From assembly GCF_030160635.1 (NCBI RefSeq), contig NZ_BSOS01000058.1, forward strand, positions 1 through 39,489: DNA of 39,489 nucleotides, written 5' to 3'. This DNA is from Acidocella aquatica. Lineage in GTDB: Bacteria; Pseudomonadota; Alphaproteobacteria; Acetobacterales; Acetobacteraceae. Positions 1 through 39,489 of the stretch are shown in pieces. The position numbers were made by a program, and so were the translations under genes. Every line of letters starts with the position of its first letter. The stretch's first letter is position 1. The notes beneath the pieces were generated by a model. That model worked only from the letters and a program-made list of their open reading frames with translations, did not search any database and was not told the origin of the DNA.

Positions 1-171
1 CTTGCGGATGATATCCCAGAACGTGTCGCCAGGCTGCGCGTGCGTGATCATCGCAAATGTGTACGACGGCGCCGCCGCCATGGCGCAAACAGGTGCCGCA
101 AACATGCCAACACCAGACAATACAGCGCCAACAGCAAATGCACTGACAGAAAGTTTCTTCGTTACGTTCAT
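1..171 (-). CDS. Sugar ABC transporter periplasmic substrate-binding protein, N-terminal part (runs off the window)
   Basis: The first 57 codons are present and continue past the left edge. Translation gives a basic start (MNVTKK), a hydrophobic core and a small-residue region ending near CAMAAAP, which is a good Sec signal peptide. The mature start reads TFAMITHAQPGDTFWDIIRK. That pattern (short beta strand, then a G-D-x-F-W helix start) is typical of periplasmic sugar-binding proteins of the LacI/RbsB fold. The ATG at 171 is preceded by a strong GGGGGA ribosome site. It follows the isomerase gene on the same strand after a 130-base gap, so it probably supplies uptake for the inositol/sugar locus. 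The ligand cannot be read from this fragment. Confidence 0.75.
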   Translation of the reverse strand, partial: MNVTKKLSVSAFAVGAVLSGVGMFAAPVCAMAAAPSYTFAMITHAQPGDTFWDIIRK

Positions 172-301
172 TTTTCCCCCTAACAAAATCCACACCATGC
201 GGATTAAGAAATTATGCATATGGAATCAGCACTCTTACAAAGAGTAAAATCCCACATGCCTAGCCTTCCCCCAAAAACCACAAGCCCGGCTCGTCCTGGC
301 C
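172..301. other. Short intergenic region with no gene
   Basis: This AT-richer gap lies between the isomerase stop and the binding-protein start. It contains the ribosome site of the binding-protein gene. No convincing terminator hairpin or operator of the GGAA-N6-TTCC type was seen. Confidence 0.5.
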
Positions 302-1261
302 TTAAATCGCTTGTGGTGCAAAATCACTCGGTGCCACCGGCATGACGCCTTGCAGAAGCGCCATCGATTTCCCAAGTCCTTCCAAACTGTTCAAGAGCAC
401 ATCTTCATGCTCAACCGACAGCCACCCGTCATAGCCGGCCATCTTCAGCCTGTAGCAAAACTGCCGCCACCACTCCTCGCCATGTCCGAAGCCCAGCGTA
501 ATATACGACCAGCTTCGCCCCGGAATATCGATGAGGCTGCCGTTCTCCAGAAGTGATGTGGTCGCCTGAACAGGCGCGTTAAGCAGCGTATCCTTGGCAT
601 GCACATGATAGATCGCCGCACCCAGCGCCTCCGCCGCGGCGAGCGGATCAGCGCCCATCCAGAAAAGATGCGATGGATCGAGGTTCGCGCCCACAACCGG
701 GCCAACCGCCTTGCGCAATTTCAGGAGCGCCGGCACATTATAGACGCACTGATTGCCATGAAGCTCCAGGGCGATGCGCTCCACGCCATGCGCCTTCGCC
801 AGGGCCACGATATCACTCCAGAACGGCAACAGCCTGTCTTCCCACTGATAACGCAAAATCTCCTGCGTCTCTGGCGGCCAGGATGCAACCACCCAGTTCG
901 GCAACTTGTCCCCGGCACAACCGGCGGGCAATCCTGACATCGTGCAGACTGTCTTGATGCCCATGCCGCCGGCCACGCGAATCGTATCCTTCAGGCATTC
1001 AGCCTGCTTGGGATCGGTTGGATGAAGCGGATTTCCATTGGCGTTCAGGCTGATGACATCCAATCCGCGGCTGCGGAAGGCGTTGAGGAAGTTGCTTCGG
1101 GCCTCGGCGCTTTTCTTTATCGCGGCCATATCAAAATGCGGCGCCGTCGACCAGCCGCCAGTGTTCACCTCAACCCCCGAGGCGCCCATTCGCACCGCGC
1201 TGTCAAGCACCTCTTCAAACTTCATTCCACCGAGACTATCGGAGACAAAACCAAGCTTCAC
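302..1261 (-). CDS. Sugar phosphate isomerase/epimerase family protein (xylose-isomerase-like TIM barrel)
   Basis: The protein has 319 residues starting MKLGFVSDSLGG and shows the AP-endonuclease-2/xylose-isomerase-like TIM barrel pattern. Metal-site style segments are ALELHGNQ, GANLDPSHLFW (Asp/His), YHVHAKD and LSVEHED in the usual order. Family members interconvert or dehydrate ketoses and inososes, for example IolE, IolI and IolH. The start is GTG at 1261, with GGAGG 8 bases upstream; no in-frame ATG is better placed. The gene lies 15 bases after the Gfo/Idh/MocA gene, a pairing common in inositol and sugar catabolic operons. It could be an inosose isomerase (IolI-like), but I cannot fix the substrate. 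Confidence 0.8.
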   Translation of the reverse strand: MKLGFVSDSLGGMKFEEVLDSAVRMGASGVEVNTGGWSTAPHFDMAAIKKSAEARSNFLNAFRSRGLDVISLNANGNPLHPTDPKQAECLKDTIRVAGGMGIKTVCTMSGLPAGCAGDKLPNWVVASWPPETQEILRYQWEDRLLPFWSDIVALAKAHGVERIALELHGNQCVYNVPALLKLRKAVGPVVGANLDPSHLFWMGADPLAAAEALGAAIYHVHAKDTLLNAPVQATTSLLENGSLIDIPGRSWSYITLGFGHGEEWWRQFCYRLKMAGYDGWLSVEHEDVLLNSLEGLGKSMALLQGVMPVAPSDFAPQAI

Positions 1262-1276
1262 AGGCTATTCCTCCGC

Positions 1277-2284
1277 TTAACGGTAAAGGGCGGGTTTATC
1301 CGCCATGTGAACATTGACGCGCTGACGCGCCGCAAGAGCCTGCACACCCGCCTGCGCAACCGCTGTGGCGCAATAACCATCCCAGGCATTGGCGCCGATT
1401 TCCGAAGGCACGCCGGTTTCGATTGATTTCAACCACGCCTTGTTCTGAACCCGATACGCTTCGGCGAAGCGCGGCCGCCAGTCAGCCGGGTAACGTTCAG
1501 CCGCCTGCAAGCGCGCATTCAGTTTTGAATGAACTGGCGCATTAAGGAAAACCGACCCGTGTTCACCAATCAGCTCGCCACGCACGTCGTAGCCATAACC
1601 GGCATTGTTGTTGACCTCAATCGTAACAAGGTGCCCGCCCGTGGTCTCGAGCACGATCACAACCGGCATGCCGGTTTTGGTGGTATCAACGCCGGCAGGC
1701 TGGAACACCGAAATCGACGCATAGTCCGTATCGAGCACAAAGCGCGCCACATCGAATTCATGGGGAGCGGAATTCGTGATTCCCATGTAACCTTCAAAAT
1801 TCGCAGGCGCTTCCACGTTGCGGTGAAAATTATGCATCATCACCGCGCCGCCGATGCGCCCCTCCGCCAGCGTTGCCTTCATCTCGGTATACGATGGGTC
1901 GAACCGCCGCATGAACCCGACCTGGAGCAGCCGGCGCCCCAGCTTTGTTTCAGCCTCGATGACTTTCAGGCAATCCTCGACGTTCGGCGCCAGCGGCTTC
2001 TCGCAAAGCACCGGCTTGCCCGCCTCAAGAGCGGCGATCGCCAAGGCGGCGTGCGTTTGGTCCGGGCTCGCGATCAGAACCGCGTCGACATCGGCCCGGG
2101 CGATAACGGCCAGCGGATCGCTCGCCACATGCCTGGCGCCGCAAGCCTCGGCGACCGCCGCCGCGCGTTTCTCGGAGGCATCGCAAACGACCTGCAAAAC
2201 GGCGCCGGGAATGTCGCCGGACATGATCCGCGCATGATCAGCCCCCATGACGCCCGCACCGAGAATCGCAAGCCGAACACTCAT
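1277..2284 (-). CDS. Gfo/Idh/MocA family oxidoreductase (inositol-dehydrogenase-like)
   Basis: This 335-residue NAD(P)-dependent sugar/inositol dehydrogenase has the N-terminal Rossmann motif GAGVMGADHA and the catalytic-lysine motif CEKP near residue 95, followed by the alpha/beta GFO_IDH_MocA C-terminal domain. In IolG-type enzymes the catalytic pair is D-x3-H. Here the segment reads NSAPHEFD, so the His is kept but the Asp position holds Asn. It is therefore likely to have a different substrate or altered activity compared with the two IolG-like proteins in this window. It is the first gene of a short operon with the isomerase downstream, behind its own promoter region. Other inositol stereoisomers or rhizopine-like compounds are possible substrates; this is inference. 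Confidence 0.85.
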   Translation of the reverse strand: MSVRLAILGAGVMGADHARIMSGDIPGAVLQVVCDASEKRAAAVAEACGARHVASDPLAVIARADVDAVLIASPDQTHAALAIAALEAGKPVLCEKPLAPNVEDCLKVIEAETKLGRRLLQVGFMRRFDPSYTEMKATLAEGRIGGAVMMHNFHRNVEAPANFEGYMGITNSAPHEFDVARFVLDTDYASISVFQPAGVDTTKTGMPVVIVLETTGGHLVTIEVNNNAGYGYDVRGELIGEHGSVFLNAPVHSKLNARLQAAERYPADWRPRFAEAYRVQNKAWLKSIETGVPSEIGANAWDGYCATAVAQAGVQALAARQRVNVHMADKPALYR

Positions 2285-2606
2285 GCGCTTTCCCCTTTAG
2301 CGGCGAGGCTGTCACACCACACCCGCGCGCCGCCTCTGCAGCCTATCTCGCTTTTACACCGGCTCATTTTATTGCCTGACGTCCTCTCTGCACCACGCTA
2401 TGAAACAAACGTGCTGATTTTTATCAGTATAGAATATTAAATCCACTACGGCGTCAAGAGATTATGCTGGGCCGGAGCCCAAGTAGCATTTATTTTATTC
2501 TCTTTGCTCTAGTTTTTGCCGGTGTCGCGGTCCTCATGGCAAATCAACAAAGCTTGGCGGCCACGCACGCAGTGGAATTTTTAGAACAAAATATGGTGTT
2601 GCAGCT
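2285..2606 (-). promoter_or_regulatory. Intergenic region with candidate promoter and inverted repeat for the 1277-2284 operon
   Basis: This 322-base gap separates the long iol operon from the next minus-strand operon. On the minus strand TTGACG (2457-2452) is followed after 17 bases by TTCTAT (2434-2429), a plausible sigma70 pair. Just downstream lies a perfect inverted repeat, CTGAT-TTTT-ATCAG (2414-2427), well placed for an operator near the transcription start. The right part (2460-2606) is AT-rich and non-coding. I saw no clear terminator for the iol operon there. Confidence 0.45.
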
Positions 2607-3638
2607 TTATTTTTCCATATCCCGAAACCCGGCTCCGGAATCTCCCACGATCCGGGAGGCCAGATCCGCCACTTTCATGGCGCGCATGGCTTCCCGCGCG
2701 CCGGGCACCTGCAGCGCCTCGCCGCTGGCCAGGCGGACAAAGGCATCGGCCTGCGCAACGAAGGCATCCGAAAAACGGTCGGGGAAGGCCTCGCCACGCT
2801 TGCCGTCCGGGGCCATGTTGGGCACCGCGATTGTGGTCAAGCCCTCCGCCGTGAGGCATTGCAGCACTGGATGCCCTGTTCCGGGGTTATGCAGCCACAG
2901 TGACCCCTTGGTGCCGCGAATCTCGGCCCGCGCATCGAAGCCGAATTTTGCGAAACGGGTCACGGTGAGAATCGCCAGCACTCCATCCTGCATCACCAGC
3001 GTCAGGGCGCCGGTGTCGGTATCGCCGATTTCGCCGATCTCCGGGTCCACCTGTGCCGAACTTGCGGCAAACACCGCTTGCGGCTCGCGCTCGAGCAGCC
3101 AGCACGCCACATCGATATCATGGATCAGCATGTCGCGGATGATGAAGCCCGAGCTGCGCAGAAAACTGGCCGGCGGCGCGTTCATATCGCCATTATGCAA
3201 AACCATCTGGATAGGCCGCCCAATGGCGCCGGCTTCCAATAGTTCCTTCATTTTTGCGAGCGCCGGGTCGAAGCGCCGGTTGAGCCCGATCATCAGCTTC
3301 ACCCCCGCCTTGCCGGCCGCGGCCACGGCCTGCGCCGCGCGGCCGAGATCAAGATCAATCGGCTTCTCGCAAAAAATATGCTTGCCCGCGGCGGCTGCCT
3401 GCTCGATCAACGCCGCATGCGTATCCGTCGCGGTGGCGATCAACACGGCATCCAGGGCGGGATCCGCCAGCGCCGCCGCCACCGGCACGGCCTGGGCGCC
3501 ATGCAGAGCCGCCAGTTCCGCCGCCCGCTCAGGGATGGCGTCTGACACATAACGGAGTGTCGCGGCGGGGTGTTCGGCGATGAGACGGGCATGCATGGCG
3601 CCGATGCGGCCAGCCCCGAAGAGTGCAATTTCAGCCAT
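2607..3638 (-). CDS. Inositol 2-dehydrogenase-like Gfo/Idh/MocA oxidoreductase (second IolG-like copy)
   Basis: This 343-residue protein has a Rossmann motif (FGAGRIGAMHA), a CEKP motif with the catalytic Lys, GLNRRFDP, and the complete catalytic stretch RDMLIHDIDVACWLL, in which D-x3-H matches the Asp/His pair of IolG. It closely resembles the plus-strand IolG at 16,338 in architecture and would oxidise myo-inositol or an isomer to the 2-keto compound with NAD+. It is the last gene of the minus-strand iol operon and starts 2 bases after the dehydratase stop. Having two IolG-like enzymes suggests isomer specificity (myo versus scyllo or chiro), which is inferred. Confidence 0.87.
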   Translation of the reverse strand: MAEIALFGAGRIGAMHARLIAEHPAATLRYVSDAIPERAAELAALHGAQAVPVAAALADPALDAVLIATATDTHAALIEQAAAAGKHIFCEKPIDLDLGRAAQAVAAAGKAGVKLMIGLNRRFDPALAKMKELLEAGAIGRPIQMVLHNGDMNAPPASFLRSSGFIIRDMLIHDIDVACWLLEREPQAVFAASSAQVDPEIGEIGDTDTGALTLVMQDGVLAILTVTRFAKFGFDARAEIRGTKGSLWLHNPGTGHPVLQCLTAEGLTTIAVPNMAPDGKRGEAFPDRFSDAFVAQADAFVRLASGEALQVPGAREAMRAMKVADLASRIVGDSGAGFRDMEK

Positions 3639-3640
3639 GA

Positions 3641-5371
3641 TCAGTGAATCTCCGGTTCGGGCACGGGCTCGCCATGCGCGGTTTCTAAAAAGTCGAAGTC
3701 GCAGCCTTCATCGGCCTGGCGCACATGCTGGGTATAGAGGGCGCCGAAGCCGCGCTGATAATGCGGCGGCGGCGCTACCCAGGCGGCACGGCGGGCTTCC
3801 AGCTCGGCATCGCTCACGCACAGCGCAATCCGCCGCGCCTCCACATCCAGCTCAATGATGTCTCCATCACGCACGAAGGCAAGCGGTCCGCCAACCCGGC
3901 TCTCCGGGCAGACATGCAGCACGCAGGCGCCGTAGCTGGTGCCCGACATGCGGGCATCGGAGATCCGCACCATGTCGCGCACGCCTTGTGCCAGAAGTTT
4001 TTTGGGGATTGGCAGCTGCCCCCATTCGGGCATGCCCGGCGCGCCGATGGGCCCGGCATCCTGGAGCACCAGCACGGAATCCGCGCTCACCTCCAGCGCG
4101 GGATCGTCGATGCGCGCTTCCATGTCGTTATAATTCTTGAACACAACCGCGGGGCCACGGTGTTTCAGCAGCCGCGCCTCTGCGGCGCCGGGTTTGATGA
4201 CAGCGCCGCGCGGGGCAAGATTGCCGGTGAGCACGGCCAGCCCGCCCGAGGCCCAGACCGGGTTGTCCAAGGGGCGGATGACATCCTCGATATACACGTC
4301 CGCGCCCTCGATATTCTGCCCGATGGTGGCGCCGTTCACTGTCGGGCAATCAAGATGCAGGTGGCCGCGCAGCCTGTTCAACAGCGCCCTGGTGCCGCCG
4401 GCATAGTAGAAATCCTCCATGAGGAAGCGGCCGGTGGGGCGGATATCGGCCAGCACCGGGATTGTGCGGCTCAGCCGGTCAAAGGCTTCCAGCTCCAGAT
4501 TGATCCCGGCGCGCCGCGCCAGGGCGATGATGTGGACGATGGCGTTGGTCGAACCCGAAAGTGCCAGCGCCGTGATGATGGCGTTTTCGAACGAGCCAAG
4601 CGAGAGAATGTCGGAGGGTTTCAGATCGTCCCAGACCATCTCGACGATGCGCCGCCCGGTATCCGAGGCGAGGCGGGAATGGTTGGCATCAGGCGCCGGG
4701 ATGGAGGAGCCGCCGGGCAGCACGAACCCCAGCGCCTCGGCCAGCGTCATCATGGTGGCGGCGGTGCCCATGGTCATGCAGGTGCCGGCGGAGCGGGCGA
4801 TGCCGTCCTCCAGCTCGCCCCAGGCCTCGTCGCTCAGATTACCGGCGCGCCGCTCCGCCCAGTGCTTCCATACATCCGAGCCAGAGCCAAGCACCTTGCC
4901 GCGCCAGTTGCCGCGCAGCATCGGCCCGGCGGGGAAATAGATCGCGGGGAGATTCATCGAGATCGCGCCCATCAGCAGGCCAGGCGTGGTCTTGTCACAG
5001 CCGCCCATCAGCACCACGCCATCGATCGGGTGGCCGCGCAGCAGCTCCTCCGCCTCCATGGCAAGGAAATTACGGTAGAGCATCGTCGTCGGCTTCACGA
5101 AAGGCTCGCCCAGGCTCATCGCCGGCAGCACCACGGGGAAGCCGCCGGCCTGCCAGATGCCGCGCTTCACCTCTTCCACGCGCTGCGGAAAATGGCTGTG
5201 GCAGGAGTTCATGTCCGACCAGGTGTTCAGGATGCCGATCACCGGCTTGCCTTCGAAATCGCGGCGCGAGAAGCCCATCTGCTTGGTGCGCGAGCGGTGG
5301 CCGAAGGCGCGCAGGGTATCCACGCCATACCAACGGTGGCTGCGCAGCTCTTCATAGGTTTTTTTGGTCAT
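3641..5371 (-). CDS. IlvD/Edd family dehydratase (L-arabinonate/sugar-acid dehydratase type)
   Basis: This 576-residue Fe-S dehydratase carries three cysteine motifs of the IlvD/Edd family: NSCHSHF, GGCDKTTPG and AGTCMTMGTA. The opening, LRSHRWYGVDTLRAFGHRSR, is typical of the pentonate/hexonate branch (L-arabinonate, xylonate, galactonate) rather than branched-chain amino-acid IlvD. It would dehydrate an aldonate to the 2-keto-3-deoxy acid in the cytoplasm. I chose the ATG at 5371: it lies 4 bases after the upstream aldolase stop, and the longer reading to 5461 would overlap that gene and has no family similarity. Lactonase, dehydrogenase and aldolase neighbours form a matching pathway. The exact sugar is unknown. 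Confidence 0.87.
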   Translation of the reverse strand: MTKKTYEELRSHRWYGVDTLRAFGHRSRTKQMGFSRRDFEGKPVIGILNTWSDMNSCHSHFPQRVEEVKRGIWQAGGFPVVLPAMSLGEPFVKPTTMLYRNFLAMEAEELLRGHPIDGVVLMGGCDKTTPGLLMGAISMNLPAIYFPAGPMLRGNWRGKVLGSGSDVWKHWAERRAGNLSDEAWGELEDGIARSAGTCMTMGTAATMMTLAEALGFVLPGGSSIPAPDANHSRLASDTGRRIVEMVWDDLKPSDILSLGSFENAIITALALSGSTNAIVHIIALARRAGINLELEAFDRLSRTIPVLADIRPTGRFLMEDFYYAGGTRALLNRLRGHLHLDCPTVNGATIGQNIEGADVYIEDVIRPLDNPVWASGGLAVLTGNLAPRGAVIKPGAAEARLLKHRGPAVVFKNYNDMEARIDDPALEVSADSVLVLQDAGPIGAPGMPEWGQLPIPKKLLAQGVRDMVRISDARMSGTSYGACVLHVCPESRVGGPLAFVRDGDIIELDVEARRIALCVSDAELEARRAAWVAPPPHYQRGFGALYTQHVRQADEGCDFDFLETAHGEPVPEPEIH

Positions 5372-5375
5372 GGTC

Positions 5376-6155
5376 TCAGTATCCGTTGCTGGGGGCATCA
5401 AGCGGGGTGGCGCGGAAGGCGCCGACCGCGGCGGCGGCACCGGCGGCCATGAAACGCGCATCGGAGCCGATCGTCACGAAATCAAAACCCAGGGCGGCCA
5501 TGCGCGCGGCATATTCCGGCGTGGCGTTATGGATGCCGGCATACACGCCGTGATGCCTGGCCCGCGCCAGCACATGGTGAACCGCGGCGATAACGCGCTC
5601 ATCCACCGGATCAAACCGCGGTGTGGCGCCCAGCGCCAGCGCGAGATCCGCCGGGCCGATATAAATCGCATCCAGCCCCGGCGTGGCGAGAATGGCGTCC
5701 AGATTGTCCAGCGCGGCCTGCGTCTCGATCATGGCGAAGCCGGTGACGAGCTCATTGGCCTTGCTCCCGTAATCGCCCCCATGCGCGAGCAGCGCGCGGA
5801 TGGGGCCGAAGCTGCGCTGCCCCAATGGCGGATAGCGCAGGCAGGAGACGAAATCCGCGGCATCCGCGGCGCTGTTGATCATCGGGCAGATGATGCCCAG
5901 CGCTCCGGCGTCGAGCATCTTCATGATGACCCCCGGCTCGCGCCAGGGCACGCGCACAACGGGGATGACGGGCCTGGTGCTGATGGCGGTGAGCATGCGT
6001 ACCGCGGCGAGATAATCCGTGACGCCATGCTGCATGTCGATGGTCAGGCTATCCCACCCCTGATGCGCCATCGTCTCGGCCGAGAAACTGTCTGGAATTG
6101 CCAGCCAGCCATTGAGGATTTTCTCCCCGGCCCGCCATTTTTGCTTGAGCGACAT
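5376..6155 (-). CDS. HpcH/HpaI family aldolase (2-keto-3-deoxy sugar-acid aldolase type)
   Basis: This class II pyruvate aldolase of 259 residues has the expected metal/catalytic series: DMQHG (His about 44), the VPVVRVPW region with Arg about 70, a MIET segment contributing the metal Glu, and IGPADLA contributing the metal Asp. Relatives include HpcH/HpaI, KDR aldolase YfaU and 2-dehydro-3-deoxyglucarate aldolase GarL. They split 2-keto-3-deoxy acids into pyruvate plus an aldehyde. The ATG at 6155 follows a GAGGGGG ribosome site; the longer upstream reading (to 6251) overlaps the dehydrogenase gene and is rejected. It sits directly upstream of the IlvD/Edd dehydratase, whose product would be its substrate. 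Confidence 0.87.
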   Translation of the reverse strand: MSLKQKWRAGEKILNGWLAIPDSFSAETMAHQGWDSLTIDMQHGVTDYLAAVRMLTAISTRPVIPVVRVPWREPGVIMKMLDAGALGIICPMINSAADAADFVSCLRYPPLGQRSFGPIRALLAHGGDYGSKANELVTGFAMIETQAALDNLDAILATPGLDAIYIGPADLALALGATPRFDPVDERVIAAVHHVLARARHHGVYAGIHNATPEYAARMAALGFDFVTIGSDARFMAAGAAAAVGAFRATPLDAPSNGY

Positions 6156-6178
6156 TTTGCCCCCTCTCCCGCCCGCCG

Positions 6179-7201
6179 CTAAATGGCCGCGAGATTTAAT
6201 TGGTCCAGCGGACGCCCCGGAATGCTGCGCGCGCCGTGCCGCGCATCCCACTCCGCCTGCACCTGCTCCAGCACGCGCATCACGGGCAGCACGGAGCGCC
6301 CCGTCACCAGCGGTTCGCGGCCGCTGTTCAGCGCATCGATGAAATCACGGGCGATGGCCCATGCGTTCTCATGCTCACTCACCGCAGATTCGCTTCCGGC
6401 GCCGGTTGTTATCGTGGAGGTGAGTTCGTCGAGCCGGTAACTCTCCTGGCTGGTCACCACCAGCGTATCATAAATCCGCTCGCGGGCGTAGTAGGAACCT
6501 GTTGCGAGAATGCTCTGGTCATCATGCGTCTCGATCAGCACCGCCACTTCCATCGGCGTGCCGGTATGAGGGTCGATGCCTGGCATGAAGCTCTGCACGC
6601 GGCGGATGCGCGCCGCCCCCGCCGCGGCATCGCCCTTGCCTGCGAGCCACAGCCCGAAATCCAGCAGATGGGTCGTGTGGTGCCACAGAATATTGTCGAT
6701 CCAGTTGCGGCGGATGCCGGTGGCGCCGATATTCACCAGCCGGTGGATGAAAAAGCGCCCATGAACATGCCGCACATTCTCTTCGCCCGCCTGGATGCGC
6801 GCAAGCATCGCGCGCCGCTCCGGGCGGAAACGCATGGGGTGCGACACGGCGAGCATCACCCCGGCCGCCTCGGCCGCATGCACCACCGCCTCCGATGCCG
6901 CGAAAGTCATGCCGATGGGGATCTCCACCAGCACCGCCTTGCCGGCCTTGATGACCTCCATCGCCATCGCGGCATGCGACTCGCTGGGGCCGGCGATGAT
7001 CACGGCATCCACCGCCGGGTCATTCACTGCCTCGATCATGTTTATGCCGGCATGGGCGAAGCCGTATTCGGTGGCGAATGCCTGCACCTGCGGCAGGTCG
7101 CGCCCGACCACGCTGTGCAGCCGCACGCCTGGATGGCCGCGCAGGGCCTCGGCATGCCAGATGCCCATCATTCCGTGGCCGATCAGACAGATATTTTTCA
7201 T
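6179..7201 (-). CDS. Gfo/Idh/MocA family oxidoreductase of the LigC-like (hemiacetal dehydrogenase) branch
   Basis: This 340-residue protein has the Rossmann motif GHGMMGIWHA, but VEIP replaces the usual CEKP. It also has HPMRFRPER and the stretch NWIDNILWHHTTHLLDF. The VEIP motif and the W-x-D-x-x-L-W-H-H segment resemble my recollection of LigC, the 4-carboxy-2-hydroxymuconate-6-semialdehyde dehydrogenase that oxidises a cyclic hemiacetal to a lactone. That resemblance is from memory, not an alignment. In this operon it starts in an ATGA overlap with the lactonase stop, so a sugar-hemiacetal dehydrogenase feeding that lactonase is the natural inference. No aromatic ring-fission genes adjoin it, so a true LigC role is unlikely. 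Confidence 0.8.
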   Translation of the reverse strand: MKNICLIGHGMMGIWHAEALRGHPGVRLHSVVGRDLPQVQAFATEYGFAHAGINMIEAVNDPAVDAVIIAGPSESHAAMAMEVIKAGKAVLVEIPIGMTFAASEAVVHAAEAAGVMLAVSHPMRFRPERRAMLARIQAGEENVRHVHGRFFIHRLVNIGATGIRRNWIDNILWHHTTHLLDFGLWLAGKGDAAAGAARIRRVQSFMPGIDPHTGTPMEVAVLIETHDDQSILATGSYYARERIYDTLVVTSQESYRLDELTSTITTGAGSESAVSEHENAWAIARDFIDALNSGREPLVTGRSVLPVMRVLEQVQAEWDARHGARSIPGRPLDQLNLAAI

Positions 7202-8094
7202 TCTACGGGCTCCGTGGTTGGCAGGCGGGCCATTGGGAAAGCGGGGATGGGTACACCGGGCGCCTCGAGGCGCAGGGCGAAAATTCCGCCCGAGAGCGGG
7301 GTGGCGTTGAGGCGCGCGGGCGCCACATGGTGGCGGGCGGAGGTGAGAAACAGCGTGCGCATGTCCGCGCCGCCGAAGCAGGGCATGGTTGGCGCGGCGC
7401 AGGGCAGCGCGATATGGCGCACGCGCGCGCCCTCCTCCGTGTAGGCGTTCAACACCCCGGCCGAGATGCCAGCACTCCAGTACAGCCCGGCCCTATCGGT
7501 GGCGCCGCCATCGGGGCGGCCATCCTCCTCGCCAGGGGTGGCGATGATCCGCTTGTTGCTGAATGCCCCTTCCGCGTAGTCGTAGCGGCAAAGCTGCTGC
7601 CCCTTGCTGTCGGAATGGAACACGCGCCGGCCATCAGCCGACCAGGCCAGCCCATTGGAGACGATCAGCCCCTCCAGCACACGGGCGGTGGCGCCATCCT
7701 GGTCAAGCCGGTAGAGCGCTCCGCAGGGCCGGGAGAGCGTCGCCTCGTCCATGGTGCCCACGAAGAAACGCCCATCGGGCGAGACCTTACCATCGTTATA
7801 GCGATTGCCGGGCACATCGCCCTCGGGATGGGCAATGAAGCGCAGCGCGCCGGTGCGCGGCGCGAAATGGTGGATGCCGCCGCGCAGGGCGACGAGCAAC
7901 CCGCCGTCATCGGCCAGTGCCGCGCAGCCGATGGTGGCGGGCATCGGCCAATCGTGCCGCGCGCCGCTGGCCAGGTCCAGCCGGTGCAGGCGGGGGGCGA
8001 GGATATCCACCCAGTAGAGCGCCTGCTCGGCGGCATGCCAGAGCGGGCTTTCGCCCAGCCCCGCCTGCGCGTCGAGAATGCAGGTGATCTCCAT
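7198..8094 (-). CDS. SMP-30/gluconolactonase/LRE family protein
   Basis: This 298-residue six-bladed beta-propeller lactonase shows the metal-site landmarks of the family: LGESPLW with the first Glu, RYNDGKVSPDGRF with Asn, SNGLAWS with Asn, and a PDGG-x-x-D loop. SMP-30/XylC/AraB-type enzymes hydrolyse aldonolactones to aldonates. It overlaps the downstream dehydrogenase by 4 bases and begins 16 bases after the mmsA stop, so it is translated within the operon. Together with its neighbours it supplies the lactone-hydrolysis step of a non-phosphorylative sugar route. The actual lactone is not known. Confidence 0.87.
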   Translation of the reverse strand: MEITCILDAQAGLGESPLWHAAEQALYWVDILAPRLHRLDLASGARHDWPMPATIGCAALADDGGLLVALRGGIHHFAPRTGALRFIAHPEGDVPGNRYNDGKVSPDGRFFVGTMDEATLSRPCGALYRLDQDGATARVLEGLIVSNGLAWSADGRRVFHSDSKGQQLCRYDYAEGAFSNKRIIATPGEEDGRPDGGATDRAGLYWSAGISAGVLNAYTEEGARVRHIALPCAAPTMPCFGGADMRTLFLTSARHHVAPARLNATPLSGGIFALRLEAPGVPIPAFPMARLPTTEPVE

Positions 8095-8110
8095 CGCCCC
8101 CGTTCCCGCC

Positions 8111-9604
8111 TCAGCGCATCGTCGGCATGGCGAACTCGGCGCCCTTGCGGATGCCGGCCGGCCAGCGCGTGGTCACGGTTTTCAGCCGCGTGTAGAAGCG
8201 CACACCCTCGCGGCCATGGATGGCATGGTCACCGAAGATGGAACGCTTCCAGCCGCCAAAGGAATGGAACGCCATCGGCACCGGAATGGGCACGTTCACG
8301 CCGACCATGCCGGCCAGCACCCCGGTTGAGAAGGCGCGGGCGGAATCGCCATCAGCCGTGTAGATGACAGCGCCGTTGCCGAACTCATGCGCGTTGACCA
8401 GGGCCAGCGCCTCGGCAAAACTCGCGCTGCGGACAACGCTCAGCACCGGGCCGAAAATCTCTTCCTTGTAGATGGTCATGTCCGGGGTGACATGATCGAA
8501 CAGCGTCGGGCCGGTGAAATAGCCACCCTCGTTGCCCTGCAGCTTCAGGCCGCGGCCATCGAGCACCAGCGTGGCGCCCTCCGCCTCGCCCTTGGCGATG
8601 TAGGATTCCACCTTCGCCTGATGCGCGCCGGTGACGAGCGGGCCCATCTCGGCCTCCTGATCGGTGCCCGGCCCGATCTTGAGCGCGCGGGCGCGCTCGG
8701 CGATGCGCGCCACCAAAGGCTCGGCGATGGGGCCGACCGGCACCGCCACCGAGACCGCCATGCAGCGCTCACCGGCGGAGCCATAGGCCGCGCCCATCAA
8801 CGCATCCACCGCTTGCTCCAGGTCGGCGTCGGGCATGATGACCAGATGGTTCTTCGCCCCGCCCAGCGCCTGCACGCGCTTGCCCTGCGCCGTGGCGGTG
8901 GTGAACACATATTCTGCAATCGGGGTGGAGCCGACAAAACTCACCGCGACGACGCGCTTGTCGTGCAGGAGCTGGTCCACCACGTCCTTGTCGCCGTTGA
9001 TGACATTGAACACGCCGGCCGGCGCACCGGCCTGGCTCAGCAACTCGGCCATGCGCAGCGCCGCCGACGGCACTTTCTCCGAAATCTTCAGGATGAAGCT
9101 GTTGCCGCAGGCCAGCGCCACCGGGAACATCCAGAGCGGCACCATGGCCGGGAAGTTGAACGGCGTAATGCCCACGCATACGCCCAGCGATTGGCGCACG
9201 GCGTGGCTATCGACATTGGTGCCGACATTCTCGCTGTAGTCGCCTTTCAAAAGCTCGGGGATGCCGCAGGCGAATTCAACAACCTCGATGCCACGCGTGA
9301 CCTCGCCGCGCGCATCCGAGATCACCTTGCCGTGCTCGGCGCTGATCAGCGCCGCCAGCTCGTCGGCGTGCTGCTCCAGCAAATCCTTGAAACGGAACAT
9401 CACCCGCGCGCGGCGCAGCGGCGGTGTCGCGGCCCAGCCGGGGAACGCGGCGGCGGCGGCTGCGATGGCGGCTTCCACCTCATCGGGCGTGGCGACGGAC
9501 ACGGCAGCGCCCTGCGCCCCGGTGGCGGGGTTGAAGACCGGCAAGGTGCGCGGGCCTGAACCGGTGAACGGCGCGCCGTTAATGTAATGATTAAGAATTT
9601 TCAT
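8111..9604 (-). CDS. mmsA: CoA-acylating methylmalonate-semialdehyde dehydrogenase (MmsA/IolA)
   Basis: At 497 residues this is a full-length ALDH-superfamily enzyme of the MmsA branch. It begins [11 protein letters not shown] and has [15 protein letters not shown], the NAD-binding [11 protein letters not shown], and the nucleophile motif GSAGERCMA with Cys about 285. In the inositol pathway this enzyme turns malonate semialdehyde into acetyl-CoA, CO2 and NADH; it also handles methylmalonate semialdehyde from valine. The ATG at 9604 has a GGAG site. It lies 18 bases after the iolE stop. It could also remove an aldehyde from the sugar-acid branch, though that is speculative. Confidence 0.93.
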
Positions 9605-9622
9605 CGGAGGGACTCCAGGGGA

Positions 9623-10543
9623 TCAGGAAACAGGAACGGGGAGTGGCGCGGCGATTTCGAATCCGGCCGCGCGGACCATTGCGGAGAGATTGGCGTAGCC
9701 AAGCCGGGCATAGGTGAGCGGATGGGCGCGGGCGGGGTCCTGCTCGGCCTCCACCACCATCCAGCCGTCATCGTAGCCGCCCGCCTTCAACGCCGCGAGA
9801 ACGGCGGGGAAATCCACCCCGCCGTCGCCCGGCACGGTAAACACCCCGGCGATGACCGCCTCGAGGAAGCTCCAGTCCTGCGCCTTGGCCACGGCCATCA
9901 GCTCCAGCCGGACATCCTTGCAATGCACATGATGGATGCGCGCGGCGTAGCGCGTGGCAAGCGCCACCGGGTCGGCGCCGGCGAAGGTGGCGTGGCCGGC
10001 ATCGAGCAGCAGGCCGACATCGGCGCTGGTCTCGGCCATCAGCCGGTGGATCTCGGCCTCGGTCTCGATGACCGTGCCCATGTGGTGATGCACCACGAGA
10101 CGCAGCCCTTGCTCGCGCACATGCCGGGCCAAAGCCGAGAGCCTAGCTGTGAATTCAGGCCAGGCGGCTTGCGGCATCACCGGGCGGCGGCTGAGCGGCA
10201 CATCGCGCTGGCCATGGATGCAGCCGCTGACCTCAGCGTAAATGAGCACCTGCGCGCCATTTGCCTTCAGTAATTCCAGGTGCGGGGTCATCGCCTCGAT
10301 TTCGGCGTCCACATCGCGGCTCAGCAGCTCGCCGCTATACCAGCCGGAAACATGGCGCAGCCCGTGCGCCGCCAGCACGGCCGCCAGGGCCCTGGCCTCG
10401 CGCGGGAATTTATTGCCCAGCTCGATGCCCTCGAACCCCGCTTCGCGGGCCTCGGTGAGGCATTGTTCCAGCGGCGTGGCGCCGCCCAGTTCGGGCAGAT
10501 CGTCATTGCTCCAGGCAATCGGGTTGGTGCCAAGATGAATCAT
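9623..10543 (-). CDS. iolE: Myo-inosose-2 dehydratase (IolE)
   Basis: This 306-residue xylose-isomerase-like TIM barrel begins IHLGTNPIAWSNDD, a hallmark of IolE. It continues with FEGIELGNKFPR, LIYAEVSGCIHGQ, VVHHHMGTVIET, LLLDAGHATFAG and HHVHCKD, in which metal-binding Glu/Asp/His residues can be read. It removes water from 2-keto-myo-inositol (scyllo-inosose) to give 3D-(3,5/4)-trihydroxycyclohexane-1,2-dione, the substrate of the adjacent IolD. Length and motif order match the family. It lies 19 bases after iolD on the same strand. Confidence 0.94.
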   Translation of the reverse strand: MIHLGTNPIAWSNDDLPELGGATPLEQCLTEAREAGFEGIELGNKFPREARALAAVLAAHGLRHVSGWYSGELLSRDVDAEIEAMTPHLELLKANGAQVLIYAEVSGCIHGQRDVPLSRRPVMPQAAWPEFTARLSALARHVREQGLRLVVHHHMGTVIETEAEIHRLMAETSADVGLLLDAGHATFAGADPVALATRYAARIHHVHCKDVRLELMAVAKAQDWSFLEAVIAGVFTVPGDGGVDFPAVLAALKAGGYDDGWMVVEAEQDPARAHPLTYARLGYANLSAMVRAAGFEIAAPLPVPVS

Positions 10544-10562
10544 CGAGAAAAATCCTTAGATG

Positions 10563-12437
10563 TTAGACAAGACGCTGGTGTGCGCGGGCCTGCTCATAGG
10601 TGGCGCGGGCTTCATTCACCTCGCCGCGCAGGGAAACTTCCGGCACCGCGACATCCCACCACGCGCCGCCGCCGGAAGTGATGTAGGGGTCGGTGTCAAT
10701 GACGATCACACTGGTGCGCGGCGCGGTTTTGGCGGCGGCCAGGGCGGCTTCCAGCCCGGCGATGCCGCTCACCTTGCACGAGAGCGCGCCGAGGCTCGCG
10801 GCGTGGGCCGCGAAATCGACCGGCACTTGCGCCTCATGCCGGGAGTCGGCCAGCAGATTGTTGAACGGGGCGCCCCCGGTGCCCATTTGCAGCCGGTTGA
10901 TGCAGCCATAGCCGCGATTATCCAGCACCAGAATGGTGAGTTTGAGCCCGAGCATCACGGAGACCGCGATCTCGGAATTCAGCATCAGATACGAGCCGTC
11001 GCCCACCATCACATAAACATCGCGCTCCGGATGGGCGAGCTTCACGCCCAGCCCGCCGGCGATCTCGTAGCCCATGCAGGAGAAACCATATTCCAGGTGA
11101 TAGGAGCGGGAATTTTCAGCGCGCCAGAGCTTATGCAGCTCGCCCGGCAGACCACCGGCGGCGCAGACCACGGTGGCATCCGCTCCGGCCTGGCGATTGA
11201 CGGCGCCAACCACCTGCGCATCAGAGGGCAGCGCCGCCGCGCTGGCGGCCGTGACGGCGTTTTCCTGCGCGCGCCAATCGGCGATCAGCGTGGCGGCACG
11301 GGCGGTCCAGGCGGCATCGGCCCGCCAGCCGGTCAATGCGGCGGTGAGGCCGGCCAAGCCGCGCGCGGCATCGGCCACCAGCGGCATGCCACCGTGCTTG
11401 GCGGCATCAAAGGCCGCCACGTTCAGATGCACGATACGTAAATCGGGATTGGCGAAGAGCGCGCGCGAGCCGGTGGTGAAATCCTGCAGGCGGGTGCCGA
11501 CGGCAAGAATCACGTCGGCTTGCGCCGCCAGGGCATTGGCGGCACTGGTGCCGGTGACGCCGAGGGCGCCCATGTTTTGGGGATGCGCCCAGTTCAGGCT
11601 GCCCTTGCCCGCCTGCGTCTCGCCCACCGGCACGCCATGGCGGGCGGCGAACGCGGCCAGCGCATCCTCCGCCCCGGCATAGCGCACGCCGCCTCCGGCG
11701 ATGATGAATGGATTCCTGGCGCCGCGCAGAGCCTCCACGGCACGCGCCAGCTCGGTTTCGTCAGCACCCGGGCGGCGGATATAATGCACGCGGCGGGCAA
11801 AGAAAGCGGCGGGAAAATCAGCCGCCTCGGCCTGCACATCCTGCGCCATGGCCAGCGTCACCGGGCCGCACAGCACAGGGTCGGTCAGCACCTCAAGCGC
11901 GCGCGGCAGCGCGGCGAGAAGCTGTTCGGGCCGCGTGATCCGGTCAAAATAACGCGATACCGGACGGAAGCAGTCATTGGCGGTGACCGTCGCGTCGGCG
12001 AAATCCTCAACCTGCTGCAAGACGGGATCAGGGCGGCGCGAGGCGAACACATCGCCCGGGAGGAAGAGCACCGGCAGCCGGTTCACATGCGCCAGCGCCG
12101 CGGCGGTGACCATGTTGAGCGCGCCCGGCCCGATGGAACTGGTGCAGACCATCATCCGCCGGCGGGCATGGGCCTTGGCGTAGGCAATGGCGGCATGCGC
12201 CATCGCCTGCTCGTTATGAGCCCGGTAGGTGGGCAGGACATCACGCGCGGCATGCAGGGCCTCGCCCAGCCCGGCGACGTTGCCATGGCCAAAAATCGCC
12301 CAGACGCCACCGAACAGCGGCACTTCGGCGCCATCCTGTTCGATGAACTGCGCGCCAATGTAGCGCACCACCGCCTGCGCGGCGGTCAGGCGCAATGTGC
12401 TGGCCGCAGATGACCGGGCATTCAGATGATCTGTCAT
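10563..12437 (-). CDS. iolD: 3D-(3,5/4)-trihydroxycyclohexane-1,2-dione acylhydrolase (IolD)
   Basis: This thiamine-diphosphate enzyme has 624 residues. After the N-terminal RLTAAQAVVRYIGAQF it has the Pyr domain (FGGVWAIFGHGNVAGLG), a central domain beginning NPFIIAGGGVRYAG, and a C-terminal PP domain with the ThDP/Mg motif MVGDGSYLMLNSEIA and VLDNRGYGCINRLQ. It opens the ring to form 5-deoxy-glucuronate. I chose the ATG at 12,437 because GGAGAGG precedes it; the reading to 12,527 would begin inside the operator region. It is the first gene of the long minus-strand operon and is divergent from the RpiR-type regulator. Confidence 0.94.
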   Translation of the reverse strand: MTDHLNARSSAASTLRLTAAQAVVRYIGAQFIEQDGAEVPLFGGVWAIFGHGNVAGLGEALHAARDVLPTYRAHNEQAMAHAAIAYAKAHARRRMMVCTSSIGPGALNMVTAAALAHVNRLPVLFLPGDVFASRRPDPVLQQVEDFADATVTANDCFRPVSRYFDRITRPEQLLAALPRALEVLTDPVLCGPVTLAMAQDVQAEAADFPAAFFARRVHYIRRPGADETELARAVEALRGARNPFIIAGGGVRYAGAEDALAAFAARHGVPVGETQAGKGSLNWAHPQNMGALGVTGTSAANALAAQADVILAVGTRLQDFTTGSRALFANPDLRIVHLNVAAFDAAKHGGMPLVADAARGLAGLTAALTGWRADAAWTARAATLIADWRAQENAVTAASAAALPSDAQVVGAVNRQAGADATVVCAAGGLPGELHKLWRAENSRSYHLEYGFSCMGYEIAGGLGVKLAHPERDVYVMVGDGSYLMLNSEIAVSVMLGLKLTILVLDNRGYGCINRLQMGTGGAPFNNLLADSRHEAQVPVDFAAHAASLGALSCKVSGIAGLEAALAAAKTAPRTSVIVIDTDPYITSGGGAWWDVAVPEVSLRGEVNEARATYEQARAHQRLV

Positions 12438-12596
12438 TGATTCCTCTCCGCTGTCCCGGTCTTGCCTGCCGGTCGGCAAAATTATGAAACAACAATTCCA
12501 TTTAAATGGCAATAGTGGAATTTGCATTCCGGCAAATGAAATTTTCCGCCAAAGTTCGGCCTATATATGGAAGGAAAATTCTGGTGTTATATAAAG
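12438..12596. promoter_or_regulatory. iolD / iolR-like divergent control region with GGAA-N6-TTCC operators
   Basis: The 159-base intergenic region contains GGAA-TTTGCA-TTCC at 12,517-12,530, an exact match to the GGAA-N6-TTCC palindrome reported for Sinorhizobium meliloti IolR. One-mismatch copies lie at 12,486-12,499 (GAAA-CAACAA-TTCC) and 12,569-12,582 (GGAA-GGAAAA-TTCT). Their starts are 31 and 52 bases apart, close to whole helical turns (about 3 and 5), so dimers could bind on one face. A perfect 12-base palindrome, CCATTTAAATGG, sits at 12,498-12,509. No single -35/-10 pair stands out on either strand. Confidence 0.7.
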
Positions 12597-13496
12597 ATGT
12601 CAGCTACCCATGCCGCCATGACCACTCCCAACCCAAGCCAGGGCACACTGGCAGACTCAATCCCCCGCACGTTTGAAGCCTTGCGCAACCATGTCATCGA
12701 ACGCCACGGCATGTTGCCCAAGCGGCTGGCGCAGGTGGCGAAATTCGCCCTCGACCACCCCGACGAGATGGCGCTGAACACTGTCGCGGAACTCTCGGCG
12801 GCGGCGGGCGTGCAGCCCTCGGCACTCGTGCGTTTCGCCCAAAGTCTCGGCTATTCGGGGTTCTCCGAACTCCAGGGCGTGTTCCGCTCGCGGTTGCGCG
12901 ACCGCTGGCCCGATTATCAGGAACGCCTGACCAAGATACAGAACGAAACCGGCGGCGATGCTGATTCAAGCTCGGTTCTGGGCCGTTTCGTCGAAACCTC
13001 GATGCGCTCTCTCGCCCGTCTGCCCGAGAGCATCTCCGGCGAGGCGTTTGACGCGGCGGTATCGCTGCTGGCCAGGGCGCGCACGATCTATATTCTCGGT
13101 CAGCGGCGCGTCTTCCCGGTGGCGGCCTATCTTTCCTACATGTTCGGCAAGCTGGAGATGCAGCATGTGCTGCTGGATAATTTCGGCAGCATGATCGACA
13201 TTCAGGCCGGCAGCATGCGCGCGAACGATGTGCTTCTGGTCATCACCTTTACGCCCTATACGCCGGTGACTGTGGAGATCGCGAACCAGGCAGCGGCACG
13301 GGGGGTGCCACTCGTCGCCATCACCGACTCGGTGTTCTCGCCCATCGCCAGCCTGACCGGGGCGCGGCTTGAGGTCGTGGAGAGCGATCTTGGCTCGTTC
13401 CGTTGTCTCACCGCGACGTTAACGCTGGCCATGGGCCTCGCGGTCGTCAGCGCCGAGCGGCGCCGCACCGTTGGCGAGTCACCCTCAAATAGCTGA
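12597..13496 (+). CDS. MurR/RpiR family transcriptional regulator (IolR-like)
   Basis: The protein has about 299 residues. An N-terminal HTH_6 domain (RLAQVAKFALDHPDEMALNT through AGVQPSALVRFAQSLGYSGF, about residues 40-95) is followed by a SIS sugar-phosphate-binding domain (TIYILGQRRVFPVAAYLSY, VLLVITFTPYTPVTVEIA, VPLVAITDSVFSPIA). RpiR-type IolR proteins repress iol operons and respond to a phosphorylated pathway intermediate. Its position divergent from iolD, with GGAA-N6-TTCC sites between, supports that role and autoregulation. The start is uncertain: ATG at 12,597 is chosen, and 12,567 and 12,618 are alternatives with no better ribosome site. Confidence 0.87.
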   Translation: MSATHAAMTTPNPSQGTLADSIPRTFEALRNHVIERHGMLPKRLAQVAKFALDHPDEMALNTVAELSAAAGVQPSALVRFAQSLGYSGFSELQGVFRSRLRDRWPDYQERLTKIQNETGGDADSSSVLGRFVETSMRSLARLPESISGEAFDAAVSLLARARTIYILGQRRVFPVAAYLSYMFGKLEMQHVLLDNFGSMIDIQAGSMRANDVLLVITFTPYTPVTVEIANQAAARGVPLVAITDSVFSPIASLTGARLEVVESDLGSFRCLTATLTLAMGLAVVSAERRRTVGESPSNS

Positions 13497-13542
13497 GGCC
13501 TGCCTCTGGACTATAAAAATAAACGGCGATTCAGACCTCAGA

Positions 13543-13563
13543 TTGGCCCGCAAAGCGGGTCAA
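13543..13563. terminator. Bidirectional terminator-like hairpin between the regulator and iolB
   Basis: TTGGCCCGC-AAA-GCGGGTCAA forms a 9-pair stem (one G-T wobble) with a 3-base loop. A further CAG/CTG pairing flanks the stem with small bulges. It lies between the convergent ends of the regulator (plus) and iolB (minus), where a shared terminator is expected. There is no long U tract. Confidence 0.6.
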
Positions 13564-13570
13564 CCTGAAG

Positions 13571-14371
13571 TCATCGCGCTATCGCGAAACACGGGTCGGT
13601 GCTGATCTGCCAGCGCCGCTCCGGCCCGGCCATGATGTTCAGATAATAAAGATCGCATCCCGGCGCGGCGGAAACCGGATGATAGCCGCGCGGCACCAGC
13701 ACGGCGGCGCCGTCGGTCAGCGGCAGCGCCTCATCCAACCCGGCATGGTCATAGATCCGCTGGAAACCAAACCCCCCGGGGCGGCGGAAGCGGTGGTAAT
13801 AAATTTCTTCCAGCGCCGTCTCATCCGGCCCTGCCGTGTCGTGCTTATGTGGCGGAAAGGATGACCAATGCCCGCCGGGCGTGATCACCTCCACCAGCAG
13901 CATGGCGGCGGCTGGCTCGGTTTCAGGCAACAGGTCGCGGATAAAACGTTCATTATCCCCCGCTCCGCGCGTGGAACAGCGCACAGCGCCGGGCATGATG
14001 ACGCGGGGCGGCGGCGGCGCAGCGCCCGGCGGCACCGCGGCATGGCAGAGCGCCAACTCGCAGGCGCTCGCAGGGGTGAATCGCCACGCCGCGCCGGGAG
14101 GCAGATAGACGGAATGGCCCGGTCCCTCGAACGGGCTGCGCCGCCCTCCGATTTCGGCGTGCAGGTCCGCCGCCTCGATCAACCCCGTGCCGGAGAGCAA
14201 AACCAGGCCTGTTTCAAGCCTGCCGGTGGAGCGGCTCACGGCCTGACCAGGCTGCAAGGCAAATGCCTCCAGCCCGATATGGCCAAGCCCATCGCGCTGC
14301 CCCGGCAAACCCGCGGTCAGGCAACGGCCTTGTGCATCCGGCTGGTGCGCGCGGCGCAAATAGAGACTCAC
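13571..14371 (-). CDS. iolB: 5-deoxy-glucuronate isomerase (IolB)
   Basis: This cupin protein of about 266 residues shows LPPGAAWRFTPA, RDLLPETEPA, the cupin metal motif FPPHKHD followed by EEIYYHRFRRPGGFGFQ, and GYHPVSAAPGCDLYYLN with the late His. These match IolB, which isomerises 5-deoxy-glucuronate to 5-keto-2-deoxygluconate (2-deoxy-5-keto-D-gluconate), the substrate of the upstream IolC. I chose GTG at 14,371, which overlaps the iolC stop as GTGA and has GAGGGGAGG just upstream. The longer ATG reading to 14,398 lies inside iolC and is less likely. Length agrees with the family. Confidence 0.92.
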   Translation of the reverse strand: MSLYLRRAHQPDAQGRCLTAGLPGQRDGLGHIGLEAFALQPGQAVSRSTGRLETGLVLLSGTGLIEAADLHAEIGGRRSPFEGPGHSVYLPPGAAWRFTPASACELALCHAAVPPGAAPPPPRVIMPGAVRCSTRGAGDNERFIRDLLPETEPAAAMLLVEVITPGGHWSSFPPHKHDTAGPDETALEEIYYHRFRRPGGFGFQRIYDHAGLDEALPLTDGAAVLVPRGYHPVSAAPGCDLYYLNIMAGPERRWQISTDPCFAIAR

Positions 14372-16206
14372 GCAGCCTCCCCTCTCAGGCGATCCCACAG
14401 CCCGGAGAAACGCGCGAAACGCGCCTGCAACATGGCCTGTACCTCATCGCCCGCCGCGCGGCCGGCAAAATATGCCGCTGCCGGCTCCGCCCAGATCGCC
14501 CGGCCGATGGCAAACCCAGCCACCAGCCCGTACGCCGCCGCTTCGCTCAACCCGGCCTCCAAAATCTCCGCCTCATGGTCCCCGCCCAGCACCAGCACCC
14601 CCCGGCAAGCCGGATCCGCGGCCGGAATAAGCCCCTCCAGAACCGCCCATACCGGGTTTGGCTGCACCGGCAATTTCCACCAGTCCGGATGCAGGCCTAG
14701 CCGGTAGAAATGTTCGATCAACCGCGGCGCCGCCGTCTCGTCCATAACCCCCCCGCGCGGCGGCAGGATTTCCACCAGATATTCCCGTCCGGCGGCTACC
14801 GCCGCCTCCTGCAGACGCAGCAGCGCTTCATCCTGGGCGGCGCGCAATGCCGGTTCATCATCAGGGCCATAGGTCACCAGGCATTTCAAAGTCTCGGTGG
14901 CGGGCCAGGAGGCCAGGCCGCCACCCAGGTCAAGCCCGGCGGTGAACGCAAGCGGCCGGCTGCCCGGCTGCTCGACCGGGGCGGCGATCCATAGCCCATC
15001 CGCTTCGGCGCAACCGCGCGCGGGCCCGCCGTAAATATGGTCAAGCAGCAGACCATAGCCACGGCGCCCCCTGGCCTCAGCCGCCACGGCACGCAAGGCC
15101 AGGGCCTTGAAGGTGCCGATCTGTGCCGGGTGACGCGCAAGGGCCGCGAGCTGCGGCCGGTGGTCAATGGCCAGGGCCCGCAGCGTGGCGGGGGCGCGGC
15201 GGCGCGCGGTGAAGCGCTTGGCATCCGCCATGACAGGCGAGTCGAGCGGCGTGCCCGCCATGAACAACGCCACCTCCCGCGGCCCCGGATACGCATTGGC
15301 GCAAAGCAGCCGCCCGGCGGCGATGGCGCCACACGCCAGGGCGGTGGGCATCGCCGCCTCGGGCGACGCCCCACGCAGCCAACGGGAGAGAAAGCCTGCG
15401 AGGAATGCATCCCCCGCCCCCAGCGGATTGACCACCCGCACCGGCCAGGCGGGAAAATTTTGCCCGGTTTCAGGCCCCGCCGTAACGAGCGTGGCACCTT
15501 CCGCGCCGTGTTTTAAAATAAACAGCGCGTCTGAAACCTCACGCAGCCGCCGCATGGCCGTGAACGGATCAGGCGCCGCACCGGCCACGCACCACTCCTC
15601 GGCGGTGCCGCACACCAGGGCCGCGCCTTCCATCAACGCCGAAAGCCGAGCGGACACGAATGCGCGCTCGCCGCTGGTCCATAATTGCTCACGGAAATCA
15701 ATATCCAGCACCACCCGGGCGCCGGCGGCACGCGCAAGTGCCGCCGCGTGCAGGCTGGCTGCATATACTTCAGGGGTCGAGGCATGGGTGCCGGTGAGCA
15801 CCAGGGCGCGCGCCGAGGTAAGCAGGGAGGCATCGAGCATGCCGGCGCGCAGCCCCATGTCGGCGCAATTCTCGCGCCAGAAGTGCAGTTGCACGGCGCC
15901 GCCCGGGCCCACGCCGGCGATCGCCAGGGCTGTCGGCCGCTGCGTATCGCGCCGCACGCCGCGCGTCTCCACCCCGTCGGCGATGAATTGCGCGATGATC
16001 GCCTCGCCCAGCGGATCCGCGCCAACCGCGGTGATGATCGCGGCGCGCAGGCCCAGCCGCGCGCACCCCACCGCCACATTGGCCGGTGTGCCGCCCACCG
16101 ATTTCACAAAGCTGCCCATATCGGCCAGCCAGGTGCCGGTCTGCTGCCCATAAAGGTCCATCCCCGCCCGGCCCAACGTCACCACATCCAACGCCGGCTC
16201 CGGCAT
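14368..16206 (-). CDS. iolC: Bifunctional 5-dehydro-2-deoxygluconokinase / DUF2090 (IolC fusion)
   Basis: At about 612 residues this is roughly twice a plain IolC. The N-terminal half (about 1-320) is a PfkB/ribokinase-type kinase, beginning LDVVTLGRAGMDLYGQQ and containing the catalytic-base motif NPLGAGDAFLAGFLSRWL. The C-terminal half (about 330-612) is the DUF2090 TIM-barrel-like domain, including IDHRPQLAALA, GLLLDHIYG and LGGDHEAEILEAGL. Such fusions are commonly annotated as kinase plus 5-dehydro-2-deoxyphosphogluconate aldolase, which would replace the separate IolJ not found here. ATG at 16,206 has GAGGAGG 7 bases upstream; an overlapping GTG at 16,209 is the alternative. It is divergent from iolG. 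Confidence 0.92.
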   Translation of the reverse strand: MPEPALDVVTLGRAGMDLYGQQTGTWLADMGSFVKSVGGTPANVAVGCARLGLRAAIITAVGADPLGEAIIAQFIADGVETRGVRRDTQRPTALAIAGVGPGGAVQLHFWRENCADMGLRAGMLDASLLTSARALVLTGTHASTPEVYAASLHAAALARAAGARVVLDIDFREQLWTSGERAFVSARLSALMEGAALVCGTAEEWCVAGAAPDPFTAMRRLREVSDALFILKHGAEGATLVTAGPETGQNFPAWPVRVVNPLGAGDAFLAGFLSRWLRGASPEAAMPTALACGAIAAGRLLCANAYPGPREVALFMAGTPLDSPVMADAKRFTARRRAPATLRALAIDHRPQLAALARHPAQIGTFKALALRAVAAEARGRRGYGLLLDHIYGGPARGCAEADGLWIAAPVEQPGSRPLAFTAGLDLGGGLASWPATETLKCLVTYGPDDEPALRAAQDEALLRLQEAAVAAGREYLVEILPPRGGVMDETAAPRLIEHFYRLGLHPDWWKLPVQPNPVWAVLEGLIPAADPACRGVLVLGGDHEAEILEAGLSEAAAYGLVAGFAIGRAIWAEPAAAYFAGRAAGDEVQAMLQARFARFSGLWDRLRGEAA

Positions 16207-16337
16207 CACAAATCCTCCTCGTTGCGGGCAATTTCGGCTTGTCGTCCGACCCAGTCAAATATGAAAAATACAGTCTATGGACAACAAAAATCAGAACGTA
16301 TATTCTGTTTGGGGAAACCAACCCAACCGGAGGAACC
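16207..16337. promoter_or_regulatory. iolC / iolG divergent promoter region with palindromic operator
   Basis: On the plus strand TGGACA (16,278-16,283) and TATTCT (16,301-16,306) are 17 bases apart, a plausible promoter for iolG. The palindrome CAGAA-CGTATA-TTCTG (16,292-16,307) overlaps the -10 box. It keeps the GAA-N6-TTC core of the iolR-type sites near iolD, with A/T in place of the outer G/C. On the minus strand TTGTCC (16,284-16,279) could serve iolC. One operator could thus control both directions. Confidence 0.55.
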
Positions 16338-17339
16338 ATGTCCAAACTCAAAATCGCTCTAATCGGGGCGGGCCGAATTGGCCGCGTCCATGCCGCCAAC
16401 CTGGCCCTGCTTGAAAATGCGCAGCTCACCGTGGTGAGCGATGCCATCGAAGCCGCCGCCATTGACCTGGCCGGGCGCTACGGGGTGCGCGCCACCACTG
16501 ACGCCGCCGCCGCCATCGCCTCGCCCGACGTTGATGCCGTGCTGGTCTGCTCCTCGACCGACACCCACGCCGAGATGATCCTCGCCGCCGTGCGCGCGGG
16601 CAAGCCGGTGTTTTGCGAAAAGCCCGTGGATATGAGCGCCGATGGCATCCGCGCCGTTCTCGCCGGCGTAGCCGCCGCCAAGGGCATGCTGATGGTCGGC
16701 TTCAACCGCCGCTTCGACCCTAATTTCCGTGAAGTTCAAAACCGTATCGCCAACGGCGCGATCGGCAACGTCGAGCTGGTCAGCATCATCTCCAAGGACC
16801 CCGCGCCGCCGCCGGTCAGCTATATCGCCCGCTCGGGCGGCTTGTTCCGCGACATGATGATCCATGATTTCGACATGGCGCGCTTCCTGCTCGGCGAAGA
16901 GCCGGTTGAGGTGCATGCCGTCGGCTCGTCGCTGGTTGATCCGGCCATTGGCGAAGCTGGCGATGTGGATACCGCGGCCGTGCTGCTGCGCACCGCCAGC
17001 GGCAAGATCGCCACCATCACCAACTCGCGCCGCGCCACCTTTGGCTACGACCAGCGTATTGAGGTGCATGGCGCCGTTGGCATGCTCTCGGTCGGCAACC
17101 AGCATGTAACGACGGTGAGCGAGGCGAACACGCGCGGCTACACCGCCGATGTGGCGCAGCTCTTCTTCCTGGAACGCTACAACGAAGCCTACCGCGCCGA
17201 GCTGGCCGCCTTCATCGACTGCGCAACCACCGGCAAGGCCCCAAGCCCCGCCGGCGAGGACGGGCTGCGCGCGCAGATGCTCGCGGATGCTGCCACCGAG
17301 TCCGTGCGTACCGGCTTGCCGGTCCGCCTGACAGCTTGA
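16338..17339 (+). CDS. iolG: Inositol 2-dehydrogenase (IolG)
   Basis: This 333-residue Gfo/Idh/MocA enzyme has the Rossmann motif GAGRIGRVHA, the motif FCEKPVDM with the catalytic Lys about 95, GFNRRFDPNFREVQ, and FRDMMIHDFDMARFLLG with the D-x3-H catalytic pair. This is the pattern of myo-inositol 2-dehydrogenase, which makes 2-keto-myo-inositol with NAD+. ATG at 16,338 follows CGGAGGAACC. The gene stands alone on the plus strand, divergent from iolCB, and is followed by a promoter region for the porin. It is the best IolG candidate of the four Gfo/Idh/MocA proteins here because of its complete motifs and position. Confidence 0.92.
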   Translation: MSKLKIALIGAGRIGRVHAANLALLENAQLTVVSDAIEAAAIDLAGRYGVRATTDAAAAIASPDVDAVLVCSSTDTHAEMILAAVRAGKPVFCEKPVDMSADGIRAVLAGVAAAKGMLMVGFNRRFDPNFREVQNRIANGAIGNVELVSIISKDPAPPPVSYIARSGGLFRDMMIHDFDMARFLLGEEPVEVHAVGSSLVDPAIGEAGDVDTAAVLLRTASGKIATITNSRRATFGYDQRIEVHGAVGMLSVGNQHVTTVSEANTRGYTADVAQLFFLERYNEAYRAELAAFIDCATTGKAPSPAGEDGLRAQMLADAATESVRTGLPVRLTA

Positions 17340-17692
17340 AACACTCTTTCTAAAATAATTTTAAATGAAATTTATTGACTAAAAAAATCCCGGCCTTTAC
17401 AGTTGGGTCAGCTTCGAGCCGGCGGCACAACACCGCCGGCCCGCGAGCCAAGCGATAAGACAAAACAATAAACTTCAAACTTCTGGGACGAAACCATGGC
17501 TGTATTCCTGCTTCTATCGCGGCTCTCCTTCGGTTGAGCTCCGCATATTGCGATATTTGATATTTTTCACCTGAACCGCCCATGCGATTTTCAGAGCCGC
17601 GCATCCGCCGGTTATTCCGCGCGGCACCACCCGTTCGCGCCCCTCTGACAAACGCAAAACAGCGTCCAACCACTACAAAGGGAGACTATAAC
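17340..17692 (+). promoter_or_regulatory. Porin promoter and long 5' leader
   Basis: TTGACT (17,375-17,380) and TACAGT (17,398-17,403) are separated by exactly 17 bases, a strong sigma70-type pair. Transcription would start near 17,410, leaving a leader of about 280 nt before the porin GTG. The leader begins with a perfect 8-pair hairpin, GCCGGCGG-N7-CCGCCGGC (17,418-17,440), which is not followed by a T tract. Small ORFs in the leader show no recognisable protein and I do not call them. Confidence 0.65.
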
Positions 17693-19072
17693 GTGACATC
17701 CAAAACCATTTCAGTTCGCCTCGCAATGGGCGGCATCAGCCTGCTTGCCGCTGCGGTGATGCTGGCCGCGCCCGCGCGCGCGCAAAGCCTGCAGGACGCG
17801 CTGCGCCAGACAACCTTCACCGGCGAGCTGGGCCTGACCAATTTCACCTATGCCAATGCCGGCCATTCGGGCAATATGACCAACGGCTTTGGCGTCGGCG
17901 GCCATCTCATCGTGCATACCGGCGCGCTTGATGGCTTCAGCGTTGGCCTGGGCGGCTATACCGGCCAGTCTCTGGGGCTCTACTCCCACAACCCCGCTCA
18001 TGACGACACCGAACTGACCGGCCGCACGCACAGCCTGCAATCAGTCCGCGAAGCCTATCTGCAGTTTGAAAACCCGTGGCTGGAAGTCCGCGGCGGCCGG
18101 CAGATGCTCAACACGCCTTACGCCAACCAGGATCTCTACACCTTCAGCCCGCGCGCCTTCATGGGCTTCTCCGGTGTTGCGAACATCATTGGCGGCAGCA
18201 ACGGCGAAGCCGACGCGGCACCGATGGGCCTGAAGACCTCCACCGCAACACTCTCCGTGTTCGGCGCCCGGATCTTCGGCTACAACTCGCGCTACAGCAG
18301 CGATTTCACGACCGGCAACCGCTACCTCTCGAAATCCAACGGCTTCATCGCCGCCGGTGCGCGCTACCAGAACACCTTTGCCGGCACCAATGTGAGCCTG
18401 CAGGGCTGGTACTATGATTTCTACGGCCTCGGCCAGCTCGTCTACGGCCAGGCTGATTTCGCGACACCGCTTTCCGCGAATGAAACCGTGTTCGGCGCGG
18501 CGCAGATGTTGGCCGAAGGTAATTCCGGTAACGGCATCAGCCGTTACGGCAGCGTTGATGCACACATCTATGGCGGCAAGCTCGGCATGAGCTTCGGCGC
18601 TGACGATGTCGCGATGATCGGCGACTACAGCCCCATCGCCTATAATTCATTCCGCCATGGCGGCGTGATCCATCCCTACAACGATAATTCCGGCACCACC
18701 TTCACCGACACGATGCAGACCGGCATCCCCGACTTCGGCCCCGGCTACGCAATCGGCATCACCGGCGATGTCGTGGCGCTGGACGGCAAGCTGAAAATCT
18801 CGCCAACCTATGTCGAATACAAGGTCGACTACGGCTTTGGCGGTAACGTGTACAACTTTAGCGGCCCCTATGCCTTCCCCACCGGCACGCCGGTTCATGA
18901 CCAGGCGATCCACGTGATCGACTCCAACTTCAACTACAACCTCTCCAGCGTTCTCCCGGGTCTCTCGGCTGATTGGGACGCCGACGCGGCCTTCGCCGAA
19001 AACGGCAACCAGGGGCAGCATTTCAATAACCCCTACTTCAGCAGCCGTATTTATCTGAAATACGATTTCTGA
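17693..19072 (+). CDS. Outer-membrane porin, OprD-like family
   Basis: This protein of about 459 residues has a signal peptide: basic start, a hydrophobic stretch ISLLAAAVMLAAPARAQS, and cleavage after ARA. It has the alternating aromatic/glycine-rich pattern of a beta-barrel and ends in Phe (YLKYDF), as outer-membrane proteins do. The stretch WLEVRGGRQMLNTPYANQD resembles OprD-type substrate-specific porins. It probably lets small organic acids, sugars or inositol into the periplasm; the ligand is unknown. GTG at 17,693 follows AAAGGGAG and begins the signal peptide directly. Its place beside the iol locus suggests, but does not prove, a role in uptake there. Confidence 0.83.
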   Translation: MTSKTISVRLAMGGISLLAAAVMLAAPARAQSLQDALRQTTFTGELGLTNFTYANAGHSGNMTNGFGVGGHLIVHTGALDGFSVGLGGYTGQSLGLYSHNPAHDDTELTGRTHSLQSVREAYLQFENPWLEVRGGRQMLNTPYANQDLYTFSPRAFMGFSGVANIIGGSNGEADAAPMGLKTSTATLSVFGARIFGYNSRYSSDFTTGNRYLSKSNGFIAAGARYQNTFAGTNVSLQGWYYDFYGLGQLVYGQADFATPLSANETVFGAAQMLAEGNSGNGISRYGSVDAHIYGGKLGMSFGADDVAMIGDYSPIAYNSFRHGGVIHPYNDNSGTTFTDTMQTGIPDFGPGYAIGITGDVVALDGKLKISPTYVEYKVDYGFGGNVYNFSGPYAFPTGTPVHDQAIHVIDSNFNYNLSSVLPGLSADWDADAAFAENGNQGQHFNNPYFSSRIYLKYDF

Positions 19073-19091
19073 TCGGGCGCATCAAACCAAT

Positions 19092-19131
19092 ATGTGGCCA
19101 GCCTGAACCGCAGGGTTCAAGCTGGCCACAT
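19092..19131 (+). terminator. Strong hairpin after the porin gene
   Basis: ATGTGGCCAGC (19,092-19,102) pairs with GCTGGCCACAT (19,121-19,131). Inside it TGAACC pairs with GGTTCA, giving an almost continuous stem of about 17 pairs starting 20 bases after the porin stop. It lacks a downstream T tract, so it may act as an mRNA-stabilising end or a factor-assisted terminator. Confidence 0.65.
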
Positions 19132-19216
19132 GCAATCGAGCGCAAAAATACTGGCTGGAATGTTCATCGCAAAGGTGAACGCTCCAGCCTTTTTTGCGGC
19201 CGGTTTCATCCGGGCC

Positions 19217-20266
19217 TTACCGGATGTTCTCCGGGGTCAGGATATTTATTCCGAGAAAACACGGTGCCAGAGCATCAGAATTTCCGCGTACGGCAAGGAT
19301 CATTCGTTCAATCAGGGTGGCGCATAGCGAGGCAAGCGGGTGGGAGAGGAGAAGGCGGATATGCCCATCCAACAGGCCTTGATGAGCCGATCTGGTGCGG
19401 TCATTGCCAATGACGACAATCGATTTTGCATGCGCGCATTCGCGAAGTGCCGTCAGCACGCCGCTGATACCACCTCCCGCGATGTATAATCCTCGAAGTT
19501 CCGGTTCCCGCTGCAACAGATGACGAACGAGTTCCGCCGCAACACCGGCATTCTCCAGCGTCGCACCTGGCTCAACAACTTCAAACCGCGGCGCATGCTC
19601 CCTAAAATACGAGCGCAGACCGCTCTCGTTCAAATCCTGGCAGCGGAAGCGATGGGTTCCGACCAGCACGCCCACCTTGCCTGGCGCCTGCGCCATTTGG
19701 GCTATGAACCATGCGGCCGTGCGCCCAAGCTGATAATTATCAAGCCCGACATACCCCACCGGGACTCTCGTGTTAATCTCCGAAATAAGGGCAAAGACCG
19801 GGATACCCCTGGAGGCGAGCCCCTCCAGCGCGGTTGAAACGAGCGGGTGGTTGGCGGCGACCACCGCAACGGCGTCGCACTCGCCACCAAGCGCCTTAAT
19901 TTGCGCCGCGACGGCAGTCGGCGCGAGCTCCTCCGTATGAAGAATCCGGACCGAGATGCGGACGCCGGAAGATTTTCCAGCCGCCCGCAGGAGTTCCTCC
20001 GCCAGCATTTCATAAAAGGATCGGTTTTTTTGCAGCAGCAAAAACCCGAACCGCATCATGGGCCGTTCCTTGGACAGGCTTTGCCCGATCAGGGGTGCCA
20101 TGCGAAAACCCAAAGATTCAGCGGCTTTCATGACTTTTTTGGCGGTCGGCCCTCGCACCGGGTCGCGGCCATTTATAACACGATCAACCGTCGAGACACT
20201 GACACCGGCAGCCTTGGCCACATCGCTGATGCGGGCGCGCGGGCCCGATTTGGGAGATTCTCTCAT
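19217..20266 (-). CDS. LacI family transcriptional regulator
   Basis: This 349-residue protein has the N-terminal LacI HTH (RISDVAKAAGVSVSTVDRVI through VMKAAESLGFR, about residues 12-56), including the hinge region, followed by a periplasmic-binding-protein-like sensor domain of the Peripla_BP_4 type (CDAVAVVAANHPLVSTALE, GIPVFALISEI, LRGLYIAGGGISGV, IVVIGNDRT). Such sensors usually bind a sugar or polyol. It is divergent from the desaturase gene and faces away from the porin. A perfect palindrome, TGTTTGAAACA, in its upstream gap may be its own operator. The porin and sugar genes are plausible targets, by inference. Confidence 0.88.
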   Translation of the reverse strand: MRESPKSGPRARISDVAKAAGVSVSTVDRVINGRDPVRGPTAKKVMKAAESLGFRMAPLIGQSLSKERPMMRFGFLLLQKNRSFYEMLAEELLRAAGKSSGVRISVRILHTEELAPTAVAAQIKALGGECDAVAVVAANHPLVSTALEGLASRGIPVFALISEINTRVPVGYVGLDNYQLGRTAAWFIAQMAQAPGKVGVLVGTHRFRCQDLNESGLRSYFREHAPRFEVVEPGATLENAGVAAELVRHLLQREPELRGLYIAGGGISGVLTALRECAHAKSIVVIGNDRTRSAHQGLLDGHIRLLLSHPLASLCATLIERMILAVRGNSDALAPCFLGINILTPENIR

Positions 20267-20287
20267 TTTCTATTTCCCGGCATGAGG

Positions 20288-20298
20288 TGTTTGAAACA
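20288..20298. promoter_or_regulatory. Candidate operator TGTTT-G-AAACA upstream of the LacI-type gene
   Basis: This perfect 5-1-5 palindrome lies 22 bases upstream of the LacI-type start, in the 96-base divergent gap shared with the desaturase gene. Odd-centred palindromes are compatible with LacI-family binding. Its length gives only modest support. Confidence 0.3.
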
Positions 20299-20362
20299 AA
20301 ATATCCCGAATTTCTTCGGTGGCAAGCAGGCTGGTGATATAAGGCCGTTTGGAGGGTATATC

Positions 20363-21442
20363 ATGAAACCAAGCTGGAAAAACTACAGGCTGCGCGAAAT
20401 GCATGCAGAGAACACCACCTCGCATGATGGCAAGGACATGGGAATAACGGCCGATGCTGTTTGGTATTCCTGCGCGATCGACCGCAAAAAAATGAAAGAA
20501 TTAATTCGCCGCTCTGACGGTCCGGCCCTGCGGTTTTTTGGTTTGTGGCTCGGCCTGCTCGCCGCATCCGCGATTGCCGCGTTTTTCTCCTGGGGAAGCT
20601 GGTGGGCGCTCCCCGCCTTCTTCGTTTACGGCGTTCTCTATGCAGCGGCTGATCACCGGCATCACGAACTTTCGCATGGAACGGCCTTTCGCACACGGTG
20701 GTTGAACGAAGCGCTCTTTCATCTTTGCGCGTTCATGACCCTGCGGGAAGGCTTCTACTATCGCTGGAGCCATACCCGGCATCATACCCATACCCTGCTG
20801 GTTGGAAGGGACCCGGAAATTGCGGCGCCACGGCCGCCAAAGGTTCTGATGCAATTTCTGGACTTCTTTTTTATACACGACGGCTTTGTGCAACTGGGGC
20901 GTCTCCTGCGGAACGCGAGCGGAGACTTGACCGAGGACGGCAAGCACTTTGTCCCCGATGGGCAGCGCCACCGCGTCATCCTGGCGTCTCGCATCTATCT
21001 TGGCATGATCCTCGCTGTCATCCTGGGCTGTGCCGCCACGCACAGTATCCTCCCCGCCATGTTCGTCATCCTGCCCCGCTTCTATGGTGGTTTTTTCTCT
21101 CAACTCTTCAACCTTACGCAACACGCCGGATTGAACGAAGATGTCCTCGACCACCGGCTGAACACCAGAACAATCATCATGAACCCGGTTTTCAGCTTTC
21201 TCTATGCGAACATGAATTATCACATTGAACACCACATGTTCCCCATGGTGCCATTCTACCGGCTGCCCGAATTACACGAGCTTATCAAGGCGGATTGCCC
21301 GCCTCCCTATGCGGGAGTCTGGGCGGCCTGGGCGGAGTTGCTGCCAGCCCTGATCCGGCAAAGGCAAGAACCCAGCTACTTTATTCAGAGGCAGCCACCC
21401 GCGCAGAGGGAGCCCGTGGGATTGAGAGAAGCGCTCGCCTAG
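20363..21442 (+). CDS. Fatty acid desaturase family membrane protein
   Basis: This 359-residue protein has the three histidine boxes of membrane di-iron desaturases/hydroxylases: DHRHHELSHG, SHTRHHTH and YHIEHHMF, plus TQHAGLNED before the last. Hydrophobic spans lie at about 57-95 and 210-245. The family inserts double bonds or hydroxyls into acyl or hydrocarbon substrates, using electrons from a ferredoxin or similar donor. ATG at 20,363 has GGAGGG 6 bases upstream; the long in-frame upstream extension reads antisense to the LacI gene and is rejected. A hairpin and then a truncated ring-hydroxylating oxygenase follow. The substrate cannot be read from sequence. Confidence 0.85.
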   Translation: MKPSWKNYRLREMHAENTTSHDGKDMGITADAVWYSCAIDRKKMKELIRRSDGPALRFFGLWLGLLAASAIAAFFSWGSWWALPAFFVYGVLYAAADHRHHELSHGTAFRTRWLNEALFHLCAFMTLREGFYYRWSHTRHHTHTLLVGRDPEIAAPRPPKVLMQFLDFFFIHDGFVQLGRLLRNASGDLTEDGKHFVPDGQRHRVILASRIYLGMILAVILGCAATHSILPAMFVILPRFYGGFFSQLFNLTQHAGLNEDVLDHRLNTRTIIMNPVFSFLYANMNYHIEHHMFPMVPFYRLPELHELIKADCPPPYAGVWAAWAELLPALIRQRQEPSYFIQRQPPAQREPVGLREALA

Positions 21443-21492
21443 CGTCCCGATTTTGAAGTTCGTAACATCAAAATATCTTCCCGCGCGGGACG
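21443..21492. terminator. Nested inverted repeat right after the desaturase gene
   Basis: CGTCCCG (21,443-21,449) pairs with CGGGACG (21,486-21,492). Inside it ATTTTGA (21,450-21,456) pairs with TCAAAAT (21,468-21,474), leaving an unpaired stretch on one side. It begins at the desaturase stop and overlaps the possible start of the truncated oxygenase. It could be a terminator or a scar of the rearrangement that removed the oxygenase 5' end. Confidence 0.45.
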
Positions 21493-22427
21493 CCAGCACT
21501 TTGTTTTCAGTGGCCGGCTTGCATGCGCATGAGTTCGGCGGCTTCGTGTTCATCAACATGGCCGAAAACCCGCCCTCCTTCGAGGAATTTTATGGCCCGC
21601 TGCTGCCCATGCTCGCCTCCTATAAAATGGAGGAGATGTTCGTGGTGAAAGACCTCTGCGTGGAGGTGCCGGCGAACTGGAAAGTGCTGGTGAATGTGTT
21701 CAACGAACCCTACCACGCGCATTCCACCCATCCGCAGATCAAGCCCTCGGTCGATGATTATTTCATCCAGTCGGATTTTTATCCCAACGGGCATAACCGG
21801 CAGCTCTTCCCCGTGGGGGTGGTAAGCCCGCGCTGGCCCGATGACGAGACGGTGAATGAAGCGCTGGCCTATTTCCTGATGGAAGCCGGGGTGGACCCGG
21901 CCAGCTATAAGGGCGATGCAAAAGGCGTGCGCCGGGCGCTGCAGGCGGCCAAGCGGAGGCCCAATAACCGATATGGCGTGGATTATAGCGGGTATACGGA
22001 TAACCAGCTCACCGATGACTGGAATCCCTCGCTCTTCCCCAATGTGACGCTGAACATGCACCCCGAGGGCGTGTTGTTCATGCGCATGCGCCCGCACCCC
22101 ACCAACCCGGAGCGCGCGTTTTACGATGCCTGGGTGCTGAGCCGGCGCTTGGCCGATGGCGTGCGCCCGCCCGCCTATATGGGCGTGGAGCCGGATGTGG
22201 ACGTGACCGGCGCCACCCGCCCGGCGCGCCAGCGCACCACCAGCGAGGAACCGCGCGGCGGCGATGTGGTGGACCAGGATGTTGCCAATATGGTGACCTT
22301 GTACAAGGGCATGCGCTCGCGGGGCCTGGGCGGCATCATCCGCTTCAGCGAACAGGAAAAGCGCATCCAGCAATTTTTTTCGGAAATGGATTTGTATCTT
22401 GATGGATCAAAGGGGGATTTAAAATGA
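21453..22427 (+). pseudogene. Ring-hydroxylating oxygenase alpha subunit, N-terminal Rieske domain missing
   Basis: The readable part (324 codons from a TTG) corresponds to the end of the N-terminal domain and the whole catalytic domain of a Rieske non-haem iron oxygenase. HEFGGFVFINMAENPP is the usual segment just after the Rieske domain. FNEPYHAHSTH (about 84-93) contains the two iron-binding His residues. The Rieske motifs C-x-H and C-x2-H, normally in the preceding 100 or more residues, are absent, and the upstream DNA belongs to the desaturase. No ATG with a ribosome site precedes the homologous part. It is probably a 5'-truncated remnant, though expression as a catalytic-domain-only protein cannot be excluded. 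Its stop overlaps the next gene as ATGA. Confidence 0.75.
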
Positions 22428-22882
22428 GCGCTGAGGCACGCCTGCTGGCCATCAAGGAGATCGGCAAGCTCAAGGCCGCGTATTTTCGCTGCATGGACAC
22501 CAAGAACTGGGGAGAATTCCCGGATCTGTTCACGGCGGATGCGGTGTTTGATGTGCGCGGCGCGCTGGAACCGCCGAAATCCGAGGAAGAGCACGCCAAG
22601 GAGCCGGTGGTGAACGGGCGCGCGGCGATTGTGGAGTATGTACGCAGTGGCATTTCGCCGCTCACCAGCGTGCATCATGGCCATATGCCGGAGATCGAGA
22701 TTCTTTCAGGCACTTCGGCCAAGGGCATATGGGCGATGGAAGACATGCTGATCATTCCACCGGGCGGCCCGTTCAAAAAATTCCAAGGCTGGGGCCATTA
22801 TTTCGAGACCTACCGGTATGAGGGGCGCTGGCGCATCGAAACGTTGAAGCTGCGCCGCCTCTACGTGGAAATAACGGCCTAA
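22424..22882 (+). CDS. SnoaL-like / NTF2-fold protein (nuclear transport factor 2 family)
   Basis: At 152 residues it matches the length and pattern of SnoaL-like NTF2-fold proteins: an N-terminal helix (AIKEIGKLKAAYFRCMDTKN), WGEFPDLFTADAVFDVRG, GRAAIVEYVRSGI, VHHGHMPEIEIL, and a final strand YEGRWRIETLKLRRLYV. Proteins of this fold act as small oxygenase subunits, isomerases or dehydratases in aromatic, steroid and terpenoid pathways. It overlaps the oxygenase remnant by 4 bases and precedes an SDR by 21 bases, so it belonged to the same operon. A role as partner of the oxygenase is an inference. Confidence 0.75.
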   Translation: MSAEARLLAIKEIGKLKAAYFRCMDTKNWGEFPDLFTADAVFDVRGALEPPKSEEEHAKEPVVNGRAAIVEYVRSGISPLTSVHHGHMPEIEILSGTSAKGIWAMEDMLIIPPGGPFKKFQGWGHYFETYRYEGRWRIETLKLRRLYVEITA

Positions 22883-22903
22883 TAACAAGCAGGAGGAACC
22901 GGC

Positions 22904-23692
22904 ATGATCCGGCTGGATGGAAAAGTGGCGATTGTCACCGGGGCCGCGCGCGGCCAGGGCGAGGCGACGGCAAGGCTGTTTGCGCAGGCGGGGGCGCGCG
23001 TGGTGCTGACCGACCGGCTGGAAAAAGAAGGACGTAAGGTTGCCGCTGAAATCGGTGCGGCGGCGCGCTTTATTGTTGCGGATGTGTCATCCGAGGAAGC
23101 CTGGGCCGTGCTGGTGCGCGAGACGCTCTCCGCCTTCGGGCGCATCGATATTCTCGTTAATAACGCGGCGATCTCCGATCATCACGGCGCCGCGGAGCTG
23201 GAGAAGGCGCGGTTTGAAACCATATTGGCGGTGAATGTGGTGGGGCCGTTTCTGGGCATCCAGGCGGTGCTGCCGCATATGCTGGCGCAGGGGCGCGGCG
23301 CCATTGTCAACATCTCTTCCGTGAACGGGCTGCGCGGCAATGCCGGCATGGTGGGGTATGATTCCAGTAAATGGGCGCTGCGCGGCATGACCAAATCCGT
23401 GGCGGTGGAATATGGCGGGCGCGGCATCCGCGTGAATTCCGTGCATCCAGGCGCCATCCGCACGCCCATGCTGGACCCGGCCGGGACTGTGGATGGCGCG
23501 CTGCTCTCACACATGCTGCGCATCCCCGCCGCACGCGTGGGCGAGCCGGAGGAGGTGGCGCAGGCCAGCCTGTTCCTGGCCAGCGACGCGGCCTCCTACA
23601 TTAACGGCGCCGAGCTGGCTGTTGATGGCGGCTGGACCGCCGGGCTGGTGGTGCCGGACGAGATCGACCCGGCCACCCGCGTTTCCAACTGA
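22904..23692 (+). CDS. SDR family oxidoreductase
   Basis: This classical short-chain dehydrogenase/reductase has 262 residues. It has the NAD(P) motif TGAARGQG (about 13-20), Asp about 37 after the second strand (VVLTDR, suggesting NAD preference), NNAAIS, and the catalytic Ser (NISSVNG) and Y-x3-K (YDSSK). It has the usual C-terminal GAELAVDGGWTAG. Many relatives act on cyclic or steroid alcohols, often called 3-alpha-(or 20-beta)-hydroxysteroid dehydrogenase. ATG at 22,904 follows AGGAGG. It lies in the same operon as the SnoaL-like protein and the oxygenase remnant, so it may oxidise a ring alcohol formed there. Confidence 0.88.
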   Translation: MIRLDGKVAIVTGAARGQGEATARLFAQAGARVVLTDRLEKEGRKVAAEIGAAARFIVADVSSEEAWAVLVRETLSAFGRIDILVNNAAISDHHGAAELEKARFETILAVNVVGPFLGIQAVLPHMLAQGRGAIVNISSVNGLRGNAGMVGYDSSKWALRGMTKSVAVEYGGRGIRVNSVHPGAIRTPMLDPAGTVDGALLSHMLRIPAARVGEPEEVAQASLFLASDAASYINGAELAVDGGWTAGLVVPDEIDPATRVSN

Positions 23693-23752
23693 GCCCCCGG
23701 AGCGTTGCGCTGCCCCGGGCGGCACGGCAGTTTGTGCCGGACCGCTTTGGCG

Positions 23753-24550
23753 TCAGGTTGAAAGATGCGCCGTGGCTTTGGCGAATACCTCGCCCATCTC
23801 GGCCATGGTCGGGTTGCGGCGCAAGGTTAGGCCGCCATTCACCTGCAGATTCTGCCCGGTCATGAAACATTCATCCGAGCCCAGCCACAGCACCGCGGCG
23901 GCGATGTCATCCGAGGTGCCGACGCGGCCGAGCGGGTATTCTTTCGCGAAGGCCTCGACGAAGCCCGGCAGGGCGAAGGAGCCGCCAGCCATCGGCGTAT
24001 CCGTGATGCCGGGCGAGATGGAGTTGGCGCGGATGCCGCGATGCCCGTATTCATTGGCGACGGTGCGGATGATGTGGTCCACCCCCGCCTTGGTGCCCAT
24101 ATAGGCGGCGTGGTTTTCCAGCTGGATGGTGGCGGTGGCCGAGGAAATCTGGATGATCGAGCCGCCTTGCGGCATGGCGTCCAGCATGGCCTGGATGAAG
24201 AAGAACGGGCCCTTGAACTGGATGGCGAGAATGCGGTCCAGATCTTCCTCGGTGGTCGTCTCGGTCGGCTTCATCAGCCCCCAGCCCGTGGCGTTGATGC
24301 CGAGATCGAGCTTGCCGAAATCGGCCTTCGCCTTGCGCACGGCGGCGAAAACCTGATCCTTGCTGGTGATGTCGGCCAGCGCGTAGCTGCCGCCGATTTC
24401 AGCCGCCAGCTCTTTCAGCGCATCCTCGTGCCGGCCCGCGACGCAGACCTTCGCGCCCTCGGCGGCGAGGCGTTTGGCGATGATCTGGCCCATATTGCCG
24501 CGCCCGGCGGCGCCGAACACGATGGCGCCCTTGCCTTCAACTGTTTTCAT
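23753..24550 (-). CDS. SDR family oxidoreductase
   Basis: This 265-residue SDR has a glycine motif (FGAAGRGNMG) and an Arg (VAGRHEDAL) after the second strand that may favour NADP. INATGWG replaces the usual NNAG. The catalytic Ser (QISSATA) and Y-x3-K (YMGTK) are present, as is a C-terminal GQNLQVNGGLTLRR. Its start overlaps the enoyl-CoA hydratase-family stop as ATGA, so the two are co-translated. It is convergent with the plus-strand SDR. It may oxidise a hydroxyacyl or cyclic alcohol intermediate in partnership with the hydratase, by inference. Confidence 0.87.
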   Translation of the reverse strand: MKTVEGKGAIVFGAAGRGNMGQIIAKRLAAEGAKVCVAGRHEDALKELAAEIGGSYALADITSKDQVFAAVRKAKADFGKLDLGINATGWGLMKPTETTTEEDLDRILAIQFKGPFFFIQAMLDAMPQGGSIIQISSATATIQLENHAAYMGTKAGVDHIIRTVANEYGHRGIRANSISPGITDTPMAGGSFALPGFVEAFAKEYPLGRVGTSDDIAAAVLWLGSDECFMTGQNLQVNGGLTLRRNPTMAEMGEVFAKATAHLST

Positions 24551-25377
24551 CGCGTCTCTCCCTTGTTCCAGTAAATCTGGTCCATGCTTTCCCCGGCATC
24601 GAAGCGCGCCTGAATCCTGGCCATGCTCTCCATGCTATGCGCATTGGCAAACAGGCCCTGGCTGATCTTCTGGTCGTTCTCGATGCCTTGGGTCTGGTTG
24701 AGGTCTTCATCCTCGCCCAGCATCTGCTTCATGCCGGCAACGGCTTGCGGCGGCAGGCCGGCAATGTGCTTGGCCAGCTTCAGCGCCTCCTCCAGCGCCT
24801 GGCCCTTGGCCACTAGGCGGTTGAGGCCGCCGAGCTCGTACACGCGCCTGGCGGTGAGCGGCAGGCCGGTGAGCACGGCTTCCGCCGTGGCGGTGCGGCC
24901 GATGAGGCGCATCAGGCGCGAGGTGCCGCCAATGCCGGTGCCGACACCGATGATGACTTCCGGCTGCGAGAAGCGCGCCTGCTCCTCCGCCACGCGCAGA
25001 TCACAAGCCCAGCCCAGCTCGCAGCCGCCGCCGGAGGTGTCGCCATTGATGGCGGCGATGGTCACGGCCTTGCCGCGGTTGAGGGTCATCAGCGAGCGGA
25101 ACCAGCCGGCCGGGTCGCCGGTGGCGGCGTTGCCCATCACCAGCTGGCGGATGTCCTCCAGATAGGCATGCTCCAGCCAATGGCCTTCCACCGAAGAGGC
25201 CAGCACGATGACGCGCGCCCCCTCGTCGATTGCTTTATCCAAAGCGTCCGCGAGGTACGACACGGTGGCGCAGGTGGTGGTATGGCCCGGCGCGCCGCCA
25301 TTGCCGGCAGTGACAAGGGCAACGCCCTCATGCGGATATTCAAGCGTAACATTGTTGCTCACGGATGGGCTGCTCAT
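24547..25377 (-). CDS. Enoyl-CoA hydratase/isomerase family protein
   Basis: This crotonase-fold protein of about 276 residues has VTIAAINGDTSGGGCELGWACDLRVA, with the oxyanion-hole G-G-G-C-E-L pattern, then FSQPEVIIGVGTGIGGTSRL. In canonical hydratases the two catalytic Glu fall in the region ELALACD and PE. Here the PEV Glu is kept, and GCELGWACDLR supplies the first. It may hydrate, isomerise or cleave a CoA-linked ring product. ATG at 25,377 follows GGGAGAG; the TTG at 25,389 is an in-frame alternative. It is the first gene of a two-gene operon with the SDR and is divergent from a VOC gene. Confidence 0.85.
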   Translation of the reverse strand: MSSPSVSNNVTLEYPHEGVALVTAGNGGAPGHTTTCATVSYLADALDKAIDEGARVIVLASSVEGHWLEHAYLEDIRQLVMGNAATGDPAGWFRSLMTLNRGKAVTIAAINGDTSGGGCELGWACDLRVAEEQARFSQPEVIIGVGTGIGGTSRLMRLIGRTATAEAVLTGLPLTARRVYELGGLNRLVAKGQALEEALKLAKHIAGLPPQAVAGMKQMLGEDEDLNQTQGIENDQKISQGLFANAHSMESMARIQARFDAGESMDQIYWNKGETR

Positions 25378-25536
25378 GATCTCTCCCAAATCTTTATTTT
25401 ATTATGGCTTTTGCGCAGCCATGGTGATGGCCGCACCGGCAGCCTGGCACAGCCAACTTGCTGCGCGAGGGGCGTTCTGTCAATATAGTATTCTAGCATA
25501 ACATCTGATTGAATCAGAAAACACGGGAGTTGAAAC
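25378..25536. promoter_or_regulatory. Divergent control region with perfect palindrome TCTGATT-G-AATCAGA
   Basis: This 159-base region serves the hydratase (minus) and VOC (plus) genes. A perfect 7-1-7 palindrome lies at 25,504-25,518, 18 bases before the VOC start. On the minus strand TTGACA (25,485-25,480) follows a TAGAATACTA segment, although the -10 box is weak. A shared regulator binding between the genes is plausible. Confidence 0.5.
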
Positions 25537-26058
25537 ATGCGGCGCGACCCCATTCGCCAGGTGGCCTATTTTGTTCCCGATGTGCGCGTGGCGGCGCGCG
25601 CGCATTCAGCGCTTTATGGCTCCGGCCCCTATTTCGTGGCGGAGCATATTCCACTCACCTTGTGCCGTTATCGCGGCCAGCCGGGCAAGCTCGACCATAC
25701 ATCCGCCTATGGGCAATGGGGCGAGGTGATGATCGAGTTCGTGCAGCAGAACAACCCGGAACCCTCGGTGTTCTTCGACATGTATCCCAATGGCGGCAGC
25801 GGCATCCATCATATCGCGCTCATCGTCGATGATATTCACGCGGCAATGCGGCATTTCGAGGCGCAGGGTTTTGCCGAGGGGCTTTATGCCGAGGTGATGC
25901 CAGGGGCCGGTTTCGCCATGATGGATACGGTGAAGGCGTATGGGCATTTCACGGAGCTTTACGAGCCTACCCCGCCGCTGCTGGGCGTGTATGATTTGGT
26001 GAAGCGCTCCGCCCAGGGGTTTGACGGGACGGATATCATCCGCCCCTTCGCTTTTTAA
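25537..26058 (+). CDS. VOC family (glyoxalase-like) protein
   Basis: This 173-residue vicinal-oxygen-chelate protein has two beta-alpha-beta-beta-beta modules: IRQVAYFVPDVRVAARAHSA in the first and GIHHIALIVDDIHAAMRHFE in the second. Candidate metal residues lie in LDHTSAYGQWGEVMIEFVQQ, GIHH and HFTELYEP. The fold includes glyoxalases, epimerases and ring-cleavage dioxygenases; this size and context fit the glyoxalase_4/bleomycin-resistance subset. It runs convergent to a second VOC protein 8 bases away. The reaction is not identifiable from sequence. Confidence 0.78.
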   Translation: MRRDPIRQVAYFVPDVRVAARAHSALYGSGPYFVAEHIPLTLCRYRGQPGKLDHTSAYGQWGEVMIEFVQQNNPEPSVFFDMYPNGGSGIHHIALIVDDIHAAMRHFEAQGFAEGLYAEVMPGAGFAMMDTVKAYGHFTELYEPTPPLLGVYDLVKRSAQGFDGTDIIRPFAF

Positions 26059-26066
26059 GGATCGAT

Positions 26067-26582
26067 TCAGAAAGTCAGATATCTGGTCTTGCCGTCCCAA
26101 TTGGCGGCGGCCTCGCGCAGCGCGGCAAACAGGCCAAGGGCGGCGGGCTTGAGATATGCCACCTCGATGATGACCGGCACCGCCCCGTGCATCTGCACAT
26201 AGGCCAGGCGTGAGCCATCCGCCACGTCCTGCGTCTGCACCACCTCGCCCCCACGCGCCACGTAGGATGCCACGGCAGTGTCGAAATCCTCCGTCATCAC
26301 GCAATTATGGTGCACGCCGGTGCCGCCCGCATCCAGGAATTCCTGGAAGATGGACGGTCCCTCGGGCTCAATCAGCTCGATGTTGAGATCTCCGGAATAG
26401 GCGATGGCGGCCTTGAAGCGGGGGATGAGAGGCGCGCCATGCAGCGTGCCCGCCGAAAATTCCAGCGGCGGGAAGACGAAGAACGGGCCGGCGCCGATCA
26501 CCTCCGTCCAATAGGTAATGGCTGCCTCAAGGTCGCGCACGATGAAGGCGTTCTGGGTGAGCGGGCCGGTGAGCTTGGACAT
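26067..26582 (-). CDS. VOC family (glyoxalase-like) protein
   Basis: At 171 residues it is close in size to the neighbouring VOC protein but only distantly similar. TQNAFIVRDLEAAITYWTEV opens the first module. GVHHNCVMTEDFDTAVASYV opens the second, with His for metal binding, and VIIEVAYL ends near a metal Glu. The ATG at 26,582 follows GGAGGG. It is divergent from the phenol hydroxylase operon, with 290 bases between. It may process a ring-derived intermediate; this is inferred from position only. Confidence 0.77.
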   Translation of the reverse strand: MSKLTGPLTQNAFIVRDLEAAITYWTEVIGAGPFFVFPPLEFSAGTLHGAPLIPRFKAAIAYSGDLNIELIEPEGPSIFQEFLDAGGTGVHHNCVMTEDFDTAVASYVARGGEVVQTQDVADGSRLAYVQMHGAVPVIIEVAYLKPAALGLFAALREAAANWDGKTRYLTF

Positions 26583-26872
26583 GGGGTTCCCTCCTGTTGG
26601 TTATGGGCGGCTTGCCTGGCCGTTTATCAGCATACAATGACGATGCACACCAGTTTATGCGGGGCGCGCAGCCGCCCCTGGCGAGCGTGCACCTGAGCGC
26701 CTCAACCAGCGCAATGGCTATCGCGGCCGGGATGGGGAGACGTGGGTCGCAATTTTGTTATTTCATAGAATGTCGAAATTTCTATTGACTCCCGAAAAAA
26801 ATAAACGCTAAAACCGGACATTATGAGGGGCGTCGTCAAGATACGCCCCCGCGGAAGAGGAGCGTTATAAGG
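26583..26872 (+). promoter_or_regulatory. Promoter and leader of the phenol hydroxylase operon
   Basis: TTGACT (26,785-26,790) and CTAAAA (26,808-26,813) are 17 bases apart and form a sigma70-like pair. Immediately upstream, TAGAA-N9-TTCTA (26,766-26,784) is an inverted repeat abutting the -35 box, a good operator position. The leader has a 7-pair hairpin, GGGGCGT-N9-ACGCCCC (26,827-26,849). No sigma54 box of the DmpR-controlled type was convincing. Confidence 0.5.
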
Positions 26873-27178
26873 ATGGGCAACCAAGAACTCCCCGAGCGCG
26901 CTCCGCGATTGCGTTCCCCCAATAGCAGCCAGGCTTATGCCCGGGTTTTGGGAACCAGGGCGGGCAAATTTGTGGAGTTTGAATTTTCGCTGGGTGATGG
27001 CGATCTCGCGGTCGAGCTGATCCTCCCGCTTCTGGCGTTTACCGAGTTCTGCAAGGACCGGCAGGTTATTCTTCTGCCCCCTGCGGAAGCGATTGCCGCC
27101 GATCTTGCCCGGCTTGCCTGGCGCGCCGGGCAGCCGGGGTTGCTGCGCCGCCCGGAGGAAGATGCCTCCGGTTCCTGA
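26873..27178 (+). CDS. dmpK: Phenol hydroxylase assembly subunit (DmpK-like)
   Basis: This small protein of 101 residues is the first gene of the operon, as dmpK is in the Pseudomonas dmp operon. It shows TRAGKFVEFEFSLGDGDLAVEL and LLLPPAEAIAADLARLAW-like segments of the DmpK/PoxA family. The family is not needed for catalysis but helps load iron into the oxygenase. ATG at 26,873 follows GAGGAGCG and AAGG. It is separated from dmpL by 47 bases. Confidence 0.83.
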   Translation: MGNQELPERAPRLRSPNSSQAYARVLGTRAGKFVEFEFSLGDGDLAVELILPLLAFTEFCKDRQVILLPPAEAIAADLARLAWRAGQPGLLRRPEEDASGS

Positions 27179-27225
27179 TCCACGACGAAACGATGAGGCA
27201 CCAAGCCTCACAGAGAGGAAGAAGC

Positions 27226-28218
27226 ATGAGCGTTCAAATTAAGACCGTTGATATCGCGCCGCGGCGTCAGACTTTTGGGCATGTGGCGCGGCGTCTGGGG
27301 GGCGACAAGCCCGCCTCGCGTTATCAGGAGGCGACCTACGATATTCAGGCGACCGCCAATTTCCACTACAAACCTTATTGGGAGCCTGAATTCTGGACCT
27401 ATGACACGCGCAAGACCGCTGTTGTCATGGATGACTGGTACAAGCCGATCGACCCGCGCCAGTATTATTATGCGACCTATAACATCGCGCGCGCCAATAT
27501 GAATCAGGCCGTGGATCGCAATTTCTCGTTTGTCGAGGAACGCGGGTTGCTGGTGAAGATTTCGCCGGAAGCGCGGGCGGCGCTGGAGCGCGGGTTGTTG
27601 CCGCTGCGCCATCTGCACTGGGGCGGCAATATGAACATGACCGAGATGTGCCAGCGCGGATATGGCACGGCGATTACCGCACCTTGCATCTTCTCGGCCG
27701 CCGACCAGCTTGGCATGGCGCAGATCATCAGCCGGATCGGGCTGGTGCTGGACAGCCAGAGCGGGACCTCCCTCGATGCGGCCAAGAAAACCTGGCTGGA
27801 AGATCCAGCCTGGCAGGAAGTGCGGCGGTTGATTGAGGATAGCTTCGTCGAGCGCGACTGGTTCCATCTCTATGTTGCGCAGACGCTCGGCGTGAACGGC
27901 GTTTTGCTCGATTTCATCTATAAATTCGCCGAACCCGCCTTTGCCGATGCCGGGCTGAGCGTCGCGATGCTGACCGAATTCATGCAGGATTGGCGCGCCG
28001 AGGAGAGCCGGTGGAGCGATAGCGTGGTCAAGGTGGTCGCTGCCGAATCCGGGCACAACAAGACACTCGTTTCGCAATGGGCGGCGCATTGGATTGCGCG
28101 CGCGGTGGAGGCGGTCAAGCCGCTCTCCGAGGCGTTGCTCGGCGATGGCGGCAAGGCGGCGATCGCGGCGGGCGAGGCGGCGCGGTTGCGGGCGGTGGCA
28201 CTCGGTCTGGCGATTTAA
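27226..28218 (+). CDS. dmpL: Phenol hydroxylase beta subunit (DmpL)
   Basis: The protein has 330 residues, practically the length of Pseudomonas DmpL. It opens RRQTFGHVARRLGGDKPASR and contains the family-typical stretches NFHYKPYWEPEFWTYD, DPRQYYYATYNIARANMNQ and ESRWSDSVVKVVAAE. It is the structural beta subunit of the (alpha-beta-gamma)2 soluble di-iron hydroxylase and lacks a di-iron site itself. ATG at 27,226 follows GAGAGGAAG; the upstream extension to 27,193 is unsupported. It sits between dmpK and dmpM in canonical order. Confidence 0.93.
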   Translation: MSVQIKTVDIAPRRQTFGHVARRLGGDKPASRYQEATYDIQATANFHYKPYWEPEFWTYDTRKTAVVMDDWYKPIDPRQYYYATYNIARANMNQAVDRNFSFVEERGLLVKISPEARAALERGLLPLRHLHWGGNMNMTEMCQRGYGTAITAPCIFSAADQLGMAQIISRIGLVLDSQSGTSLDAAKKTWLEDPAWQEVRRLIEDSFVERDWFHLYVAQTLGVNGVLLDFIYKFAEPAFADAGLSVAMLTEFMQDWRAEESRWSDSVVKVVAAESGHNKTLVSQWAAHWIARAVEAVKPLSEALLGDGGKAAIAAGEAARLRAVALGLAI

Positions 28219-28230
28219 GGGGGAATGAAC

Positions 28231-28503
28231 ATGGCGCAGGTGGCATCCATCACATTGCTGCAAAACGACGATGCGCGGCCGATTATCGAGGCGATTCTGG
28301 CCGATAATCCGGGCGTGCGGGTTTTAAACATGCATGGCGCGGTCAAGCTTGATTGCGATCATTCGATCACGATCAAGCGCGCCTCGGTTGAGGAACGGCT
28401 GGGACGCGCGTGGGAGCCGCAGGAGATTCAACTTGTCCTCGTCTCGATGGCGGGCAACCTCGATGAGGATGACGATCACTTCACCTTAAGCTGGCGCCAT
28501 TAA
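28231..28503 (+). CDS. dmpM: Phenol hydroxylase coupling/effector protein (DmpM)
   Basis: This is the small cofactor-free regulatory protein that docks on the hydroxylase and couples electron flow to substrate oxidation. From ATG 28,231 it has 90 residues, the DmpM size, with the family patterns IEAILADNPGVRVLNMHG and EEIQ-like LGRAWEPQEIQLVLVS. AAGGGGG lies 7 bases before 28,231 but only 1 base before the other in-frame ATG at 28,225, which decides the start. It is acidic near its C-terminus (DEDDD). Confidence 0.92.
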   Translation: MAQVASITLLQNDDARPIIEAILADNPGVRVLNMHGAVKLDCDHSITIKRASVEERLGRAWEPQEIQLVLVSMAGNLDEDDDHFTLSWRH

Positions 28504-28525
28504 GCGGCCAGGGGAGAGCAGGAAA

Positions 28526-30046
28526 ATGACAGTTAAAAAACTTGGACTGCGCCAGCGTTATGAACATATGACGCGCGGGTTGGACTGGGAAACCACGTAT
28601 CAGAAGATGGACGATGTATTTCCCTATGATTCCTTCGAGGGGATCAAGATCAAGGATTGGTCGGCCTGGGAAGATCCATTCCGGCTCACGATGGATACCT
28701 ACTGGAAATTCCAGGCGGAGAAGGAGCGCAAGCTCTATGCCGTGCTTGATGCATTCGCGCAGAATAACGGGCAGACGAATCTCTCGGATGGGCGGTATGT
28801 CAACGTCGTCAAGCTGTTCCTCACCGGGATTTCGCCCGAGGAGTATCAGGCACATCGCGGGTTTGCGTTTACCGGCCGGCATTTGCGCGGGGCGGGCGCG
28901 CGGGTTGCGGCACAGATGCAATCGCTCGACGAGTTGCGGCACTTGCAGACGCAGGTGCATACGATCAGCCATTACAACAAATTCTTCGACGGCATCGGCG
29001 AATTTCCGCACATGCATGATCGCGTTTGGTATCTCTCGGTGCCAAAATCGTTCTTCGACGACGCGCGCTCGGCCGGGCCGTTTGAGTTTATGATCGCGAT
29101 TGGGTTTGCCTTCGAGTATTTGCTGACCAATCTGCTGTTCGTGCCCTTCATGTCCGGCGCCGCGTATAATGGCGATATGTCCACTGTGACGTTTGGTTTC
29201 TCGGCGCAATCTGATGAGAGCCGGCATATGACGCTGGGGATCGAGGTCATCAAATTCCTGCTCGAGCAGCACCCGGACAATCTGCCGATTGTGCAGAAAT
29301 GGGTCGATAAATGGTTCTGGCGCGGGCATCGGCTGCTTGGTCTTGTCGCCATGATGATGGATTATATGCTGCCAAAAAAGGTAATGTCCTGGAAGGAAGC
29401 CTGGGATATTTACTTCGTCGAGGCCGGGGGCTCGCTGTTTCAGGATCTTGAGCGTTATGGCCTGAAAATGCCAAAATACGCGGATATCGCAACCGAAGAG
29501 GCGGAGCATATTTCGCATCAGAACTGGGCGGTGTTCTACCAATATACCCACGCGGCGGCGTTCCATACCTGGATGCCCGATAAAGAGCATCTCGACTGGC
29601 TCTCCGCCAAATATCCCAACACGTTCGACAAATACTACCGGCCGCGCTGGGAGTTGTGGGCGGAGATGGAAAAGGAGGGAAAGCGGTTCTACAACATGGC
29701 GCTGCCCCAGCTCTGCCAGACCTGCCAGATTCCGATGGCCTATACCGAGCCTGGCGATCCGGCGACGATCTGCTTCCGCGCGACGCAATTCCAGGGCGAG
29801 ACGTATCACTTCTGCTCCGACGGCTGTAAGGACATCTTTGACGGTGAGCCTGAGAAATATGTGCAGGCATGGATGCCGGTGCAGCAGATTTTCCAGGGAA
29901 ATTGCGGCGGCCCGACGGTGCTAGACGTGCTGGCCTGGTATAATCTGAATGCCGGCGCGGATAATATGGATTATACCGGCTCGCCCGATGAGAAGATCTG
30001 GAAAGAGTGGCACCCGGATGCGGATGCCGCGCGCAAGGCTGTCTGA
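28526..30046 (+). CDS. dmpN: Phenol hydroxylase alpha (catalytic) subunit (DmpN)
   Basis: This 506-residue bacterial multicomponent monooxygenase large subunit has a complete di-iron site: E106, E136-x2-H139 (DELRH), E197, and E231-x2-H234 (SDESRH). The spacing is nearly identical to that of toluene/o-xylene monooxygenase ToMO A. A C-terminal Cys-rich YHS-like zinc domain (about 395-435, C-x2-C and C-x3-C) is present, as in DmpN. It hydroxylates phenol to catechol with O2 and electrons from DmpP. The start RQRYEHMTRGLDWE is typical. All ligands are intact, so an active enzyme is expected; the exact phenol range is not known. Confidence 0.95.
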   Translation: MTVKKLGLRQRYEHMTRGLDWETTYQKMDDVFPYDSFEGIKIKDWSAWEDPFRLTMDTYWKFQAEKERKLYAVLDAFAQNNGQTNLSDGRYVNVVKLFLTGISPEEYQAHRGFAFTGRHLRGAGARVAAQMQSLDELRHLQTQVHTISHYNKFFDGIGEFPHMHDRVWYLSVPKSFFDDARSAGPFEFMIAIGFAFEYLLTNLLFVPFMSGAAYNGDMSTVTFGFSAQSDESRHMTLGIEVIKFLLEQHPDNLPIVQKWVDKWFWRGHRLLGLVAMMMDYMLPKKVMSWKEAWDIYFVEAGGSLFQDLERYGLKMPKYADIATEEAEHISHQNWAVFYQYTHAAAFHTWMPDKEHLDWLSAKYPNTFDKYYRPRWELWAEMEKEGKRFYNMALPQLCQTCQIPMAYTEPGDPATICFRATQFQGETYHFCSDGCKDIFDGEPEKYVQAWMPVQQIFQGNCGGPTVLDVLAWYNLNAGADNMDYTGSPDEKIWKEWHPDADAARKAV

Positions 30047-30109
30047 GCTGAATTAGTCACCAAGAAAGCATGGCGCGGGAATGCGCCATGCGCTCCTGAG
30101 GAGGAATAA

Positions 30110-30472
30110 ATGACCGTTACGGCGATTACCCCCGATTATGTAAAACATATCGAGATCAGAGACATCCAGCAGAACTTCCATGGCAATATACTGGTTTATG
30201 TCCATTGGGAGGAGCACCTCTCCTTCTGTTCGGCGATTGCGTTTCCGCTGCCGCCCGCCATGCCGTTTGGCGCGCTGGTCAGCGACGTCATCGCGCCGCA
30301 TTATGCGGCACATCCCGACGCGGCGAAGGTCGACTGGGCGGCGGTGAACTGGATGATCGACGGCGAGAAGGCGACGCCGGATTTTGGCAAGTCGCTCGCG
30401 GAAAACGGGATGCACCATAAGTCGCTGGTGCGTTTCTGGACACCTGGCTTGACAGGTCGCGCGGCTTCTTAA
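30110..30472 (+). CDS. dmpO: Phenol hydroxylase gamma subunit (DmpO)
   Basis: At 120 residues it matches DmpO (about 119). It opens with AITPDYVKHIEIRDIQQNFH and includes GNILVYVHWEEHLSFCSAI and YAAHPDAAKVDWAAVNWMID, typical of the gamma subunit that packs on the hydroxylase core. ATG at 30,110 follows GAGGAGG. It lies 63 bases after dmpN and 30 bases before dmpP. Confidence 0.92.
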   Translation: MTVTAITPDYVKHIEIRDIQQNFHGNILVYVHWEEHLSFCSAIAFPLPPAMPFGALVSDVIAPHYAAHPDAAKVDWAAVNWMIDGEKATPDFGKSLAENGMHHKSLVRFWTPGLTGRAAS

Positions 30473-30502
30473 AGTGCCACGGCCAATAAGGACTTTTTTT
30501 CC

Positions 30503-31564
30503 ATGACACATCAACTGACCATTGAGCCGCTGGGCGAGTGCATCGAGGTCGAGGATGGGCAGACCATCCTCGACGCCTGTCTGCGCGCGGGGATTTATCT
30601 GCCCTATGCCTGCGGGCATGGGCTCTGCGGGACGTGCAAAGTCGAGGCGCTCGAGGGCGAGGTCGATCATGGCGATGCCTCGCCGTTCGCGTTGATGGAT
30701 TTTGAGCGGGCGGAAGGGAAAACCCTCGCCTGCTGCGCGCGGATGATGAGCGATGTCACCATCGAGGCGGATATCGACGAGGAGCCGGACCAGCGGCGTA
30801 TTACCGTGCGGGATTTTGCCGGCCGGGTCGAGGGGCTGGAGGATCTGACGCATGATGTGAAGGGGGTGCGTCTGGGGCTTGGCGGCGGGCGGATCGATTT
30901 TCAGGCCGGGCAGTATATCAACCTGACGCTACCGGGGGTGCATGGGACGCGCGCCTTCTCGATCGCCAATCCGCCGTCCGAGGATGGGTATGTCGATTTG
31001 CAGATACGGCGCGTGCCGGGTGGGCAAGGAACTTCGTATATCCACGAGGTTTTGAAACTCGGCGACGCGGTGGCGCTTTCAGGGCCTTATGGGCGCTTCT
31101 ATGTGCGCAAATCACGCGGCGGGCCTTTGTTGTTCATGGCGGGCGGGACTGGGGTTTCCAGTCCGCGTTCGATGATCCTGGAGTTGCTCGCCGCGGGGTA
31201 TCGCGACCCGATCATGCTGGTGCATGGCGTGCGCACGCGGGCGGATTTGTATGGCGAGGCAGAGTTCTCGGCGCTCGCGGTGGAACATAGCAATTTCCGC
31301 TACATCCCAGCCCTCTCCTCCGAGCCGGAAGCGAGCGGCTGGACGGGCGAGCGCGGATTTGTCCATGATGTCGCCGCACGGCTGTTTGACGGGTTGTTCG
31401 AGGGATGGTCCGCGTATCTGTGCGGGCCGCCGCCGATGATCGAGGCCTGTGTCAATACGTTGATGCGCGGGCGGTTGTTCGAGAAGTATATTTTTACCGA
31501 GCGGTTCCTCACCGCCAAGGACGGTACAGAGAAGCCAAAAAGCCCGTTATTCAAGAAGATCTGA
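30503..31564 (+). CDS. dmpP: Phenol hydroxylase reductase (DmpP)
   Basis: This NADH-dependent ferredoxin reductase has 353 residues, the DmpP length. The N-terminal plant-type [2Fe-2S] domain has C37-x4-C42-x2-C45-x31-C77. The FAD domain carries RAFSIANPP, and the NAD domain carries MAGGTGVSSPRSMILE and CGPPPMIEAC. It passes electrons from NADH to the hydroxylase. Its final codons overlap a recombinase remnant on the other strand. No dmpQ or catechol 2,3-dioxygenase follows, unlike the Pseudomonas operon. Confidence 0.94.
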   Translation: MTHQLTIEPLGECIEVEDGQTILDACLRAGIYLPYACGHGLCGTCKVEALEGEVDHGDASPFALMDFERAEGKTLACCARMMSDVTIEADIDEEPDQRRITVRDFAGRVEGLEDLTHDVKGVRLGLGGGRIDFQAGQYINLTLPGVHGTRAFSIANPPSEDGYVDLQIRRVPGGQGTSYIHEVLKLGDAVALSGPYGRFYVRKSRGGPLLFMAGGTGVSSPRSMILELLAAGYRDPIMLVHGVRTRADLYGEAEFSALAVEHSNFRYIPALSSEPEASGWTGERGFVHDVAARLFDGLFEGWSAYLCGPPPMIEACVNTLMRGRLFEKYIFTERFLTAKDGTEKPKSPLFKKI

Positions 31565-32011
31565 GAAGAAGGGGGCCACCTCAGGGTTCTCGTCGAGCAG
31601 CGTGCGGATGATGCTGAACGCCTCATCCTTGGTTGCCGGGCTGGCCAGCGCGGTGTGCAGCGCCGCCACCTTCTCGCGGTAAACTTCTGCCCGTTTGGGA
31701 TGCAGCGCCGGCTCACGGGCGGGCTGGTTGGCGAGCAGGCCGTTCAGCTCGTCCTCGCGGGCTTCCAGGGCGATCAATTTATCTTTGAGAGTCCGTGAGC
31801 CTCTGCCGCCGGCCAGTTCATCGACCAGATAGGCCAGTTTTGATTTGATCGCCGCCAGTTCCTGTTTGGCAGCATCAAAATGCACATTCTGCCGGGCGAT
31901 GATGCTATTGTGCTCGGCCACGAATGCGGCGGCGAATTCCTTAAATATATCCGGGTCCATCAGCCCCGCCAGTACGATGCCGTCGAGGTTCTTGAGAGAC
32001 AGCGCGTTCAT
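31547..32011 (-). pseudogene. Serine-recombinase C-terminal fragment
   Basis: The 154 codons correspond to the C-terminal coiled-coil/helical region of large serine recombinases: LAGLMDPDIFKEFAAAFVAE, then ALEAREDELNGLLA, then ALHPKRAEVYREKVAALHTA and LASPATKDEAFSIIRTLLD. The resolvase catalytic domain, the DNA-binding recombinase domain and the zinc ribbon that should precede it are all absent. The last codon and stop lie inside dmpP on the opposite strand. It is a remnant of a mobile element at the boundary of the catabolic operon. Confidence 0.75.
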
Positions 32012-32263
32012 CGGCGCTAGGGATCAGCACCCAAAATCCCATGACCTCTGACCCATGGTGACACATTGATTCGGAAATCAGGGTGCGGCGCAACAAAAAA
32101 ATGAAGCTGTAGTGCTAAAATGGCGTAATCCGCATGATATCTGGCGTGATCCGTATGATGGGTTCCGTTGGATTCGAATTTTAGTGGGCTTATTTACGGC
32201 GTAGCGGAACTGCGTTCCCGCGCAGTGTCTGATGCAAATGTTCTCATATTTGGAGAAAGAGAG
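32012..32263. repeat. Non-coding gap with an 18-base imperfect direct repeat
   Basis: TGGCGTAATCCGCATGAT (32,121-32,138) is repeated as TGGCGTGATCCGTATGAT (32,142-32,159), with 2 mismatches and a 21-base period (two helical turns). The gap lies between the recombinase remnant and the hydrolase gene. It could be a tandem operator or residue of a mobile-element end. Confidence 0.55.
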
Positions 32264-33118
32264 ATGTTGACCCCCCGCCGGCCAGGCATTGCCTTTGAGC
32301 GAGGCGTCACGCCGATCCTATGGTCGAGAGATCACGAATTCGCGCAGTTTCTGAACGGAGTTTCGGTTATCATCGCTCCCATTGAGCATTTGCTAAACAA
32401 TGTCGCCAATGAGGTTCGTACGAAACATTGTGAAAATAATCCTGCTCTAAAAGAAGAGCTGGAGCTGTTTATTAAGCAGGAGACCAACCACACACTGTAC
32501 CATAACCGGTTCAACAAACTTCTCTTGGATGCAGGTTATGACATCAAACCTGTCATCGCCAAAGTAACGGCTGAACTCAAGGAAATGCGCGATAAGAAGT
32601 CATTAGCTTTTTGTGCCGCGTATTGCGCCGGGTTCGAGAATACCGCAACCTTCACAGCAAAATATGTGTACGAGCAATGCGATAAGTATTTTGAAGGTGC
32701 GGAACCATCGGGTGCCAATTTATGGCTCTGGCATATCTCAGAAGAGTTTGAACATCGCACGTCCTGCCATGAAGCCTTTAATGCCGTTTCTGGCAGCTAT
32801 TTTCTGCGCATTTGGGGTTTTCTGTACAGTTTTTGGCATGTCAATCATTGCTTCTGGCGCGGCACCGCGGTCTTGCTGAGAAAAGATCGCGAAACCATGA
32901 CAGCTTCCCAGCGCTGGGCTTCGCGTTTTAACCAGGCGCGCAACATCGCCCGGCAGTTTTCCTGGGCTATCCCGCGTATGCTGCAACTGCTATCCCCGGC
33001 GTTCGATCCTGCAAAAATGCCAATACCTCCACGCATTCAGGCTGCGCTGGATTTCTTCAAAACGACTGACCCGATCAACGAGACATTCATTTCTGTGTAT
33101 CGGTTTGCACCGGAGTAG
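32264..33118 (+). CDS. Metal-dependent hydrolase family protein (PF10118-like)
   Basis: The protein has 284 residues with the helical pattern of the predicted metal-dependent hydrolase family: VSVIIAPIEHLLNNV, LFIKQETNHTLYHNRFN, YCAGFENTATFTAKYV, LWLWHISEEFEHRTSCHEAF. Conserved Glu/His pairs (E-x2-H, Q-E-x2-H, E-E-x2-H) suggest a di-metal helical-bundle site. The real substrate of the family is unknown to me. ATG at 32,264 follows GGAGAAAGAGAG; an in-frame TTG at 32,168 has no ribosome site. Base composition is more AT-rich than in the flanking catabolic genes. Confidence 0.75.
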   Translation: MLTPRRPGIAFERGVTPILWSRDHEFAQFLNGVSVIIAPIEHLLNNVANEVRTKHCENNPALKEELELFIKQETNHTLYHNRFNKLLLDAGYDIKPVIAKVTAELKEMRDKKSLAFCAAYCAGFENTATFTAKYVYEQCDKYFEGAEPSGANLWLWHISEEFEHRTSCHEAFNAVSGSYFLRIWGFLYSFWHVNHCFWRGTAVLLRKDRETMTASQRWASRFNQARNIARQFSWAIPRMLQLLSPAFDPAKMPIPPRIQAALDFFKTTDPINETFISVYRFAPE

Positions 33119-33366
33119 TCAGCTAACCGCCGCATTCGACACCATCGTTTGGCGCCTCAATTTTCGATCCAGCCGCAGTTTGAACTGGGGCCGGATGCTT
33201 TTTGTTGGTCCTTCTCATCAGCTTCACCGGACGATCATGACAATATTTTCCAGTTTCATTCGTCTGCGAGAAAAAGCAAACCACGCCTATTTATGACCGT
33301 TTCTGACTGGAAATCAGCACGCAATTCACATACGTTAGACAAAAACCACCAGGGGAAATCAGCCAA

Positions 33367-34069
33367 ATGAACCTCATCGACCAAAGAATTGCTGCCTGGG
33401 GCGGGCCGTTTTGTGTTGTAACTTTCGGGTCAGGCCTATTGTTAGCCGGTTTCGTTCCGCCACCGTCCCCTTCTCTGGATGCAATGCATATCGCCGCGAT
33501 CTACCAGGCTAAAGCTATGCTTATCCAGATTGGCATGATCCTCGGGCTGTTTGGTATTGCGGGGTATATGTCGCTCGTGGGCGCGATCTCGGTCCAACTG
33601 TTCCGTATCAAGGGGATCAGCCGCTTGCCGCCTTACATGCAGCTCGGCGCCGGCGCTATTGGCGTACTCACCGTCATGTTCCCCGTCATGATCTTTGCAA
33701 TGGCCGCCTTCCGCCCTGAACGCGACCCAAATCTCACCCAATTATTGAACGACGCTGGATGGCTGATCATCATCCCCGCCTTCCCGACCTTCATCGCGCA
33801 GTTTGCGCGGCTTCGCCGCGGGCGTATTGCAAGACAAAAGCCCCACACCGGTCTTCCCGCGCTGGTCTGCTTACTTTAATATCTGGATGGCAGTGCTGTT
33901 TTTGCCCGGCGGTGCCTCATTCTGTTTCAAAACGGGGCCGTTCGCTTGGGACGGTCTGCTTGCTTACTGGCTCGCGGCCGGATCCTTTTTCATCTGGCTG
34001 CTCGTCATGTCCTGGCTGACGCTCCGCGCGATCCGGAGTGAAGAGGCTACGCTTAGAGAGGCTCGATAA
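33367..34069 (+). pseudogene. Six-TM membrane protein, frameshifted paralogue of the next gene
   Basis: Reading starts at ATG 33,367 (MNLIDQRIAAWGG) and gives about four hydrophobic segments, then changes frame at 33,809-33,811. The remainder, ending in FPRWSAYFNIWMAV and KTGPFAWDGLLAYW, lies in the +1 frame. Removing one base there (for example C33811) restores a protein whose local length matches the intact paralogue at 34,218 exactly across 27 residues (P-x-F-I to F-P-R-W). Shared segments include AAFRP-R and NDAGWL. It is either a true single-base disruption or a sequence error. No function is known to me. Confidence 0.7.
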
Positions 34070-34077
34070 ACGCACGT

Positions 34078-34180
34078 ATGGATCTCGGGCTCCCGTATCG
34101 AGGTCTCCATTGAAACGAGAGCATCGCCTGGCATCACAGTAGTGTTGGGGTGGACGGGCCAACACAACTGTAATGCCAGG
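34078..34180. terminator. Two consecutive hairpins between the paralogous membrane genes
   Basis: The first, ATGGA-T-CTCG to CGAG-GTC-TCCAT (34,078-34,110), is imperfect. The second (34,127-34,180) is a 54-base structure: CCTGGCAT, ACAGT and TGTTGG pair in mirror order with CCAACA, ACTGT and ATGCCAGG, with symmetric 1- and 2-base mismatches and a 10-base loop. It may be a terminator, an attenuator or a short non-autonomous element. Confidence 0.6.
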
Positions 34181-34217
34181 TGTTTGGTGAACAAGAGCGA
34201 ACTGGGGGAGCAAAAAA

Positions 34218-34913
34218 ATGGTCACGCGTATAGATAAGGCCGGCGCCTTGGGGGGCTTTCTTTTCCTTGGGTTTTTCTTCATCGGTTTCTGGCCGCTTGC
34301 GCATTTCTTACCGCCGCAAACGCCAATGGATGATGCAGCCAGCATTTCCGCCATGTACCAGGGCAATACGGATGGCATCCGTCTCGCCATGGTCTGCCTT
34401 TGCTTCGGTGCCATGTTCTACATCCCCTACATTGTAACCATGGCGAATTTCATCCGCCGCATGGAAGGGGGCGCCGGCTTCCTAACCCTGTGCGAACTGG
34501 CTGGAGGTATCACCGGCTCATTGTTCCTTTTTATTCCGGCGATGATATGGGAACTTGCCGCCTTCCGGCCGGATCGCTCCATCGAGCTGACGCAGTTCAC
34601 CAATGATGCGGGTTGGCTGTTTCTTATCGCGGCCGTGCCGCCTTTTATTCTTCAGACCATGCCGCTTGGCGTTGCCATTCTCATCGATAAATCGCAACCT
34701 CATCTGTTCCCGCGCTGGTTTGCGTGGCTCACCTTCGGGCTGGAATTGACGTATTTGCCCGGGATGGCGGCATATTTCTACAAATCCGGTCCTTTCGCAT
34801 GGAGCGGGCTGTTTCCTTACTGGGTCCCCTTCACAACCTACGGCTTTTGGATAGCGGCGACTTCCTGGATCATGTTCCGATCAGTTAACGTAATTATCCG
34901 TGAAACCGCTTGA
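34218..34913 (+). CDS. Six-TM membrane protein of unknown function
   Basis: At 231 residues it has six hydrophobic segments (about 10-30, 57-80, 94-117, 133-157, 168-189, 198-220), short loops and no signal peptide cleavage site. The central loop has AAFRPDRSIELTQFTNDAGW, shared with its frameshifted neighbour. I do not recognise a family with a known role. ATG at 34,218 follows GGGGGAG. It is followed after 16 bases by an EthD-like gene and then a GMC oxidoreductase, so it may help move or sense a hydrophobic substrate of that small operon; this is inference. Confidence 0.75.
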   Translation: MVTRIDKAGALGGFLFLGFFFIGFWPLAHFLPPQTPMDDAASISAMYQGNTDGIRLAMVCLCFGAMFYIPYIVTMANFIRRMEGGAGFLTLCELAGGITGSLFLFIPAMIWELAAFRPDRSIELTQFTNDAGWLFLIAAVPPFILQTMPLGVAILIDKSQPHLFPRWFAWLTFGLELTYLPGMAAYFYKSGPFAWSGLFPYWVPFTTYGFWIAATSWIMFRSVNVIIRETA

Positions 34914-34929
34914 AGCAGGAGTTTATTCC

Positions 34930-35295
34930 ATGCCAAAAACCCTCATGCTCGTCTTCTCCAGCCCCATCTCCGCGGCGCAGGAGACTGCGTATAATGCCTG
35001 GTACACGGACAAGCATTTGCCGGATATTTGCGCCATCCCAGGCGTCATCAGTGCCACGCGCTATAAAATCGACAAATCCGTAGCCCTCATGCCCGGCCTG
35101 CCGGCGGACCCTAATGCCTATCTCGCGGTCTATGAACTGGAGGCCAAAACCTCCGCGGAACTGGAGGTTTTTGCGCAAGCCATGCGCGAGGCATTGCAGC
35201 AAGGGCGCGCGGACCTCAGCCCACTGCTCGACCTTGCGCATGCCTCTTCCAGCTTTGCCGTGCCCATCACCACTCGCCTGCTGCCGCTGGCCTGA
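34930..35295 (+). CDS. EthD-like dimeric alpha/beta-barrel protein
   Basis: This small protein has 121 residues. It starts TLMLVFSSPISAAQETAYNA, followed by WYTDKHLPDICAIPGVISATRY, a pattern of the ferredoxin-like dimeric alpha/beta-barrel group (EthD/YCII-like), in which W-Y-x2-x-H-L-P-x2 is characteristic. Such proteins often accompany oxidative catabolic genes. Its stop overlaps the next ATG by one base (TGATG), so it is co-translated with the GMC oxidoreductase. ATG 34,930 has AGGAG 8 bases upstream. Confidence 0.7.
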   Translation: MPKTLMLVFSSPISAAQETAYNAWYTDKHLPDICAIPGVISATRYKIDKSVALMPGLPADPNAYLAVYELEAKTSAELEVFAQAMREALQQGRADLSPLLDLAHASSSFAVPITTRLLPLA

Positions 35296-36914
35296 TGCAA
35301 CCGGTTTACGACTACATCATCATCGGTGCCGGTTCTGCCGGCTCGGTTCTGGCCTATCGCCTCAGCGCCAATCCGGCGCACCAGGTGTTGTTGGTGGAGA
35401 GCGGGCCGCCCGATAAAAGCGCGCTCATCCACATGCCCATGGGTGTCGGCCGCCTGCAGACCCATGGCAAGCAGCATTATTGGCATTACGAAGTCGCGAA
35501 AAGCGGTAACCGCCCCACGGAGCCCTGGATCAAGGGCCGCACTTTAGGCGGCTCCAGCTCGGTCAACGGCATGGTCTATGTCCGCGGCACCCCGGCTGAC
35601 TATGATGAATGGGCGCAGGCCGGCTGCACCGGCTGGGGCTGGGATGAAATCGGCCGCTGCTTCGCCGAACTTGAAAACCACGCCCTCGGCCCCGGCGGCG
35701 GCCGCGGCACCTCCGGCCCGCTGCGCATCACCATGCCGCCCAAGGGCGATGCCCTGGCCGAAGCTTTTCTGGCCGCTGCCGCCCAAGCCGGAACCCCGAC
35801 AGTGCCGGACACCAACGCGCCGGATGCCGCCATGGCCGGTTGCTTCAGCTACCAGCCACGCACGATTTTTTCCGGCAAGCGGTTTTCCGCCGCCCGCGCC
35901 TTTCTGGAGCCAGCCCGGCAGCGGCGCAACCTCACCATCCTCACGGATACCGACGTGCTGCGGATAGAATTTACCGGTAATCGCGCCAGCGGCATAACCC
36001 TGCGCCGGGCGGGTTCTGCGCAAAGCATTGCCGCCCGGCTTGAAATCATCCTCTCGGCCGGCGCCCTGCAATCCCCCAAATTGCTGCAACTCTCCGGCAT
36101 CGGTCCCGGCGCCCTGCTGCAATCGCTCGGCATCCCGGTCATCGCGGATTTACCTGGCGTCGGGCAAAACCTGCGCGAGCACCGCGGCCAGCAGCTCAGC
36201 TACCGCACCCTGAAAGGCGGCCATAACCATGAACTGCGCGGCCCAGGTCTCGCCCTCTCGGTGCTGCGCTACGCGCTCACCCGCAGCGGCCCGCTCGCCA
36301 ATGCCGTATTCGACCTCTCCGGCTACCTTAAAACCACCCCGGACCAGCTGCGGCCGGACGGCCAGATCGGCGTCGGGCTCTTCTCCTTCGAGGTGAAACC
36401 GCAAGGCGGCCAGCACCCGCTGGATGACCGCGCTGTCAGCCCCTATCCCGGCCTCACCATGTTCGGCTGCCATTTGCGCCCGGAGAGCCAGGGCGAGCTG
36501 CGCATCCGCTCCGCCGACCCGGATGCCGCCCCCTATATCAACGCCAATTACATGGCCACAGAGAGCGACCGCATCCGCACCGTGGCCCTGTTCCGCGTCA
36601 TGCGCGCCATCGCCGCACAGCCGGCTTTGGCCCCCTTCATCCATTCCGAGCTGATGCCGGGTGCTGCTTGTGTCAGCGATGACGACATCATCGATGCCGC
36701 CTTCAACATGGGCACGCCCGGCTACCACGTTGCCGGCACCTGCCGCATGGGAACGGATGACATGGCGGTGCTGGACCCAGGCTTGCGCGTGCGCGGCGTA
36801 CAGGGCCTGCGCGTGGTGGATACCTCAATCTGGCCCGCCATGGTATCTGGCAACACCAACGGCCCCGCCATGGCCACCGCCTGGCGCGCCGCGGAATTGA
36901 TTTTGACGAACTGA
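35295..36914 (+). CDS. GMC family oxidoreductase (choline/alcohol dehydrogenase-like)
   Basis: This 539-residue FAD enzyme has the N-terminal dinucleotide motif IIIGAGSAGSVLAYRL, GMC signature 1 (GRTLGGSSSVNGMVYVRG), the second signature region SAGALQSPKLLQLSGIGP, and a C-terminal catalytic segment (GTPGYHVAGTCRMG with His, and SGNTNGPAMATAWRAAELI). It oxidises an alcohol, with electrons passed to a quinone or O2. Substrates of GMC relatives include choline, aliphatic and terpenoid alcohols and polyethylene glycol; the specific one here is unknown. Confidence 0.9.
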   Translation: MQPVYDYIIIGAGSAGSVLAYRLSANPAHQVLLVESGPPDKSALIHMPMGVGRLQTHGKQHYWHYEVAKSGNRPTEPWIKGRTLGGSSSVNGMVYVRGTPADYDEWAQAGCTGWGWDEIGRCFAELENHALGPGGGRGTSGPLRITMPPKGDALAEAFLAAAAQAGTPTVPDTNAPDAAMAGCFSYQPRTIFSGKRFSAARAFLEPARQRRNLTILTDTDVLRIEFTGNRASGITLRRAGSAQSIAARLEIILSAGALQSPKLLQLSGIGPGALLQSLGIPVIADLPGVGQNLREHRGQQLSYRTLKGGHNHELRGPGLALSVLRYALTRSGPLANAVFDLSGYLKTTPDQLRPDGQIGVGLFSFEVKPQGGQHPLDDRAVSPYPGLTMFGCHLRPESQGELRIRSADPDAAPYINANYMATESDRIRTVALFRVMRAIAAQPALAPFIHSELMPGAACVSDDDIIDAAFNMGTPGYHVAGTCRMGTDDMAVLDPGLRVRGVQGLRVVDTSIWPAMVSGNTNGPAMATAWRAAELILTN

Positions 36915-37302
36915 TCTTACGGAGGCACAAAACCCAGATGCCCGATCTGACCCAGGATGACGAACGGCGGGTGACGCAGTTTCCGGCAGGCAGGCTCCTC
37001 AGAGCGCTGAATATGCTCCGCACGCGCGGAGAACGGCGCTGGGCTTTTTTTTGCACGGGCCAAAAAATTGCGCGCGCAATTGACCGAACTTGAGGCGCGG
37101 CTAGAGTTGCACCAGGTGGCGCCGCGCGGATTACCTCTCAGGCGCGCGAATCAGACAAGCTCGACGAGCTTAAACTCGGCCATGCCGGCCACTCAATGAC
37201 CCCCTGAATTGCTCAAGGCCGCGATGCGCGTATTACAGGAAACATAACGAAAAATGGGCATCGATTTGTCCGCAATGAGCCGGAATGGAGGAGATAGGCA
37301 AT
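36915..37302 (+). other. Gap holding a broken small ORF; otherwise no gene
   Basis: This 388-base stretch contains one ribosome-site-preceded ORF that appears frameshifted (see the entry at 36,938) and the ribosome site of the next gene. I see no RNA gene or clear terminator in it. Confidence 0.4.
36938..37199 (+). pseudogene. Small coiled-coil ORF interrupted at an 8-T run
   Basis: GGAGG precedes ATG 36,938. The frame gives MPDLTQDDERRVTQFPAGRL and reaches a TTTTTTTT run (37,045-37,052), after which it ends 51 codons from the start. In the next frame the DNA continues as ARAKKLRAQLTELEARLELH, a good heptad-like helix, to a stop at 37,199. Removing one T joins the halves (about 86 residues). 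It is either a slippage-disrupted small gene or one expressed by slippage on the T run. No family was recognised. Confidence 0.4.
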
Positions 37303-38391
37303 ATGGCCGGAAACCAAGCCTTGCAGCGCTATGATGACGTAACCGCGGACTGGCTGACGGCGGCGCTGCAGCCTACTTGGCCGGGCGTGCGGGTCGCAAA
37401 TTTGCAGCGGGGAAAAGTTTTCGGACATAAACAAAATAAGTTTCGCCTTGTGGCGGAATATGCAGCTGGCGGCCCGCAGCCCGATGTGAAACATTTCATC
37501 GTGAAGGGGAATTTTCCGGGTGAGAACGACCCTTCCACCGGGCCGGCCTGGGCGATGGCGAATGAGGTGCTTTCCATCCGTGATCTGGCGCCGCAAATTG
37601 CCGCCCCGGCAATGCCGGCCTGGTACCGGATCGAGGTGCAGCCGGATGCTGCGGATATTTTAATGCAGGATCTCACGCCGCAAGGAGCGACTTTCTTCAA
37701 TGCCTTCCGCACACTGACTTTGGGACAGGCCATGGCGTTCATGGATGCGTTCGCCAAGATGCATGCCAGCTCCTGGAATAGCCCGGCTTTCGCCGCAGGC
37801 GGCACCATGGGACCGGAGAGTGTTGCCGGGCAGAACCGCAAAATTCTGCACGAAATGTATTTCCCGAGTTTTTTCCGGGCAGACCATTGGCAAAGCTACG
37901 TGGATCAGCCGCGCGGGCGGACTTTGCCCGCCGCATTTCAGGACATGGGCAAGGCCGAAACCGCATGGCATCGCATGTGGGGCGCGCTGAAGCAAGCCGC
38001 CATGGTCATCGTGCATGGCGATGAACATCTCGGCAATCTATATGTGAGCGCGGATGGCACGCCGGGCGTGATCGACTGGGTGGCGCGGCCCGAGCATTGG
38101 ACTATCGGTATTGTCTATTTCATGCTCTGTGCGCTGGATGTCATAGACCGGCGAAATTGGGAGCGGGCGCTGATCTCACATTATGTGACGCGGTTGCGGG
38201 CCTGTGGCGTGCCGGATGCGCCAAGCTTTGATGACGCCTGGTTTTTGTACCGGGTGGCATGTTTCTATCCTACCGTGACATGGCTGAACAACAGCTCCGT
38301 CTGGCAGCCAGAAGCCATCAATACCGCAAATACAGTGCGCGCCATGATGGCAGCCGTCGAACATGACAGTTTTGGATTATTGGGCGTTTAG
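37303..38391 (+). CDS. Phosphotransferase family protein (CHK/APH-like kinase fold)
   Basis: This protein of 362 residues has the kinase-like small-molecule phosphotransferase pattern: LQPTWPGVRVANLQ, KHFIVKG (candidate ATP Lys), DILMQDLTPQG, the catalytic loop VIVHGDEHLGNLYV (H-G-D-x-H-x2-N), and GVIDWVARPEHWTIG with the metal Asp. It is closest in layout to CHK/DUF1679 and EcKL-like kinases, which phosphorylate alcohols such as sterols or choline, and related bacterial proteins near alcohol-catabolic genes. ATG 37,303 has GGAGGAG 9 bases upstream, better than ATG 37,285. It follows the GMC gene region, but the target is unknown. Confidence 0.8.
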   Translation: MAGNQALQRYDDVTADWLTAALQPTWPGVRVANLQRGKVFGHKQNKFRLVAEYAAGGPQPDVKHFIVKGNFPGENDPSTGPAWAMANEVLSIRDLAPQIAAPAMPAWYRIEVQPDAADILMQDLTPQGATFFNAFRTLTLGQAMAFMDAFAKMHASSWNSPAFAAGGTMGPESVAGQNRKILHEMYFPSFFRADHWQSYVDQPRGRTLPAAFQDMGKAETAWHRMWGALKQAAMVIVHGDEHLGNLYVSADGTPGVIDWVARPEHWTIGIVYFMLCALDVIDRRNWERALISHYVTRLRACGVPDAPSFDDAWFLYRVACFYPTVTWLNNSSVWQPEAINTANTVRAMMAAVEHDSFGLLGV

Positions 38392-38434
38392 TCAGCGCAT
38401 CGGATCAGTGATTTAACAACTTCTGGCGAATTTC

Positions 38435-39445
38435 ATGAAACAACCACGATTGCAGAAAATCCGAAGTTACTGCGCAGCCCTTGAAAAACGCGGCATTGCG
38501 ATACCGGCGCCACTGCAAATGCTCATTGAGGCAGCTTCGGCAGACGACAGAGACATTGTTGCCGCCAGCTACGTATCGATGCTGCGTCTGGTCGCAGAGG
38601 CGGCACCTGCCGATTTTGCCGTTGCATTCGGCGCCGCGCGGCATTTGGCTGAATGGGGCATCGTCGGGCACGCAATATCGAGCTGCGGCACGTTACGCCG
38701 GGCGTTTGAAATCTGGTTGCGATTTGCTGACATAGCCGGCGATCCATTACGATATCGCTGGGAAATCGACGATCAGGTTTGGCGTGTCGTCTTCCTGCCC
38801 ACCTATGCACCCGGGAGCAATCTGGCACGATTTTGCGCAGAAGAGTTTGCTGGTTCATTTTTGCGTTTTGCCAATGAGACCACGGGATTCGACGGGAAAA
38901 ATGCGGCGACTCGATTTATGCATCACGCAAGCCAAGGCGTGGATTACGCCACTTTCATTCCCGGAACAGTTCAGTTCTCAGCCATCACGAATGACTTGAC
39001 TTTGCCCGGCTACGTTCTGGATATGCCAATCGTGTCGCGCGATGATGAGTTGTTTAATCTGCTCGTTCAACATCTCGCGGTCAAACACCCGGCAGGGGCT
39101 TCAGATAGTATTGCGCATCAGTTGCGTCAGGTCTTAATCGCCTCGCCCGAACCTGAGCGCAAACTCCATAATGTCGCTACGGCTCTGGGCCTCAGCCCCC
39201 GCACGCTGAATCGAAAATTGACGGCGGAAGGCACGAGCTTTACGCATGTCCTGGCCGAATTCCGCAACGATTATGCCAAGGCATTATTGCGGGATGGCAC
39301 TCTTGGCACAAAGCAAATTTCGCATGTGCTCGGATTCCGCAACGATCAGAGTCTACGCCGCGCATTTTTGCAGTGGAACGACATACCTCTAGGAGCTTGG
39401 CGGAACGCATACGGAAAGCCGTCTATGAGACCTGTGCGCGGATAG
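38435..39445 (+). CDS. AraC family transcriptional regulator (Arabinose_bd/OruR-like N-domain)
   Basis: This 336-residue protein has an N-terminal regulatory domain of the PF12625 type (ALEKRGIAIPAPLQMLIEAA through YGLDM-like positions), with the landmarks GIVGHAISSCGTLRRAFEIW and LPTYAP. A C-terminal AraC HTH pair (about 230-330) contains VATALGLSPRTLNRKLTAEG, FRNDYAKALLRDGTLGTKQI and VLGFRNDQSLRRAFLQW. These regulators usually activate catabolic operons in response to a small ligand. It is the last gene in view and may control the GMC/phosphotransferase genes or genes to the right. Its ribosome site is weak. Confidence 0.88.
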   Translation: MKQPRLQKIRSYCAALEKRGIAIPAPLQMLIEAASADDRDIVAASYVSMLRLVAEAAPADFAVAFGAARHLAEWGIVGHAISSCGTLRRAFEIWLRFADIAGDPLRYRWEIDDQVWRVVFLPTYAPGSNLARFCAEEFAGSFLRFANETTGFDGKNAATRFMHHASQGVDYATFIPGTVQFSAITNDLTLPGYVLDMPIVSRDDELFNLLVQHLAVKHPAGASDSIAHQLRQVLIASPEPERKLHNVATALGLSPRTLNRKLTAEGTSFTHVLAEFRNDYAKALLRDGTLGTKQISHVLGFRNDQSLRRAFLQWNDIPLGAWRNAYGKPSMRPVRG

Positions 39446-39489
39446 GCTTGCATCGACGCGGTTGGTTCTGATTCGTTGAGTTGACGGAT

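Follow-up and report, generated by a model that had tools for sequence, protein, structure and literature searches.

Four enzyme genes embedded in the inositol (iol) genes of the acid-loving bacterium Acidocella aquatica carry a well-supported link to inositol breakdown, and the reading modestly favored from their sequence is that they would form a non-phosphorylative oxidative branch, which takes the IolD product 5-deoxy-D-glucuronate as its starting point and bypasses IolB and IolC. No description of such an oxidative shortcut from a mid-pathway inositol product was found in the literature searched. The capacity to use inositol is commonly judged by the genes iolB, iolC, iolD, and iolE. The window, i.e., the whole stretch of DNA that was analyzed, comprises 39,489 nucleotides.

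The four genes belong to a tightly spaced run of eight in the order iolD-iolE-mmsA-[SMP-30, LigC-like, HpaI, IlvD/Edd]-iolG1, all on the minus strand. The run begins with iolD (10563..12437; TIGR04377, 941 bits against a cut-off of 715), which encodes the THcHDO hydrolase that yields 5-deoxyglucuronate; a longer open reading frame opens at 12527, and since the TIGR04377 match begins at residue 46 of this long frame, the start at 12437 is likely. Next come iolE for inosose dehydratase (9623..10543; TIGR04379, 397 bits, cut-off 290) and mmsA/iolA for a CoA-acylating (methyl)malonate-semialdehyde dehydrogenase (8111..9604; TIGR01722, 688 bits, cut-off 448.5). The extra genes encode an SMP-30 lactonase (7198..8094; PF08450, 260 bits), a LigC/PmdC-like dehydrogenase (6179..7201; PF01408 and PF19858), an HpcH/HpaI class II aldolase (5376..6155; PF03328; 4-hydroxy-2-oxoheptanedioate aldolase model TIGR02311, 165 bits, under the cut-off of 368.8; nearest solved structure, the hydroxyketoacid aldolase 7o5i), and an IlvD/Edd sugar-acid dehydratase (3641..5371), and are followed by the last gene, the inositol dehydrogenase-like iolG1 of the Gfo/Idh/MocA type (2607..3638; TIGR04380, 295 bits, below the cut-off of 355). 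The original prediction had correctly recognized the existence, families, and placement of the four genes between mmsA and iolG1; of the "4-base overlaps or tiny gaps" that it described, the small gaps stand, but a 4-base overlap occurs only at the SMP-30/LigC junction. The remaining gaps measure 16 bases (mmsA/SMP-30), 23 (LigC/HpaI), 4 (HpaI/dehydratase), and 2 (dehydratase/iolG1), as measured with likely starts for HpaI (6155) and the dehydratase (5371) that were chosen from homology and spacing within open reading frames of 5376-6251 and 3641-5461. Gaps of 19 and 18 bases link iolD and iolE to the rest, so that 23 bases is the largest gap from iolD to iolG1. The membership of iolD and iolE in the same run is a point that the original prediction had not stressed. 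Downstream, after a gap of 322 bases, a second iolG-like gene (1277..2284, minus; NF052679, 266 bits, below the cut-off of 540) is probably a separate unit, and beyond it lies a gene for an IolE/xylose-isomerase-like TIM barrel (302..1261, minus; PF01261).

Upstream of the run, the gap between iolD and a divergent gene for an RpiR/MurR-like regulator (12567..13496, plus; NCBIfam MurR/RpiR-family matches of about 50 bits, under their cut-offs) holds three GGAA-N6-TTCC-like sites (12486..12582, plus), of which the one at 12517 is exact and those at 12486 and 12569 carry one mismatch each. This motif has been experimentally tied to inositol promoters in Alphaproteobacteria (excerpt of PMC2597717), and the corresponding gap in genome G020 repeats the pattern, with one exact and two further sites. 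Window-wide, such sites are not enriched (20 against 14.7 expected, with 12 of 100 shuffles reaching 20), none was seen in the iolC/iolG gap, and terminator and promoter scans gave nothing above shuffles. On the far side of the regulator gene relative to the run lie the classical-branch genes iolB for 5-deoxyglucuronate isomerase (13571..14398, minus; TIGR04378, 238 bits, cut-off 205) and iolC for a fused kinase/aldolase (14368..16209, minus), the latter assigned by homology only (NF047869, 450 bits, below the cut-off of 600; kinase domain, 291 bits, below 300), together with iolG for inositol 2-dehydrogenase (16338..17339, plus; TIGR04380, 436 bits, cut-off 355). Homologues of iolD, iolE, mmsA/iolA, iolG, iolB, and iolC place the window close to the classical pathway (IolG-E-D-B-C-J-A) in the form of the Caulobacter crescentus module, with which it also shares the RpiR-like regulator, the operator, and the malonate semialdehyde exit (excerpt of PMC2597717).

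Among 37 Acidocella genomes, iolD above its cut-off and a LigC-like copy of at least 71% identity occur in exactly the same five, a coincidence for which p = 2.3e-6 would apply if the genomes were independent, and they share ancestry. In four of these five, the set directly borders iol-type genes within one contig; in G024 (Acidocella aminolytica) the LigC-dehydratase pair sits at a contig end, and its adjacency to iol genes is presumed. A hybrid operon, in which the extra genes travel with the iol genes, had been predicted, and this co-occurrence, the gaps of no more than 23 bases, and the upstream inositol-type operator support it; the relatives do not present the genes as a sugar operon of its own that merely happens to lie next to the iol genes. 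The proposed search for the same gene order in relatives succeeded in part, in that G020 retains the order and G010, G022, and G024 show variants of it, and the eight-gene arrangement is for this reason more than chance. SMP-30 orthologues of about 77–83% identity are found in G010, G020, and G022, and mmsA adjoins the set in all four genomes with an intact SMP-30. In G010 and G022, no HpaI gene lies between LigC and the dehydratase, and a 51% paralogue a few genes upstream would be used instead.

The substrate and every reaction of the branch are what we infer from these enzymes. The LigC-like dehydrogenase would oxidize the cyclic hemiacetal of 5-deoxyglucuronate with NAD(P)+ to a lactone, which the SMP-30 protein, as a 5-deoxyglucarolactone lactonase, would open to 5-deoxyglucarate (2,3,4-trihydroxyadipate). 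The IlvD/Edd enzyme, as a 5-deoxyglucarate dehydratase, would then remove water at C2-C3 to give 4-hydroxy-2-oxoadipate, which the HpaI protein, as a 4-hydroxy-2-oxoadipate aldolase, would split into pyruvate and malonate semialdehyde; finally, MmsA from the adjacent gene would turn malonate semialdehyde into acetyl-CoA and CO2. Two chemical points favor the branch: the proposed aldolase product is the substrate of MmsA, and characterized aldonate dehydratases of the IlvD/Edd family take pentonates as well as hexonates while being strict at C2/C3 (excerpt of PMC9795676). The classical branch also encoded in the window (IolB, IolC with its fused aldolase, and MmsA) would likewise end in malonate semialdehyde, so that the two branches would have both entry (IolG, IolE, IolD) and exit (MmsA) in common. 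The difference from the classical pathway is that the four extra enzymes could metabolize 5-deoxyglucuronate with no need for IolB, the IolC kinase, or IolJ, and that the proposed C3 products are pyruvate and malonate semialdehyde rather than DHAP and malonate semialdehyde.

The first of these enzymes has PmdC (9azo) as its best solved relative. In the alignment, it carries EIP at positions 93-95, as PmdC does, and lacks the EKP motif that is present in the three IolG-type enzymes of the window; it also shares R165-x-W-x-D169-xxLW-H174-H175-xx-H178 with PmdC, H174, H175, H178, and D169 aligning with H177, H178, H181, and D172, and the three histidines of PmdC matter in mutants (excerpt of PMC11489326). 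By these residues, the active site is predicted to be of the carboxylated-hemiacetal dehydrogenase type, from which hemiacetal-to-lactone chemistry is expected, as in the CHMS dehydrogenases LigC and PmdC of protocatechuate 4,5-cleavage. In contrast to those enzymes, its significant phmmer match covers residues 4-196 only, and its lactone would be opened by SMP-30; no protocatechuate genes were seen beside the gene, and the enzyme is therefore not called a CHMS dehydrogenase.

An inositol glycoside, an aldose, or a hexuronate had originally been suggested as the substrate, and these fit less well than the pathway intermediate 5-deoxyglucuronate, given this active site and a second arabinonate dehydratase in all five genomes. 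The aldose case amounts to recruitment to the iol operon of a Dahms-type (aldolase) pathway whose sugar is L-arabinose, D-xylose, or a hexose, either because the sugars co-occur or because they share IolG-type dehydrogenases; it is unlikely, and best placed among the alternatives. Its logic of dehydrogenase, lactonase, IlvD/Edd dehydratase, and class II aldolase is that of the window; the dehydratase, which keeps the catalytic residues and differs from canonical arabinonate dehydratases at 41 fixed positions, passes the NCBIfam L-arabinonate dehydratase model NF009559 (986 bits, cut-off 882), and the IolG of C. glutamicum is reported to oxidize D-xylose (excerpt of PMC6475665). However, the second copy elsewhere scores higher in every one of the five genomes (1040-1048 against 977-991 bits), so that their arabinose gene is not the copy in the iol run; the two contexts inspected for the second copy (contig C61 of G000 and C72 of G024) hold an ALDH and, as judged by eye, a DapA-like gene. 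Moreover, the dehydrogenase, without EKP and with the CHMS dehydrogenase motif, is not a recognized aldose dehydrogenase and lies within an iol run; none of the NCBIfam models for sugar dehydrogenases scored above cut-off, and the Azospirillum L-arabinose dehydrogenase structures are absent among the solved structures listed for it at E<=1e-5. In view of the better-scoring second dehydratase, a plain arabinose operon was rejected as first choice, though the substrates may overlap.

Slightly less probable is the oxidation of a hexuronate such as D-glucuronate, through its lactone, D-glucarate, and 2-keto-3-deoxyglucarate, to pyruvate and tartronate semialdehyde. Oxidative uronate pathways (uronate dehydrogenase, lactonase, and glucarate branch; DEHU oxidation, PMC8563752) similarly begin by oxidizing an aldehydo-acid to a dicarboxylate, which is then dehydrated and cleaved, and SMP-30 lactonases and HpaI/GarL-type aldolases fit this route. 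The HpaI protein matches the models for GarL (137 bits, under the cut-off of 406.75) and 2-keto-3-deoxy-glucarate aldolase (below cut-off); and in G384, whose genome is a single contig and belongs to another family, the neighbors of a related dehydratase include a GarL-like aldolase and, as judged by eye, a reductase resembling GarR. Against this, the HpaI of the window falls in a clade separate from the GarL-like copies, the run contains no recognized gene for tartronate-semialdehyde reductase or uronate use, and mmsA, the neighbor of every set with intact SMP-30, is useful for malonate semialdehyde. The known uronate pathways also differ in that their enzymes come from other families, whereas the substrate proposed here is a 5-deoxyuronate made by IolD. 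Least likely, by a narrow margin, is that IolD paralogues act on ring-opened products of scyllo- or chiro-inositol to give 5-deoxyuronates whose configuration IolB does not accept and which the four enzymes would remove, for which two iolD genes over the cut-off in four of the five Acidocella genomes and several iolG-like paralogues in the window speak, while Acidocella aminolytica, with one such iolD, still keeps LigC and the dehydratase.

As for the proposed branch from 5-deoxyglucuronate, it would be mostly additional rather than a replacement, since four of the five Acidocella genomes also have an iolB match (below cut-off in G010 and G022). In Acidocella aminolytica, iolD, iolE, HpaI, LigC, and the dehydratase are all present, with no iolB at E<=0.001 and a best iolC match (30%, 67 bits) that is not close. 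Only the C-terminal part of its SMP-30 remains and the neighboring ALDH has lost residues 91-428, which indicates a partly decayed locus; spontaneous opening of the lactone would have to replace SMP-30.

A wider reading, more doubtful than the local one, is that a non-phosphorylative inositol pathway is widespread in Alphaproteobacteria and supplements IolB, IolC, and IolJ, or takes their place entirely in certain lineages. Oxidation of 5-deoxyglucuronate would there proceed by LigC/SMP-30 or a semialdehyde dehydrogenase, with either an IlvD/Edd dehydratase or a 2-hydroxyacid dehydrogenase as the next enzyme and an HpaI-type aldolase as the last. If true, this reading would account for the lack of a credible iolB in 24 of the 56 genomes with iolD in the class sample. 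A large survey requires three of iolB, iolC, iolD, and iolE and blames a missing fourth on incomplete assembly or frameshifts (excerpt of PMC9430895); should the oxidative branch exist, this rule misreads part of the Alphaproteobacteria. Such a branch would spend no kinase ATP, gain one more NAD(P)H, and end in pyruvate, and flux and energy estimates would therefore change.

Within the class sample, a 37-row dehydratase tree, in which 24 of the 45 matching genomes are represented (the best-scoring 25 loci, G190 being dropped by the ORF filter), places 14 copies from iolB-less genomes and one from an iolB-bearing genome outside the well-supported arabinonate clade, against one and eight, respectively, inside it (Fisher 1e-4; 0.009 by family), in a comparison conceived after the matches had been seen. 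In iolB-less genomes, the dehydratases near the iol type lie away from iolD, and several have a different, GarL-like aldolase as their partner, which also speaks against the proposed branch; an iolB-linked dehydratase type is for these reasons not relied on. HpaI matches at E<=1e-40 occur in 16 of 24 iolB-less and 11 of 32 iolB-bearing genomes, a weak difference (p=0.03, uncorrected for kinship). A contig scan for LigC-like genes returned 18 loci, four of them in Acidocella records (71-84%) and the remaining 14 at 44-54%; among the eight distant loci annotated, five showed no iolD, and L050-L052 have iolE-iolD with LigC, with no SMP-30 or IlvD/Edd gene recognized. Against the proposed branch from 5-deoxyglucuronate, genome G243 has iolD, iolE, and HpaI and no dehydratase match at E<=1e-170. 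In its favor, G384 carries iolG-iolD-iolE-SMP30(61%)-LigC(48%), with no iolB at E<=1e-10, and an HpaI-type aldolase lies in the stretch around iolD at 6 of 60 places (five genomes from five families), against about 0.2 expected.

On the minus strand of the window, which is contig C58 of a genome of 4.03 Mb in 137 contigs, the genes run in the order iolD, iolE, mmsA, SMP-30, a LigC-like (Gfo/Idh/MocA) dehydrogenase, an HpcH/HpaI aldolase, an IlvD/Edd dehydratase and iolG1, with successive gaps of 19, 18, 16, −4, 23, 4 and 2 bases when the likely start codons are assumed; iolG2 is the next gene 3′ of iolG1, 322 bases further. The 4-base overlaps originally described are thus reduced to a single one, between SMP-30 and LigC, but the tight packing on one strand stands. 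Beyond the intergenic region upstream of iolD lie an RpiR-like gene, iolB, a fused iolC and iolG, the last above its cut-off; because iolB, the fused iolC and iolG are found there, the classical inositol route is likewise encoded in the window, even though iolC falls under its curated cut-offs. In the iolD/rpiR gap, GGAA-N6-TTCC occurs once exactly and twice with a single mismatch, a pattern repeated in the same gap of a second Acidocella genome, G020. PMC2597717 places this motif upstream of the inositol genes of Caulobacter and related bacteria and shows by mutation that one copy represses iolC. Over the whole window, by contrast, the motif is not enriched (20 sites versus 14.7 expected, with 12 of 100 shuffles reaching 20), and exact copies are absent from the stretches scanned at the iolC/iolG, rpiR/iolB and second-type loci.

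Among 37 genomes of the genus (the window genome and 36 others), iolD exceeds its cut-off in five, namely G000 (the window genome), G010, G020, G022 and G024 (A. aminolytica DSM 11237), and exactly these five hold a LigC-like gene at 71% identity or higher, the next best match among the 61 genomes searched being 31%. The coincidence has p = 2.3e-6 if the genomes are independent, although they are in fact relatives, several of them incomplete. SMP-30 is present at 78–83% in G010, G020 and G022; no copy at that level occurs in G024, nor in four genomes of the genus without iolD that were checked, where the best match is 47%. All ten genomes examined for MmsA have it above its cut-off, and therefore the presence of mmsA alone is uninformative. 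That the four genes from SMP-30 to the dehydratase belong to the inositol system, as the idea of a hybrid operon held, is well supported by gene order, by spacing of at most 23 bases, by the operator upstream of iolD and by co-occurrence in the same five genomes.

The same order is repeated in G020, split over contigs C44 (iolC, iolB, rpiR, iolD, iolE and the 5′ part of mmsA) and C21 (the end of mmsA, SMP-30, LigC, HpaI, dehydratase and iolG1); G010, G022 and G024 carry variants. All five genomes have a second kind of locus, comprising iolD-iolE-short-chain dehydrogenase, a divergent semialdehyde-dehydrogenase-like gene, an HpaI paralogue (48–54% to the window HpaI) and Gfo/Idh/MocA genes, with a 2-hydroxyacid dehydrogenase 3′ of HpaI wherever aligned. 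In G010 and G022 this locus runs on, contig break included, as mmsA-SMP-30-LigC-dehydratase, and a further locus holds iolD, iolC-like, iolB-like and, by eye, IolJ-like aldolase genes. In A. aminolytica, the LigC-dehydratase pair lies at the end of a contig, next to a porin and to a C-terminal SMP-30 remnant of 33 residues directly upstream of LigC (G024:C91:119313-119411); at inspected locus L123 (contig C34), the semialdehyde-dehydrogenase-like gene (13132-13535) is internally deleted, with residues 91–428 gone, and the adjoining HpaI and 2-hydroxyacid dehydrogenase are intact. In several families (L191 in G243, L283 in G167, L288 in G387, L290 in G120 and L125 in G020), a D-2-hydroxyacid dehydrogenase gene follows that of an HpaI-type aldolase, a pairing that points to a 2-oxoacid product, hydroxypyruvate being one candidate.

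As for the substrate, the original suggestions included an aldose; each of the five genomes, however, encodes another dehydratase that scores 1040–1048 bits against the L-arabinonate dehydratase model, versus 977–991 for the iol-linked one, so the latter is not taken to be the arabinose gene and an aldose substrate is disfavoured. In the two contexts inspected, the higher-scoring copy is accompanied by an ALDH and by a gene that looks DapA-like by eye. The iol-linked dehydratases retain the cluster cysteines and catalytic serine, as named in PMC9795676, and differ from seven arabinonate-type dehydratases at 41 fixed positions, some adjoining catalytic residues. The best solved relative of the LigC-like protein is PmdC, a CHMS dehydrogenase (129 bits, residues 4–196), whose RxWxDxxLWHHxxH stretch recurs in the window protein as well as in its four orthologues and in 16 more distant homologues; all of these carry EIP in place of the EKP found in the window's three IolG-type proteins. 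PMC11489326 reports that mutating the three histidines of this stretch costs PmdC 83–98% of its activity and models the PmdC substrate as a hemiacetal bearing two carboxylates. Because of this PmdC-like site and these properties of PmdC, the LigC-like protein is probably a dehydrogenase that forms a lactone from a carboxylated cyclic hemiacetal.

The product of IolD, 5-deoxyglucuronate, closes to a furanose and is a candidate for such a hemiacetal. Action of the four genes on it is the best single reading of the sequences, held with slightly better than even confidence. 5-Deoxyglucuronate would be converted through its lactone to 5-deoxyglucarate, whose C2/C3 configuration is that of L-arabinonate, D-xylonate and D-gluconate, and then to 4-hydroxy-2-oxoadipate, which would be cleaved to pyruvate and malonate semialdehyde, the latter passing to acetyl-CoA by the adjacent MmsA. 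The nearest solved structure to the window HpaI is a hydroxyketoacid aldolase, and no specific aldolase cut-off is reached. Among the matches listed in a largely open-access literature, none deals with an oxidative route from 5-deoxyglucuronate, none holds 5-deoxyglucarate or trihydroxyadipate, and none on Acidocella visibly concerns growth on inositol; the nearest known iol/sugar-acid link in the literature searched is C. glutamicum IolG, which oxidises xylose according to PMC6475665.

In a class-wide sample of 385 genomes, iolD is found at E≤1e-200 in 56 genomes (60 places) and iolB at E≤1e-10 in 37; 24 of the 56 lack a credible iolB (23 have no match, and G269 has a piece of 92 residues that contains two stops), and completeness is below 90% in five of the 24. 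The iolD neighbourhoods comprised 57 fetched stretches, two further ones and the window; a contig end truncates some of them. Against expectations from rough densities, an HpaI-type aldolase lies near iolD at 6 of 60 places versus about 0.2 (the window, contig C59 of its genome, G051, G243, G385 and G106), and an IlvD/Edd relative at four versus about 0.4 (the window, G190, G346 and, as a fragment, G382); LigC is near iolD at three (the window, G164 and G384) and SMP-30 of at least 45% at two (the window and G384). G384, from another family and in one contig of 5.9 Mb, has iolG-iolD-iolE-SMP-30-LigC in a single direction and no iolB at E≤1e-10; its HpaI copy (57–59%) lies about 84 kb from the iol run, and its dehydratase copy (70% to that of the window) is elsewhere, adjoining a GarL-like aldolase. 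At that locus (L273, 1929000-1947999) the dehydratase ORF is split in two and its neighbours include genes judged by eye to be GarR-like and RraA-like, so that L273 is likely a separate hexarate route. G243 (one contig, 1.2 Mb) carries iolD, a divergent semialdehyde dehydrogenase-like gene, HpaI and a 2-hydroxyacid dehydrogenase, then iolE and an iolG-like gene, and the class-wide search found no iolB in it; because HpaI is present and a dehydratase match at E≤1e-170 is absent, either its route is different or HpaI has another role there.

At loci L050–L052, from a Telmatospirillum sp. MAG, an Asaia-titled MAG and a Rhodospirillaceae MAG, iolE-iolD is divergent from an iolG-like and a short-chain dehydrogenase gene, followed by genes that by eye resemble transporters, most clearly in L050, and a 47–49% LigC-like gene; SMP-30 and IlvD/Edd were not recognised at these loci, and L050 is apparently the C5 contig of G164. 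Elsewhere in the window, the plus strand encodes a soluble di-iron monooxygenase set at 27193-31564, with two Phenol_Hydrox (PF02332) subunits and a 2Fe-2S/FAD reductase, and, at 19847-22427, first a protein with a fatty-acid desaturase domain and then one with a ring-hydroxylating alpha-subunit domain; homologues of the desaturase are also close to the LigC loci of G010 and G022.
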